NCBI GenBank assembly: GCA_006384855.1
Contig: VCJN01003490.1
Coordinates: forward strand, 124,001 to 188,000
Direction of reading: 5' to 3'
Length of the DNA: 64,000 nucleotides
Origin: Tetraselmis striata
Lineage: Eukaryota; Chlorophyta; Chlorodendrophyceae; Chlorodendrales; Chlorodendraceae
The notes beneath the pieces were generated by a model, which was not told the DNA's origin, searched no databases, and was given only the letters and a program-made list of their open reading frames with translations. Below are positions 1 to 64,000 of this stretch, piece by piece (the stretch's first letter is position 1; every line of letters begins with the position of its first letter). The position numbers and the translations under genes were made by a program.

Positions 1-2513
1 GCGGACGAGCATAGTTCAAATTGTGTTGTTGCACCCTCAACCCCGGTCGCCCTTGGGTAAAGCAGAGCTGGAGGGCGATCTTGGAGCCACTTCTTCAGCT
101 TTATTGCCTTGTCTTTCGGCCAAAACTTGTCGAATGGGCGCTCCTCTTGTCGCGGCATCACGCCGGGGTGCTCCAATTTTTGCACCCACTCAAGCATGCC
201 GTCGGCGCTAAAGTCAAACGGCTGGGCCAAAAAGCATGTGGCTCTCCATCTCGTCAGTCTGGCCTCAAGTAGTTCCAGGCTAGTAAAATCGGATGTAGTG
301 TGCTTTACGTCCCATAAAATTTATGCGCCGGCAATTGATGCTGGGCAAATGTTATATCCAACTCATCCATGCGACAACCAGAATTTTGTGGCATCACGCG
401 CGTAGAAAACCCGAGCGAATAAACCGAGCTTTCAGCTGCGCGCTACGCTGTACGAGGACTTCGATTTTTCTAGCCTGGAACTTGGAACTGCATGTACACT
501 ACTCGTCACCCCCCCCCCCCCCAGTGATTATACAAGTGACACGTAAGCTAACGTACCGTCACGTGCCATAATTTACTGTCACGTACCATAGCGTACCGCC
601 ACGCACCATATCGTACCGTAACACCGCAACGTCAAAATCCCCCACCCGAAGATTCTGGACATGCTTCGAGGTATGTTCGTAAATCGTCTTGGCGAATCTA
701 CGATAGTCGATACGGGTTAGCAGTCGTTTTCACCTGTCGCCGAATTTAGTATCAAATAAATTTAAATAAATGATGTATTGATATTTAAAATTAATATCCT
801 ATCTGCCAGGTGATGCCCGGTACATATTATGATTAAACAGTGGCGCAAATAGTCAATTACGGATTTATATGTTAGTCGCTACGACAGGTACGGGTAATAG
901 CGCTAGTAAAGCGATTATTGCCTCATGGACTTTTCTACGTGAGTAGGATAAATTTAACAAGGTTTTATTGTATCGTCATTCCGGGGCTGAAATTGCAAAG
1001 AGTTCTGGCCCATTGTACCGGTGCAGCTACGCGGGGGCTGCTGCGGGGACGACCTCTACTGCCCGGATGCGCGCCCACCACGTCAGCCGCCGCGGCTGGC
1101 TTGACATATTGGATCATACACCATCCCACGACCAGCAGCCCGGGCCAACTATGGTAGGGGGGTCTACAGGTGGTAGCCGGGGCGGCGGGCTTGGGGTGTG
1201 CCGCCCTAGCCTGCCGGGGCGTCCTTCGCGTCCTTAGCTAGGGCGGCGAATGGGGTCGGCCGCGGGGTGTTTTGCGGTGCGCATCCGCAGTCGGGCGAGC
1301 ATGCAACGACAGATATATGTAGCCATGTATATGGCCACGCCGCACATCTCCGACCGAAAAGCAGCGGCGAGTGTCGACGCACTTGGTGGAGCATGGGGGA
1401 TGTGGTGGTAGGTGGTTGGGTGGGTGGGTCGTGGGCGTGTGTGTGAGGGGTGGGGATAGAAGAGTACGTAGTTGATCGCGAAATGTTGCGACGTGGCCAA
1501 TACTCCCCCCGCTGGTGGGAGGCTGCAGCCCTCTCCGACTCCCCAGTCCATGCAGCCCCCCCGATCATCTCCGCCATCCTGCCAGCTCCTTGTCACTACG
1601 GCTGCTGCGTTCATTCACCGAAACACTGTAGGCGTCAATAGTCGTTGAGCGCAGTGGCGCGGTGTATAACGACGTGCCGGTGACACTCGGCGAGCGCATG
1701 CCCCCCCTCCCTTCCTACTCCTCACCGCCGAACTCATTGTGCCGGCTACTCTACTGACAACAACACCGCAACGCAGCTGCCCGTCACCGTTGGGAGCGGT
1801 GACCGCAAGCAGTATGACGTAGTATGACTTTGCCACCGTTGTCGGCCGCGAGGTGTGGTGAAGGGCCCCAACCTCGGCATGCGAGCCAGTACACGATGAA
1901 AGCGCCATCCACTTCTTCGCATTGCCCACCGATGACTCGGCGATGGGAAAGTCGGATTCCCAGACTCAAGGGGTTGGAGGGGGCCTCGGCGGCCGAGATT
2001 CAGACCCTGATGGTCACTAATTAATTTGCGCATAGTTGCAGTTGGTGGTCGTGGTGGTGGGTGGGCAAAGGATTTGAATATTTCGAACTTTGAAAAATTC
2101 GCGCGGCCATTTATTCCACTTAAACCGGCAAGCTGCCGGCGGTCCGATGAGGCTGGGCGTTGAAGCATCTAGGCTGAAACTGGGCCAGGAGCTGGCCGCT
2201 GATGATATTAAAAATAATGGGCATGATCCTCTCCTGGCCATCTGAAATTTTGTGTGATATGTACAACTGCTGTTACAGTCAATCCAATATTTATCCCCGA
2301 GGCGCTATAGGCAACGACGCGTAGTCGCTATTAATTAAGGATTACATAGCGCAATGCATGCCGTATGCCGTCTGACGACTACTCGTACCGTACAAGTGTG
2401 GCAATATTGTTATCTGCTTACTTCACTGCTCGCCTAATGTCCGAACGATATAACGTGAACTATCACGTTCGTTCGCCACATCCGCGAAAGATGCCTTTGT
2501 GGTTAGACGATAT
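1..2513. other. No recognisable gene (mixed intergenic DNA)
   Basis: I see no conserved protein motif on either strand. The open frames here are short and overlap in several frames. The stretch holds a run of about 15 C near 503-517, a four-unit 20-bp tandem repeat (549-628), and AT-rich DNA around 700-950 and 2250-2510. The GC-rich part at 1000-1650 could hide an exon, but nothing supports one. Confidence 0.5.
549..628. repeat. Four-copy 20-bp tandem repeat
   Basis: Four consecutive 20-bp units begin at 549, 569, 589 and 609. Each has a degenerate CGTACCGTCACG core followed by ACCA; the last unit is the most diverged. No function can be inferred. Confidence 0.6.
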
Positions 2514-2823
2514 TGTTTACTGCTAGTAGTTGGGGTTTCCTTTTCCCTATCGTCTACTTAGCAGGCGCGGCACGGCCCAAATACAGTCTGTGATAATATG
2601 TCCGGTGCTATTATGCCGTACCGCTCGAGGAGCTGCACCGACCCCGCAGCGCTTCAAGGAGCTGCATCGACATCGTACTTCCATAAGACACCCCACCGCG
2701 TGCGTTTCCCGACGCAGCCATCCCGGGTAGCGCCGCTCCCGCATGTTGGTTCATCGTGTGCTTACAAGCAACATGGGGCTTGTCTGTCCCCATCTTCTTT
2801 TGTCGCGGCGCACCCACCATAGG
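2514..2823 (+). repeat. A1 terminal direct repeat of the minisatellite element
   Basis: Begins TGTTTACTGCTAGTAGTTGG and matches 4822-5126 closely along its length. Shared landmarks include the CATCCCGGGTAGCG core and a CCCATCTTC segment. Similarity stops near the CACCCACCAT motif. Confidence 0.75.
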
Positions 2824-3199
2824 GCAGGTCGCGCTGCGACGAAGCTCGTGTCTTCGTGACATGCAATGTCTTTGGGTTTACAAGCCACTCAGAAGTGATG
2901 CCCCGCGCCCATCTCGAGGACATGTCTCGCTGGCCGGGAGGCGGTCGCCGATCGTCCAGAGGGCACCGTGCGCCGGCTCTTCGCGCCGACAACTAGTGTC
3001 CCACACGGACAACCGTTCGACTCATTCGGGAGGGACGCTCTTCATGCCTCGCGACACGACAACCCTACATGCCGCCGCCCTTTGGCTCGCCGGTGATACA
3101 GAAGACCGCCATTTCCGGGCAGGAATGATTCTCGAGCCGGTGGGACATGCGGCTTCAACGCGGATACTCCACGCAGCAATCGCGCTCCCCCTTGCAGCC

Positions 3200-4625
3200 C
3201 GGCTAGGAGCAAAGCTGGTCGGCACCAACCGGCCACCAATGTATTCCGCCTCCGGGCACCTGTGCTAATCAGTGCCATCATGCCTCCCCTGCACCATGTG
3301 TCTCCCGGCTGCCTCCGCATCGTAAGCACACAGCTGGCCGGCGTCGTCAACGAGCCGACGCTGCACGTTGTGCGTCGATTGTCTTCCGCAACTCAGGCGC
3401 GCAGACTGTCGGCGCCAACATGCGGCCACTGCACCATCATGCGCCTCTGTCGCTTATGCAGCCCGCGCACGCAGCTGGTCGGCGCCAACGGGCCGTCATT
3501 GCACCATGTGCCCTAGTCGCCTTCGCGGCCAAGGCACGCAGCTGGTCGGCGCCAACGGGCCGCCTAAGCATTAAGTTCATCGCATGCTCTCGCAGCCCCA
3601 AGCACGCAATTGGTCGGCGCCAGCGGGCCGCCGCTGCACGTTGTGCCTCAGTTGCCGTCCCAGCCTCGGGCACGCAGTTGGTCGGCGTCAGCATGCCGCC
3701 ACTGCAGCACCCTGTGCCCTGGTCGCTTCCGCGACCCGGGCGCGCAGCTGGTCGGCGCCAACGGGCCGCCATTGCACCCTGCGCCTCGGTCGCTTACGCG
3801 GCCAACACACGGAGCTGGTCGGCGCCAACGGGCCGTCACTGCACCCTATGCCCCGGTCTCCTGCGCGACTACCTACGCACGCAGTTGGTCGGCGATAACG
3901 GGCTGCCACTGCATCCTGAGTATCGGTCGCTTCCACGGCCCGCACACGCAGCTGGTTGGCGCCAACGGGCCGCCTCTGCACAAAGTACCCCGGCTGCTTT
4001 CGAAGCTCCAAGCACGCAATTGGTTAGCGCCAACGGACCGCCACTGCGTCATGTGCCAGCTAGTCACTCGGCGCCAACGGGGCAACGATGCACGCTGTGC
4101 CTCGGTTGCTGTCGCAGCCTCGGGCGCGCCGTTGGTCGGCGTCATCATGTCGCCACTGCACTCTATACCATGGCCGCTTTCGCAGCCCGGGAACGCAGCT
4201 GGTCGACGCCGTTAGGCCGCCCCTGCGCCATGTGCCGCAGCCGCCTCCGCGGAATGCGCACGCAACGGGTCGGCGCCAACGGGCCGTCACGGCACCTTAC
4301 GCCTCGGTCGCTTCCACGGCCCGCGCACGCAGCTGGTTGGCGCCAACGGGCCGTCACTGCACCCTTTTCCCCTGGCCGTTTCCGCGGCCCCGGCACGTAG
4401 TTGGTCGGCGCCGTCATGCCGTCCATGCACGATGTGCCCCGGTCGCCTCCGCAGACCGGACACGCGGCTGCGGGCTGGCGCTATCGTGTCGCCACTGCAT
4501 TCTGCGCCCCGGCGGCTTTCACGGCATGGGCACGCAGTAAGTCGGCGCCAACGGGCCGCCGCAGCGCCCTGTGCCCTGGTCGCTTTCGCAGCCCGGGCAC
4601 GCAGTCGGTCGGCGCCAATGAGCCG
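3200..4625. repeat. Minisatellite, about 20 units of about 67 bp
   Basis: A unit containing GCACGCAGCTGGTCGGCGCC followed by an AACGGGCCG segment and a GTGCCCCGGTCGC segment recurs every 63-70 bp from about 3200 to 4625. Units diverge by substitutions and small indels. The period is not a multiple of three, so every frame reads a rotating pseudo-repeat; the long frame at 3420-4400 follows from this and is not a gene. The array forms the body of the split-direct-repeat element. Confidence 0.85.
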
Positions 4626-4788
4626 TGAGTCGCTGCGTGGAGCTGGCCACAGACCACATCGTCATCCACTTCCTCCCCCGCCCGCCCTTCGCACGCCCCG
4701 CCGTTCGACGGTAGCCAGCCGTTTTTTCGTGGGCGGCCGCTGCTCTCGCGCCCGGCTGCCTCCCTGCGGCCGGCGCCCAAGATATGTT

Positions 4789-4821
4789 GGCAATGTGTCT
4801 GCGCCCCCACCCTTCTTGAAA
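4789..4821 (+). repeat. B1 short repeat directly before A2
   Basis: About 33 bp containing GCGCCCCCACCCTTC. It recurs at 5242-5276 with a few substitutions and one extra base. It abuts the start of A2, as expected for split direct repeats. Confidence 0.65.
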
Positions 4822-5126
4822 TGTTTACTACTAGTGGTTGGGGTTTCCTTTTCCCAGTCGTCTACTTAGCATGCGTGGCACGGCGCAACTATGGTGCTAA
4901 CATGTCTGGTGCTATTACGCCGTACCTCCCGAGGAGCTGCATCGACCCCGCAGCGCCTCGAGGAGTTGTATCGACATCGTACTCCCGTATGACACCACCG
5001 GCGTGTGGTTCCCGCCGCAGCCATCCCGGGTAGCGCTGCTCCCGTATGTTGCTCCATCGTGTGCTTAAAAGCACCAAGGGGCTTGTCTGTCCCCATCTTC
5101 CTTTGCCGCGGCGCACCCACCATGGG
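4822..5126 (+). repeat. A2 direct repeat of the minisatellite element
   Basis: Second copy of A1, beginning TGTTTACTACTAGTGGTTGG. It ends near CACCCACCATGGGG, after which a 115-bp spacer leads to B2. Confidence 0.75.
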
Positions 5127-5241
5127 GTCACGCCGTGACAGCCACACCCACCCTCCCCTCACTCCATTCAAATTCGCGGGTCTGCCTCTGAGGCCCTCTG
5201 GCCCCTCCAAAAAGCTTGTAATATTGCTAAAGCACCTTTTC

Positions 5242-5276
5242 GGCAATGTTCCCGCGCCCCCACCCTTCCTTAAAAT
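5242..5276 (+). repeat. B2 short repeat (right end of the minisatellite element)
   Basis: Matches B1 (4789-4821) and lies 115 bp beyond A2. The matching pair in the recombinase element lies 112 bp beyond its A2, a strikingly similar spacing. Confidence 0.6.
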
Positions 5277-5847
5277 TGAATAAAACTAAATCTTATAATA
5301 TTCATCCGGCCGGCTCTGCTGATGACCTATGGTCGCTATCGATTTCTAACCACCATTGTCTGAGCCTGCTATATTTCACACACGTGATTACAGTATTGTA
5401 ATTGTGATTACATGAGCTAGACGCAACATACTGTAATCATTAGACGCGATACTGTAGGAGACGGAGGTGCGCGGGGGGGGGGGGAGGGGAGGGGGGGGGC
5501 CTCCGCCGGCCCCTGCTCGCCACTGTTTTTTTTGTTGGCGCTATATACAGTCATCCTGCAGCATCGCGCCATCATACACCCGCCAGCGCTCCAGCTACAT
5601 CCCATGCCGCAGGCAGGCGGCACGGCGCCCCGTCCTAACAGCCCATAACCCCCAGCCGTGGGCTACAGCTCGAGTCGCGCCAGGTTCTTCTCTGATCTAG
5701 GTCGCTAACCGAGTGCGGACTGCAGTGGCATAGCGGCCGATTCAGTGTCGGCCGGCGGGAAAATAAAACGGAATATAACCTCGTCGCTCCGCAGGGAGGT
5801 GTACCCGTAGGCGGCTGCCGCCGCTACCGCAGCGAGGTGGGCCCCAG
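5277..5847. other. Intergenic; upstream region of the hydrolase gene
   Basis: No gene seen. Contains a G-rich stretch (about 5467-5500). The promoter and 5' UTR of the gene starting at 5848 probably lie here, but no TATA box or other element can be assigned. Confidence 0.4.
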
Positions 5848-8800
5848 ATGGCGCTCGAGATGACCGCAGCTCGGCCGCCGCCGCCGCCTGTGCTCGCAGA
5901 ATCTCCCGGAAACACGCCGACGGTGGATCTGACGGAGACACTGTCGGCGATGCAGTACCGCAAGGTGATATTCAAGCCTGACATGCCGGTACCGGTAGTT
6001 GTGGCAACACGTTCGTTGCCCATGCTTGTGTATCTCGACGGTGTCCTGACCCTGCAGGCGTGTGTGGGGCCGCCGATCCGCGCCCTCCAGGTGTTTCGCT
6101 ACCACCGCGGCGCGTACACTCGCAGCCGCCCCATGGCGCTGCTGCTTTGGTTCCTCGCGATGGCCGTGCTGACCGTCTTCGACACGATGGCTGTCGGCCA
6201 GCGAGACGACGGAATCACCGTAGTCTCCTTTGTCACCGAGATAGGGCCAGGATCATCAGGCGCGCTGCAAATTTGGGCCGTCATCGGCCTGGCGATTGCG
6301 GCTTTCCTTCAGATGCGGCTCAAGCAGCAGTACAGCCTACGCTGGCTGCACACAATGGCGGCGACCACCGTCATTCTCCAGGCGTGCACCCCTTCCCCCG
6401 TGACCCTTCTGGCTCTATCCTCGCAAGGGGCGAAGCAGTGAGCACATATTCCAGGCCACGATATGCATCCATATGTAGGGCACGCAGGGCACTAGTGTTC
6501 CTGCCCCCCTGAATACCTGAGAACTTGCAGCTGACACGACACTGCATCGCTTGATAGGCGATTCTCTTCAGCTGGGAGATGGTGAACCACCCGTCCGCCA
6601 TACCAAGCCAGGGAGACGCTGGCACAGGCTCGTCGGGAAACCCCAATGCATACTTCAAGAACAACGGCGCGGGTGTGCTGACAGTGCTGTATATCATCGT
6701 CTCCTTTACCTACATCATCTGCGTCGCTGTCGCGCGCGTGCTGTTCCCCTGTGCGCCCTTCCACCCACCCAGCCCCTTGTCCATGTTTACCCGCATGCGG
6801 CCTTCTCTACCCGTCACCACCACGCAAGGGCTGAATGAAATGGCGCTGGATCAGACCTGGCGCGCACCAAGCACTTTGTGCCCGCCATTCGGCAAGTGCT
6901 GGAACCAGACCCACTGGCTGTTGCTGAGCTAGAGAGGCTGCGGCAGGCAGAGATCGATGAGGAAACAGGTGCGGTTTGCTTGCCAATATTAACCCCTATC
7001 ATACGCATCCACGGATGTAGGTGCACGCATGATGTCTCGAGCCTGAGACTTGCCATGTAGCGCTTTGACGTCAACCCCAGAGGCCTGGACCACCTGCTTT
7101 GCATGCCCCCGCCCTTTACCCACTCGTCATCGTAGCTACTTGACCACTGATGATATTGCTGTTTTGCGGGATGCAGTGGACGGTCGGCTGGCACATGTGC
7201 GCTGCCGCTACTCAGGCAAGTTCATCTGGAACACTGCTCGAATCCTCTGCGAGTACAGCGGGCACATCGACGAGGAGGGCCGCCCTGATGGGTTTGGCGT
7301 GTGGGATGATCAGCACCCGCAGGGCGAGTCGCTGGAAGGTTACTGGAAGAACGGCCTGCCGGTGCGGCCTCTAAACGGCAACTCTCAACACGCTGCAAAG
7401 ACCTACGCCTGATTCGCCATTGCAAGGCCTGATGCCCCCCGCCCCCCCCCTGCATGTCGCAACGCCCTATCTGGGTTACTGTCCCGCAGGTTGGCCCGTT
7501 TCGTTCGCGCGAGACCGGCTCCGGCAGTGGCTTTGTGCGCATCCGCGTCGGCTTTGTCACGTGCCGCGAGGAAAGCATCACGGACATCAAGTGCATGCCC
7601 TCTTACGCGCCGTTCACCATGGGCGTCGCCTCTGCCGAGTGCTGCGTGAGCGGCGCCTTTTTCCACGAGCACCCCCTGGTGCGAAGGCTGCCCACATGAG
7701 GGCCGCATAAATGATGCCCACCTAGCAGCTGGAGAGTGCTCCCATCTGACATCCGCCCCTTCCACTATCCCGGACGCGCAGTTAACTCCCGTGTACCAGG
7801 ACATGGAGATCGCCTCTGGCGACGGTAATAGCCATACCTTCCCCAGATGCTCCATTCCTTTCGGTGTCTTCCCGCGCACATTGCAGGCCGTGGCCGGATG
7901 CTAGCCCCTCGTGCGGCCCCAGGCTTCACTTGGAGTCCTCACGGTGCTCAGACCTGCCGCTCAAATGATGGTTTCCGTGCTTCCGCAGGTCTGGACGCGG
8001 AATGCGAGCAGATGCTGAAAGAGATGTACACCCTCGGCGGTATATCACAGGTGTGTCTGGTACCTGGTGGCTGCGGGGGCCTCGCTGCTGTGCTATGTGT
8101 GGCATTGGCACACTGGCAGCTGTCGTCTCCCACCGTATGACAGTCTTTACCGTCGCTAGGCTGATCGCGCCTCAGTATATGGCGGATATGGGGAGTTTCT
8201 ATACACACCATCTATCAGCACCCCTTTCTCGCATGAAGGTGTCGCTGGGTGTTGATGCGGCTACAAGAGACCTGTGCACACCCTATGTTCACGCTGTTTG
8301 ACAAGTGGGAGACATGGCAAGGGGTGGTGGATTCTGCCAGGCAGGGGCGAAGTGTGGTTGGCATGTTTGAGGCAGGGCGGCTCTGTGTTCTATCTGTGCC
8401 CGGGCGCAAATGCACCGAGCTTCTGTTGGCCTGTCGATCACGTGAATCTGTGCACCGCTGCTGTTCAGGAGCCATCCTCAGTTAACGTGTTCGCCGACGC
8501 TGTGAGCGGCATCTCAGTCACCGGCTTCCAGCGGCTGCCTCGCACACTTGAGTCTACGATCACCATCAGCGTGAACCGCCTGGACGCATCCTCCCAAGCC
8601 CCGCCATTGGCTGAGCAACCGCGCTTCACCTCTGAGGCTGTCGCCGACTCACCTAAGGCCCCGGATACGGATATTGAGGCCGCCGATGTGGCCATGCCGC
8701 TGGAGAGCTACGCCAGCGCGCCCCTCTCCAACACGTACAGCGCCGAGCGCTCTGCGCCCCCCCTTGTCGGCCCCTCTATGTCCATCAGGCGTGGTCTCGC

Positions 8801-11646
8801 CCGCCAGGTGTGCGCGCTTTCTCATTGATAAGCATTGTGTCCTCACTGCGTCCCCAGTTGCCCTGCAAGTAACGATTGTCTCTCCTGGCTGCCTCGCATG
8901 GGTCCACAATGCTGCAACCAGCATGGCATGCTCTCTACCACTTAAGCTGTCGACAGAAGTCCTCTCCCGTGCAAGGGTTAACGGCATCACCTTGTCCGTC
9001 CCTTGCCCGACTGCGCTCTCCCTCGCCCTGACAGATCACGCACAAGAAGTTTCTGCGTCAGCAGTATGACCCGCACCTTCAGATCCAGGGCTGGCAGGCG
9101 CTGTCTGGCGTCAAGGGCTGCGAGGTGCTCATCCATTTCCACGGCTACAATTCCGCATGCGAGCATGGCATCAAGGTACCCCCCCCCCCCCCCCCCCCCC
9201 CCACCCCACCCCCCCTCCCCTCCCTCCAACATCAGGAGATCAAACCCCGCTCTCCTGATAGACTGGATACACACCGTCAAGTAGCGCACCCAGCACGTCG
9301 CTAACGAAGGAGTGCCTTTGACCTGCAGAACATTGCGCAACTGTGGACATTCGCCAGCTTTCCTAGCCACATCAAGCCGGTCGTCTTCAGCTGGCCCACC
9401 GGAAAGCTGGCTGCGTATCCCTGGGCCCAGACTAAGGGCGCAGAGAACGACAACGTCGCACGCTCTCTCCGCGGTGTGCCCCCCAACCCTTGCCGCCACG
9501 TCCCGCAACAATTATCAACTGGCAGCAGCTCGTTGCTGCCGGATCTTCAAGCAATGCTGCCATAAATCGGAGTTAATGGAAACGCTATGCTTCTTAGCCA
9601 CGCACCTGCTTCCACTGTGGCGCGTGTAGAGTTCATCGAGAGCCTGGCGGCCGCGGGCGTGCGCGACTTCCACTTCCAGACGCACAGCATGGGTGCCCGC
9701 ATGCTCATGCACGCGCTGCCTTTCATTCAGGTGCGCCCTGCCTCACCCCGCGGGCACATGCGCAGGGCGCACTGCTCAATCACTGTGAACGTCACCCATT
9801 GCGGAGTTAACTGCGCACCCACCCATGCTGCATGCTTGTCATTGAGTCGCAACGGCACAAAGTCCACGGTGCCCTTCATTTTGATCATGGAACTTGCGGC
9901 CCCTCTGCAGTTTGTAATTAGGTACTGACCCCCCGCGCCCCCTTCTCTCTGCCCTCTCGTGCATTTGATTCCCCTCCCAGAGCCTTTTCCACGATTCCAC
10001 CCCAGACAAGAAAACCACATTCCGCAGCCAGTTCAGCGGCCCCACAGACGCAAACCCCTCCGACGTCAATCTGGTGGGCGCCCGGACTCCTTCTAGTGCG
10101 CCATCATCAACCCATGCCCGACCCCCATCACCTGTCAACTTCATGCTCGGCTTGCCACCCCCACCTGACTGCAGGGCCTTTAGATGTGTGATCGCGTGGG
10201 CCCTGGTATGGTGAGTGCCATCCGCTTAGGCTACCCCACCCCACACCGCATGTATGCGCTAAAATTTATCCACCCCTGGTGGTCTGTTTGAACTCTTTGT
10301 GACTATTCAGAACATCGAACCCAGCGACTTCGACGGCCAGCTGCGCCTTGTGAATGTGATCCTGATGAACCCAGAGTACGGGCTGCACCAGTTTGTCAAG
10401 ACGCGCGCTGAGATCCTGGACCGGTACGCCAACGCCTGGCTGGGCCGCCGCAGGCGATTGGCCCGCCCCTCGTCGATTCTCGCGACGGTGCAGCGCTGTT
10501 TTTTGGAGGATGGATTGCCGCACCTCGTCGGTTGCTCAGTAGCGGCGTCTTGGAGGTGCTGACGGGGACTGTTTGCGCCGCGCGCTGTGCAGCATCTGTG
10601 ACATCACCACGGTGTATGGCGACCTCAAGGACGCGGCGCTGCTCTTCAGCTACGTCATGAACAACCTGCAGATGAAGTGGTTCAAGAAAAGCCACGGCAC
10701 CAGCTGGCTGCCCACGGAGGTGACCGCCTCGCAGCCCTGCCGTGGGCTCTGGAAGCAGCGCGACACCTGCCTCGGCCTGCACATCTACGACGTCAAGGTC
10801 AGCACAACCCCATCTCCCCCTCCCCCATCTCTCTCCTCGAGCAGTCGCCGTCCTCCCGCACTGAAGAGCACGTGCCCGGGGGAGAAAGTGTTTTTTGTAA
10901 ACGCACTGATGCGTTTTTTGTGGAAAGTGTAAAATCGATACATGTGGGTACATTATCATATATGTTATTATGTTTACACTGTTGGAATTCAATATGTTTA
11001 GGCATCATAATAATGAAAGCGGTAATAATGCCGCAAATTCCGTTCCGATGTAATAAACGAGTACAACATGGTACAATATGTTCATTTTACTTATTGCGAA
11101 TATTGCCGTTTGTGTTATGCCTTATGAATCATCGTATAAGTAGCTCGCGCATTCACACGACGTCAATGACATAACACCTAACATTGTTTTTATGTGTGCA
11201 TATATGACATACGGGTATCCATTTCACACGCGGTTCATTATATATATTAACCTCGGCATGCTATATCCACATTGTTGAGTCATGGTTTTACAGCGGAAAC
11301 ACAATTCCAGTAATCGTTTTCTCCATTTGATGGTGTAACCGCTGTCAAGCTGCTTGCGTGAACGTACCCGATTCCGTTGTCTCACACCTGTGTGCTTGTT
11401 CTGCCTCTCCGGGCACAGGACGACGGCCGCCCAGTGCGCGTGGACATGATCGACTGCACGTTTCTTGAGTCCAACGTGCAAGGCGGCCGCCACAACACCT
11501 TCACGCTCAACCGCTCGGTCATCGAGGACATCTATGACGTGGTCGTCAACCGGCGGCCGGCGATGCAGCGCTCGCACCGCCTGGAGCCGCGCGGCGGCAA
11601 CGTGTACAGCTTCCTCGTGGCGCCCTCGCACATCGTGGCGCCTTAA
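5848..11646 (+). CDS. Membrane-anchored MORN / alpha-beta hydrolase (DUF900-like), multi-exon
   Basis: Exons I can place with GT-AG borders: 5848-6437, 6572-about 6735, about 6860-6970, about 7140-7357, about 7490-7680, 7782-7827, 7989-8051, about 8300-8807, 9035-9175, 9329-9473, 9630-9730, 9981-10073, 10311-10423, 10593-10797 and 11419-11646. The first two exons carry several hydrophobic spans (including ALLLWFLAMAVLTVF and VLTVLYIIVSFTYIICVAVA), so the N-terminus is membrane-anchored. The fourth and fifth exons encode a MORN-like GHIDEEGRPDGFGVW stretch. The C-terminal half matches the DUF900 alpha/beta-hydrolase layout: an HFHGYN oxyanion region, FSWPTG, the nucleophile elbow HSMG (exon 9630-9730), and a conserved closing region with DMIDCTFLESN and FLVAPS. 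The substrate is unknown. Borders of exons 2-5 are approximate, and a further 5' exon is possible. Poly-C follows the donor at 9175. Confidence 0.75.
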
Positions 11647-12497
11647 CCCCCCCCCCCCCCCCTCCCCCGCCCCCGGGGCTCCCTTTTCAACTCCTCGGAC
11701 CCTCGAGCGCAACGGCCATCGGAACCACGAGTGACCGGTTCGGTTGCGTGATCAAGTTGATAGCAGCAGTCGCCAGGGCGCGCAAGCGGCGCCCGGTAGA
11801 CCTTCGCTGACCCCAGCGCCGTGGCCAGGGCCACGCGCGATACTGTTTAGCTTGTCGGATGAAATTGTCGGCACGAAGTACGAGTCCTGATGTTCTGCGC
11901 CATATGCTAGAAACCGTAGATGCGGGGGAGCCGACGCGGGGGCGCAACCCCGGGGCCTCCTCCCGGCTTGGCACCGATCCCCATATTTTCAACCTCCCGA
12001 GCCACACTTACCAAAGTAACCGCTCCCGTTTAGTTTGCGAGGAAGCACGCACGCAAGCAATCGACGAGGGTGTCGCCATGGCAGTCGGTATTCAACGTGT
12101 CCGCCGAGCCCTGCCGCGGCCGCGGTCATGCTCGCTACTGGTCAGCGCTCCAGGACGGCACACATGGGAAACACCGCACCAGTGCGCAGCCACTCGACTC
12201 GCAAAGCGCCCCTGCTGCTGAAAGGGATACTCCCGTCTAGTCGTCAATTCACGCTCACTGCTTGCCTCCGACGATGACGCCAGGCAGGGAAAGCGTCACG
12301 TGCACGGCACTCTTGTACCGGCCGTGTACGTGCGGATTCCGAGGTTGCGGCACAGCGGATGGGCCGACGGCGGGCCGTCGCGGTAAACTCGCGAGTGTTA
12401 TGGTTTTTAAAACTCTGGAATAGGGCTACCTACTCCCGACGCATTTCCTCTAGCGGGCCTGTCGGCCGGGTGCTTCCGACCCCCGGCGGATCGCGAC
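11647..12497. other. Intergenic between convergent genes
   Basis: Separates the 3' end of the hydrolase gene (+) from the 3' end of OXA1 (-). A run of about 14 C directly follows the hydrolase stop codon (11647-11660). The short frames at 11859-12277 have no recognisable motif. Polyadenylation signals of both genes should lie here but cannot be assigned. Confidence 0.4.
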
Positions 12498-13563
12498 TCA
12501 GCGGCCCTTCCTGCTCTTACCCGGCCTGCGTGTGAACACCTTCACGGCCTGCGACTGCCCTGCCGCGCCGCCCGGCTCGCGCGCCGCCTTGTCCGCGTCC
12601 TTCAGCCGCTGCCATATGGCGCCGAAGTCGCTGCTGTCGCTGCCGGGCGCCGGCGGCAGCCTTGGCGGGAGACCCACCATGCCCCGGAATGCGCGGGAGC
12701 CCATCACTACGATCGACAGCAGTAGGGAAGCAAATGGGGGGGGGGGGGGAAGAGTGTAATTTAGCGAGAACAGCCGCCGAAGAGAAGAGAATATCTCGAG
12801 AGACATGATTCGTAACGTGAGGAGCATGCCCTGAGTGACCCTAGGCATCACTACTAACTACGCCATGCCAAATCACCTGAAAAGGGTCGGGTAGGGTGGG
12901 GGCTTCGTCCACAGTGAAGTGGGCTATGCAAAGAGGGCAGCAAAGAGAAGCGGCAGAGGGGGGGGGGGGGGGGGGGCAGGCGCACCGCTGGACTGCGCCA
13001 TGGTGAAGATGTTGCTCGTGGTGAAGTACACAAAGAGGGACTGCGGGGATGATGGAGGGGGGGAAGGGGGGTGGGGGGGGGGCTTAGGGCATGTCCAGGC
13101 AGCGGGAAAGATGCGCGTGTACCGGGCGTGTGAAAGTGGGTGTATGGGGACTTGGGGCACTCATACTACGCAAAACCAGTGCCCGTCAGTAGGTAAAGCC
13201 GAGTATAAATGCATGCGGTTACTCACTATCCATTTAAATCTATACATTTGATATGTTATGAGCAACTGTCGAACGTGGTGTTGTAGTAATTGGGCCATGC
13301 ATTTGAGCCAAAAAATGAGCGCAGAAAGGAAAGTCTGAAGGCCATCTGAGGGATCATTTCCTAGCCAAATTGACTACTACTTGTCCCTTCCATGTAACGT
13401 TTGTTCTTTTCTCTTTGGTTCACTGCTTCTTTCCATATATGATGTGTGTCAGCGCAAATCATTGTACCAAGTCAAATCAATTGTAATGCAATGAACAGCA
13501 GCAATAATCATTTACAATAATAGGCGCCATGGATTTATGGATTGAGCAATGTTCCTCATCACT

Positions 13564-13594
<31 letters not shown>

Positions 13595-15310
13595 GGGGGC
13601 TGCGCACCGAGGGGAAGTAGGGCCCCATCATGAGGAAGGACACGGACATGGCGCGCATGATGTTCTTCATGGTGCTGCCCTGGCCGCCGGAGGGGGCGTC
13701 CATGGCGCCCACCTCCACCGCCGCCAGCATCGTGGCGGCGGCCATGATGGGCAGGCCAAAGGTGGGGTCCGGCACCGTGAGGTCCGGGAACCAGAGCGTG
13801 CCGCCCGCCATCATGGAGGGGATCTTGGCCTCCGAGAGGTAGCGCAGCGAGAAGAAAAAGGTGCCGAAGACAAAGACCTGCGTGAGGCCGAGCGGGATCA
13901 TGACCAGCCCGGACCAGGGGTTCATGTTGTGCTTCTTGAACAGCGCGTACGACTCCGCCTTGAGCCCCTCCTGGGCCGCCTTGTCGCCGCTGTACACGCC
14001 TGGGTACTTCTCCTTGATGCGGTCCAGCTCCGGCTGCACCTTCTTCAGCTTGATCTAGTCATCCATGCGCCGTGAAGGGCAAGGAGGGGGACATCGTGGA
14101 CATGTCACACCGCGGCCCATCCCCCCCTTCCACTGCAACAGGTGCTCCCACCTCTGCTGCGTGGTGCGAGTACTTGTAATCCTTGCCGTTGATCTACTAC
14201 TGCTACCCCATCGTATCTCTCCCTGCCCAGAAAACCGGCGATGATATACCAATATTGGTACTCATGCGACAGCCATTAACCCCCACGACCGCCACCCAAA
14301 ATCCCTCTGGCCATTGATTCGTCCATCAGGCAGATAATAGGAATTTCATTGTGAGTAGTCGGCGCTTGATGCCCGCATGGTTGATGGACTGTACATCGTC
14401 ATATCCAGCTTCGGAGGACAATAGCAGCAAACTGAAGGTAGCGTACCATCAGCCGAGTTGTGACATCAAGAGGTGTCGGCCCTGATCGAGAGCTGGCGAG
14501 GCACATCAAAGCCAGGCGCAAGACACCGGTGGGATGGCATGTCGCGTCCACTGGGTGTGTGTCCCAGGGGAAGGGGGGGGGGGGGGGGGGGGGTGGGCAC
14601 CTGCGAGTCCTCCATGTACACCATGAGAGGGAACAGCAGCGTCCGCACGCCCAGCGTGACGCCCGTGATCGCCACCCACCTGGCGCCACCATGTCCGGTC
14701 AAGTGCGGCTCAGCCAGCCAGCCAGCATGCTGGGGCATGACACGTCCCCTAGTGATGTTAAATTAGAGGTGGCGATGCTACTGGTTGGAATGGCAGGCGA
14801 GGGGGAAGGGGGGGGGGGGGGGTCGGTGGGCTGTACCAGGGGACATCCAGGGCCGCCGTCATCTGGCACATGGACTCTATGAGCAGGCTGGAGCTCCACC
14901 AGCCCTGGCTCATCGCGACCGCTTGCGCGCTCGCCTCCGCCTGGCTGAGCGCGTCCGCGATGGCCGCGGACGACTGCGCTGCCTCCGCCGGCAGCGCCCC
15001 CAGCAGTGAGTCGGCCCCCGGGGACGAGGTCGGGTCCGAGGCAGCCAGTGCGTTGCCGCCCTCGAGCTCCTCCCCCGCCGGGCTGTCCTCCTTGCTGCCC
15101 TTGCCAAGCGGCCACCAGCCCGAGGCAAACCCACGGCTGTGGGCGTGTCCGCTGCCGTGCCAGGCGGTGGAGGGCAGCAGGGCGGCGCCGCCAGGGATGG
15201 CTGCGTGGCAGGCGCGCGATAGCCGTGGCGCACCCAGCGCGGGCTGTGATGGCCTGGAGGCCGCACCCCATCCTGCGATGCCCGCAGCGCAGCGGCAGCC
15301 GGCCCACTGT
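12498..15310 (-). CDS. OXA1: Mitochondrial inner-membrane insertase Oxa1 (multi-exon; N-terminus unresolved)
   Basis: Oxa1/YidC-family insertase that places nuclear- and mitochondrially encoded proteins into the inner membrane. Exons on the minus strand: about 15310-14837, 14679-14601, 14054-13608, 13040-12986 and 12706-12498, all with GT-AG borders and consistent phase. The first ends in ALDVPW and the next begins WVAITGV, rebuilding the family's conserved PWW. Then come LLFPLMVYMEDSQ, VQPELDRIKEKYPG, NPWSGLVMIPL, LWFPDLTVPDP and SLFVYFTTSNIF, and a basic tail (KVFTRRPGKSRKGR) suited to ribosome contact. The DLTVPDP and VEVGA signatures favour mitochondrial Oxa1 over chloroplast Alb3. A small exon near 14165-14205 is possible. 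No ATG suits the N-terminus; an arginine-rich candidate first exon lies at 15716-15888. Four introns carry poly-C shortly after the donor. Confidence 0.85.
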
Positions 15311-17010
15311 CAGCTGCACTGTCTGATCTGACTGAGGGTCATGCAAATGATGAGAGGAAAATGAGACCAGCTGGGGGACCACTTAACGGACCCTGATGCA
15401 TGGCGTCAAGCACTCAACATGACAACTTGACTGACAACTTGACTGACTGAAGGAGAGACGCCCCAAACTGATATTGGCTAAATCCATGGTATCCATGGAC
15501 GGTCGGTCTGCCCGCAGTATCATCACCAAGTTCATAGCGGTCAGCCACAATTTCCCAAGATTCCGTTTTCTGACGGCCCATCTCTCCTGATACTTTCTGG
15601 ATGGGACGTGCAGCGGATGGCTGACAAATGAGACCAGGGAGGGTTGGGGAACCGGAGAGCAGGGGAGGAGGGGGTAATGGGTAGAAACTGGTTGGGATTG
15701 GGAAGCGGGAGGGGGGGGCACCTGCCGCCCCAAGGCGGCCATAGCCTGGCGCGACACCCGGCGGCGCTGCTTGCTGATGCGGCACTGCGTCGCGCTGCTC
15801 GTAGGACGCGCCGCCAAGCCGGCTCATAGTGGCGCCCGCGGCGGCCGCCGGCGCCCCGCCTGCACGGCAGCACAGCGCCCACCCACATCAGCTATCTGGG
15901 CGCGCTGGGCTCGCGCGATCAACCCCGCTGCCCGGAGCGAGGACGGGGTGTTGGGCCGGGATATTCGTGGACTCGGGTGAGGTGCAGACGTGTCGACCTG
16001 TTGGCTGGACGGCTGCCGCGATGGTGGCGGCTTGGCGGCGTGCAGACGCGCCCGCGAGTCGACGCATTCCGAAAGCCATGGCTGCGGCTGGATGTGGATC
16101 TGCGGACGGAGAATTACGGGCACCCACCCCTTATCGCAGGGGAGGGACTACAGCTGAACGATAAATACCAGCTGTCCTACATGTCCTGTAGCCCAGCCTG
16201 TTCGGTGTTGTGACATACGGCAAGGAATGGTAGGTTGCCATCGCCCCGCATCCCCGCCAGAAAACTTTAGTCGCTATTCGTCGCCCGCCTCCCGGATGTT
16301 GGTTGCTGACGACGCGCGCGCGCACGCACTACCGTAGTATAATTTCCTTCGCGTCGCGATACACGGACCAGTAGCGACTACTCGTACTGCTTTTAGCGGT
16401 GCTGGATTTATTGTCACCGACCTTATTTATTTTGTAATTCGCATCAGTACAGGTACGGGTACCAGCCTGTCAGCGCATCGTCCAGGCGGGCAGGCAATGG
16501 CAGGAGGCGGGGCTGCCTTATTATTACATGAGCTAGCAGCAGAAGGCGATATCGGAAATCACCAAAGAAAAGGGCTGCATTATTATCGCGCGAGCAGTTA
16601 TTCGCTACAGCATAATGCTGCTGCGCCACTAAGGAACACACACAATCCTTATACCACAGTGCCTGATATATAAACGCCTTAACACAGTGCGGGTTACCCG
16701 CCCGACCACCATAGTTAGGCGCTTCACTTCATTTTGGCCTTGTCCTGATGGCGCACATGCGCCCACAACAGGGCGCGGGACCCATCGGGGCCTCCGAGCC
16801 CCGCCGGGTTACCCGTCTTGGCTCGGCCTCGGAAAGCCCTTGAAAACATACCTGATGTCGCGGGGTGGGTGGCGGTGTGCGGCATTGCGGCATTGCGGCA
16901 TTGCGGCGGTCATCCGCATGTAAACGATCATTTGTTGCATGCAGTAGAACTATACTCCACCCGACACAGTCAACGACCGGGCTCCCACCCTCCCACACTA
17001 GCGCCTACCC
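15311..17010. other. Mostly unassigned; may hold the OXA1 first exon
   Basis: On the minus strand, 15888-15716 encodes an Arg/Ala-rich stretch beginning MWVGAVLPCRR, followed by a GT donor and a C run. That resembles a mitochondrial presequence exon for OXA1, but I could not phase it confidently to the next exon. 16524-16575 is a copy of the LINE-like 3' end also seen at 30340-30393. Otherwise nothing is recognisable. Confidence 0.35.
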
Positions 17011-17391
17011 ATGCAAGGGGTGAACCTTGACGGTGCCGACGGCATCGGCGAGGCGGGGTCGCGGTCTCGGCAGGGTTTCGGTGGCGGCGAGTCGGAAACG
17101 GGGCAAGAGGGGTCCCCAATATGGCGGCGGCCGGCGGGCAGCCAACGATTACTGGCGACACGCCTCGTTCCGAGCGGCCAGCAGAAACGCGGCCGCGGAG
17201 CCACACAGCCAGCGGCCGACAGAGCGTGCAGCACCATCCGCATTTCCAGAACCCAGGCCGATGAGTGGGTGATGCAGCTCGCGAAGGACAACCAGCTGTA
17301 CCAACACGGTGTGGTGGACCAGGCGGTGGAGCTCCTGAAAAAGCAAGAGGGGCTAATCTCCAACCCAATGCCCCCAATTGCCCTTCAATGA
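17011..17391 (+). CDS. Hypothetical protein fragment
   Basis: A 126-residue frame whose C-terminal half (TQADEWVMQLAKDNQLYQHG and the helical stretch after it) looks more protein-like than the Gly/Arg-rich first half. It may be a terminal exon with its acceptor near 17230. I do not recognise the family. It ends in a TGA, and no neighbouring exon could be linked. It could equally be chance coding in GC-rich DNA. Confidence 0.2.
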   Translation: MQGVNLDGADGIGEAGSRSRQGFGGGESETGQEGSPIWRRPAGSQRLLATRLVPSGQQKRGRGATQPAADRACSTIRISRTQADEWVMQLAKDNQLYQHGVVDQAVELLKKQEGLISNPMPPIALQ

Positions 17392-17840
17392 GGAACACTC
17401 CCCGGTGCTCCTCATTGGCACTCTAGGGGCCACAGCGCACGTAGCGTACCTGGCACGGTCGCACAAGGCAGCAGGGCGCGTGCGGCCGTGCGCTAAGGGG
17501 TTGGCCTGGTCAAACGGGCGGTAGTCGCGGCCGGCAGGGCGAGAGCTGGTCGGCTGGTCCGATCTGTCCTCCGCCCGCCCGGCCGCCGCCCATCTGCCCG
17601 TTGTCGACCGCGAGGAATCCATTTCCGGGCTCCCCAGGGCCAGCCTGCCCCGTCCCAGTACGGTCCACGAAGCCATGGGACGGGTCAGGTCCCAATGGGT
17701 CGGAGGTCGGGCGGACAGCGGACGGACATGTTATGTTCATTTCTGGGGACATTCCCTAATTCTGCCAGGCATACAACGTAATTATGTTGTGTAGTAGTCC
17801 TTATTTGAAAACACCCCACGGACCCTGGCTATGGGGTTCT
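17392..17840. other. No recognisable gene
   Basis: GC-rich DNA up to the left end of the recombinase element at 17841. No motif is visible. Confidence 0.4.
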
Positions 17841-18029
17841 GATGTAAACTAGTTTATGGGGTTTCCTTCCTTTCCCTAACCGCTTTTCGGCTACAAGTGC
17901 TGCTCAGTGGTACGGGAACTAGGCACCTGTCGTTGTGCCCTTTTTGGGTGCGGCACTAGTAGACATAAAAGCAGCCGTAACAACGGAGCTTGCCATATTC
18001 CAGTTATTTTCGCTGCGTTACACGCAGCG
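17841..18029 (+). repeat. A1 terminal direct repeat of the recombinase element
   Basis: 189 bp, beginning GATGTAAACTAGTTTATGGG and ending with the small palindrome CGCTGCGTTACACGCAGCG. Matching copies are at 20810-21005, 62328-62516 and, inverted and interrupted, in 28380-29405. It lies directly upstream of the gag-like gene and may contain the promoter. Confidence 0.8.
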
Positions 18030-18141
18030 ATGTTAAAACCGTCTCGTAACCCGTTGCGAGCAAGGTCACCCCAGGTTGTTCACACCACACCCGGCTCACC
18101 ACCTGTGTGTGAAATTCGCATCCGTACGTCCGAGCGCTACC

Positions 18142-19023
18142 ATGTTCGATGGAGAAGAAGATGCCGTCGTTGAGCCGACGCTTGCATCGCTTCAAGCGGA
18201 CATGAAGGCCCAGTCTACACTGATGCGCGAGCTTGCAACAACGTTAGCTCGATTGACGGCTCGTGACCTTGTTGTTGATGGAGGCGGGGGCACATGGCTC
18301 CGGTTCCGGGCAACGCATCGCGGGACAACCGACATGCAGCGGGGGAGCCGCAGTGCACCCCGACTTGTTAGAGCCAGCCCAGAGCGGCCGTGTCGGAGGA
18401 AATCCGTGAGTGACGAGGATGACTACCTGCTCGCGGTGCCAGAATTACTGCAACGAGCAGAGTCTGGTTACGAGGCCGTTCGACCGGTCAGCCGAGTGCC
18501 TGGACTCTTCCCCCTGAGCACCGACCGACCGAACGAGTACCTCAAGCAGGATGACCGGCGTCTGCCGGCCCAAAAGGAGTATCTTTGGATGTCGTGTTTC
18601 GGTGCCCACATGGCTGAACATTTTGTAGCTCTTGACGAGCTGCTATCCTACGTCCCAACTGCAAGTCAAGACTTCACCCCCTACCTCGCACGTGCTCGGA
18701 ATCACGCCAAGGACATCGACAAGGCGTTTCGCTTTCGTCTGGCTTTCATACGGAGGTTTAATGAGGTCAAACGCCTGCATGGTGATCAAGCTGTTCTGGA
18801 CGTGCTGCGAGCCCAGCATTTTCAGCCTGCTTCTGCGCACTTGGGTTCTGCGATTTTTGGGGAGCTCATGAGGAACTACGAGCGTCGCGTCTCCGAGGTG
18901 ACAGCTGCCAGTAGCGCCAAAGCAACCGCCACTGCTCGAGTAGCGGCAGCAGCAGCATGGCGCGGGCGAGGACGTGGACGTGGTGGTGGTCGTGGGCGTG
19001 GCCGCGAAGGTGAGCACGAGTGA
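18142..19023 (+). CDS. Gag-like protein of the recombinase element (RGG-box C-terminus)
   Basis: 293 residues from the ATG at 18142, chosen because the copy at 62630 begins at the matching ATG (MSDGEEP versus MFDGEED). An acidic N-terminus leads into a heptad-like segment (SLQADMKAQSTLMRELATTL), then a conserved central domain containing VPELLQRAESGYEAV and PGLFPLSTD, and an Arg-Gly tail (GRGRGRGGGRGRGRE) typical of RNA binding. Position and composition suggest a gag/nucleocapsid role, but there is no CCHC knuckle. Roughly three quarters of residues match the 62630 copy, so the gene was conserved while the family moved. The exact family is not recognised. Confidence 0.65.
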   Translation: MFDGEEDAVVEPTLASLQADMKAQSTLMRELATTLARLTARDLVVDGGGGTWLRFRATHRGTTDMQRGSRSAPRLVRASPERPCRRKSVSDEDDYLLAVPELLQRAESGYEAVRPVSRVPGLFPLSTDRPNEYLKQDDRRLPAQKEYLWMSCFGAHMAEHFVALDELLSYVPTASQDFTPYLARARNHAKDIDKAFRFRLAFIRRFNEVKRLHGDQAVLDVLRAQHFQPASAHLGSAIFGELMRNYERRVSEVTAASSAKATATARVAAAAAWRGRGRGRGGGRGRGREGEHE

Positions 19024-19289
19024 CGGTGTGGGGCGCCTTTCGTTGGATCTGCTGGGGCTTTGCGAGGCCACCTTTCTGTGACCGCCGCAAGGCGAACGCT
19101 AGCAGCTCCACGACGGGATGAGCGCCATGTGTCATGACCAGAAGCCCCACCTTACAGACTTCCTTTAGACGCACGACCTTCCTCGGTATGGCGCTTCTTA
19201 CAACTACAGCCGAGTGCGGCTCAACCATCCGCACACCTGCACATGGCGGCTCAACAAACCGCCTTCCGTACCGCCATCTCACCGTTGCG

Positions 19290-20770
19290 TTCGTCAGTCG
19301 GTTGTTTCACGGCGTGTTACAACCGGCTCGCAACGACCAAGCTTCGCGTGTGTACGTTACGCGCGTGACAAGCGCTACGAGCGCGAAGGGGGCGCGGGGC
19401 GGCCCTCCTACCTGCACCTAGCCCCGCAAACCCGTACTGATGCTGTGGCAAACCCGTCCAGTGACTATATCGGCCAACAGCCGGAAACCTAACCGCTGCG
19501 CTGCCGAATATTTTGCTAACATTAACCGCCCCTCTGTTACGCTATCCACCAAGCGCCGCGCTTACGTAGTTAACGAGCCCGAAGATGTTGCCCCTTCGGT
19601 AGCTTCGCTCCGGTCTCGGCTGCATGACGCATTCGGCTCGGACGTGTTGGGACAGCGGACTCTCGATCTACTCTCCAGCTCTCTCACCGCTCAGACCCTC
19701 AAGAGCTACGCCGGCAGACTCTCTCAGTTCGCGCGGAGAGCTGCCACGACTCCGAGAACATCAGCCCGCTGGAGGCGACCACTGCTATTGTCTTCCGGTA
19801 CGTTGCTTGGGTTGGTGAGCGAGGACACATTGGGGCTAAATCGTTGCAGCCCTACCTGTCCGCAATCAACACGTCTTTCGAGCTGCACAACCTCGACCCG
19901 ATCGCTAAGGACAGCCTGCTGCACCTTACCGCAGCTCGTCGTGGACTAATGCTACGGCAGCGCCGGCTGGAGGCTGCCCCTTTGCGAGTCCCCTTGCCTG
20001 CTGATGTCGCTTGCAGCTTCGTCGAGCGGGCAGATAGAGTTGATTGTGTCTGCTCCCACTCCACAGTACCAATACAACCTCCGAGCCCTCGTGGCCTCGG
20101 TTGTCAACTTCATGTTCTTTCCTAGGGGACTTACTGGCGTGTCCTGCCGAGTGCGGGATGTGCATGTCAACGATTACAACATTACCCTGCAGGTGTACCG
20201 CGAGAAAGGCCGCGCTAGTCGACGGGGCCCCGACGACCTGCGCGTGTTGCTCCTTCCTGTGTCAGAACACCCCGCGTTGCACGTCGTCTCATCATGCACC
20301 ACTTCATCGACCGCGTACAGTCTGTTTCCATGGTTCATGTTGCCTTGGCCGAAACAAACTTTTGGGCTGTCACCCCGATCGAGCAGTCCAAATCTTGGAC
20401 CGCCGCTACAATGTCGGACTGGCTCTCTACATACAGCCGTTCGTCTTGTCGGTGCTGCCCCTCCCGCCGGCACTTCATGGACCTCACACAGCCTTCGCTA
20501 GGGAGCAGCGTCTGCCGCTACTAACGCCATCGGAGCTCCACTGTCCCACATTCGCTACCAAGGCGGCTGGGCCCCTAACTCCGACGTTGTTCTGGACTAC
20601 ATCGACCCCAATGTTCTTCCTTCGTCTGGCGCGCATAGTTCTTCTTCGGTCACATCGCGCCCCTGCCTACGCCACTTCCAAGTCCAACAGGACTCCGCAG
20701 CGGTGGCCTTCCCGGTGCCCCCTTCATGACCTGGCGCTACCCCTTCTCCGTCAATCCACCGCTCTCTCCG
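19290..20770 (+). pseudogene. Decayed tyrosine recombinase of the split-repeat element
   Basis: Recombinase sequence is spread over three frames. An N-terminal SAM-like core-binding region is readable around 19560-19960 (LTAQTLKSYAGRLSQFARR, then KSLQPYLSAINTSFELHNLD after a frameshift). The catalytic domain continues around 20080-20230 (NFMFFPRGLTGVSCRVRDV). The C-terminal box reads TSHSLR, then TAG, then GAASAATNAIGAPL and HIRYQGGW. SHSLR supplies the HxxR motif; the TAG at 20499-20501 stands where a lysine is usual. VVLDYID follows where the tyrosine nucleophile is expected. Several frameshifts make the copy inactive. Confidence 0.65.
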
Positions 20771-20783
20771 TTCGCTCATGACT

Positions 20784-20808
20784 GGCAAAACCAGACTCAA
20801 CTTTGAAA
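20784..20808 (+). repeat. B1 repeat of the recombinase element
   Basis: 25 bp, GGCAAAACCAGACTC onward, directly before A2 and repeated exactly at 21118-21142. It contains a TGGCAAAACCAG partial palindrome that could serve as a recombinase core site (inference). Confidence 0.75.
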
Positions 20809-20809
20809 T

Positions 20810-21005
20810 GATCTAAACTAGTTTATGGGGTTCCCTCCCTTTCCCTAACTGCTTTTCGGCTACATGATTATTGTGCAGCTCATCAGTGGTACGGGAACTA
20901 GGCACCTGTCGTTGCGCCCTTTTTGAGTGCAGCACTAGTAGACATAAAAGCAGCCGTTACAGCTGAGCCTGCCATCTTCCAGTTTTCGCTGCGTTACACG
21001 CAGCG
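20810..21005 (+). repeat. A2 direct repeat of the recombinase element
   Basis: 196 bp matching A1 (17841-18029), with a small insertion after the CTTTTCGGCTACA segment. It is followed at once by about 22 C (21006-21028). Confidence 0.8.
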
Positions 21006-21117
21006 CCCCCCCCCCCCCCCCCCCCCCCGTGTGACTCCGTTTTCCCTCCACGCTTTCACTTCACCTCCCTGCCAATTTCGGCTCTTGTTTGTGTAAAACA
21101 GCCTGCGCAATATTTTT

Positions 21118-21142
21118 GGCAAAACCAGACTCAACTTTGAAA
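21118..21142 (+). repeat. B2 repeat (right end of the recombinase element)
   Basis: Exact repeat of B1 (20784-20808), 112 bp beyond A2. It marks the right end of the element. Confidence 0.75.
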
Positions 21143-23044
21143 CCCTTTTAGATATGCGGCACTATTGTGGTTTAAAATAAATAGCGACTATTCAAGCTAC
21201 AATCTTTAAAATAGCGACTGCCAATAACCTCATCGTCAGTCTGCTATGTAACAGTGTGCGCAATTAGCGATTTGAACCGCAATAATGTTTCTGTGAGACG
21301 ACCGACCTAGGTACCCTGTACCCACGGCGGCGCTCACACCGATCAGCACAATGTGACACGTGCTGACTGACGTAGTAATCTAACGTTATACAAACGGAAA
21401 GATAACATAATGTATGCGATATGATGAGTCAAAGTGTAATAATTTCATGCGGGCAGCACGCAAGTTATATTATACGCGGCTTCGACATGTATTTCGACCG
21501 AAGTATATAACCGGGCCTGTATCGATTTCGTTCAGCTGATACTTGTTGCTGATTGCGACGGAAGTCACACGGAAGTAATACGGAAGTCACGCGGGCTCGC
21601 TGCTCTGCGACGGCTCATCATATCCGCTGCACTGATGCTGCTGTTGTCGCCGCAGTGCCACCGGCACGCGCGCCCGGGCCGGCCGCGACGCATCGACGTG
21701 ATGCTGAACCGCAGCTAATCCTTAGAAGTGGTCGCTGCTAACTTCCTGACCCTGTCTCTCAGAGTTCGCCACTTTGCTCTTGAAACTCGAAACACCAGCA
21801 GACACCGTTGTGTAGTATCAGGGGTGAGACTGGCACATCATAGGGGATATCTGCAGCACATTGGCGCAGTGCCAGTTGCAATGCAGGCCCGCACGTGCCC
21901 CGCTGCTGGACGGGTTGCCGCGGGGTTCTCCGGGCGGCACCGCCCGGCGGCGCCACCGCGAAGGTGGGTCGCTGTTATCATAGCCCGAATTACGGATAGT
22001 TCTTTACCAACTTCCAGTTATTTGTTTTCTTCTCAAGAATCAACCGGGCTACTGCGTGCCGAATATCCAGCAAGGAGCATGCCGAATATATTTTGCTCCG
22101 ACCGCCCCGCTGCCGCAGCTGCTGCTGCTGTGTCGTTGGGAAAAAAAAGCGCGGCCGTTGTGTCGTCCCACCTACCGCCCCCTTCCCCTGATCCCCCTCC
22201 CTTTCCTCACTGGATCACTCAGGCTGGCGTGTCGGTGCATGAGCAGGTTCAGGCTGTGCTGCGTGTCTTCCGCTGCCGCACGGGTCGACGCCTCGTCGGC
22301 GGGGGGCGGTAGAGAGGCGGAAAAGGCGGCCGGTGATGCGGGCTCGGAGCGCCGCCGCCGCAAGTTCCAATGCGGCCGAGGGGGCGGGGATAAGGGTCGG
22401 CGCGGCGGTCGTAATCAGGAAGAAACTCAGGTGCGAGCCGGCTGACAGGGTGGTGCTCGAACCGATCTCCTATTAGCGCTACTGGTTGGCTGCGGCGCCA
22501 GCCCTATGCGCGGCCAGCGGGTTCTCTGTCCTCCGATATGGCAGCGCACGTTCGCACCACTGTCACAAATAATGCGACCACATTGTCGCTCGACGCATGT
22601 GAGCAAGTACCAGTAGCGACATGCACTCGTGACGTTATGCGTGCAGTGGTGTAGGGCAACGTCGCACCAGCTCCCCCTCCTTGGTGTTTACATTCAAAAG
22701 GAAAGCTCTGGCTATATACCTAAGCGGGCATGATTGGTGCCGTCTGAGTATTGCTTCGGTGTGTTCCTACTGCACGAATATGTCAAATCTCCCCCTCCCT
22801 CTTCTCCCTCTCCCTCTGTTTCTCTGATCACGGTCCCCGAGGTACTCGACATGGTCAGTTGAGGGGGTGGGCAGGAGGTGCAAGGCTAGCGAGGGGTGCC
22901 TGCCCCTGACAGCATCGTCAGAGCTGCCCATAATGTGTTATTCAGGGCGTTTCGTGTCCTGCAATCCGCGCCCATTCCTCGCCCATCCCTTCTCTCAGTC
23001 TGCTCGCCGGTAACGTACAGCGCAGCGCAGGGTCCCATGAATGC
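21143..23044. other. No confident gene
   Basis: AT-rich at first (21150-21560), then GC-rich. Frames at 21728-22445 are Ala/Arg/Pro-rich and unrecognised. The missing 5' exon of the OPR gene, with its transit peptide, may lie in 22700-23045. Confidence 0.4.
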
Positions 23045-23050
23045 ACGCAG

Positions 23051-25697
23051 GTGATTCCGGTCGCCCTAATATACTGGCATGCCTGGCTGCCCCTGAAGGG
23101 TGCATTCCACAGCAGCGGCGCTCGACATGCCGGGCAGCCGCCCGCGGACAGCAGCAGGCTGGCGGCCGTGCGGCTGAACAAAGAAATCCAGGAGCAGCCC
23201 AGCGTGGAGGCGCTGGACGCACTGCTGCGGGGCCGCCTGGGCGAGCTGGACCCCATCCACCTGTGCACCGCGGCCTCGCGGCTCGTAGCGCTCGCCCCGC
23301 GGCACGGCCCGTCCCCCGCCGCGCTGCCGCCCCTGCTGGCCGCCCTCGCTGGGACGGCCGCCGCCCAGGTCGGCGACTTCAGCGGCCGGCAGCTGGCCAG
23401 CCTGACGTGGGCCCTGGCGCGGCTGGGCTGGGACGGGCCGCGCGGCCAGCTGGAGCGGCTGCTGCTGGGCGTGGAGCTGGCAGCGGCAGAGCGGCTCGCC
23501 AGCGGCAGCATGACCCGCCCCACCGAGGTCTCGCTGCTGGCGTGGTCCTTCGCGCGGCTGGGCTACTCGCCGGACGCGTTCCTGGGGGAGCTGGAGGCGC
23601 TGCCGGACGGCGGGCGCGGGCTTCTGGCTCGGCTGCGCCCGCAGGAGGTGTCCAACCTGGCGTGGGCGCTGGCCCGGCTGCAGCGCACCGGTAGCCCACT
23701 GCTGCCGCCGCTCACGCAGCGCGCCGTCGAGGTGGTGCGGAGCACCTCCCGCCAGGTGAGATGCCGCTCACATCACCCGTGAAGGAGCATCTGGCATCTG
23801 GTGTCCCAAAAGCAGGGGGGAAGAGGGGCGGGGGGAGGGGGAGGGGGGGGGGGGGGGGGGGGGGTTCACCGTAACAGCGCTTTGGGTGTGCTATACACGA
23901 TTTCTTGACTGTTAACCTGGAACTTTGTCATGATGCGCAACGAATACAGCATGGAATCTCCCATGCAATGGCGCAAAACAAATCATTATTTTGGGAACCC
24001 AGTTAACTGTTACAGCAGTTTAGTCGGTGCGTGGAGATGTTCACGCACGTGGCGCCTCCCCCCCCCCCTCTCGCCCTCTCTTCCCCTCTCCCTGTGCCGG
24101 ATCCGTGCTGAATGGCATCCACATGGTGACGTCACCCAGCTGCGCCACGGGCTGACACGGGGTACGTGCTGCTGCGATTCTGCCGCCGCAGGAGCTGTGC
24201 GTGATCGTGTGGGCATTTGCCAAGGTGGGGCACGCATCGCCCGCAGTGCGCGAGAACCTGATGCCCGAGGTGGCGTCGTTCGCAGCGCCGGCGCTGCACA
24301 AGTTCGGCGCGCGCGACCTGGCGATGCTGGCGTGGGGCGTCGGGAAGCTGCGCGTCAACACCGCGGGCCTGCTGGGGGGCATCGCGGCCGAGTCGGCGGG
24401 GCGGCTGCGCGAGTTTTCGCCGCAGGGGCTGTCCAACCTGGTGTGGGCGCTCGCGCGCTGCGGCGTCGCGTCGCCGGGCCTGATGGCGCCCCTCGCCGAC
24501 GAGGTTTCGGAGCGCTCGCACCGCTTTTCGCCGCAGGGCCTCGCCAACCTCATCTGGGGCATCACCCAGATCGGCGACGTCGACTGCCGGCATACCACCG
24601 CCGCGCTGGACGCGCTGGCGACCAGCACAGCCGCGGTGGTGCCGTCGTTGGCGGCCATGGAGATGTCCAATGTGGTGTGGGGACTGGCGAAGCTCGGCCT
24701 CCGCTCGCTGGCCATCGACCACCTGCTGGACATTGTAGCCGCTGAGGCGGGCGCCCGCGGCGGCGAGTTCAGCCCGCAAGGTTTGGCAAACTTGGCGTGG
24801 GGCTTCGCCAAGCTCGGCATTGCCGGGGACGAGGAGGGCTTCGGCGTGGACGGCCAGCGCCTGCTCGGCCGCCTGTCGCCGCACGCGCTGCGCCTCTCGC
24901 ACCGCATGCTCCCCCTGGACATCAGCCACCTCACGTGGGCCCTCGCCCGCATCGGGCACTACGACGCCAAGCTGCTTGACGCGATGGCGCTGCGCGCCGC
25001 CGCCACGCTGGACGCCTTTTCCGCGCAGGCGATCGCCAACACGGTGTGGGGCCTGGCGTCGCTGGGCAAGTACAGCGCGCCGCTGCTCGACGCCGTGGCG
25101 GCCGCCGCACCGCGCCGCCTTGCCGAGTTTTCCAACCAGGGGCTGGTGAACCTGGCATGGTCCTTTGCGCAGCTCGATTACGTGTCGCCCAAGCCGCTAT
25201 TTCGCGCGGTGGCGCGCGAGGCGGACGGCCGCGTGGGCGGCATGTCCCCGCTGGGCGTCGCGAGCCTCGTGAACTCGTTCGCCGACCTGTACATCACCGA
25301 CCGGCGCCTGTTTGAGGCGGTGGACAGCACGGTGCAGGCGCGGCTGGCCGAGTTCAAGCCGCAGCATGCGGAGCGCCTCATGACAAGCTACGCGCGCCTC
25401 GGCTACAGGTCCGCGGCGGCGCTGCCGCTCCTGGGACAGGCAGCCGAAGGCGCCATCGCGAGCGCGATTACGGCCACGCAAACGTTTGGCGCGCGCCAGC
25501 GCTGGAGCCAGGCGCAATGCATGCACTACACCGCCCTCATGGTCGAGGTCTTCACCAGCGGCGGCCTGCCCAATTTGCCCAATCTGTCAGAGGACATAGA
25601 CGCGGCGTGGGATGACAGCATCGCCCAAAGCGGCAGGGACGTGTCACCCCGCGGCATGCATCGCAAAAGTGGCGGCGCTGCCAGGCGCAGGGCATAG
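23051..25697 (+). CDS. OPR (octotricopeptide repeat) protein, Tbc2-like organelle RNA factor; 5' end unresolved
   Basis: Two exons: 23051-23755 and 24192-25697, joined in frame across a GT-AG intron (SRQ then ELCVIVW), giving about 736 residues. The second exon carries about ten 36-42-residue repeats with the OPR signature, for example FSPQGLSNLVWALARCG, FSPQGLANLIWGITQIG and FSAQAIANTVWGLASLG. The first exon begins with the family's usual lead-in (LNKEIQEQPSVEALDALL), then two more degenerate repeats. OPR proteins bind specific organelle transcripts to stabilise, splice or translate them; Chlamydomonas Tbc2 acts on psbC. The open frame begins with GTG directly after a CAG, so this is probably an internal exon, and a transit-peptide exon is missing. 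The intron contains a long G run (about 23848-23864). The target RNA and organelle cannot be told from sequence. Confidence 0.8.
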
Positions 25698-26522
25698 CCG
25701 CTTCTGCGCGCCCATCTGCACAGCGGTTTCGCAGGGATGGCGAATTCGGTATTACTTTTTCTCGGACACACTCACATCAGAAGCCTAATCCCCCGCATTG
25801 GTTTGAACAAGGGTCGTGCTGAGCAACGTACAGTCCAAGCGATGACCTGGAACAAGTTCCGACCTGATGCATTGAACCTGCAGTATTGAGCAATTTGGCG
25901 AAGGGCTCATGTTCACCATGTGTCACGAGTATACAGCATTCCACGATATCCTTGACAAGCACAGGAAATTGCCAATATTATGCTGCGGGAGGCTGCAGTT
26001 CCTGGTGTACCATTTCATGCTGAAGAAAATGGCTGAATACACCTGTCTAGTGAAGCGATTGATTGTTTGTCGAGCAGTTTGACTTTCAACGGGACCCTGC
26101 TTTGCACTGTAGATGTAGAGTGCTGCGGGTTTATCGCCAATGAGTACCAAGTTAACGATACGCGGCACAATAAGCATACATACCGTGCTACCCGTGTTGC
26201 ATTACTAGATTAAATGATGTCCAGTTTCGATGATCGTCGCACTGCGAGATTATAAGGGGCACCTGCACCTACATGTGTCAACTGGCTATCACAATAACAG
26301 AATGCCACGTCGTACAAGGAATGACGATGTTACAGACATGTGTATATCATCGACATACATGTCGATTCACTTAATCTATCCCTTCAGTGATTGTTCTTTC
26401 AAGCCGCGGAGAATATGAAGGGCCACAGCTGCACATGCACCTCGCGGTCCCACCAAACATGTGTAATTGTGCTGTTACATCGATGGAAATGTAATGCATA
26501 TGTAAATACATATTCAGGTGCT
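25698..26522. other. Intergenic, no gene seen
   Basis: 3' flank of the OPR gene, then AT-richer DNA with no recognisable coding or repeat signal. Confidence 0.5.
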
Positions 26523-27948
26523 ACAGCAGCCCACAAACGTTTCTGCATGTTTTTATGGGTGTGATTTGGGGTTGGTCGCTTCTAGTCGGTAACCCCACGC
26601 ATAGTCTACGCCGTTGCAGCCATTGCGAGGATAACTATGAAAGAGCGTGCACATGGTGTGCTACGGCCAATGCGACGGCGCGCGTGGCACGCGCGGCGCC
26701 TGTTCTGCGGCACTACCAGTGTAGCAAGTCTTGCACAGCCGGGCTGTGAACGGTTTGAGCGCACGGCACGGTGACATTTGGACGTAAACAACCATGTTTT
26801 TCTCCCATGGTCGCCAAGATACATGTGTTGGCCACCTAGCCCATGCCGCGCGGCGCATGGTTTGGAGTCTATGGTCAGCTAGCGGGCTGCATGCGACATT
26901 TGCAAACTACATCATGTTCGCCCTGCAAGAAGCGGTAGCATTGCAACCACATTTTACTTCATAACATTTTTATCAGGTTGGGCTGTATGTTAGTGCGATG
27001 GAATGCCCGTGACCTGCGTAACCTGAAAGCCCGTTGGAAAGCGCAGGTCACGGGCTTTCCAACACACTAATTGACAGCCCAATGCAATTAAACGTCGAAA
27101 TGTCATGGCATGTTAAAGTTAACCCCCCCCCCCCCCCCCCCCCTGTTCTGGTATCCCAGCCAGCCCACTCACTGTGGATGGGGGCGCATGATGGGGGCAT
27201 GTAATGTGCCCTTCCACGCAAGCTCCCAGGCGCGAGGACCCCTTTGATAGGTCTCCATCGCGCGGACCCCGTCATCATTTTGGCTTTTCCCCTTGGATGG
27301 TGGGTGACATGTGTTACAACATGCGTGCAGAGATGTGCAACAGTGGCGACATTGTTGACGAGGGGCTCGACCAGCCCACGCTTAGCCTACGGTGCGGGCG
27401 GTATAAGCATGCACCTATGCAATCGAAGGCACTTTATGTGTGCTACTTTCACCCAGCAAGGCGGGGCCAGCGGTGCTTATCTTGCAGCTTGGAAAATTGT
27501 GGGATGATTGGCCCCATCACGACGGCGGCATTACTGGCACACTCTCATGGATATGCCATGCATTGCATCGGTAGCGTGCATGGATTGGCATCAAGCTCGG
27601 TCGTCTTACAGCGCATGCATACGTCCACCCACCACCGGCAGCGCGCGGACATATGCGACGGATGGAAACTACGCCGCCAACAAGTTGCCCCCTATTCATC
27701 GCCCGTTTTTTTCTGTGGTTTTAGCCATGTGCCAGACAATGCCATTGCCGAAGAATAATTCTAAAAGTGCGAGAACCGGGAGAAACGGCTGCCTCCTTGG
27801 CGTAGGAGGCTTGCATACCCTATATTACAACGCTCCGTGGCCCCGTGGCCCCATGGCTTAGGCACCAAGGCGAGGATGCGCGCGGATTTCTGTGAGCAAA
27901 GACCTTTGTGGGCTGCTGTATACATTTAGCGTAGCCGTACACAACAAT
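26523..27948 (+). mobile_element. 1.4-kb repeat element, copy A (inverted CAGCAGCCCACAAA ends)
   Basis: Nearly the same sequence occurs at 39263-40657. Both copies begin CAGCAGCCCACAAA and carry its reverse complement, TTTGTGGGCTGCTG, about 20 bp before the right end, which closes with ATTTAGCGTAGCCGTACACAA. This suggests a DNA transposon with terminal or subterminal inverted repeats. A 113-codon frame (27418-27758; 40129-40470 in copy B) is conserved between copies but resembles no protein I know, and no transposase motif is seen. The element contains a long hairpin (26966-27105), and in this copy a run of about 20 C (27122-27143). Confidence 0.6.
26966..27105. repeat. Long hairpin inside copy A
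   Basis: Arms of about 50-60 nt: TATCAGGTTGGGCTGTATGT and what follows pair with the segment ending AATTGACAGCCCAATGCAAT. An inner perfect 14-bp stem, GCCCGTGACCTGCG with CGCAGGTCACGGGC, closes a loop of about 23 nt. Copy B keeps the outer arms but has lost the inner 3' arm. Confidence 0.65.
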
Positions 27949-27993
27949 TCTGTATCACTTTCTACAGGATTTCACAGGCGGATACAGCAAGTA

Positions 27994-28271
27994 TGTATTC
28001 TGTCACTCACGGATTTTGCTCCGACACGGTCGCTCTGGGCTAGCTCTAGCAAGTCGGGGCGCTCTGCGGCTCCCCCGCTGCTTGCCGGCTGTCCCGCGAT
28101 GCGCTCCCCGGAACCGGAGCCATGTGCCCCATCTCCACCAACAACGCGGTCACGAGCCGTCAATTGGGCCAACGATGTTGCAAGCTCGCGCATCAATGTA
28201 GACTGGGCCTTCACGTCTGCGTGTAGCGACTTGAGCGTCGGCTCAACAACGGGTTCTTCTCCATCTGGCAT
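27994..28271 (-). pseudogene. 5' fragment of a gag-like gene (recombinase element, partial copy)
   Basis: Reads MPDGEEPVVEPTLKSLHADV at its start, closely matching the gag-like proteins at 18142 and 62630. It stops matching near 27994, about 45 bp from the 1.4-kb element. Only about the first 90 residues remain. Confidence 0.75.
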
Positions 28272-29405
28272 GGTAACGCACGGATGTACGGATGAGAATA
28301 TCACACTCGAGTGGTGAGCCGGGTGCTGTCTTGAACAATCTGGGGTGACCTTGCCCGCAACAGGTTACGAGACAGTTTTAACATCGCTGCGTGTAACGCA
28401 GCGAGAACTGGAAGATGGGAGGCTCAACTGTTATGGCTGCTTTTATGTCTACTCGTGCTGCACCCCAAAAAGGGCGCAACAACAGTTGCCTAGTTCCCGT
28501 ACCACTGAGCAGCGCCGGCCGGCCGGCCGATGTTGGGCTTTTTGGGTATGGCAGTATCCGCGGGAACACGGTTGCTGTTGATACCACCATTGCCCCTATC
28601 CTCGGCGTGTCAAGCTTGGATCCAACGACTGCTTTGCGGGCTGCAGAGCGCCACAAAATTCAGAAGTATGACGAGGGTGCCCGACGAGGGTGTCTGACGA
28701 GGGTGATCCAACGCCGCTGGCATGCTTCGCTTTGTTCCTTTCGCCGTTTCCGAGTTCGGCTCGCTGGACCCGCACGCCGAGGCTTTCTTGGTGGAGCTCG
28801 CGAAAGCTAGCCACACACACACTGGCCAAAAACTCGGCCAACTCTTTTTTTTCTCGCCCCCGGGACAGGACTGGCACCAGTGAAACCCTTGCAGCGTCTC
28901 TACGACGGCCGTTTAGGCAGCAATCCAGTTACGGAAGCCCTGGGTAGGCGACGCTCTAGCTCTTGTCTGCGTGGCGCCGCCGTTTCTCCTTGCTCATCAA
29001 CATGGCACATGCAGACAACGGTCTTGGCGGGGTCGCGGCCGCGCGTGCGGCACGTGATGGTGCGTCGCGTCGCTCGTCGGCATGTGTTGCTATGACCTGG
29101 GTCATTGGCTGCAAGCGTCCTCGCCGCGGCTGATAGCCTACCCCGGGGCGGGGGTCCCTTTGGTTCCTGGCAGCTAAGCGACTTCGTGGTTCCCTTGGCT
29201 CCTTCTTGGTTCTTGGCTCCCTGTCCTCCTGCTCGACCTTGGTTTCAGGCTTATGTCTCTCTTTTGCTGGCAACCTTTCATAGTTGCTGTTAGTTCTGTT
29301 TGTGGTGCGCATTTGTGGAAGCCCTGATGTAATAAATAACTGAGCAGCACTTGTAGCTGAAAAGCGGTTAGGTCAAGGGAGGAAACCCGTAAACTAATTT
29401 AGATC
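28272..29405 (-). mobile_element. A1 repeat and leader of a partial recombinase-element copy, split by a LINE
   Basis: Read on the minus strand, 29405 to 29339 and 28513 to about 28385 together form the 189-bp A repeat; the gag leader follows. The 28514-29338 segment between them is an insertion flanked by the 10-bp duplication ACTGAGCAGC (28504-28513 and 29339-29348). Confidence 0.75.
28514..29338 (+). mobile_element. 5'-truncated non-LTR retrotransposon (LINE family 1)
   Basis: An 825-bp insertion with a perfect 10-bp target duplication and an A-rich 3' end (GATGTAATAAATA). The first 300 bp encode, with frameshifts, the tail of a LINE ORF2-like protein: ALRAAERHKIQKYDEGARR, then FVPFAVSEFGSLDPHAEAFL. 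No reverse-transcriptase core remains. The 3' UTR from about 29100 recurs inverted at 29828-30033, and its last part at 47150-47220, defining a family. The truncation and target duplication fit target-primed reverse transcription. Confidence 0.65.
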
Positions 29406-29781
29406 AGAATAATCTCGGAGCCTTCCCTCTCGACAACATGCACCCCCTGCTGTTGCTTTTGTTGTATATAGCGCTTGATCTCTGCGCTAGCGACTTGTAT
29501 TTTACGGTTGTCGCGTCGATTGAAAACGACCGGAACATATTTTAATATCAGTCATCGTCACCCTCGCTCGCGTCAGCAGTGCTGATGTAAAATAATGCTT
29601 GGCTGCGCTGACGCGCGAGCGAGCTACAGGTACTCGTACCAGGTACTTCCCCTCGTACAGGACACACGGATAAGGAAGAATTTGTGCGCGTTATAATTAG
29701 ATCTTTTAGGCCACTTCCCGAGTATTTTGGTATTTCGGTATTTCCGGCCTCAAGTACCGAAATACTCGTACGACCCCCAGC

Positions 29782-30275
29782 GCACATCCCTTGTCCGCTC
29801 GGTTGAGCGGTCGTCTCGTACGGGAGATATTTTATGTTACATCAGGGCTTTCACAAAAGCGCACTACAACAGAACTAACAGCAACTATGAAAGGTTGCCA
29901 GCAGAAGAGAGACATAAGCCTGATAAATCGAGCAGGAGGACAGGGAGCCAAGAACAAAGAAGGAGCCAAGGGAACCACCAAGTCACTTAGCTGCCAGGAA
30001 CTTAAGGAACCCCCGCCCCGGGGTAGGCTATCAGTACGGGAGAGGTCCCGGTATTGATTCCCGGTCGATATGTATTTCGGCAATACCGTCCCGGCGTGTC
30101 CTGGGATACCCGGATGATGCATTAGGTCGCTAGTCGCCCCTCGGGGTTCTGATGAGGCAATGGTCTTAAGGGCTATATGCCACACATACGACTGCAGTTG
30201 GCGCAAGAGGTCAAGTGATGAGGCGCCTTCGGCCGATGTCCCGGCCGGGGCGAACTTTACTTTTACTTTACTCAA
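29782..30275 (+). repeat. tRNA-derived SINE, interrupted by a LINE fragment
   Basis: The head (29782-29827) holds a box-A-like GTCCGCTCGGTTGAGCGGTC. The body resumes at 30044 and ends with GGCTTCGGCCGATGTC-type sequence and a CTTTACTTTTACTTTA tail. It is the most diverged of four near-complete copies here; the others are at 53165-53425, 53738-53985 and 54010-54270. The box-B region is broken by the LINE insertion. Confidence 0.65.
29828..30033 (-). mobile_element. 5'-truncated LINE family 1 insertion inside a SINE
   Basis: 206 bp matching the 3' UTR of the 28514-29338 element, in reverse. It is flanked by the 10-bp duplication GTACGGGAGA (29818-29827 and 30034-30043). Removing it and one duplication restores the SINE head-to-body junction. 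Confidence 0.75.
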
Positions 30276-30338
30276 ACCCCGGAATCGGCGGCAAAGTATT
30301 TGAGTATTTCTTATTGGAAGTCGGAATCCTTAACACTA

Positions 30339-30483
30339 AAAATTACATGAGCTAGCAGCAGAAGGCGATATCGGAAATCACCAAAGAAAAGGGCAATCAG
30401 AAAGGCCCTCTACATCGACTGCGGGGTGGAAGCAGCAACATGAGAAGACGTGGAGTGGGCACGAGCACACGCATCAGACTTGG
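30339..30483 (-). mobile_element. LINE family 2, 3' part (left of the Ty3 insertion)
   Basis: Holds the end of the reading frame (stop codon at 30412-30410 on the minus strand) and a 3' UTR ending TCATGTAATTTTTA. That 3' end recurs at 16524-16575 and 47075-47110. It is bounded on the left by the 17-bp duplication at 30322-30338. It continues the fragment at 37163-37713. Confidence 0.65.
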
Positions 30484-30895
30484 TGTTAGGCTCTAGCTTA
30501 AGCCTGTTCTTTAGGCCCTTTAGGATGCAGCGGAAGGATTTAGAAAGTATGGCCAATCTCTTCTGGTTACAGGGGTTCCTGGGTTATAGTTCTGTCTCTG
30601 AATTCTGCCTAGTAGACTTGTCCGAGGCGGTATTTATACCCGCCGAGGTCATAGTCATACCTGTGCTATGTTAGCCGGGTGTCATGGGATACCCGTGCTG
30701 TGTTAGCCACGTAAGGCTTGAGTCAGAGAACTCTAGAGAATTCCAGAACAGTCTTCGGCCTTATACTACTAATATTTACGCCCGCAATACTAATATGTAC
30801 AGCGACTCCGCGGATGCGTAGTCGTACTACCTTTGCGGGGGTTATACCTGCTAGTATAGCAGAACATTATGGCTATAGGGAAATGGAGTATAACA
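30484..30895 (-). repeat. 3' LTR of the Ty3 element
   Basis: 412 bp, TGTTAGGCTCTAGCTTAAGC at the left and ending TATAACA. Matches 36751-37162 without a difference I can see. Confidence 0.93.
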
Positions 30896-30906
30896 CTCTC
30901 TCCCCC
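30896..30906 (-). promoter_or_regulatory. Polypurine tract of the Ty3 element
   Basis: Reads AAGGGGGAGAG on the minus strand, directly against the 3' LTR. This is the expected place for plus-strand DNA priming. Confidence 0.75.
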
Positions 30907-30981
30907 TTAAGCACAAGCGTCCTCGCTGTGCAGGTGTCACAGAACTACAGGAAACTACAGTCTTGGTCTTGATTCTGAAGT

Positions 30982-33900
30982 TCAGGCGGAAGGTACTCGG
31001 CTTGGGTAGCGATTCCGGAACCGAATGAAGTCTGGGCTCTCAGTAAACTGTCGGTATGGTTTAGACAGTAAGAACGACCGGAAAATGTCCAGGTGCTTGA
31101 CTCCGCGTAGGGGCTCCCAGGTGTCTTCGCTTGGTACGTTGTACGGGAACGCCCATCGCACTCGAAACAGTAGTCCAGTGCCATTGTTGTTGAAGGCAAC
31201 ATCGAGTATGTCCTGAACATGGAATCGGTTTGCGTCATGGACAATCGGTACTCGTTCAGACTTCGCCGGTTGGTCAGGGTTGTCATACCACTTCTCCAGC
31301 ATACTCGCGTGCACCACGTCGTGGACTCGTACGCCCGCAGGTAGTTGCAATCGGAAAGCAACTGGTGAGATCTGCTCTGTAATGACGAAGGGGCCCACGT
31401 AGCGATCGCGTAGCTTAGCACAGGGTTGCTGAATAAACTTCAGATGAGACGCCTTCAGCTTAACTCTGTCGCCGGTCTTGAATGGTACGGGTAGTCGTTT
31501 ACGATTAGCTGCAGTCTGCATACGAGTTTGAGCCTCCAGTACGCAATCATGCGCGAAGCGATGAAGCTCCTGTACATACTTGACGTGTTCCGGAAGAGCT
31601 CGAGTCGGCTCGGTTGCGAGTTGAGTAGTAGCAGGTGTAATCGGCTCGAATCCCAAAGTCGCCTTGAAAGGGGACATAGTAGTCGAAGTCGACTGAGCAG
31701 CGTTGATCGCAAACTCCACGTTGGTGAGGTGGTTGACCCAATCATCGTGCAGGGGGTGCACGTAGCAGCGTAGCTCTTGCTCCCAAGTTTGGTTAGTGCG
31801 TTCCGTCTGGCCATCGGTTGCTGGATGAAAAGCTGTAGAGATGTTCAGCTTAGTACCCATGGTCTTGAACATATTTTGCCAGAATTCCGACATAAATCTG
31901 GGGTCTCGGTCAGAGATGAGTTTAGCCGGTAGGCCGAAATGACGAAAAACTGAGCGATGCATAATCTCCGCCAGGCCTTCAGCAGTAACTGTCTTCGTAG
32001 TTGGCTCAACAATTACTCGCTTTGACAGTAGACATACGAAAATCACTACTGAGTCATACCCCTGGCACTCCGGAAGATCTGTGATTAAATCCAGGGATAT
32101 TACCTCAAATGGTCGTGACGGTACGTCATGGGGCTGAAGTAAGCCGTATGGCTTATGCCGGGCCGCCTTAGTACGTTGACAGGTAGGGCAGCGTCGCACG
32201 TAGTTAGTGACAGTCTGTTTCATACGGGGCCACCAGTACAGTTCCACAGTACGCGCCAGTAGTCGTCGTCCTCCTGGGTGTCCAGCAGTAGGCGCGTCAT
32301 GTAGTTCGTACAGTGCTCGTTGTCGCAGGTCCGCCACATTTGGTACGTAAAGTCGTGAGCCGTAGGCGTACAGTAGACCATTACTGTGACGTACTAGCCA
32401 GGATGGTAAAGCCTTCCGCGATTTCAAGTACTCGTCGGAGTCATATGCGGTCTTGATTTTGTCATAAAACTTGTTGTCCGCCTGTAGTCGCGACTCCATA
32501 GCAAATAAAACTGAATTTATTTCGCAGTCAGCCTCGTCTTCTGACCAGTTGTTCAGCAGATCTAGCTTCTGTAGCGCATCCTTCAAGTCGGGTCGCCGAG
32601 AGAGGGCGTCCGCATGATTGGCAGCTCCTCGCTTGTAGACGATGTCCATATGTCGTTGGTAAGGCGCAAACACTTGCAGCCATCGTACTTGCCGCGTCGA
32701 CAAATCGCGTTGGCGAAAGAAGTGCCGTAGCGTGTCATGGTCGGTGATGACCGTAAAGCCCGCCGCTCCATCAAGGTAGCATCGGAACTTGATGAGTGCA
32801 TCACGAACCGCTAACAACTCTTGCTCATGTACCGGGTAGTGAACTTCGTGTTTGTTCATCTTGCGTGCATGGTACGCGACAGGTCGAAGTCCTGAGCCTT
32901 GATCTTGCAGCAGCACAGCTCCCACTGCAAATCCAAAAGCATCTGTATACAATGTGTAACGGGCGTCCGCAGATGTGTCCGGTATACTCAGTACAGGTGC
33001 TCGTACCATTGCGTCCTTTAATGCACGAAACGCCGCATCAGCACGAGGCGTCCACACAAACTCCGGTTGATTCTTCGTCAGGTCATGTAGTGGCGCCGCA
33101 ATAGCCGCGAAGTTATGGATGAACTTGCGGTAATAGCCAGCAAGGCCGAGAAAACCTCGTACGTCCTTTACTGTCTTCGGCACGGGCCACTGTTGAACTG
33201 CTTCCACCTTCCGGGGGTCCATCTTGATCTGTCCTGCTTCGACGATATGCCCCAAAAACTCCACGCTAGTACGGCCGAACGAACACTTCGACAGCTTGAT
33301 ATGCAAGTGGTGTCGTTGCAACTCCCGTAGCACCAATCTGATGTGCTCGAGATGCTCTTCAGCTGTCTTGCTGTAGATCAGCACGTCGTCCAGGTATACC
33401 ACGCAGAATTTGCCGAGATATGGGCTCAAAACACGGTTCATCATGGTCTGGAATCCAGGGGCGTTTGTCAAGCCGAAGGGTAACACACAGTACTCGTAGA
33501 GTCCATAGTGTGTCCGGAACGCTGTTTTGTGGATGTCTTCCGGTTTAATTCGTACTTGATGGTAGCCTTTATACAGGTCCAGAGTACTGAAAATAGTCGC
33601 ACCATGCAATGAGTCCAATAATTCGTCGATGCGAGGAAGCGGGGTCCGGTCTTTCTTCGTAAGGTCATTCAATTTACGGTAGTCCACACACATACGCAGA
33701 GTGCCGTCTTTCTTACGCACAAATAAAATTGGGGCGCCGTAGTTTGACTTGGACGGACGAATCCACCCTTTTGCCAACAATTCCTCCAATTGTGACCGTA
33801 CCTCCTGCAACTCCGCTGGTGACATACGGTACGTTCGTTCCTTGGGGGGTTCATCACTCTCCAGGTTGATCTCAAAGTCGAACTCGCGCTCCGGTGGCAG

Positions 33901-35571
33901 GTCAGTGTGGGGCTCCGCGATGATGTCTGCAAACTCCATAAGGGACTCCTTGAGCTCCTCAGTCCACTCGGTCGACTGGTCCGTGCGCAGCTCAGCTACC
34001 GCATCGAACACCTCGCGTACCGCAACAGCAAGCAGTTCCTCGCCGCGACTCTTCCTCAGCTCCTTCGCCATCTTAGCCGCGTCCAGATGGTGAACCGTCG
34101 TAGGTACTGTATACTGTTCCGCTGTAGCAATGTGTTGTCCAGTCTTCCGGTGTTTGATAATTTTAGCAGTCCAGTCAATGTCAGGATTAACTGTTTCCAG
34201 CCAAGGGTGTCCGAGAATAATGTCGAATTTCTCCAGGTCTGTAACTATAGCGTCCAATTTATAGTCGAAAGCTCCTACGGTGAGTACTTCGCTCCTCAGC
34301 CGTTTGGTACTGGTACTCATACTGCCGTTTGCCAGTTTTATACGGTGTTTTCCTCCGGATACTGTAGGGCACTGATGCAATTGCACCCATTCGGTACTCG
34401 CAAAATTTTCGGTTGCACCAGAGTCCACCAGTATTTTACAGTGTCGTCCTCGCAATTCGCCAGTAATAGTCAGCAGTCGGGTACCACTCGGTGAAGATAC
34501 GTTGCACAAACGCGATGTGGAGTCTTCGCCAGGTAGTCGGACGTTACGGTTGACATATTCATCAATTTGTTCGCCGAAGCTTTCGTACCGTAGTGGGTAG
34601 CGTACTGTCTCCGTCTCCAGATAACCCGTACTTCGTGCCTCCAATAATTTCTTCCATGTTGTCCATAGTGCACGGTTCAAAGGGGTTTTCGCAGGTACAG
34701 TATTACGACGAACGCGATACAGGTATACAGGACACCGGTTGTCTCCCGTCCGCTGAGTGCCGAGGTACCGTAGATTGCTCTCCTGTACCCGGTACCCAGT
34801 TTGCTCGAGTAATCGTCGTACTGCTGTTGTCTCCGGCGTCGCGTCCGTGTCGCCCCGCTTGCCTTCTGGAAACCAAATCAGTCCGCTGTCTTCTACAGTC
34901 AGAAGCACTCGCCTTCCATCGGTTACTAGAACCTTCGAGTGCGTCCACTCAGGCTTCGGTGGGGTTCTCAGGTGCTGCGGTAGAAACCGTACGCCGGCGC
35001 CATCGTCAGCGTAGATCTGTGTCGCCCATCGAGTGGGGCCAACATCTTGTCTCGCACCTTCTATGCCATCGTTCGTTGGACACGTAAACACAGAAGTCTC
35101 CGCTGGCAACTCATCCACCAGACGAAAATTTCTCAGTAGTCGAAACCACGGCTTACGCGACCATTTTGGGACCACAATAATTGCTCGTAGATGCGGATGC
35201 AATAACTTCTGTCGAAGGTAGTGGCCCAAAAATTCTTCAATTCGGTCATACGGGGCATTTAGCCAAATACGCCGATATTCTCCGAGATCCTGTTCCTGAA
35301 ATGGGCGCGTCGGACAGCAAAAACTACCAGAAACTTGAGAATTCAGGCCGTCATTATCGCAAGCTCCGTCCAGGTCGCAGGGTCCGTATTTCTTCGTGTA
35401 CTCGTGAAATAATTCGCGATGTACCATCCAGTCGCTGAAATCCTTGTGGAGGAAATCAGGCCTCAGTGTCGTTCGAGGATACGAGGGCTGTACTTCTGTA
35501 GTCTCGCGAGCCGTTTTAGGGGACAGTCCTTCACCCTGTCGCGCGCCGCGCGCGGCCGACTCACGTCTTAG
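30982..35571 (-). CDS. pol: Ty3 Pol polyprotein with methyltransferase-like and Nudix-like N-terminal domains
   Basis: Open from 35571 (CTA directly after the frameshift site) with 48 codons before the first ATG at 35427, then 1481 residues (numbering from that Met). Domains in order: a Dam-like methyltransferase-like module (about 10-115, WLNAPY at 55-60, then IIVVPKW); a Nudix-like module (about 160-240, PEGKRGDTDATPE then RRLLEQTGY); aspartic protease (DSGA, 335-338); reverse transcriptase (about 530-720, YLDD 678-681); RNase H (TDA near 829, TDH near 897, HADALS near 940); integrase with zinc-binding H1043, H1050, C1080, C1083 and catalytic D1113, D1173, E1209; and a chromodomain (about 1400-1452, FRVRWAFPYN, DTWEPL). 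The two N-terminal modules are not part of standard Ty3 Pol. The Nudix box keeps only some catalytic acidic residues, and NAPY differs from the NPPY motif, so both may be non-catalytic. Confidence 0.92.
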   Translation of the reverse strand, partial: LRRESAARGARQGEGLSPKTARETTEVQPSYPRTTLRPDFLHKDFSDWMVHRELFHEYTKKYGPCDLDGACDNDGLNSQVSGSFCCPTRPFQEQDLGEYRRIWLNAPYDRIEEFLGHYLRQKLLHPHLRAIIVVPKWSRKPWFRLLRNFRLVDELPAETSVFTCPTNDGIEGARQDVGPTRWATQIYADDGAGVRFLPQHLRTPPKPEWTHSKVLVTDGRRVLLTVEDSGLIWFPEGKRGDTDATPETTAVRRLLEQTGYRVQESNLRYLGTQRTGDNRCPVYLYRVRRNTVPAKTPLNRALWTTWKKLLEARSTGYLETETVRYPLRYESFGEQIDEYVNRNVRLPGEDSTSRLCNVSSPSGTRLLTITGELRGRHCKILVDSGATENFASTEWVQLHQCPTVSGGKHRIKLANGSMSTSTKRLRSEVLTVGAFDYKLDAIVTDLEKFDIILGHPWLETVNPDIDWTAKIIKHRKTGQHIATAEQYTVPTTVHHLDAAKMAKELRKSRGEELLAVAVREVFDAVAELRTDQSTEWTEELKESLMEFADIIAEPHTDLPPEREFDFEINLESDEPPKERTYRMSPAELQEVRSQLEELLAKGWIRPSKSNYGAPILFVRKKDGTLRMCVDYRKLNDLTKKDRTPLPRIDELLDSLHGATIFSTLDLYKGYHQVRIKPEDIHKTAFRTHYGLYEYCVLPFGLTNAPGFQTMMNRVLSPYLGKFCVVYLDDVLIYSKTAEEHLEHIRLVLRELQRHHLHIKLSKCSFGRTSVEFLGHIVEAGQIKMDPRKVEAVQQWPVPKTVKDVRGFLGLAGYYRKFIHNFAAIAAPLHDLTKNQPEFVWTPRADAAFRALKDAMVRAPVLSIPDTSADARYTLYTDAFGFAVGAVLLQDQGSGLRPVAYHARKMNKHEVHYPVHEQELLAVRDALIKFRCYLDGAAGFTVITDHDTLRHFFRQRDLSTRQVRWLQVFAPYQRHMDIVYKRGAANHADALSRRPDLKDALQKLDLLNNWSEDEADCEINSVLFAMESRLQADNKFYDKIKTAYDSDEYLKSRKALPSWLVRHSNGLLYAYGSRLYVPNVADLRQRALYELHDAPTAGHPGGRRLLARTVELYWWPRMKQTVTNYVRRCPTCQRTKAARHKPYGLLQPHDVPSRPFEVISLDLITDLPECQGYDSVVIFVCLLSKRVIVEPTTKTVTAEGLAEIMHRSVFRHFGLPAKLISDRDPRFMSEFWQNMFKTMGTKLNISTAFHPATDGQTERTNQTWEQELRCYVHPLHDDWVNHLTNVEFAINAAQSTSTTMSPFKATLGFEPITPATTQLATEPTRALPEHVKYVQELHRFAHDCVLEAQTRMQTAANRKRLPVPFKTGDRVKLKASHLKFIQQPCAKLRDRYVGPFVITEQISPVAFRLQLPAGVRVHDVVHASMLEKWYDNPDQPAKSERVPIVHDANRFHVQDILDVAFNNNGTGLLFRVRWAFPYNVPSEDTWEPLRGVKHLDIFRSFLLSKPYRQFTESPDFIRFRNRYPSRVPSA

Positions 35572-35577
35572 TTTCCC
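35538..35577 (-). promoter_or_regulatory. Programmed -1 ribosomal frameshift site between gag and pol
   Basis: The heptamer GGGAAAC (35577-35571) fits the X-XXY-YYZ slippery consensus and sits in the gag frame as G-GGA-AAC, directly before gag's TAA. Slipping back one base gives GGG-AAA-CTA, exactly the pol frame, which stays open for 48 codons to its first ATG. Ten nucleotides downstream, 35560-35538 can form a GC hairpin (outer GTCG/CGAC, inner GCCG-CGCG-CGGC), the usual stimulator. Confidence 0.85.
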
Positions 35578-36602
35578 GGCCGGGTCTTTCTGGGTCGATA
35601 TTCAGAAATCTTCTTCTTCTTGCTCGGGCACGCGGACGCAACATGACCTTTCGCCCTGCAGGTAAAGCAGCGACCTTCCTTCTTAAATCTCTCAAACTCC
35701 TCCTCGGTCAATCGCCGCGCCATCAACAGGTCGTCTTCTTGTTCTGTAGCTTCACCCTCAGCACTGCTGTAGTACTGCTCGTCGTCGTCGCCATCGTCGT
35801 CCATGATGTTTAGGCGCTCGCGACGGATCTCGCGGTGCACATCTGTCTCCCGCTCCGCAGCTTCAACAGCCAGGGCTGCCTGTACAGCTTCTGCCAGGGT
35901 CTTAGGGTTTTTCAGGGCAACCTCCTTTCGAATATGGGGTTTCAGTCCGCGCTGGAAGTCATGTACATTATCTTCCTCGTGACGATGTGGTAACTCCAGT
36001 AGTTGCTCGCGGAAATAATTCGCGTACTTCTGTACTGTAGTCCGCTGTGTCGCGCGATCCAGATTGATACGAGCTTGCTTCGCCGGTGTACGTCCACAGA
36101 ATTCGGTGATTAGTGCCGCCTCCATATGCGTAATACCGGTAAAACCGCCGCCAATTTCGTCGTGCGTACTCGCCACTTGCGCGTACCACCACTTGGATAC
36201 AGGTCCGTGAAAATAGCCAGATGCCCAGTACACGCTACGAGGTTCCTCCGGGTTTACATTGTGATATTTCAGGTAACCCCGTGCATGACGAAACCAGTTC
36301 CGTAGCTCGTCGATATTCGTAGTCGATAGCTTCTCGATCTTCGCTGGTTTCACATCGCTCGGCATGAGCCCAGGCATGTCGCTGGTCCGGGCAGAACGAA
36401 GCTGGTCTCGCATCTGCTGCTCTACAACTCGGCTCCGGTTCACTCGGTCGTCGAAATGACTGAAGCCTTGTCGCACGTACTCGTCCAAGCGGCGAATCTC
36501 CGCCGTTGCCGCCGTTGTAGCTTGCGCTACATCTTGCATCTTCGCTTGCTCCGTCGACATAGTTTCGACTCGGTCGGCTAGTCGTTGAAGCATGCTCATC
36601 AT
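35568..36602 (-). CDS. gag: Ty3 Gag polyprotein
   Basis: 344 residues from the ATG at 36602; no earlier in-frame ATG is visible although the frame is open upstream. An N-terminal coiled-coil-like region (MLQRLADRVETMSTEQAKMQ) leads to a capsid domain of the retrotransposon-gag type (LRNWFRHARGYLKYH, KWWYAQVAS, FCGRTPAKQARINLDRATQ). Next come an acidic linker and one CCHC zinc knuckle (C312, C315, H320, C325; spacing 2-4-4) in a basic tail. It assembles the particle and packages element RNA. The stop overlaps the frameshift heptamer used to make Gag-Pol. Confidence 0.93.
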   Translation of the reverse strand: MMSMLQRLADRVETMSTEQAKMQDVAQATTAATAEIRRLDEYVRQGFSHFDDRVNRSRVVEQQMRDQLRSARTSDMPGLMPSDVKPAKIEKLSTTNIDELRNWFRHARGYLKYHNVNPEEPRSVYWASGYFHGPVSKWWYAQVASTHDEIGGGFTGITHMEAALITEFCGRTPAKQARINLDRATQRTTVQKYANYFREQLLELPHRHEEDNVHDFQRGLKPHIRKEVALKNPKTLAEAVQAALAVEAAERETDVHREIRRERLNIMDDDGDDDEQYYSSAEGEATEQEDDLLMARRLTEEEFERFKKEGRCFTCRAKGHVASACPSKKKKISEYRPRKTRPGN

Positions 36603-36734
36603 GTCTGCGAGGGTCGGTTGCGTGCCCTCTTGACCTCCTTCGAGCGGAATCGGCTGTGCTTCGCCGGTAGTGGCCGCTGTCCTCAGGTGGTGTCTCTCCT
36701 GGTGTAGCCATCTTTACGTCGCTTACCGCTGTCT

Positions 36735-36748
36735 AAGCTCCGAAACCA
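36735..36748 (-). promoter_or_regulatory. Primer-binding site of the Ty3 element
   Basis: Two bases after the 5' LTR the minus strand reads TGGTTTCGGAGCTT. It starts with TGG, as needed to pair with a tRNA 3' CCA, and resembles the initiator-tRNA-Met type TGGTATCAGAGC. The primer tRNA is inferred. Confidence 0.6.
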
Positions 36749-36750
36749 AG

Positions 36751-37162
36751 TGTTAGGCTCTAGCTTAAGCCTGTTCTTTAGGCCCTTTAGGATGCAGCGG
36801 AAGGATTTAGAAAGTATGGCCAATCTCTTCTGGTTACAGGGGTTCCTGGGTTATAGTTCTGTCTCTGAATTCTGCCTAGTAGACTTGTCCGAGGCGGTAT
36901 TTATACCCGCCGAGGTCATAGTCATACCTGTGCTATGTTAGCCGGGTGTCATGGGATACCCGTGCTGTGTTAGCCACGTAAGGCTTGAGTCAGAGAACTC
37001 TAGAGAATTCCAGAACAGTCTTCGGCCTTATACTACTAATATTTACGCCCGCAATACTAATATGTACAGCGACTCCGCGGATGCGTAGTCGTACTACCTT
37101 TGCGGGGGTTATACCTGCTAGTATAGCAGAACATTATGGCTATAGGGAAATGGAGTATAACA
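36751..37162 (-). repeat. 5' LTR of the Ty3 element
   Basis: 412 bp, same as 30484-30895. Promoter and polyadenylation signals of the element should lie here; I did not assign them. Confidence 0.93.
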
Positions 37163-37713
37163 CTTGGCCATCTGCACACCGGCAGAGAGAATGCCGCCCA
37201 GAATACCATGCACGCAAGCCGAGACCCGCTGCAACAGCCCCCGCCGTGTGCGCGACAGGTGACGGCGGAACTCAGCAGGTTGGCTGGCGACAAAGTTCCG
37301 AAGTGCCTGAACGGATTGACCACGAAGAAAGCAAGAGGTCGGGGCGGAAGGACCGCCAGGGAAGTTGCGCACAGCCAACGGCACCGCGAAGATGTAGACC
37401 ACCGTCAAAGCGGCGAGACGGCCGCGGTCCTCAACCACAAAAGGGTAGTACCGGTGAACACCCTGCACTGGGGCGGAAGACGCCCGGTCCGCTGCCAATT
37501 TAGCATGCTCCGCCTCGGTCGCCGCGATTCCCGGGATGCACCAGCGGGGGTCGTTGCTCCAAGTGGGGGTCGTGGAGGACACGCACGCGAAGTCGATCAT
37601 GTAATCGCATGCCGCCCCCCCCCCCCTTACCCCGCCAGCGTCAGGTCCGACGGCCGCGAGCGGTCCGCTGGGCGCAGCCCACTCGTCTCAAGGGTCAAGC
37701 AAGTCGCCGGCTC
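37163..37713 (-). pseudogene. LINE family 2, truncated ORF (right of the Ty3 insertion)
   Basis: A minus-strand frame from 37600 runs to the Ty3 junction and, with the Ty3 element and one CTTGG removed, continues in frame through 30483-30410 to a stop. It holds HRYYPFVVEDRGRLAALTVV and SVQALRNFVAS, resembling the tail of a non-LTR retrotransposon ORF2; no reverse-transcriptase core is present. The outer ends carry the 17-bp duplication CGGAATCCTTAACACTA (30322-30338 and 37714-37730), which supports retroposition. The family call is an inference. Confidence 0.55.
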
Positions 37714-37828
37714 CGGAATCCTTAACACTACTTTGTACAGTACAAAGTACATCATCGTCGCCACGCGCATTGTTGATATTCCTGGTGCTGTCGATGCACG
37801 CTCGTTGCGTACCGAAATGCCGGTACAT

Positions 37829-38040
37829 AGCAGCGTTGGGCGGAACTCCAAATGGAGGACTTCCGTTCCGGCGGAACTGAATTCCGCAGAGTTCCGCGGA
37901 ATTCAGTTTCGCCGGAACGGAACTGCGGAATTCCGTTTGGTTCCGCCGGAACGGAACCACGCACGGGCTTATTCCGCCGAAACACACTAGTTCCGACGGA
38001 ACTGAAGGGAATTCCGCCAGATATAGGGCCGGAACTAGGC
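37829..38040. repeat. GGAAC-rich palindromic array (left)
   Basis: Repeated GTTCCGGCGGAAC / GGAATTCCG motifs in both orientations. A related array, inverted overall, lies at 43205-43340. Confidence 0.6.
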
Positions 38041-39262
38041 TGTTTGTATTGGGTTGCTGGGGTGCTATGAGCTGTGCATTTGTGCAGGCAGGTGACACCA
38101 GTGTGAGATGCGGATTGTAAAAAAACCAATATTACATGTTGATGTGATGTCTACGCCCCTTGCCCATCCGGCCTCATCACGGCCAGCCATGCTAAGTACA
38201 TATGCATTCTAACACATCACATGACGAAGCGGTTGTTGGTGGACGCCTCCTCATCAGCACGCTCCAAGGCGGGCATCTGCTCCTCCTCCTCACTCCAGCC
38301 AGGTAGCGCTCTAGCGCCGATCCCTCCTGCTCACTGATGTCAAGCAGCCCCTCACATGCTACTGCCTCGATGGCGCGCGCCTCATCCAGCTCCGATGGGA
38401 TCGTGATGCCAGTGGCAAGGAATGCAACCTTGAACATGTCCGGGCCCATTTTCTCCTTGAGGATGGAAGATATCTCCGTGGACTCCACGTTCTTGGTGAT
38501 GAAAACCTTACCGGACATCATCTCCACGCCCATTTTGTTACCGACGCAAGTGCAGGGTGACCAACCCGCCTGCTAAAGAGAATACCTGCTACGCGCTCAC
38601 ATTCTATCTGACTAGCAGGAATGCAAAGAATAAGACGAGCTAGCTGAGCCACAATGGGGTAGAGGCCGGCATTAGTCTTCCACCAATGCAAGAGGGAAAC
38701 GCCGGGCGCAAAGCCGCTACCTTGCCTCATGGTCTTGGCGGCGGCGTAGTACCGTGCCCAGTTGTCCTTCACCAGTACCTGCTACCGGTGCTGCCGCGCC
38801 AACTCATCAGTTCTCCGGCATCCAGTAGTTCACTATCGTTCATCATGCCAATCTCCTCAGGCCGATTGGCAGGGGCTGGCGCAGTATTATCAGCATCATC
38901 CGGTGCAACAGGCGCAAGGGGCTGCTTCGCAGTCTGCATGGTGTTGTCCATATCGTATAGTGTCGGAACCATCACCTCCTCCGTGTTCCTCATCACAAGG
39001 GCAGCCGCTGCTGATGCAGCAATCTTGGCCTTTGCCTCGTTACTTACCAGTCTTGGCAGACACGCCATGCATGTAAATGACGCCCCCAACCAAGCGACGG
39101 TCCAACATGGTTGCTATTAACTCATGCCCAAGTTCATGACTGCACGCGTGGAAGGGTTTAAGCATGGAATCGACACCCAACAGGATGCGGTCCGTCAAAG
39201 CGTCAGTCATCTTGTAGATGTCAACTCTCGGCCTGCATAATATATGACACACACACACACAC

Positions 39263-40657
39263 AGCAGCCCACAAAAGTCTATGCATGTTTTTATAGGTAT
39301 TCTAGTTTGGGGTTGGTCGCTTTTAGTCGGAAACCCCACGCATAGTCTACGCCGTTGCAGCCATTGCGAGGATAACCATGAAAGAGCGTGCACATGGTGT
39401 GCTAGGGCCAATGCGACGGCGCGCGTGGCGCGCGCGGCGCTTGATCTGCGGCACTACCAGTGTAACAAGGGTTGCACGGACGGGTTGTGAACGGTTAGTT
39501 TGAGCGCACGACACGCCGACATTTGGACGTAAACAACCATGTTTTTCTCCCATATATAGTCGCCGAGATACATGTGTTGGCCACCTAGCCCATGCCGCGC
39601 GGCGCATGGTTTGGAGTCTATGGTCAGCTAGCGGGCCGCATGCGACATTCGCAAACTGGGTGATGTTCACCATACATAACGCAAGAAGCTGTAATATTGC
39701 AATCACGTTTTAATTCATAACATTTCGACGTTTTATCAGGTTGGGCTGTAAATTAGTGCGATGGAATGCCCGTGACCTGCGCATTCCAACACACTAATTT
39801 GCAGCTCAATCCAATAAAACGTCGAAATGTTGTGGCATGTTAAAGTTTCCCTTGTTCTAGTATCCCAGCCAGCCCACTCACTGTGGGTGGGGGCGCATGA
39901 TGGGGGCATGTAATAATGTGCCCTTCCACGCAAGCTCCCAGGCGCGAGGACCCCTTTGATAGGTCTCCATCGCGCGGACCCCGTCATCATTTTGGCCTTT
40001 CCCCTTGGATGGTGGGTGACATGTATGTGTTACAACACGTGCGCAGACCTATGCCGCAGTGCCGACATTGTTGTTGAGGGGGCCAGCCCGCGCTTAGCCT
40101 ACGGTGCGGGCGGTATTAGCATGCACCTATGCAATCGAAGGCACTTTATGTGTGCTACTTTCACCCAGCAAGGCGGGGCCAGCGGTGCTTATCTTGCAGC
40201 TTGGAAAATTGTGGGATGATTGGCCCCATCACGACGGCGGCATTACTGGCACACTCTCATGGATATGCCATGCATTGCATCGGTAGCGTGCATGGATTGG
40301 CCTCAAGCTCGGTCGTCTTACAGCGCATGCATACGTCCACCCACCACCGGCAGCGCGCGGGCATATGCGACGGATGGAAACTACGCTGCCAACAAGTTGC
40401 CCCCTATTCATCGCCCGTTTTTTTCTGTGGTTTTAGCCATGTGCCAGACAATGCCATTGCCGAAGAATAATTCTAAAAGTGCGAGAACCGGGAGAAACGG
40501 CTGCCTCCTTGGCGTAGGAGGCTTGCATACCCTATATTACAACGCTCCGTGGCTCCGTGGCCCCATGGCTTAGGCACCAAGGCGAGGATGCGCGCGGATT
40601 TCTGTGAGCAAATACTTTTGTGGGCTGCTGTATAGATTTAGCGTAGCCGTACACAAT
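39263..40657 (+). mobile_element. 1.4-kb repeat element, copy B (inside the hAT transposase)
   Basis: Near-duplicate of 26523-27948, sharing both ends. It lies directly between the hAT VVKDGGGNL codons and a (TG)n/acceptor-like stretch, so it inserted into the transposase gene or one of its introns. It lacks copy A's C run and part of the hairpin's inner stem. Confidence 0.65.
39719..39831. repeat. Hairpin inside copy B
   Basis: About 50-nt arms starting AACATTTCGACGTTTTAT and ending with its complement near 39831, around a 13-nt loop. It corresponds to the hairpin in copy A but has lost the inner 3' stem and loop. Confidence 0.7.
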
Positions 40658-43204
40658 AAGTTGCCGCCACCATCCTTTACCACAGAGATGATACGTTGGC
40701 ACATGCCATAATCCGTCAAGGCCGGCTCAATAAGGGTGGCAATGTCCTCGCATGTGGATGCGTTTTTGCAGAAGATGATGCCGACGATGTGTTGGTAGTG
40801 CCATTGCGAGCTCCTGTTAATGAAGTGAATGTCGAACGACAAGTTGTCCCCTGTTTTGCGAGACATCCAAATGTCAAAGGTGATGACTACACCTGCAAAG
40901 AGCAACATATATGCAACAATCACAATCAATACGCAGCGCACGCATCAAGATGGCAGCAAGTTGGTAAACCATCACAAGACAATAAGACGAGAAGCATTAT
41001 GCCTAGCAGCACATTAGACCATTTAGAGCACAAAACAAAGCAGCACACATACCTCTCACCCCTACAAGCAACTTCTTGATGCGCTGCCGCCCCTTCTCAC
41101 GAAGAGCGGGCAGCATGTCATCGCAAAGCTTCTTCCGGCTTGGATGTGGCAGCCGAGGATCCAAAAACCACACAGAGGCACGGAAAACAGTTTCTCGACG
41201 ATCGAGAAGGGGAGTCGGCGGAAGACCACCAGCCTGGCGTGTATGCGCCAGAAGATCGTGGTCCTCGAGTCAGTAACCTTCCGCCTCTTCTTCGACTGGA
41301 AGTGTTACTCGACGGTGTGGTCGGCAGCTTGCCTGGTGGCGCCGCAAGTGGCGAGCGGGGGCGCTGGTACTCGCTGAGGTGGTGGGGGCTTCGTTAGCAG
41401 GCGTCAAGGATGCTTGTACCCGGGGGGGCGAAGCGTCGTTAGCAGACAAGTAACATATATGTATCTAAAGCAATAGTCGGCAACATGCAATCATGTAGTC
41501 GGCAGCGGCACGCATTATGCTTCAGGCACGCAAGCAAAACGCACCTCCAATAGCTCATCTGCATTATCATGGGTTCTGCAATGCTTCTTCAACAAGTAAG
41601 TTAGGGCCGGACTTAGACTGGTAGCAGGTGGTGTGCTTGACGAAGCCGCCGTCTTAAGTGCGCGACACCGGCGGGGCCCATAACGACATTGAGTTGTAAT
41701 GCGCCTGCATCTTCGCCTCGTCCTCCGCAGCCGGAAACGCGAAGTGCGGGTTATCTTCCTTCGCAGCGTGACACAGAAAGCACTCGACGTGTAGATCACC
41801 GCCCATGTAAGTCGTTTCGTCTTTATTCTCAGGACCGGGATCACGAGGGACATAGAAAGCCGCCCACTCCGCCCCTCGCTTCTGAGTAGATACCCGTGCT
41901 GTTGTTATGGTTCCGAACGAGCATCTCGACGCGAAAACGAAAGCTAGGATCGGTTGTATCCGCTTATTCATTCTCATCATGCTGAGCATCGGTATTGTGA
42001 TGAGTAGTGCCATGAGTTTCGGGTCGGGCGGACCAGCCGGCAGTGGCGGGCGCGAGGGGGGGGGGGGGGGTCCGCTGGCCCGGGCGGCATGGCGTGGCGG
42101 CGTCACTAAGGGTCGAAGGATAGAAGACGCTTGCGTAACGCGTAACGCTAAATACTCGCACCAGAACGTGCCACGTCGATCGAGGCGTCACCGGAGCGTC
42201 ACTTCCCGGCGTGACGAGTATTCCGGAATACTCGTCACAAACCGTAACGGATACTTTTTGGGGCAAAATTCGAGATGAAAAAAGTCCCCCAAAAATCGTT
42301 ACGCGTAACGCATGTATGGCCTTGCGGCGCGGCTTTGCGTCGCACAACGCGCAAGATCCACAGCCACCGCCGCCATGATCGGGCAGTATGAGCCCACCCG
42401 TAGTACCCTCGCCGCGCGCCCCGGTTTTGCCGGGTCGTATGCTGCGTCTAGGCGGCGGTGAATTGAGAGGACAGGGGGCGAGGATCAACGTCTAGGGAAC
42501 CGGAGGCGCGGGCACCCTTCTCGGCCGACCGCCGTTGGTGCCGCTAAGCGCGTGCGGAACTACCATCCCCCGTGCCACGAGAGGACATAGTGACTACCCT
42601 GTATCAGCGGGTAACGGTTAGCGGCGGCGGGGGTGAGTCAAGTGGCGGTGGGCAGTGGCCAAGCAATTGGGGGTGGATTCGGCTCGCACTGCCGCTGTTG
42701 ACCGGGGCGCGGTAGCGCGGAACCCCCGGCCCGCGTGACGCGTGACAGGGAGTCGTACGAGCGTCTTCTATCCTGTCAGGTATATTCGGTGATCGATTTA
42801 GCTGAGAGCGTAAACTTCGCAGCCAATCATATCGCAATATTCGCTGCGTCACGCGTTACGCTAGCGTCTTCTGTCCTTCGACCCTAAGTCATCGGCGGCA
42901 TCACCGCCGTCGGCGGCGGCGGGATACTCCTCTACGTCGCCTTCCGCTTCCTCCCAAAACATAGGCACGTCCTCTTCCGCCTCCGGTTCGAGAGGGAAGG
43001 TAATATTGTCGGAAGCCATAGCTCAGTAGGGTCAGAGGCGAGGGGTGACTTAGATGTCAGCGACTCTGGTGCGGCATGCCAGGTGTGATGGCGCTGATAT
43101 ATGTGCCTCCCTGGCACATGCGGTGTTTTTCTCACCGTATATCACCTGATTTCGACGAGCCAAGGCGATAGCAACACGCTGGAGTCTATTAGAATAAGTT
43201 TCGA

Positions 43205-43340
43205 CGTATTTCCGGCGGGCGGGTCAGTTCCACCGGGTTTTTGGCCGAGTTCCGGCGGAACGGAACTTCGGCGGTTCAGTTCCACCCGGGCCGGACCTCC
43301 GGAACTCGCCGGAACGGAACCGAGTTCCGCCCAACCTTGG
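43205..43340. repeat. GGAAC-rich palindromic array (right)
   Basis: GTTCCGGCGGAAC-type motifs ending CGAGTTCCGCCCAACC, the inverse of the sequence near 37823. Candidate right terminus of the hAT element. Confidence 0.5.
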
Positions 43341-45160
43341 TATATACCTGCCTGCCCCGGTGCCCGTCTATCCCGAGCCGCCACGCAAACACCGTTGTAC
43401 AACCCGAGCATTGTGGCCACGCACGCCGCCACGGATATGGTGGACCAGCGAACATGCACGCGCATGGCGCTCTCTGCATGTGCCACATCGGAGATATAGC
43501 GCAATATAAATTTCGCGGTACGTTATTTAGTACTCTAGAATAGTGTATCATGTTTTTCGCTCATTTCTCGGTATATTTCGCTCGTGTGCTGCGCAACATG
43601 GCGCGAAGACAGCCTCACAACACTTCCCGCAGTAACGGTACGACATTTCGCGATCCGACTACGGTACGAATAATTTGTCCACGCGCGCCGCGCCTGCTTG
43701 CTTGCGCCGCGGGATCCGCGTCGCGCCTCCCGAAGTACCCACCCGGCATTGCGGGGGGCGAATCATGCATCCTCTAGCGCACCCCCGTCCATCCCACCAG
43801 CTCCCGCCCGCCCCGCCGTAGCCCTATCTTCTAACCCCTTCGAGGACACATGGCGAACACGGATGGTTCGGGGCACGTGTATGTCCCGGGACGGCGGCCG
43901 CGAGGTCCGTCCTCGAGACTGCCGACGCTTGACCACGCACCCGCCCCCATCGGGGATTTGCGTTTTGCTGACACCATACGCCCTTAAGGCCAAAACAGAT
44001 TGAATAGAAAGGCAGTTAAGTCAGATTAGGAGGCATAAATAGTGTACGTTTTCCGCCCCTAGCTGGTCCGACGGAGCCTGTGCCATCAGTGCGAAGTTTA
44101 TGGTTGGGGCGGCGCTTAAATCGGTTGCTGCGGGGTCGCCACTGAGATCCCGCAACACGTCGCCTGCGTGACCGTAGCGGCCGCGACCCGCCCACCATCG
44201 CCGCATATAGAGGTACTGCTGGCGCTAGGGGCGGTCGCGGTGTCGGTGGTTGACATACATGGGCTTGCTAGAGGCTAGAGAATGGGCAATGGGCCGGGCG
44301 ATGTGCGCGTCGAGATGCCGCATGTGCACACGGTACTACCGGCGTGAATAACCGCACATCGGATCTTACATTCGGGTAGTTTTCGCAATATCGTACGGCG
44401 GGTTACCGCGGGAAGTGTTGTGCTCATGTCGGCCGCAACTGCGGACGGGCAGTGCCGTTCGGCTCACGGAGGCAGGGGGGGCTATGCTCACGGCCTCATG
44501 CCCGAGCCGAACTGGCACCACTTGCCCTGAAAATAAGATAGGTAAATAGCCTATCTCATATGGGTGCTATACAACCATTGAGCAAGATGTCGGGGGCTCC
44601 AGGGACGGTGGCCCATTTGCCCCGGATCCAAGAAACCGTCCGATATTGGAAATTGCGTTTTCGGAAATACACTCTCGGCCTCAACCCCTCCTACTTAGCG
44701 GCTGAGGTAACTCTCTACTTATCGATCGTATTAGCGCTAGGAGAGGCCCATACGCAGGGGTGACGCCCGTTGGTGGTAAGTTTGCGGTCAATCTCGGTCG
44801 ATGCCGGCCCGATGGGGCCGAGCGACCCGGATTTTCTGCGCTCTCGACCCCCTTCCGCATAGGCATCCTTTACCACCTGCAGCTTGCTATTTAGCCCGCC
44901 GCACATGTGCCGTCCCATGGCATAGCTTTTAGGGGCGCGGTAGAGCTCATGAATGGTCCATGAGGTGGTCGATGCGCGGTGCCCCACCTCTCTTTGCTCT
45001 CTCTCTCTCTCTCTTCTCCCATCTCATACATATACATAGGGGTGCAATCTCTTCCGCATTTTTGAGCAGAGATTAGATAAACATGCTGAATGGGGGGCCG
45101 CTCAACCCCCACCTGTAGATGAGTGGTCGACGCGCCACCCATCTACCTACGCCTACCAAA

Positions 45161-45209
45161 GGTCACCATCGCTAGCATACCCATGTGCTGTATGCTAGCG
45201 ATGGAGACC
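45161..45209. repeat. Perfect 15-bp inverted repeat with 9-nt loop
   Basis: CCATCGCTAGCATAC (45166-45180) and its exact complement (45190-45204). Beyond one A/A mismatch, GGTC and GACC extend the stem. Confidence 0.7.
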
Positions 45210-47149
45210 ACTAATATGGTTCGATTCGCCTGCGTGCTTGTAGGTACACCGGGAGTCAATGGAGTGACGGGTAGCTGTGATAATCTTTAGAAATAGCGGA
45301 AATACGGTTAACTGAAGGAGGCGAGACACGGGCTGAATTGCACGATTCTTCACCCGTGCCGCCTCACCAGTAAATTCCACACGATTTGGGCCATATCGCC
45401 CCCCTAGCCCCAAAGGGGCCAGGGGTGGTGGTCTAGAGGTTCTCGTTCATGTCGTGTGAACTGCTAGTGGCCGATGCGGGGGTGTTGGGATGGAGGTGGT
45501 CCTTGTACGGGTACATGAGACACCATACGCACGCTATATATCCGATTCAAAACACCGTGTAGGTGCGCCGTGCGGGTGCAATAACTACATCAGCCGCACT
45601 AACTTGCGGCTCACCACATCACACCCCTCAGACACGCACGACCTCTTCTCTGCGCTGCCGCCATGCCCTTAACGGTGTTAGGCGGCACCCTTTCGCTCGG
45701 TTTGCCTTAGCGTCGCCCTCGATATGGCATTCGCGTGCTACTACCAACGTGGAAAAAAGCTACGATACGCAGTTTCAATGACCACAAGCCCGGTGGTCAT
45801 TATTATTGGTATTGATGCCTAGCTCTCTTTGCAATGGAAGACGGGTCTACATCCATACAGTGTATGCAACGCGGTGCTCCGGTGCCCAACCACTTTGTGG
45901 CCGGCGTGATAACGTCGCAGCAACACTTGCCGCCACGCAGCATGCCATAGCAAATGGCATGCTGGCAGAGTGGCTGCACGCACTACGGAGCGATCATATG
46001 GGTAGCGGGCAAACCAACAGCGTGCCATCTCTAGGGCTTCTAGAGGGCAATGCACGAATCGCTTGGCGTAGTGTCATATAGTTAGCTAGGGATTGACGGT
46101 CTAGCATACCATTATATCTCATGCCATGTTGGTTTTTGCTTGCTTGATGTGATCAAACTGATGATTTGATCCAGCTTGCATTCTGTGCATTCATTCCTCT
46201 ACACTTAACAAACAGCACCCTCGCTGATATCATATTGGCTCGACGTGCGCGTTTGACAGCTCTTTTTAGTGTGTATATATATATATATCTATATATCTAT
46301 ATATATGTCAACTTCCAGGAATGAGGCGCTACTCAAAAAAGGGGGGGGGGGGGGGGGCACCTGAATAAACATATATTAAAAGGTGATGGCCTAATAATAC
46401 TGACTGATGATCGAGTACTGACTTATATACAATAAAATACTCGCGTACCTTCTACTACTCGTACTCCTCTACCGCCTACTACCTGTACCTACCGCGCGAA
46501 GTATTTAGCGCAGCCCCGATTTCAAAAGCTATGCTGCGCATCAGTGTGCATTTACATAGTCGCGAGACCCTTCTGCCCGTACTCGTACTGCTAATGATTT
46601 AGTGTAATCATCCTACTTCATGGTAGTAGGCACGCCTCGCGCGTTAATATCAGCGCGCATTTCGGCTCGAGGGAGTACGGTACGGTACTGGAGTTGGTAC
46701 TGCGCCGGATACATCTAAGCTAACGAATCATTGAATCGGGCGGCTGACCGCGCCCCGATTTAAGGTACGGTTACTTGGTTGTAAGAGTGCTACAGTATTG
46801 TCACTGTATACACAAAAAACCTGAGGTATTCCGGCAGTAGTTCAGTACCCGGACCAGTACTTCTGTTTGTTGTGCGGATCAGCGGATATGTTTAAGCCCT
46901 GCTGATGCAAAAAATTCACTCGGACCAGTACCGTACCGTACTCCCGCGAAATGCGCGATGATAATAGCGCGACTGTGTGCTGCTGGAGTGGGGCACGCGT
47001 AGGTCGTACCGTAGTGACTACCTGCTGTATAGTAGGATTTATACCGTATCTGCTAGCCCATGTAAAGTATTTATACCGTATCGCCTTCTGCTGCTAGCTC
47101 ATGTAAGTAATTTATACCGTAAGGATTACACATCATCATTACACATCAT

Positions 47150-47220
47150 CACTTTGCTGGCAACATTTCATGATTGCTGTCAGTTCTGTTTAAAAAGCCC
47201 TGATGTGATAAGTAATAAAA
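47150..47220 (+). repeat. LINE family 1 3'-end fragment
   Basis: Matches the last 70 bp of 28514-29338: TTGCTGGCAACATTTCATG, then AAGCCCTGATGTGATAA. Heavily 5'-truncated. Confidence 0.6.
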
Positions 47221-47561
47221 TATACTACACATCATCAGCATTTCGAGTACGGGCAGAAGGGTGCATGCGAAGTACAGCAGGGTAGTCGGGCAGGCGGGAC
47301 GGGGTATATAAACCGGCATGTCCCGGGCGGCGTCTTGTTACCGCAAGCGACAGAAGACAATCCCGATTTTACCCCCGACACTCGACACTCGACCTGGAGG
47401 AGCACTGCCCAGCGTAGTGGATTCCACGCGGACAACCGGAGCGGCAACACGCGTCGAATCAATAAATCGTTCGAAGCCATCGGCCCTACCGGTACTTACT
47501 TCCGGGTGGCAGGGTCGAGCCGAAGGGCGCGTTCTGCAGTGCTCCTCTCCCCGTCGTAAAA

Positions 47562-49479
47562 ATGGCCAAAGGTCTCCGCACGGCGGCGTTCGCAGTCGCG
47601 TCTCTACTCCTCCTTCAGGCAGCACTTGCAAATCCTGGCAAAGGGAACGGAAAAGGCCCCCCGGACGGGCGTGGCGTCGGCGGTGGCAGTGGTCTTGCCA
47701 ACGGACACGGCCACGCGAACGAGGCAGCTATCAATAAGGGTGAGTCCCGCTCGGTTTTGGCGTTGCTACGTTGTTGCTACCAACGCTCCGCTGTCCCGCA
47801 GCAAAACGCGTGCTCCGCACTAAAGAGGCTCGCGCAGTTCCACTGACAACAGGTTGGTTGCCGCGCATACAGACGTACCAGGGCTTATCGATGGCTGCCT
47901 TGCCCCGGACTACGACGGGATCAAGGCATTCTTTGGAATCGAGTACGCCGAAAAGCAGGTGGCCAAGGGGCTCTTGAAGAAACCCGATCGTGATGAGCCG
48001 TCGACTCGGGGGACCACGGGTATCGAGAGCTGGCTGTGGAGGGACAACGTTGGCAGTGACGGCGTCATCCAAATTCCTTACGTAAGCTTACTCACTGCGT
48101 ACTCACATGTCTCCACATGCTTGTCGGTGTGCCGAGAGCTGCGATGCCGTGTTTGCGCACAACCTGACATGCCGATGCTGAAAGTGATTTGCTTGTTTGC
48201 CCAGGTTTTCGCGGAAGGCCACGAGTTCCCGGCCGATCAAGTGGCTACTATCAACAACGCGTTTGCGGCCCTGGGCGACTCCGTCGGCATCCTCAACTTC
48301 CGTCCGAAGCAGGCCAGCGACCCCAAGTGGATCAGCGTCCAGGGTACTGCCAACTCAGGATGCTGGTCATACATCGGCCAGTCCAGCCTCGCCAGCGGCG
48401 GCCAGCCTCTGAATCTCCAGCCGAATGTGAACGGATGGGGATGTGTCTGGACAGGCACCATTCAGCACGAGATGATGCACGCACTGGGCTTCTACCACGA
48501 GCAGTCTCGCCCTGACCGGGACGACTATGTCACCATCCTGTTCGACAACATCACACCTGGCAAGGAGCACAACTTTGAGAAGTCGTCCAACATCAACAGC
48601 ATGGGCAGCACCTACGACTACGGCTCCGTGATGCACTACGGCAGGACAGCCTTCGCCAAGGAGAGCGGCTTGACGACAATCGATTCCCACGGCAACTCCA
48701 TAGGCCAACGCAACGGCGCAAGCGCCTCAGACGTCGAGCAGATTCGCCTGCTGTACCAGTGTTCCTTCGGAGTGCGCGGTCTCGCTTCCTACCTCGCTGA
48801 ACCCTGCACTGCGGACTGCAAGTGCGCCGAAGGTATGACGGGCTGCGGTGGCAACGACGACGCCTGCCACGGAAGTCTCGTCTGCTCGGTCGACACCTGC
48901 ACAGCCGCTGCGCCGACTCTATCTCCCACGCCGGCCCCGACCCCAGCGCCTACAGCAGTGCCAACTCCCGCTCCTACAACCGCGGCTCCTACCCCGGCCC
49001 CCACTCCGGCGCCAACCCCTGCCCCAACTCCAGCGCCGACCCCTACACCGACTCCCGCTCCTACAACCTCGGCCCCCACTCCGGCGCCAACGCCCGCACC
49101 CACTTCGGTGCCAACGACCGCTGCGCCAACCCCGGCTCCAACTCCGGCGCCAACCCCGGCTCCCACTCCGGCGCCAACCCCCGCCCCAACTCCGCCGCCG
49201 ACTCCTGCACCGACTCCCGCTCCGACAACTGCGGCTCCTACCCCGGCTCCCACTCCGGCGCCAACCCCTGCCCCAACTCCAGCGCCGACTCCTGCACCGA
49301 CTCCCGCTCCTACAACCGCGGCTCCTACCCCTGCACCCACTCCGGCGCCAACGCCTGCCCCAACTCCAGCGCCGACACCTTCGCCCACCCCCGCCTGTGG
49401 CCTGCAATCCGCATTCTGCACTCAGAAGAGCGACTGCTGCTCCAACAAGTGCAACAAGAAGCATGGCTGCATGAATTAG
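47562..49479 (+). CDS. Secreted astacin-family metalloprotease with Pro-Thr repeat stalk and C-terminal knottin-like domain
   Basis: Three exons, 47562-47739, 47873-48081 and 48205-49479, with GT-AG borders and consistent phase; 553 residues. A signal peptide ([16 protein letters not shown]) and Gly-rich propeptide precede the M12A catalytic domain. Zinc-binding [11 protein letters not shown] (217-227) is followed by the astacin [10 protein letters not shown], and the Met-turn SVMHYG lies further on. A Cys-rich segment (about 325-355) links to a long stalk of PTPAP / TTAAPTPAP repeats (about 48910-49390), probably extended and glycosylated. The last 26 residues hold six cysteines spaced 6-5-0-3-5, a knottin-type pattern. 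It probably acts at the cell surface or in the wall matrix; the substrate is unknown. Repeat-rich DNA here is prone to length change. Confidence 0.85.
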
Positions 49480-50950
49480 GAACATGCTTTCTGGATGTAC
49501 GTCTTGCAGCATGAGCAGCTGAGCATGAGCAGCACACAGGCCCGGAAATAACAACGCATCTATAATATAATGCGGTATGATTCGCCGCAGACATGCTGTA
49601 GCTGTTGTCCTTCATTTCTGTGTAGCATCGACATGCTGGGGGCATCTAAACTGCATGAATTCATACCCAATTGATGGGGACCACGCGCAGGGGTAGCGCG
49701 TGGGAGCCGAGCGGCACTGAAAATTGCTGTAATTATAAGACTTCCGCGATGCCACCAAAACCTGTTTAGGTTTTCAATGCATGCAACCCTTTTGCTGCGA
49801 GCGAGATGTGGCTATGGAATGACGGGGGATCCTCCACCACCACCTCCATGAACCCTATCCTATAGCCTGAGATACACTGCCGGCATGAATTGCAAATCAA
49901 CATCTGGGTCGCCTACATTTGATCATGATGCGCTTCACAGCAAAAGGCATTGCTTTACAAACATCCCGGAGCTGCTAGAGTAAACATTCTATATCTATTC
50001 TGCATAGCTTCCAGAACGCTGTTTGCTGTGACAATGCGGGGGGGGGGGGGGGGGGGGGGGCTTGCGATAGTGACGACGCTGTCAAGGGTGGCAGAAGGTT
50101 ACGGGTGCCAACGCATATATGTAAGAAGGCTTGCCGTAAGCCTCAAATCGGGCACGTGCACAACTGATAACAACATTAGCCATAGTTTTGTTTACGGTGG
50201 ACCTGATAGCCATGGCGGGTTTTTACTGGTATCCGCAATGTTCTTATTATCGCATTGGCACCCGGACATTCATGATTAGGGGGAACAGCAGGTGCCTTAC
50301 ATTGACAAATCGATTGCAAGCGGGTCAGAGCGGTGTCACATCGTCCAGGACCAGGGGAAAGTTACAATATTGCCGAAAATATCAGTCGAGGTTATCAGCG
50401 GGAAAGGGGCATGTTGCAGCGGTGGCCAAGTTGATGAGGCTGATGACACGAAGGGTGTGTTGATGATCATGCCGTAGAAACTGAGCCACTGGCTGTGAAC
50501 GGGCAGCAGGTGTCGCGCGTAAAGGACCCAACTACCGCAGTTAATGCATGCGCCAACTACCGGCAGAGCGGAAGCTTCAAAGTGCTGCCGTGGGACATGG
50601 TTTGTGACTCTGAACGCACGGCTGCCACCATGTGAGCGCTGCCAAGCGAGGATTCCCGCTGCTCTTCTGGGCGCTACAGCGGATGGCAGTGCGACATTGG
50701 TTGCCGGTAGCGTCGTCGTGGCAATGAAGTTGGGGACGACCCGTCTGCAAGGCTGCTCTCGTATGTCCGCTGGGAGCCTTTGCCTGGATTGCCAGGCAGG
50801 CTGCTCCCCCTTTACACCTCCACCAGAGGCAAAGCTGCGCATTGTCGGGCACGGTCCAAGGGACTCTTGCTTCCCACAGGACTCTCGGAACCGCGGTGGC
50901 TCTGTCGATCTTGCACTTGTCAAAAGAGCCCGCCAGCGATAAGGGCCCTG
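49480..50950. other. Intergenic, no gene recognised
   Basis: Contains about 22 G (50039-50060). The frames at 50188-50942 show no motif, though part of 50500-50940 could belong to an untranslated region of the neighbouring gene. Confidence 0.45.
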
Positions 50951-52870
50951 TCAGTTGTTCCCGGGCTCCGCCGTGCGCACCACCGCCGTCCCCTTGTAGT
51001 ACACGCTGAACAGCGGCTCAGCGCGCTGCTGCCACAGCCGGCGCTGCGCCGCGCGCACAGCGGCCTCGTGCCGCAGCAATGCCTCCAGGTAGTTGAGCAG
51101 CATGGTGCTCCACACCTCCAGCATGCCGCCCGGCTGGGAGCACCAGTGCGTGCAGTCTGCCGCCCCGCCGCCGCGCAGCGTCTGCGGGTGCTGGGTGTGC
51201 GCCATCGCGGTCACCTCCCACAGACGGAATACCGGGAAGGCGGAGCCCAGCACCCGCCTCGCAATCGTGTCGCGGAAATTCTTCTTGACCATGGTGGACA
51301 TTGGCCATTGCTAGGGGCAAGCAACAATCAGGAGGGCGGGGCATCTTCCCGTTAGTGTTTCCTTGGTGTTGCGCGGTCATCAACAGATACTGTAGAAGCC
51401 CCTCTTAACAAAACATGTTGTAATATCAATCCCTTGATCCTCCCCCTCCCCCCCCCAGTTCATAATAAATCGTAAAACCAAAGCATAAGGTTCCTTCTGT
51501 GTAATGATAGCTCCAGTATTATAAAGGTTCAACTTCTTCATACCGACTCCATTACTTTTCCCTGCTATCCACATGCCAAGGAATATAAGTCTACTCCTAG
51601 ATATATACTCGGATATAATGCGATATAACATCAAGGAGTAAACCGCTGTGATTCAGTGATTCAACTAAAGAAGCTCTCATGTGCTAGCCAAGGCTGGGCC
51701 TGCTGGAAACAGGGGGTGGCACGCACGGTGCAACGGAAGGTCGCAGGGTCCACCCGGGAAAGTCGCCGGCGGTCGCGGTAGCGCCCCCGCGGCGGGTACG
51801 CGCCGCCGGGCGTGACGCCGAAGTGCTGCGCGGTGCTCTCGCGCCACACAAGCAGCGGCCCGGGGCGGCTGGCGGCCAGCACGTCCCGCAGGCGCGCCAA
51901 CGCGGTGTGGTACTGCTGCGGCACGTTGAAGTGGGCGCCAACGTTGGCGAGCACGATGTCGGAGTCGGCCAGCGCGTGGTACGCCCCGAGGTTGTCTGCG
52001 TCCAGCAGCTCCCGGCGGGCGTAGATGTAGCAAAGGGCGGCGGTCTGGTTGTCGGCGCCAGGCACCGCGTAGCGCAGGCACTCGCGGCTCAGCTCGGCGT
52101 ACGGCGTCCGGAAGCAGGGCAGCGTTAGACGTGCCGGGCCCAATGTGGCGGTCACTTCCGCGCGGGATGACACCTGCTCGCAGCCAGGCACAAGGTAGCT
52201 GCGCGGCCCGCGCACCAGTTCGGGGTTGCCGGGCAGCGCGTGAGCGCGCAGCCTGCCCGCCAGGTACTCGAACAGCTGCCGCGTGAGGGAACAGCCCCAT
52301 AGCACCAGCCGACGGCCCGCGAGAAGACGCAGCAGGCGGGGGGGCGAGAGGGGCGCCAACTCGCAGCCGGTTGGGCGCAGCTGAAGAGGCGCAAGCGTGC
52401 GGCAGTAGCCGCCCGACGCGTCCACGTACGGTCCCGGCGCCCAGTCATCCTCGAAGGGCTCCTGGAGCTCCTCCAGCGGGCCTGGAAGCCGCATCCCAGC
52501 GGGAACAGTCAGACCGATCGGCGATTGGACATCGATGTGGACCACCGGGGGGGGGGGGGGGGGGGGGGGGGATCGCAAGCAGATAAGTTGGCTGGCCGCC
52601 GGGTGGCGCGGGTGTGCAGCACGGCATGTTGCCGTATGCGCCGGCCGCGCAGCGGGTTGGCCTCACCTCGCGGGACTTCCTTGAGCGCCGCGAGGGGGCC
52701 GTGGTAGCACTGCCGTCGCGGCCGGCTGTCCCCCCTCCGCAGCCCCACCCGCACCCCCGAGCCACCGCGCGCCGCGCCGCCGACCGACCTCGCCGCGTCT
52801 AGAGAAAGCACGAGTAGCAGGAGCAAAGACAGTGGCGAGCTTCTTCCCCGGCGCGGCTTCCGCTTGAGTT
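50951..52870 (-). CDS. PC-esterase / trichome-birefringence-like (SGNH) protein, altered nucleophile motif
   Basis: Minus strand, at least two exons: about 52546-51664 and about 51310-50951. The family (TBL/PC-esterase, polysaccharide O-acetyl transfer) is recognised from CRTLAPLQLRPTGCELAPLS, LLAGRRLVLWGCSLTRQLFE at the block I position, and ADCTHWC (the DxxH block), followed by PGGMLEVWSTMLLNYL. Block I normally reads GDS; here it is GCS (codons near 52296-52288), so activity is doubtful or changed. A possible signal anchor (SPLSLLLLLVLSL) lies in another frame at about 52850-52800. The two frames meet at a run of 25 C (coding strand, 52571-52547); one extra C would join them. An intron spanning the run is the alternative. 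The start codon is unresolved. Confidence 0.65.
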
Positions 52871-53164
52871 GTGGGCCCCCAGCCAGCGGGCGTTGACCAC
52901 TACGTGCTGGTCGATGAGGCAAATAATAACTGGGTCGATGGTTGCATACTACTCGTACCGTTACGCAGCATCCGTGCGTCGTTATCTGTGATGTCCGCGA
53001 CAGACGCCGGCCGGCGGGAGCGGCGGCAGCGTCTAAAGGCATGGTGCGTCTGCCAAGGACAGCAGCAGTGGCTAGCAACTGTCAAGACACATCGGAGGAG
53101 TGGGTATTCGAGGTGAGGGCGGCGGAGCTCAATATCCTGCTGTCTCACACCACTATCGACCCCC

Positions 53165-53425
53165 TCGCCAACCGGGGTAAAGTAGAGTTCGCCCCGGGAC
53201 ATCGGCCGAAGCCGCCCCAGCACTCGACCTCGTGCGCCAGCTGCAGTCCTAGGTCTGGCATAAGGATTCTTAGACCTCATTCGAACCCCGAGGGGCTAAT
53301 GCATCAACCGGGTAAACCCGGGACACACCGGGCCGATACTGCCGAAATACATCGGCCAGGAATCGAACCCGGGTCTCGCATACGAGACGACCGCTCAACC
53401 GAGCGGACAAGGGATGATGTACCCC
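53165..53425 (-). repeat. tRNA-derived SINE copy
   Basis: Minus strand: head with the GTCCGCTCGGTTGAGCGG box-A region and GGGTTCGATTCCTGGCCGA box B, then a body with AAACCCGGTTTAC-type and CTTCGGCCGATGTCCC motifs. Slightly diverged from the pair at 53738-54270. Confidence 0.75.
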
Positions 53426-53480
53426 GGCAACCGGGGTATTTACAACACTTCGACACTGACGACGTACCGGCTCCTGCGCT

Positions 53481-53552
53481 CGGCTCGGGCGCTCAGTGGT
53501 AGAGCGAGTGACTACGAGTATGCAAGTCGGCGGCTCGAGACCGGCCGGGCCG
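53481..53552 (+). repeat. tRNA-like sequence (probable tRNA pseudogene or SINE head)
   Basis: 72 nt with a 7-bp acceptor stem (CGGCTCG/CGGGCCG, one G-U), a perfect D arm (CGCTC-AGTGGTA-GAGCG) and a T arm with four of five pairs around CTCGAGA. The anticodon arm does not pair in the standard register, so it is probably not a working tRNA. Confidence 0.4.
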
Positions 53553-53737
53553 TGAGAGCTTAGTCGTCACTGCATATTCGTACCGGTACTGTCTCATCTC
53601 GTAACAAAGACGCAGTGATTCAGTGCCGGGGTACGTCACGAATTGAATGAGGACCTGAAAAATGGGCCAACGTGCGGATAGGCGGGCTGGTCCCAGCTCG
53701 CCTAGGCCGTCTGTCCGGATTACGAGTACCTGTACCC

Positions 53738-53985
53738 GTAAAAGTTCGCCCCGGGACATCGGCCGAAGCCGCCCCAGCACTTGACGTGCGCCAACTGCAG
53801 TCGTAGGTCTGGCATAGCCCATAGACCATTGCCTCATTCGAACCCCGAAGGGCTAATGCATCAACCGAGTAAACCCGGGACACGCCGGGCCGATATTGCC
53901 GAAATACAACGGCCAGGAATCGAACCCGGTACCTCTCGCACACGAGACGACCGCTCTACCGAGCGGACAAGGGATGTACCTGTAC
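53738..53985 (-). repeat. tRNA-derived SINE, inverted member of a head-to-head pair
   Basis: Almost exact reverse complement of 54010-54270, from the box-A region to GGCCGATGTCCCGGGGCGAA and the TTTACGGGT end. Heads face each other across about 25 bp. Confidence 0.85.
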
Positions 53986-54009
53986 CCGTAATACCGGCAA
54001 AACCTTCAC

Positions 54010-54270
54010 AAGGTACATCCCTTGTCCGCTCGGTAGAGCGGTCGTCTCGTGTGCGAGAGGTACCGGGTTCGATTCCTGGCCGATGTATTTCGGCAATATC
54101 GGCCCGGCGTGTCCCGGGTTTACTCGGTTGATGCATTAGCCCTTCGGGGTTCGAATGAGGCAATGGTCTATGGGCTATGCCAGACCTACGACTGCAGTTG
54201 GCGCACGAGGTCAAGTGCTGGGGCGGCTTCGGCCGATGTCCCGGGGCGAACTTTACTTTTACTTTACCGG
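54010..54270 (+). repeat. tRNA-derived SINE copy
   Basis: Best-preserved copy. The tRNA-like head has TCCGCTCGGTAGAGCGG (box A) and CCGGGTTCGATTCCTGG (T arm, box B), then a body of about 180 bp and the repeated tail CTTTACTTTTACTTTA. RNA polymerase III transcription is inferred from the boxes. Confidence 0.8.
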
Positions 54271-54830
54271 CTCCTGCGACCTACCCGTAACTGAGTTACA
54301 GGTATAGCTACTCGACTACCGGCCGTAAAAGGATTAGTCGCTACTGCATATATATACAGGCCACAGGGTAGTTGTTTTGCCAGCCACGGGATGATGCAAT
54401 ATGGCGCAATACGCGCATGTGCGGTGGAATCAATACGCAGCAAATAATTCCCAATTATTTGCTTTTTATTTATTCCACCGCGCATTATTCGCTAAATTCT
54501 GCGAAACGTTCAAGCAGTTTTGTTGTTGTCAGCAGCGCACCAAGACCCTTCTGCCCCCCGCCCGCGTAAGGTGCCGTTCTTCCCCTCCAGATCAGTGCCG
54601 GTACCAGGTACAGGTAGTAGCGAGTAGCAGTGCCGCCAACGATGTGGCAGCCTCAGCAGGAAGTAGTCGCTGTATAGGTTCAGGCGGGCGCTTCCGCCGA
54701 CGCGCGGAATGGTGCCCCTGCCCCGTTGACCTGCCAAAACGTCGTCCCCTGGCTCGCTCCCCCCTCCCCTCGCCCCCCTCCTCCCGAGGCGTGCCGGTGT
54801 CCGGTCCTGCTGCTACCCGCCTAGCCCGGT
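54271..54830. other. Upstream region of the FkbM-like gene
   Basis: No gene seen. It includes a small imperfect inverted repeat around 54418-54478 (GTGGAATCAATACGCAGCA... / ATTCCACCGC). The promoter of the next gene is expected at its right end but cannot be assigned. Confidence 0.35.
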
Positions 54831-55646
54831 ATGCCGGCCTTCGTCACGATACGAGCAAGGCGGTATCACCTGGCATGGTTGCTGCTGGCGAGCGCGCTGC
54901 TGGCTGATCATGGGAAGGGGCAGCGTCTTCCGGCGAGGCAGCGGCACGCGCCGGCCCATCACTCCAAGCGGGAGCTCGGCGCGCTGCGGAAGTATGACCT
55001 CACAAACATCGTGCACACGCTGAGCTACTGGCACAGCCATAAGCCCGCCATCTACTTCAGCGCCAATGGCGCAGACCTAGCCGTGGAGCAGCTATTCTTC
55101 GGTCGGCAAAAGGGGGGGACGTTTGTGGAGTTTGGCGGCTTCGGCTTTCACGGGGACGCGATGAGCGACACGCTACTGTTCGAGCGGTACCGCCAGTGGC
55201 GAGGCGTGCTGTTCGAGGCGTACCTCGATAACTTCAGTCGCGCGAGGCAGCGGAGGCCGGGCGCGCTGTGGGTGGGAAAGCCCGTCTGTATAGAGGGCAG
55301 CGCGGCGAGCGGCGGCGGCCAGTTTGTGCCGGCCGAGGGGAAGCTGCTGTCGGGGGCGTGCGAGCCGATCGGGCCGGTGCTGCGGCGCGCCGGAATCGAC
55401 GCCGTCGACCTGCTGTCGCTCAGCCTTGACGGCTACGAAGCCCCGGTGCTGGAGCATATGCTTGACTGGAGCATCCCAGTGCGCGTGGTGGTGGTGGCGA
55501 TGCCCCGGGGGCGCCAGGCCCAGGCGGGCAACGGCCGTGCACGCGCCGCGCTGCTGGCTCGCGGCTTTGAGGAGGAGCGCCGTGTGCAGGTCAAGGACAC
55601 CGGCATCTTCGTCAATCCCGCCTACACTCCGCCTGGAGCTCGGTGA
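54831..55646 (+). CDS. FkbM-like methyltransferase-domain protein, secretory pathway
   Basis: Intronless frame of 271 residues from the ATG at 54831. An N-terminal hydrophobic stretch (YHLAWLLLASALLA) suggests a signal peptide or anchor. Residues 95-131 (GGTFVEFGGFGFHGDAMSDT, LFERYRQWRGVLFEAY) match the SAM-binding start of FkbM-type methyltransferases, normally GxFVExGAxDG with SNT and WxGxLIE. Residues 193-210 (DLLSLSLDGYEAPVLEHM) match the D-xLSIDIDGxE block. FkbM proteins O-methylate sugars or small molecules; the substrate here is unknown. The DG of motif I is replaced by FG. It is followed by a run of about 28 G (55669-55696). Confidence 0.75.
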   Translation: MPAFVTIRARRYHLAWLLLASALLADHGKGQRLPARQRHAPAHHSKRELGALRKYDLTNIVHTLSYWHSHKPAIYFSANGADLAVEQLFFGRQKGGTFVEFGGFGFHGDAMSDTLLFERYRQWRGVLFEAYLDNFSRARQRRPGALWVGKPVCIEGSAASGGGQFVPAEGKLLSGACEPIGPVLRRAGIDAVDLLSLSLDGYEAPVLEHMLDWSIPVRVVVVAMPRGRQAQAGNGRARAALLARGFEEERRVQVKDTGIFVNPAYTPPGAR

Positions 55647-56859
55647 CAGCGGGTCCAGGGCGGCGGGGCCGGGGGGGGGGGGGGGGGGGGGGGGGGTGTT
55701 GCTGCTTTTAGTAAAGGAAAGTACATTCCAGGACATGCTTGGCTCTGGCGACACCTACTGGGGTCCGGGCCACAGGGAGTTTTGTACACGTAGAGAGCTC
55801 GGAGGACGGCGATGGCTGTAAACTCCACTGGTGCTAGCCATCTTGCGGCGAGGGCTTGTGCTTGCCTGTTACGCCTGCTCTTCCCTCGTGGAGCATTTGC
55901 GGCAACATAGCACTCCCCTTCCTGGACCTGTTTGCACCCATGTAGCAACTATGTCGACACCGTCAACTGAGGGGGCAGCGATAGCGGCCAAGGAGCCTGT
56001 GCAGCTGCAACCGAGGCCGCGCTGCGGAGAGGGCAGCGGCATTAGCCTGTCGGCGGGCATCCTCGGCATGGCAGCAAGATCCATGCACTACTTGCGGCAC
56101 ACCCTGTGCAAACTGCTCGGTGCTGGCAAAACCAATCAAACATCCAGATTCGGCAGGGGGACAGCGCTAGGGGGTGGAGGGGTATTTGCACAGGACATCC
56201 GGGAGGAGTATACAACGCATACAGAAAATATCATCGTGATACAGATCGGGACTGGAGGCGTGTGATCCAATGATGCGAAATATTGCACTGCACACAATGG
56301 TAACATACTCTATAGTAAAACAAACTATAAACACCCGCATCAAGTAAACCCGCAGACAATCTATTTCCCAGCATGCATTCACCAAGGGACCCTAATTGAT
56401 TCTATCGGCATTGCGTAATGTTTTCGCCACGATATCGCCACAAGACTATAATTCATATAATAGGGATATGTATGGCCAAGGCAGCCAAAGAGCTTATCAC
56501 ACAACCGCGTGGTTTGTTGCCTTGATAGATATCTGGCGCAACTGGTCATATCCCCACAAAATCATGCAACGTGCGCAGCAGCCATGCATCACTCTTAGCC
56601 AACTCAGGAAAATGAGCGAAAACTGCATCTGGCTTGCGGATGCTACCCCATATACATGCAGCTCTGATCAGGCAGGGATGGCGAGTGCCCTTCCATACCT
56701 CTCCTGGCATGTTAATTGTAGTTGTGCTACAATGGCGGCGTGATACGCGGCGGGTACATTGGACTGTGTGCCTGCAGTCGGTTAGAATAAGGAGATTGCA
56801 TTACATATTAACGGCATCGGTCCCACCAGACATGAATAGATGCATGGCAGTAGGTATAT
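55647..56859. other. Intergenic, no gene recognised
   Basis: Starts with a G run (55669-55696). The frames at 55831-56265 and 56396-56876 have no recognisable motif and sit in DNA of ordinary composition. Confidence 0.45.
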
Positions 56860-59105
56860 CTAGAAGAGCGCCATAATGAGTGCGGGCGGCACTAGCAGCG
56901 TGGCCACCAGCAACAGCGGCGCAACCGCTAGGGTGGAGGCGGCGGAGGCTGTGGAGAAAACACCAGTGGGGGGTTGCGAGGTGAGGGCCGGGGTGGTGGG
57001 CGCAGGAGTAGGCACCGGCGCCGAGAGGGTGAGAGCTGGCGTGGTGGGAGCTGGGGTGGGGGCAGGGGTGGCGACAGGAGTGGAGGCAGCGGACGGGGCA
57101 GGGGTGGGGCCGGGCGTGGGGGCGACCCGCTGGCAGTGACTGCCTTCAAAGCCAGGCGGGCAGTTGCACTTGTAGCCGCGGCTCCAAATGTTCTCGCAGG
57201 TGCCGCTGTTGAGGCAAGGGTCCGGCAGGCACCGGTGGCAAAAGAATCCTGTCATGAGCAGCATGTCCAGGTTGTACGAGCCCTCACCGTTGCAGTTCTC
57301 GCGGCTGCTGCCGTACTGCTCGCCCAGGCACATGTCGGTCTGGTTGCGGTAGCTACAATCCATGGGCTCATGCTCAAGGATCACCTCCAAGCCTGTGCCG
57401 GTCGGCTCGCTGCACTCAGCGGGCGGGATTTCCAGGGCGGGCGGCGAGCCGGAGGGCGCGTCGCTCGGCTCGCATGCCGCCATGGCGGCCACGCGGCCGA
57501 CCTCGTCTGTGAGGCCATTGACGAACCACAGCTCACCTGTGGCGGGCTCGATGGCGAGGCCCATGAGTCCGGGGTCGCCTGTGTGAAGACGAGCGACCGC
57601 CGAGCCAGTGCCCTTGTCGAGCGCCACAATGTCGCCGCTCGAATACTCGCCGACGTACAGGAAGTGGTCATCGACAGCGAGGCCTGACGGCGTGTCGAGA
57701 CCAGTCGCGATCTCGGCCTGGGCGAGGCAGTGGTATACGCTGTACTCGAACGCCGGCTCGGTTGCAGACCACAGCCGGTACTCGCCACCCTGGTCGAGCC
57801 GCGCGTGCCGATCGAAGCTGCCGGTGGAGCGGTCGACGGCCAGAACGCGGCCGTTGCCAGCATCATTGATGAATAGCACGTCGCTGGTGGGATCGACCGC
57901 CACGGCGCTCGGCACGCCCGGGACGCGGCGGACTGATACATCATGGTAGCGGCGGACGTTGGCGCGGCTGTGGTCGAGAACGCCGACGCCGTGCGGCTCT
58001 TCGAAGTCGTAGCGCAGCAGCGTGAGATCCAACTCGTCATAATTCTCACTGGTGGGCTCGCCGCGTACAGCGATCGCCCAGTAGACATTGCCGAAGGGTG
58101 TGATCCCCTCGGGGTCGTGCGCGACGCCCACGCAGAGCGGGCTCTCGTGCAGCATGTCCGTGTGTGCCACGAAGCAGGGCTCGTCGTCTGTGAAGTCGTC
58201 AACGTCGGCGCAGGAGGTGCCGTCGGCGCGCACCAGCAACGCGGTCGAGGCGTTATACAGCGTGGGGCCCATGAAGAAGTTGGGGGCGTCGAATCCATCG
58301 TACCCTAGGACGCAATCCCCGCAATTTCAGTACCAATGAGCACTTGCGCAGTTGCTGGTACCAAGGTGGTGCCATGATTTTGAATATTAATGTTTTAGCC
58401 GATCATATCCTCACGAGTGCATAGGGACGGGGTCTTATGGTTGAGTGTCACGGGGAGTCTCACCATTGACCGATTCTTGACAAGTCACGAATTGCCCGCG
58501 ACCGTCGAAGGAGATAGCAGCGCCGCGCGACATGTAGTGGTAGTACCTGTGAAGGCATGTTTTTAGTCTACCGGTGACGGCTGTGTTGGTAGTAACAAGA
58601 GACAACGTGGTGAGGAATCGAGGGAGTACCCGCGATCACGGCGAAGCGCGGCAGAGACACCAGCCAGTGAGTCCCCGCTTGCTGACACCAGAGAGCGCTG
58701 CACGCCGGTTGTGTCATTGGCAACTGGGGGTGTGCCAGGCACGGCAGCGCGGAGCGCGTCCTGCATGCCACGGAACACGGTGGTAGCCGCGGTGTTGTTA
58801 TTGATGACCCAGAGCTCCCCGGTAGTGGCGTCAAACGCGAGGCCGCGCGGCTTTGACAGGAGCGGCAGGCCTCCAGAGGACATTGGGCCACCAGGGAGGT
58901 CCGCTGCTGACACTTTGACGACTGTGCTAACGCTGCCAAACTTTGGAGAGCATGTGGGCGGGTCGCTTTGTGCAACGGGCACCTCGCCACCATCGTCATT
59001 ACCATTATCAGTGCCAGCTGCGCAGCACAGCATATACAAGTCGCGTCATTCCGGAAATTTACAGCACAGCACATGAAGCGTTTACACACACACACAAACA
59101 CAAAT

Positions 59106-59189
<84 letters not shown>

Positions 59190-61458
59190 CAATGGCGTTG
59201 TAGTAGGTTTAACGGCGGCACCGCATCCCAATTGAGTATGCGCTAAGCAGAACACCCCCCCCCCCCCCCACACACACACACAGAGAGAGAGAGAGAGGGA
59301 GGGACCTTTTGTACAAATCGCTAGAAGACATTTTTGCTATATAAGATATTTCTAAAACTGTGCGTAGTGCCGGTGAGTGCGTTGTCAGTAAAACTAAAAA
59401 GCACCCGGAAATGTATTTTGACATCGCGCACTTCCGCCTAAATATTCTGTTGTACGGGTCGTCTTCGTAGTACTATAATAATTTGCTGATGTATACTAAA
59501 TCTTGATAGTCGAGACGTCGTAGCGCGATGACACGTTATAGATACAAGGTAGAGTCAGGAGATCGACAGGATCAAGCCCTGCTGCCCTACTGGCGCGGCG
59601 CCGGCGTCGTCATTGCAGGCCGTCATTATTGTCGCTGACTCGCCGCGACGATCCCGATACGCCATCAGTGCCATCAGTGCGTCACTGCCAGTAGTGCGCG
59701 GCACCAGTAGGGCCTTCTGATTGTTTGGCGCTGCCTTTGTTAGCATACACTCCGCCCGACCTCCGTCAGCACGCACCATCCTGTCCGTGTACCCGAGCTA
59801 GCATTATGACCGCTGTCAAACGCTTTGGACATCTTGTCTGCAAACCAACTCATTTCTCGACAAAAGCGGATCTATCGGCAGTGGACCGAGGGGCTTCTGT
59901 CGGCCCCCTCCCCTCCGCCCTCGGCGGCCCAAAAAGCATTCAGCGCGAGGATCACACACACACACACACACACACCCTAATGACGTTGCAGGGGTTTAGG
60001 GGGGCACCGCATCCCAATTAGGTAAGCTGCTAAGCAGACCCCCTCCTCTCTCACACACATACACACGCACACCCACACACACACACATCAATCTCCAAGA
60101 CGGGAGGTTCACCTGTATGGTACAAGCTAACATGCCGATGACTAAAGTGAGAGCATTTCCGGCATAGGTTGAGGTTATCGGATCAGCACGTGTAAGCACC
60201 AAGCGCTGTGTTCAATCAGAGTGACTGCCGCTAGGCTGGAAGACAGCCAGGGGCAGGAAGCTGCAGGCGGGCAGGTGTACCAGGAGAATTTGAATTGTCA
60301 GCGCCAGGCTCCGCAGGGCACTCCTCCGTCGCTGCAGCCGCAAGCAACTCGTCCAGCAGCGGTGGCAGCTGCTGCTGCATCTCTCCCTCCAGGAAGAGCT
60401 TGCGCACTCGCTGGCAGTGGTCGAGCACTATGTAGTTGGGGTGCGCATCCGTGAAAAAGAGGTATTGCAGGCTGCGGCTCGCGTCGTCGATGAAGTGCAG
60501 GTGGTCGCTGCTCTGGCCGTCCAGGCTGCCCCATGTGGAGCAGACAAAGCGGTTGACGCCAACCTTCAGGCTGGCCATGAACGCGGCGCGCGGGGCGCCC
60601 TCGGCAGCTGAAGCAGCGTAGGTGTCAGCCAGCCGGCTCAGGGCGGGCGACTCCTGGCGACCAGGGCCACAGCCGGTGTAGTACGTGGCAATGACAGTCA
60701 CGAAGCGCTGGCCGCCATTATGGCGGTAATCATAATCCGCCAACTTGTGGGTGCGCCCCGGCTGCGGGTGGCACTCCGAAAAATCCACGTACTTGTGGTC
60801 CACGCCCACGGCGTCATCAATCTGCATAGCACAAAACGCAATCGAGAGGGAGGATTGTGGGTGGTGGTGGTGGGAGGGGGGGGGCTCCAGCAGTCACTAG
60901 GAGGCAGGCGCACTGCCAGGGTACAATCGCACCATGCCTTGGCGTGCCCCCCCCCCCCCCCCTTCCCCCATATTAATGAAAAGTGCCCTCCTTGCCACAA
61001 CGCAAATCGCCCGCGGGCGTGTTGACTGCAACAGCAGATGCCACCTAGCAGCGCAGCCGCTGTGTGCATGACAGCACTCTGGGCAGCAGTTACTGCAACA
61101 TGGGCGCTAACTCGTGGGGGCAGGAAGGGGCCGCCAGGGGATGGAGCGGGAGGGTGGGGAAGGCGTATGTATGTGTGTGTATGGAGAAGAGGGAGGGGGG
61201 GACGTGGACTGGAATAAAACGGAGAAACTAGGTTACGGGCCGTCGAGCACCGCTACGCAGGAGGGGAACAGTGTAGTGGTGCGCCAGCTGGCGCGCCGAC
61301 CGCGGTACTGCCCCTGCGCCCATCATGGCATGGCGACCGCTTGCCATGCGCGGTCGCACCTGGTACGGCTGGCCGCCGCCGCCCTGCGCGCTCGCTGGCC
61401 GGCTGGTCGCCAGTAGAGTTGCGCACAGCAGGGTGGCTGCCAGACGCCAGAACAACAT
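56860..61458 (-). CDS. Secreted or surface protein with N-terminal redox-like, NHL-propeller, EGF and Pro-Thr stalk regions
   Basis: Minus-strand exons: 61458-about 61240, 60831-60281, 59017-58630, 58546-58464 and 58304-56860, with consistent phases from the second on. Signal peptide (MLFWRLAATLLCATLLATS). The second exon holds FSECHPQPGR and VTVIATYYTGCGPGRQESPA, which may be a thioredoxin-like fold; this is weak. NHL-type propeller repeats follow (LSKPRGLAFDATTGELWVIN, VPSAVAVDPTSDVLFINDAG, IATGLDTPSGLAVDDHFLYV, LMGLAIEPATGELWFVNG). Then comes one EGF module (CLNSGTCENIW, CNCPPGFEGSHC), a Pro-Thr-Ala stalk, and a C-terminal hydrophobic tail that could be a GPI signal or a membrane anchor. 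Intron 2 (1.26 kb) contains microsatellites. The ligand and function are unknown. Confidence 0.8.
59067..59300. repeat. CA/GA microsatellite cluster with a conserved unit
   Basis: (CA)n at about 59078-59151, (GA)n at 59152-59187, then about 70 bp including GGCACCGCATCCCAATT, a C run, and further CA/GA. It lies in an intron of the NHL/EGF gene. The unit recurs at 59953-60090. Confidence 0.75.
59953..60090. repeat. Second CA microsatellite cluster with the same conserved unit
   Basis: (CA)n, then AATGACGTTGCAGGGGTTTA, the GGCACCGCATCCCAATTA core, GCTAAGCAGACCCC and more CA. Same order as 59188-59300, so either a duplicated segment or a short mobile sequence. Confidence 0.65.
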
Positions 61459-62327
61459 GCTGAACACCACGCGGCTGCACCCTGGGCTGTGCGTATCTGT
61501 CAGTTGGTCTGCCAACTTGTTTCCCTCGTAGTGTAGCCAACTCCGGAGGCGCAGTGGGCGTCGGGTAGGTTGCTGTGAGTCCGTCGGCGTACCTGCTCAA
61601 GTCTCTACCGCGACTCGACGACTCTACGTTTTACCTGCGATGAGGGGGCTACCTGTAGCAGCAAGCTACCGTACGCACTGGTAGTCGCTACTCAACTCAA
61701 CGCACGTACCTGTACCAGACGCGGCGGCACCACCAGATCGCGATGACAATCCCGCGGCCACGTGGCGCCATCCACGTGAGTATCGGTAGGGCATAAAGTT
61801 AGGTTTTTCACTACTCTCGCTATTTTGCGGGAGTTTATTATTCGCACATCGAATAGTCGTAATTGCACATGCTGTACGAGGATCAACCTGAGCCTGCGCG
61901 GGCGTGACCGTTTGAGTCCTTAAAGCGTGCCTGAAAAAAGCCGGAATCCTAATGTCGATCGACATTTTACTTCCGAGAAAAACGCAAAAATCAATATCGC
62001 TAGGTAAGGATTATAGCGCGCCGGCAATCCAGGCATGCTTCCGCATGCAACACCATGCTTTGGGGCGGCTTCGGCCGATGTCCCGGGCAAACCTTACTTA
62101 ACTTTTTACCATGCTTGCGTCGTCGCTAGTTAAGAAAATTATAATCATGGTAATGCTTAAATGTACAAAGTCACTATCCCAGCCGAAATAATTTACGTGG
62201 TCGCTATTATTACCGAATACTCGCTATAATTCCAGGGGTTTAGTACCAGCATAGCAAAACTTTTCACATATCTTTTGTCGCAGACAATCAGTACGAGACT
62301 ACCACTCGTATGAGAAGGCGAACATAT
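61459..62327. other. 5' flank of the NHL/EGF gene and intergenic DNA
   Basis: No gene seen. 62063-62105 is a SINE 3'-end remnant (GGCGGCTTCGGCCGATGTCC and a CTTTTTA-type end). Confidence 0.4.
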
Positions 62328-62516
62328 GATCTAAACTAGTTTATGGGGTTTCCATCCTTGACCTAACCGCTTTTCAGCTACAAGTGCTGCGCAGTGGTAC
62401 ATACGGGAACTAGTAACTGTTGTTGCGCCCTTGTTGGGTGCAGCACGAGTAGACATAAAAGCAGCCAGAACAGCTGAGCCTGCCATCTTCCAGTTTTCGC
62501 TGCGTTCCACGCAGCG
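62328..62516 (+). repeat. A1 direct repeat of the second recombinase-element copy
   Basis: 189 bp, ending CGCTGCGTTCCACGCAGCG. Aligns end to end with 17841-18029. Confidence 0.8.
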
Positions 62517-62629
62517 ATGTAAAAACTGTCTCGTAACCCGTTGCGAGCAAGGTCACCCCAGGTTGTTCAAGACCACACCCGGCTCGCCATCCGAGTGTGA
62601 TATTCTCGTCCGTACGTCCGTGCGTTACT

Positions 62630-63484
62630 ATGTCAGATGGAGAAGAACCCGTCGTTGAGCCGACGCTCAAGTCGTTGCAAGCAGATGTGCGTGCATTGGC
62701 TACAGCTGTGGCACAATTGACGGCTCGTGATCGCGTTGTTGATGGAGAAGGGGCACATGGCTCCGGCTCAGGGCAGCGCTTCGCGAGACAGCCGACAGGC
62801 AGCGGGGGAGCCGCAGAGCGCCCCGACTTGCTAGAGCTAGCCCAGAGCGGCCGTGTCGGAGCAAAATCCGTGAGTGCCGAGGATGATTACCTCGCGGTGC
62901 CAGAGCTACTGCAGAGAGCAGAGTCTGGTTACGAGGCCGTTCGACCGGTCAGCCGAGTGCCTGGACTTTTCCCTTTGAGCACCGACCTAACGAACGAGTA
63001 CCTCAAGCAGGATGACCGGCGTCTGCCGGCCCAGGAGGAGTACTTGTGGATGTCGTGTTTCGGGGCCCACATGGCCGCCCTTTTCGTGGCGCTCGACGAG
63101 CTGCTACCTTACGTCCCCGCCACTAACCAGGATTTCACCCCCTATCTCGCGAGAGCTCGGAATCACGCCGAGGCCATCGACAAGGCGTTTCGTTTTCGTC
63201 TAGCCTTCCTGCGGAGGCTGAATGAGATCAAGCGTGTGCACGGTGACCAAGGTGTTCTGGATGTGCTGCGGGCTCAACATTTTCAGCCTGCTTCGGAGCA
63301 TTTGGGTTCTGCGATTTTTGGGGACCTCATGAGGGACTACGAGCGTCGTGTCTTCGAGGCGACCGTTGCCAGCAGCGCCAAGGCGACCGCTACTTCTCGA
63401 GTAGCGGCTGCAGCTGCAGGTCGCGGGCGTGGGCGAGGACGTGGCGGCGGACGTGGACGCGGCCGCGAAGGTGAGCACGAGTGA
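62630..63484 (+). CDS. Gag-like protein of the recombinase element (second copy)
   Basis: 284 residues from the ATG at 62630 (MSDGEEPVVEPTLKSLQADV). It shares the acidic start, the central domain (VPELLQRAESGYEAVRPVSR, EEYLWMSCFGAHM) and the Arg-Gly tail with the 18142 protein, and is about ten residues shorter because of a deletion in the N-terminal heptad region. Uninterrupted. An RNA-binding, gag-like role is inferred from composition and position. Confidence 0.7.
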   Translation: MSDGEEPVVEPTLKSLQADVRALATAVAQLTARDRVVDGEGAHGSGSGQRFARQPTGSGGAAERPDLLELAQSGRVGAKSVSAEDDYLAVPELLQRAESGYEAVRPVSRVPGLFPLSTDLTNEYLKQDDRRLPAQEEYLWMSCFGAHMAALFVALDELLPYVPATNQDFTPYLARARNHAEAIDKAFRFRLAFLRRLNEIKRVHGDQGVLDVLRAQHFQPASEHLGSAIFGDLMRDYERRVFEATVASSAKATATSRVAAAAAGRGRGRGRGGGRGRGREGEHE

Positions 63485-63739
63485 CGGCGTGGGGCGCCGC
63501 TCGTCGGAGCTGCAGGCGCCTTGCGAGGCCACCTTTCGGTGACCGCCGCAAGACGCACCCTTGCAGCTCAACGGCGGGATGAGCGCCCTGTGTCTGGACC
63601 TGACCCCCCCACCTTACAGACTTCATTTAGACCTTCCTCGGTGCGGCGCTTCTTACAGCTACAGCCGAGTGCGGCTCAACCATCCGCACACCTGCACACG
63701 GCGGCTCAACCATCCGCCTTTCTTACAACCCCATCTCTG

Positions 63740-64000
63740 CGTTCGTCGGTTGTAACACTACGTGTTACAACCGGTTCGCAACGACCAAGTTTCGCGCGTG
63801 TACGTTACGCACGGGACAGGCGCTACGAGCGCGAAGGGCGCGCGGGGCGGCCCTCTTACCTGAACCTAGCCCCGCAAACCCGTACTGGAGCTACTGCAAA
63901 CCCGTCCAGCAACTACCGGCCAACCGCCGGGAACCTAACCGTTGCTGCCGAGTACTTTGCGAACAGTAGCCGTACCGGTGGAACTCTGTCAGTAAAACGA
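63740..64000 (+). CDS. Tyrosine recombinase, 5' part (runs off the window)
   Basis: Open frame without stops to the window end, containing VTTGSQRPSFARVRYARDRR and, further on, NLTVAAEYFANSS. It aligns with the region before the recombinase core in the 17841-21142 copy (CAAEYFANINRPSVTLSTKR), where a frameshift breaks it. The start codon and catalytic part are not visible here. Confidence 0.45.

Follow-up and report, generated by a model that had tools for sequence, protein, structure and literature searches.

A Ty3 retrotransposon lineage with a Dam-like methyltransferase fold and a Nudix fold at the start of Pol in Tetraselmis striata

Introduction

Why does a Pol protein of the Ty3 type begin with some 310 residues that precede the protease and are not standard Ty3 sequence, and what might these residues do? 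The element in question lies in a 64,000-nucleotide stretch of the Tetraselmis striata contig VCJN01003490.1, here called the window. A preliminary description of this stretch, made from its letters, had proposed that the extra residues comprise methyltransferase-like and Nudix-like domains that are maintained.

LTR retrotransposons are held to fix extra domains only rarely in the available part of one report, which describes an AlkB m6A demethylase in orchid Ty3/Gypsy elements (PMC9289625). Dam methyltransferases are carried by DIRS elements according to the available parts of two further sources (PMC3783388, PMC3266345), the second of which terms the role of the DIRS Dam-like methyltransferase unknown. 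Cytosine methylases in retrotransposons are described in the accessible portion of another paper (PMC5890265). Among the papers listed in our searches of open-licence PMC, we found no published description of a Nudix domain in a retrotransposon Pol or of a Dam-like domain before a Ty3 protease.

Results

A complete Ty3 element on the minus strand

The window carries a complete Ty3 element of 6,679 bp on its minus strand. The 5' LTR (36751..37162, minus strand, 412 bp, TGTTATAC...CCTAACA) is identical to the 3' LTR (30484..30895, minus strand, 412 bp), and its ends were fixed by the target site duplication CCAAG, the upstream copy of which lies at 37163..37167 and the downstream copy at 30479..30483. 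Because the LTRs are identical, the sequence suggests a recent insertion. A putative primer binding site, TGGTTTCGGAGCTTAGACA (36730..36748, minus strand), was assigned from its position adjoining the 5' LTR, and the polypurine tract AAGGGGGAGAGAG occupies 30896..30908 (minus strand).

The Gag ORF (35568..36602, minus strand, 344 aa) encodes a Ty3 capsid-like domain (Pfam PF19259, 34.7 bits against a cut-off of 29.1) and a zinc knuckle whose match falls under its Pfam cut-off. Pol occupies an open frame at 30982..35601 (minus strand), which is shifted by -1 with respect to gag; from its first ATG at 35427 to the stop ending at 30982 it encodes 1,481 aa. Pfam matches, all on the minus strand, place the aspartic protease (RVP_2 / Asp_protease_2) at residues 321-424 (34156..34467), the reverse transcriptase (RVT_1, E 8.4e-36) at residues 570-729 (33241..33720), RNase H at residues 792-923 (32659..33054) and the integrase zinc finger and core at residues 1033-1202 (31822..32331). 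The integrase C-terminus (residues 1319-1445, 31093..31473, minus strand) combines a Tf2-type SH3 domain, for which SH3_Tf2-1 exceeds its Pfam cut-off, with a weak chromodomain-like match: Chromo scores 15.4 bits in the window (cut-off 25.1) and 28.4, over the cut-off, in the related element P0004.

The LTRs with their 5-bp target site duplication, the polypurine tract, the order protease, reverse transcriptase, RNase H, integrase and the Ty3-type Gag capsid are those of Ty3/Gypsy (Metaviridae) elements with a chromodomain-like integrase end, from which the window element differs by the roughly 310 extra Pol residues before the protease.

Other repeats surround the element. A pair of direct repeats (26523-27944 and 39261-40656, 88-96% identical, about 12.7 kb apart) encloses it, as if the Ty3 element had landed in an older repeat-flanked one. 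A further repeat (17840-19528 and 62327-63972, 84% identical) has partial, inverted copies near the Ty3 element (pieces 27986-28513), and its 295-315 aa ORF has no Pfam match at E 0.01. Elsewhere in the window, 47854-49476 encodes an astacin-type metalloprotease with long PAPTPAPT repeats.

A Dam-like methyltransferase fold with an altered motif IV

The motifs on which the preliminary description rested, WLNAPY (residues 55-60), IIVVPKW (83-89) and PEGK...RRLLEQTGY (187-212), are all present in Pol, and the structure predictions match both of the folds that it had proposed for this non-Ty3 N-terminus, a Dam-like methyltransferase and a Nudix domain.

The first fold spans residues 1-141 (35005..35427, minus strand) and was modelled with AF2 at pLDDT 86.6 and pTM 0.81. 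Pfam Dam (PF05869) matches residues 4-96, with E 8.5e-5 and 22.7 bits, below the cut-off of 28.1, when the N-terminal 342 residues are searched alone, and with E 5.2e-4 when the whole Pol is searched. Among 14 relatives, the same family scores over the cut-off in two (P0003, 30.2; P0017, 34.4) and below it in nine, and is unlisted in three. The best solved structural match of the model is PCIF1, including entries bound to capped RNA, with a score (Z 11.5) that is only about 1 unit above that of the next family (10.3). The shared fold, as modelled, says nothing about the function of the Dam-like part.

Canonical methyltransferase motif IV reads [DNS]PP[YFW], and in adenine methyltransferases the target amino group is contacted by the Asn/Asp side chain and by the main chain of the first proline. 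In the window the motif reads LNAPY (residues 56-60, 35248..35262, minus strand), as it does in 69 of 70 genome copies, the remaining one having LNAPN. None of 17 readable rows has the canonical form; by hand count they comprise NAP[YF] (11), HAPY (2), HPPY (1) and others (3), with the aromatic residue kept in 17/17 and the Asn in 13/17. Of these rows, P0017, P0018, P0021 and P0022 do not reach the region of the Nudix box, and P0019 stops short of the box itself. Outside them, P0005 has NPPF, and one truncated genome copy, L054, has NPPY. Over 17 aligned rows D18, D20 and W89 do not vary and N29, V86 and P87 hardly do, and the DxD...N pocket residues are retained. Given the contacts made by the Asn/Asp and first-proline backbone, the NAPY variant need not be catalytically dead, while HAPY probably is; since the motif is canonical in none of the 17 rows, catalysis may also have been lost in the Dam-like part.

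A Nudix fold with a degenerate box

The second fold covers residues 157-300 (34528..34959, minus strand) and is recognized both by structure prediction and by Pfam NUDIX, with E 3.6e-6 and 27.5 bits (gathering score 21.1) for the N-terminal 342 residues alone and E 5.5e-5 for the whole Pol. Four relatives score 50.4 (P0002), 42.4 (P0004), 42.0 (P0007) and 29.7 bits (P0012), and ten of the 14 scanned have no match at E 0.1, among them P0005, which lacks the Nudix region, and several truncated sequences. An artefact of a random ORF was ruled out by the Pfam scores in the window and its relatives together with the fold match.

Active Nudix hydrolases carry the box GX5EX7REUXEEXGU. The window box, PEGKRGDTDATPETTAVRRLLEQTGY (residues 187-212, 34792..34869, minus strand), has lost three of the four box glutamates, in agreement with the earlier suggestion that some catalytic residues are missing. 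The box loop is one residue longer in P0004, in which all four glutamates are present, the only such case among 14 readable rows. By hand count, RExxEE is retained in three of these rows (P0002, P0004 and P0007) and lost in 11, through forms as varied as RRLLEQ, RALLDG, RALTET, REVFEI and RTVSTL. Because the losses differ in form, it looks, from these alignments, like Nudix catalysis has been lost repeatedly with the fold kept. Non-catalytic Nudix domains are familiar from NrtR and the C-terminal domain of MUTYH.

The structural matches include NUDT12, Dcp2, NudC and RppH, and those to NUDT14, MutT, MUTYH and ADP-ribose pyrophosphatases are equally good; NrtR also appears. Judged on the model, the matches are thus non-specific for RNA enzymes. 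When a profile was built from five relatives, its best match was NudJ/YmfB (E 4e-4), followed by the B. subtilis RNA pyrophosphohydrolase (9e-4). The top NCBIfam match is an RNA deprotection pyrophosphohydrolase, which scores 16.9 bits where the cut-off is 154.4; searched as a single sequence against the PDB, the domain reaches E 0.094 at best.

A conserved leader upstream of the first Pol ATG

Ahead of its first ATG the Pol frame stays open as far as 35601, and it overlaps the end of gag (35568). The 58-residue leader ahead of the ATG is conserved in relatives: by eye, a similar leader (PAGK...ESAARG...DFSDW) stands before the Dam-like part in P0006, P0018, P0021 and P0022, and a less close one in P0014. 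Because this leader is also conserved, Pol probably starts by a -1 frameshift from Gag and not at ATG 35427, and expression as a Gag-Pol fusion is likely. In P0022 a tail that looks Gag-like by eye continues into the Dam-like part in a single frame.

Many copies under purifying selection

The host genome holds at least 123 copies of the N-terminus, and a later search with the Nudix-protease piece gave at least 150 matches. A stop falls within the matched region in only five of the 123 copies, which rules out an old pseudogene region; in 49 rows, by hand count, the open frame measures precisely 1,539 aa, one of them also scored with a stop.

To assess selection we compared 70 of the 123 copies, including the window, a non-random sample made up of the 30 best-scoring and 40 hand-picked from the other 93 with a preference for long frames. 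Changes common to at least two copies stand at nonsynonymous to synonymous ratios of 1:9 in the Dam-like part, 10:10 in Nudix and 3:13 in the protease. Single-copy changes are near neutral (25:11, 44:14 and 36:18, respectively). Fisher tests of shared against single-copy changes give p 0.001, 0.048 and 0.001 in the same order (three tests, uncorrected), and the shared changes are not independent because the copies are related. Depletion is milder in Nudix than in the other two domains (10:10 against about 2.1:1 expected), and six nonsynonymous Nudix changes are common to at least three copies. The one diverged copy found, L064, is truncated and 79% identical to the window; over 206 codons, mostly Nudix and the start of the protease, dN is 0.120, dS 0.358 and dN/dS 0.33, and part of this change may be neutral because L064 is truncated. 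Together, the substitution patterns indicate purifying selection that is strong on the Dam-like part and moderate on Nudix, so the claim that the domains are maintained holds more clearly for the former than for the latter.

Distribution and order of acquisition

The protein searches, which detect only relatives sharing short exact words, recovered the whole Dam-Nudix module in P0001-P0004 (P0001 being a partial Pol), together with 17 shorter N-terminus fragments, some clearly decayed. With the genome copies, these place the N-terminus well beyond a single element, in keeping with the preliminary description. P0005 has the Dam-like part and no Nudix.

Identities for the Dam-like part, Nudix and protease are 55%, 55% and 54% between the window and P0004, and 64%, 56% and 49% between the window and P0001; among these three elements the two extra domains evolve no faster than the protease. 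Against P0003, Nudix is far less conserved (24%, protease 43%), and its Nudix region is alignable yet goes unrecognized by Pfam.

The same genome contains a second Ty3 family (L061, L062, L111); in L061 and L062 a Dam-like match, at 23.7 bits (below the cut-off) with the motif NPVY, precedes the protease, and there is no Nudix. A 1,534-aa frame occurs in eight of the 150 PF05869 matches listed (hand count), of which L061 is the one that was read, and the frame of L062 has 1,466 aa. In a reverse transcriptase tree of seven Pols, the window forms a group with P0001-P0004 (support 99/99) from which P0005 and the second family are separate; all seven have the Dam-like part, and Nudix occurs in the five that group together. 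The Dam-like part is probably ancestral and older, with Nudix gained once, later. Because the tree is rooted only at its midpoint, with the second family on a long branch, Nudix may alternatively have been lost from the second family and from P0005.

DIRS-like Pols, classed by domain order, occur in the same genome with Dam after RNase H. Among 30 loci (L031-L060, 30 of the 150 PF05869 matches listed), Nudix follows Dam only in L054, within the pieces read. Some of these DIRS-like Pols (L055, L057, L059 and L060, with a 696-aa frame) read NAPF, so that alanine at the first proline of motif IV recurs outside Ty3. Short ORFs at three other loci (L039, L041 and L043, frames of 193 aa) give a Dam match of another, phage-like kind (VNPPF), and the part read shows no recognizable adjoining RNase H. 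No branch of the Dam tree is starred, and the tree neither supports nor contradicts a derivation of the Dam-like part from DIRS or a special kinship with YR Dam domains; the proposed resemblance to methyltransferases of YR elements stands at the level of the PF05869 family match.

Scans of viral and genome contigs for a stand-alone or viral Dam-Nudix donor gave 3, 28 and 11 pattern-matching stretches and no confirmed relative. A sponge sobemo-like virus protein of 1,454 aa (BFVD A0A221LFJ1) is annotated as 8-oxo-dGTP diphosphatase and is perhaps a case of Nudix in another polyprotein.

Discussion

We consider it fairly probable that, in a Ty3 lineage whose integrase end is chromodomain-like, Pol starts with an inherited Dam-like or PCIF1-like fold followed by a Nudix fold, with the following roles. 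The Dam-like part would have been acquired first and Nudix afterwards, and the module would be made inside Gag-Pol through the -1 frameshift. Within the particle, the Dam-like part may still bind SAM and nucleic acid, and it may bind or methylate adenine in the element's own cDNA or at its RNA 5' end. The window Nudix would have no catalytic role and would act instead as a partner that binds nucleotides or RNA, or as a scaffold, and related elements such as P0004 may retain an active one.

We regard each of two alternatives as unlikely. According to the first, it acts on RNA 5' ends, of the element or of host mRNA, pairing a PCIF1-like cap-adjacent methyltransferase with a Nudix that decaps or removes 5'-pyrophosphate. 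The PCIF1 match with its capped-RNA entries, the NUDT12, Dcp2, NudC and RppH matches and the profile and NCBIfam hits to RNA pyrophosphohydrolases all point this way, but the matches to NUDT14, MutT, MUTYH and ADP-ribose pyrophosphatases are just as good, the NCBIfam score lies far below its cut-off, the best single-sequence PDB match has E 0.094, and the window box is broken. According to the second, the module methylates adenines of element cDNA or host DNA with Nudix as a passenger. PF05869 is the DIRS methyltransferase family in the available part of PMC3783388, DIRS-like Pols with CNPPF occur in the same genome, and Dam is more constrained than Nudix; against this, motif IV is altered (NAPY, HAPY) and Nudix is also under constraint. 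The PCIF1 likeness and the Dcp2/NUDT12/RppH-type matches also led us to a bolder proposal, which we rate as less likely still: that the Gag-Pol of one Ty3 lineage acquired a built-in module for handling RNA 5' ends, made of a cap-adjacent adenosine methyltransferase and a decapping-type Nudix, and that in several descendants Nudix gave up catalysis and came to read the RNA end or a nucleotide signal.

It seems improbable that the module, coupled to reverse transcription, cleans the nucleotide pool in the manner of retroviral dUTPase. The module directly precedes the protease, MutT-type matches are present and the P0004 box is intact, but 11 of 14 readable rows, the young, high-copy window family among them, lack RExxEE, so the elements can spread without Nudix activity. 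The activities raised in the preliminary description (on dNTP pools, caps or ADP-ribose) would accordingly suit relatives such as P0004 better than the window Nudix, which has lost most of its box. Least probable of all is a decaying hitchhiker without present function: neither active site is intact, loss of the Nudix box took several forms and the Nudix selection signal is borderline, but shared nonsynonymous changes are depleted in both domains, 118 of 123 copies have no stop in the matched region, and within the window-P0001-P0004 group identity is near protease level, with dN/dS at 0.33 for the window and its diverged copy.

Several known systems resemble parts of this arrangement. The DIRS-type YR methyltransferase shares the PF05869 match and, by eye, a [WYI]xNxP[YF]...P.W core; it follows RNase H, in elements that have a tyrosine recombinase, whereas in the window element the Dam-like part stands before the protease and the integrase further along Pol is of the retroviral type. 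At motif IV the window reads NAPY and the L032-type DIRS-like Dam NPPF, the L057 type also having NAPF. With PCIF1/CAPAM, the cap-specific adenosine N6 methyltransferase, the modelled Dam-like part shares the methyltransferase fold but only 15-20% identity in the aligned part, with the rest of PCIF1 missing and motif IV altered. Nudix proteins (NUDT14, NUDT12, Dcp2, RppH and NudJ) share the fold and the Pfam match, although the element's box loop is one residue longer and the catalytic glutamates are mostly gone in the window. Retroviral dUTPase lies beside the protease in betaretroviruses, in Pol or Pro; it is likewise a nucleotide-metabolism fold next to a protease, but the folds are unrelated and the window adds a methyltransferase-like partner. 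The orchid elements are likewise Ty3 elements that gained a nucleic-acid-modifying domain; theirs is a different one, AlkB, in an additional ORF and reported active in vitro in the available part of that source (PMC9289625).

On the reading we favour, one lineage has kept a methyltransferase-like and Nudix pair while its protease fell to 41-54% identity, and catalytic residues changed repeatedly while the pair was kept. The elements form a natural series, from Dam only through Dam with an intact Nudix box to Dam with a broken one, which lets one test why retroelements carry Dam-like methyltransferases.
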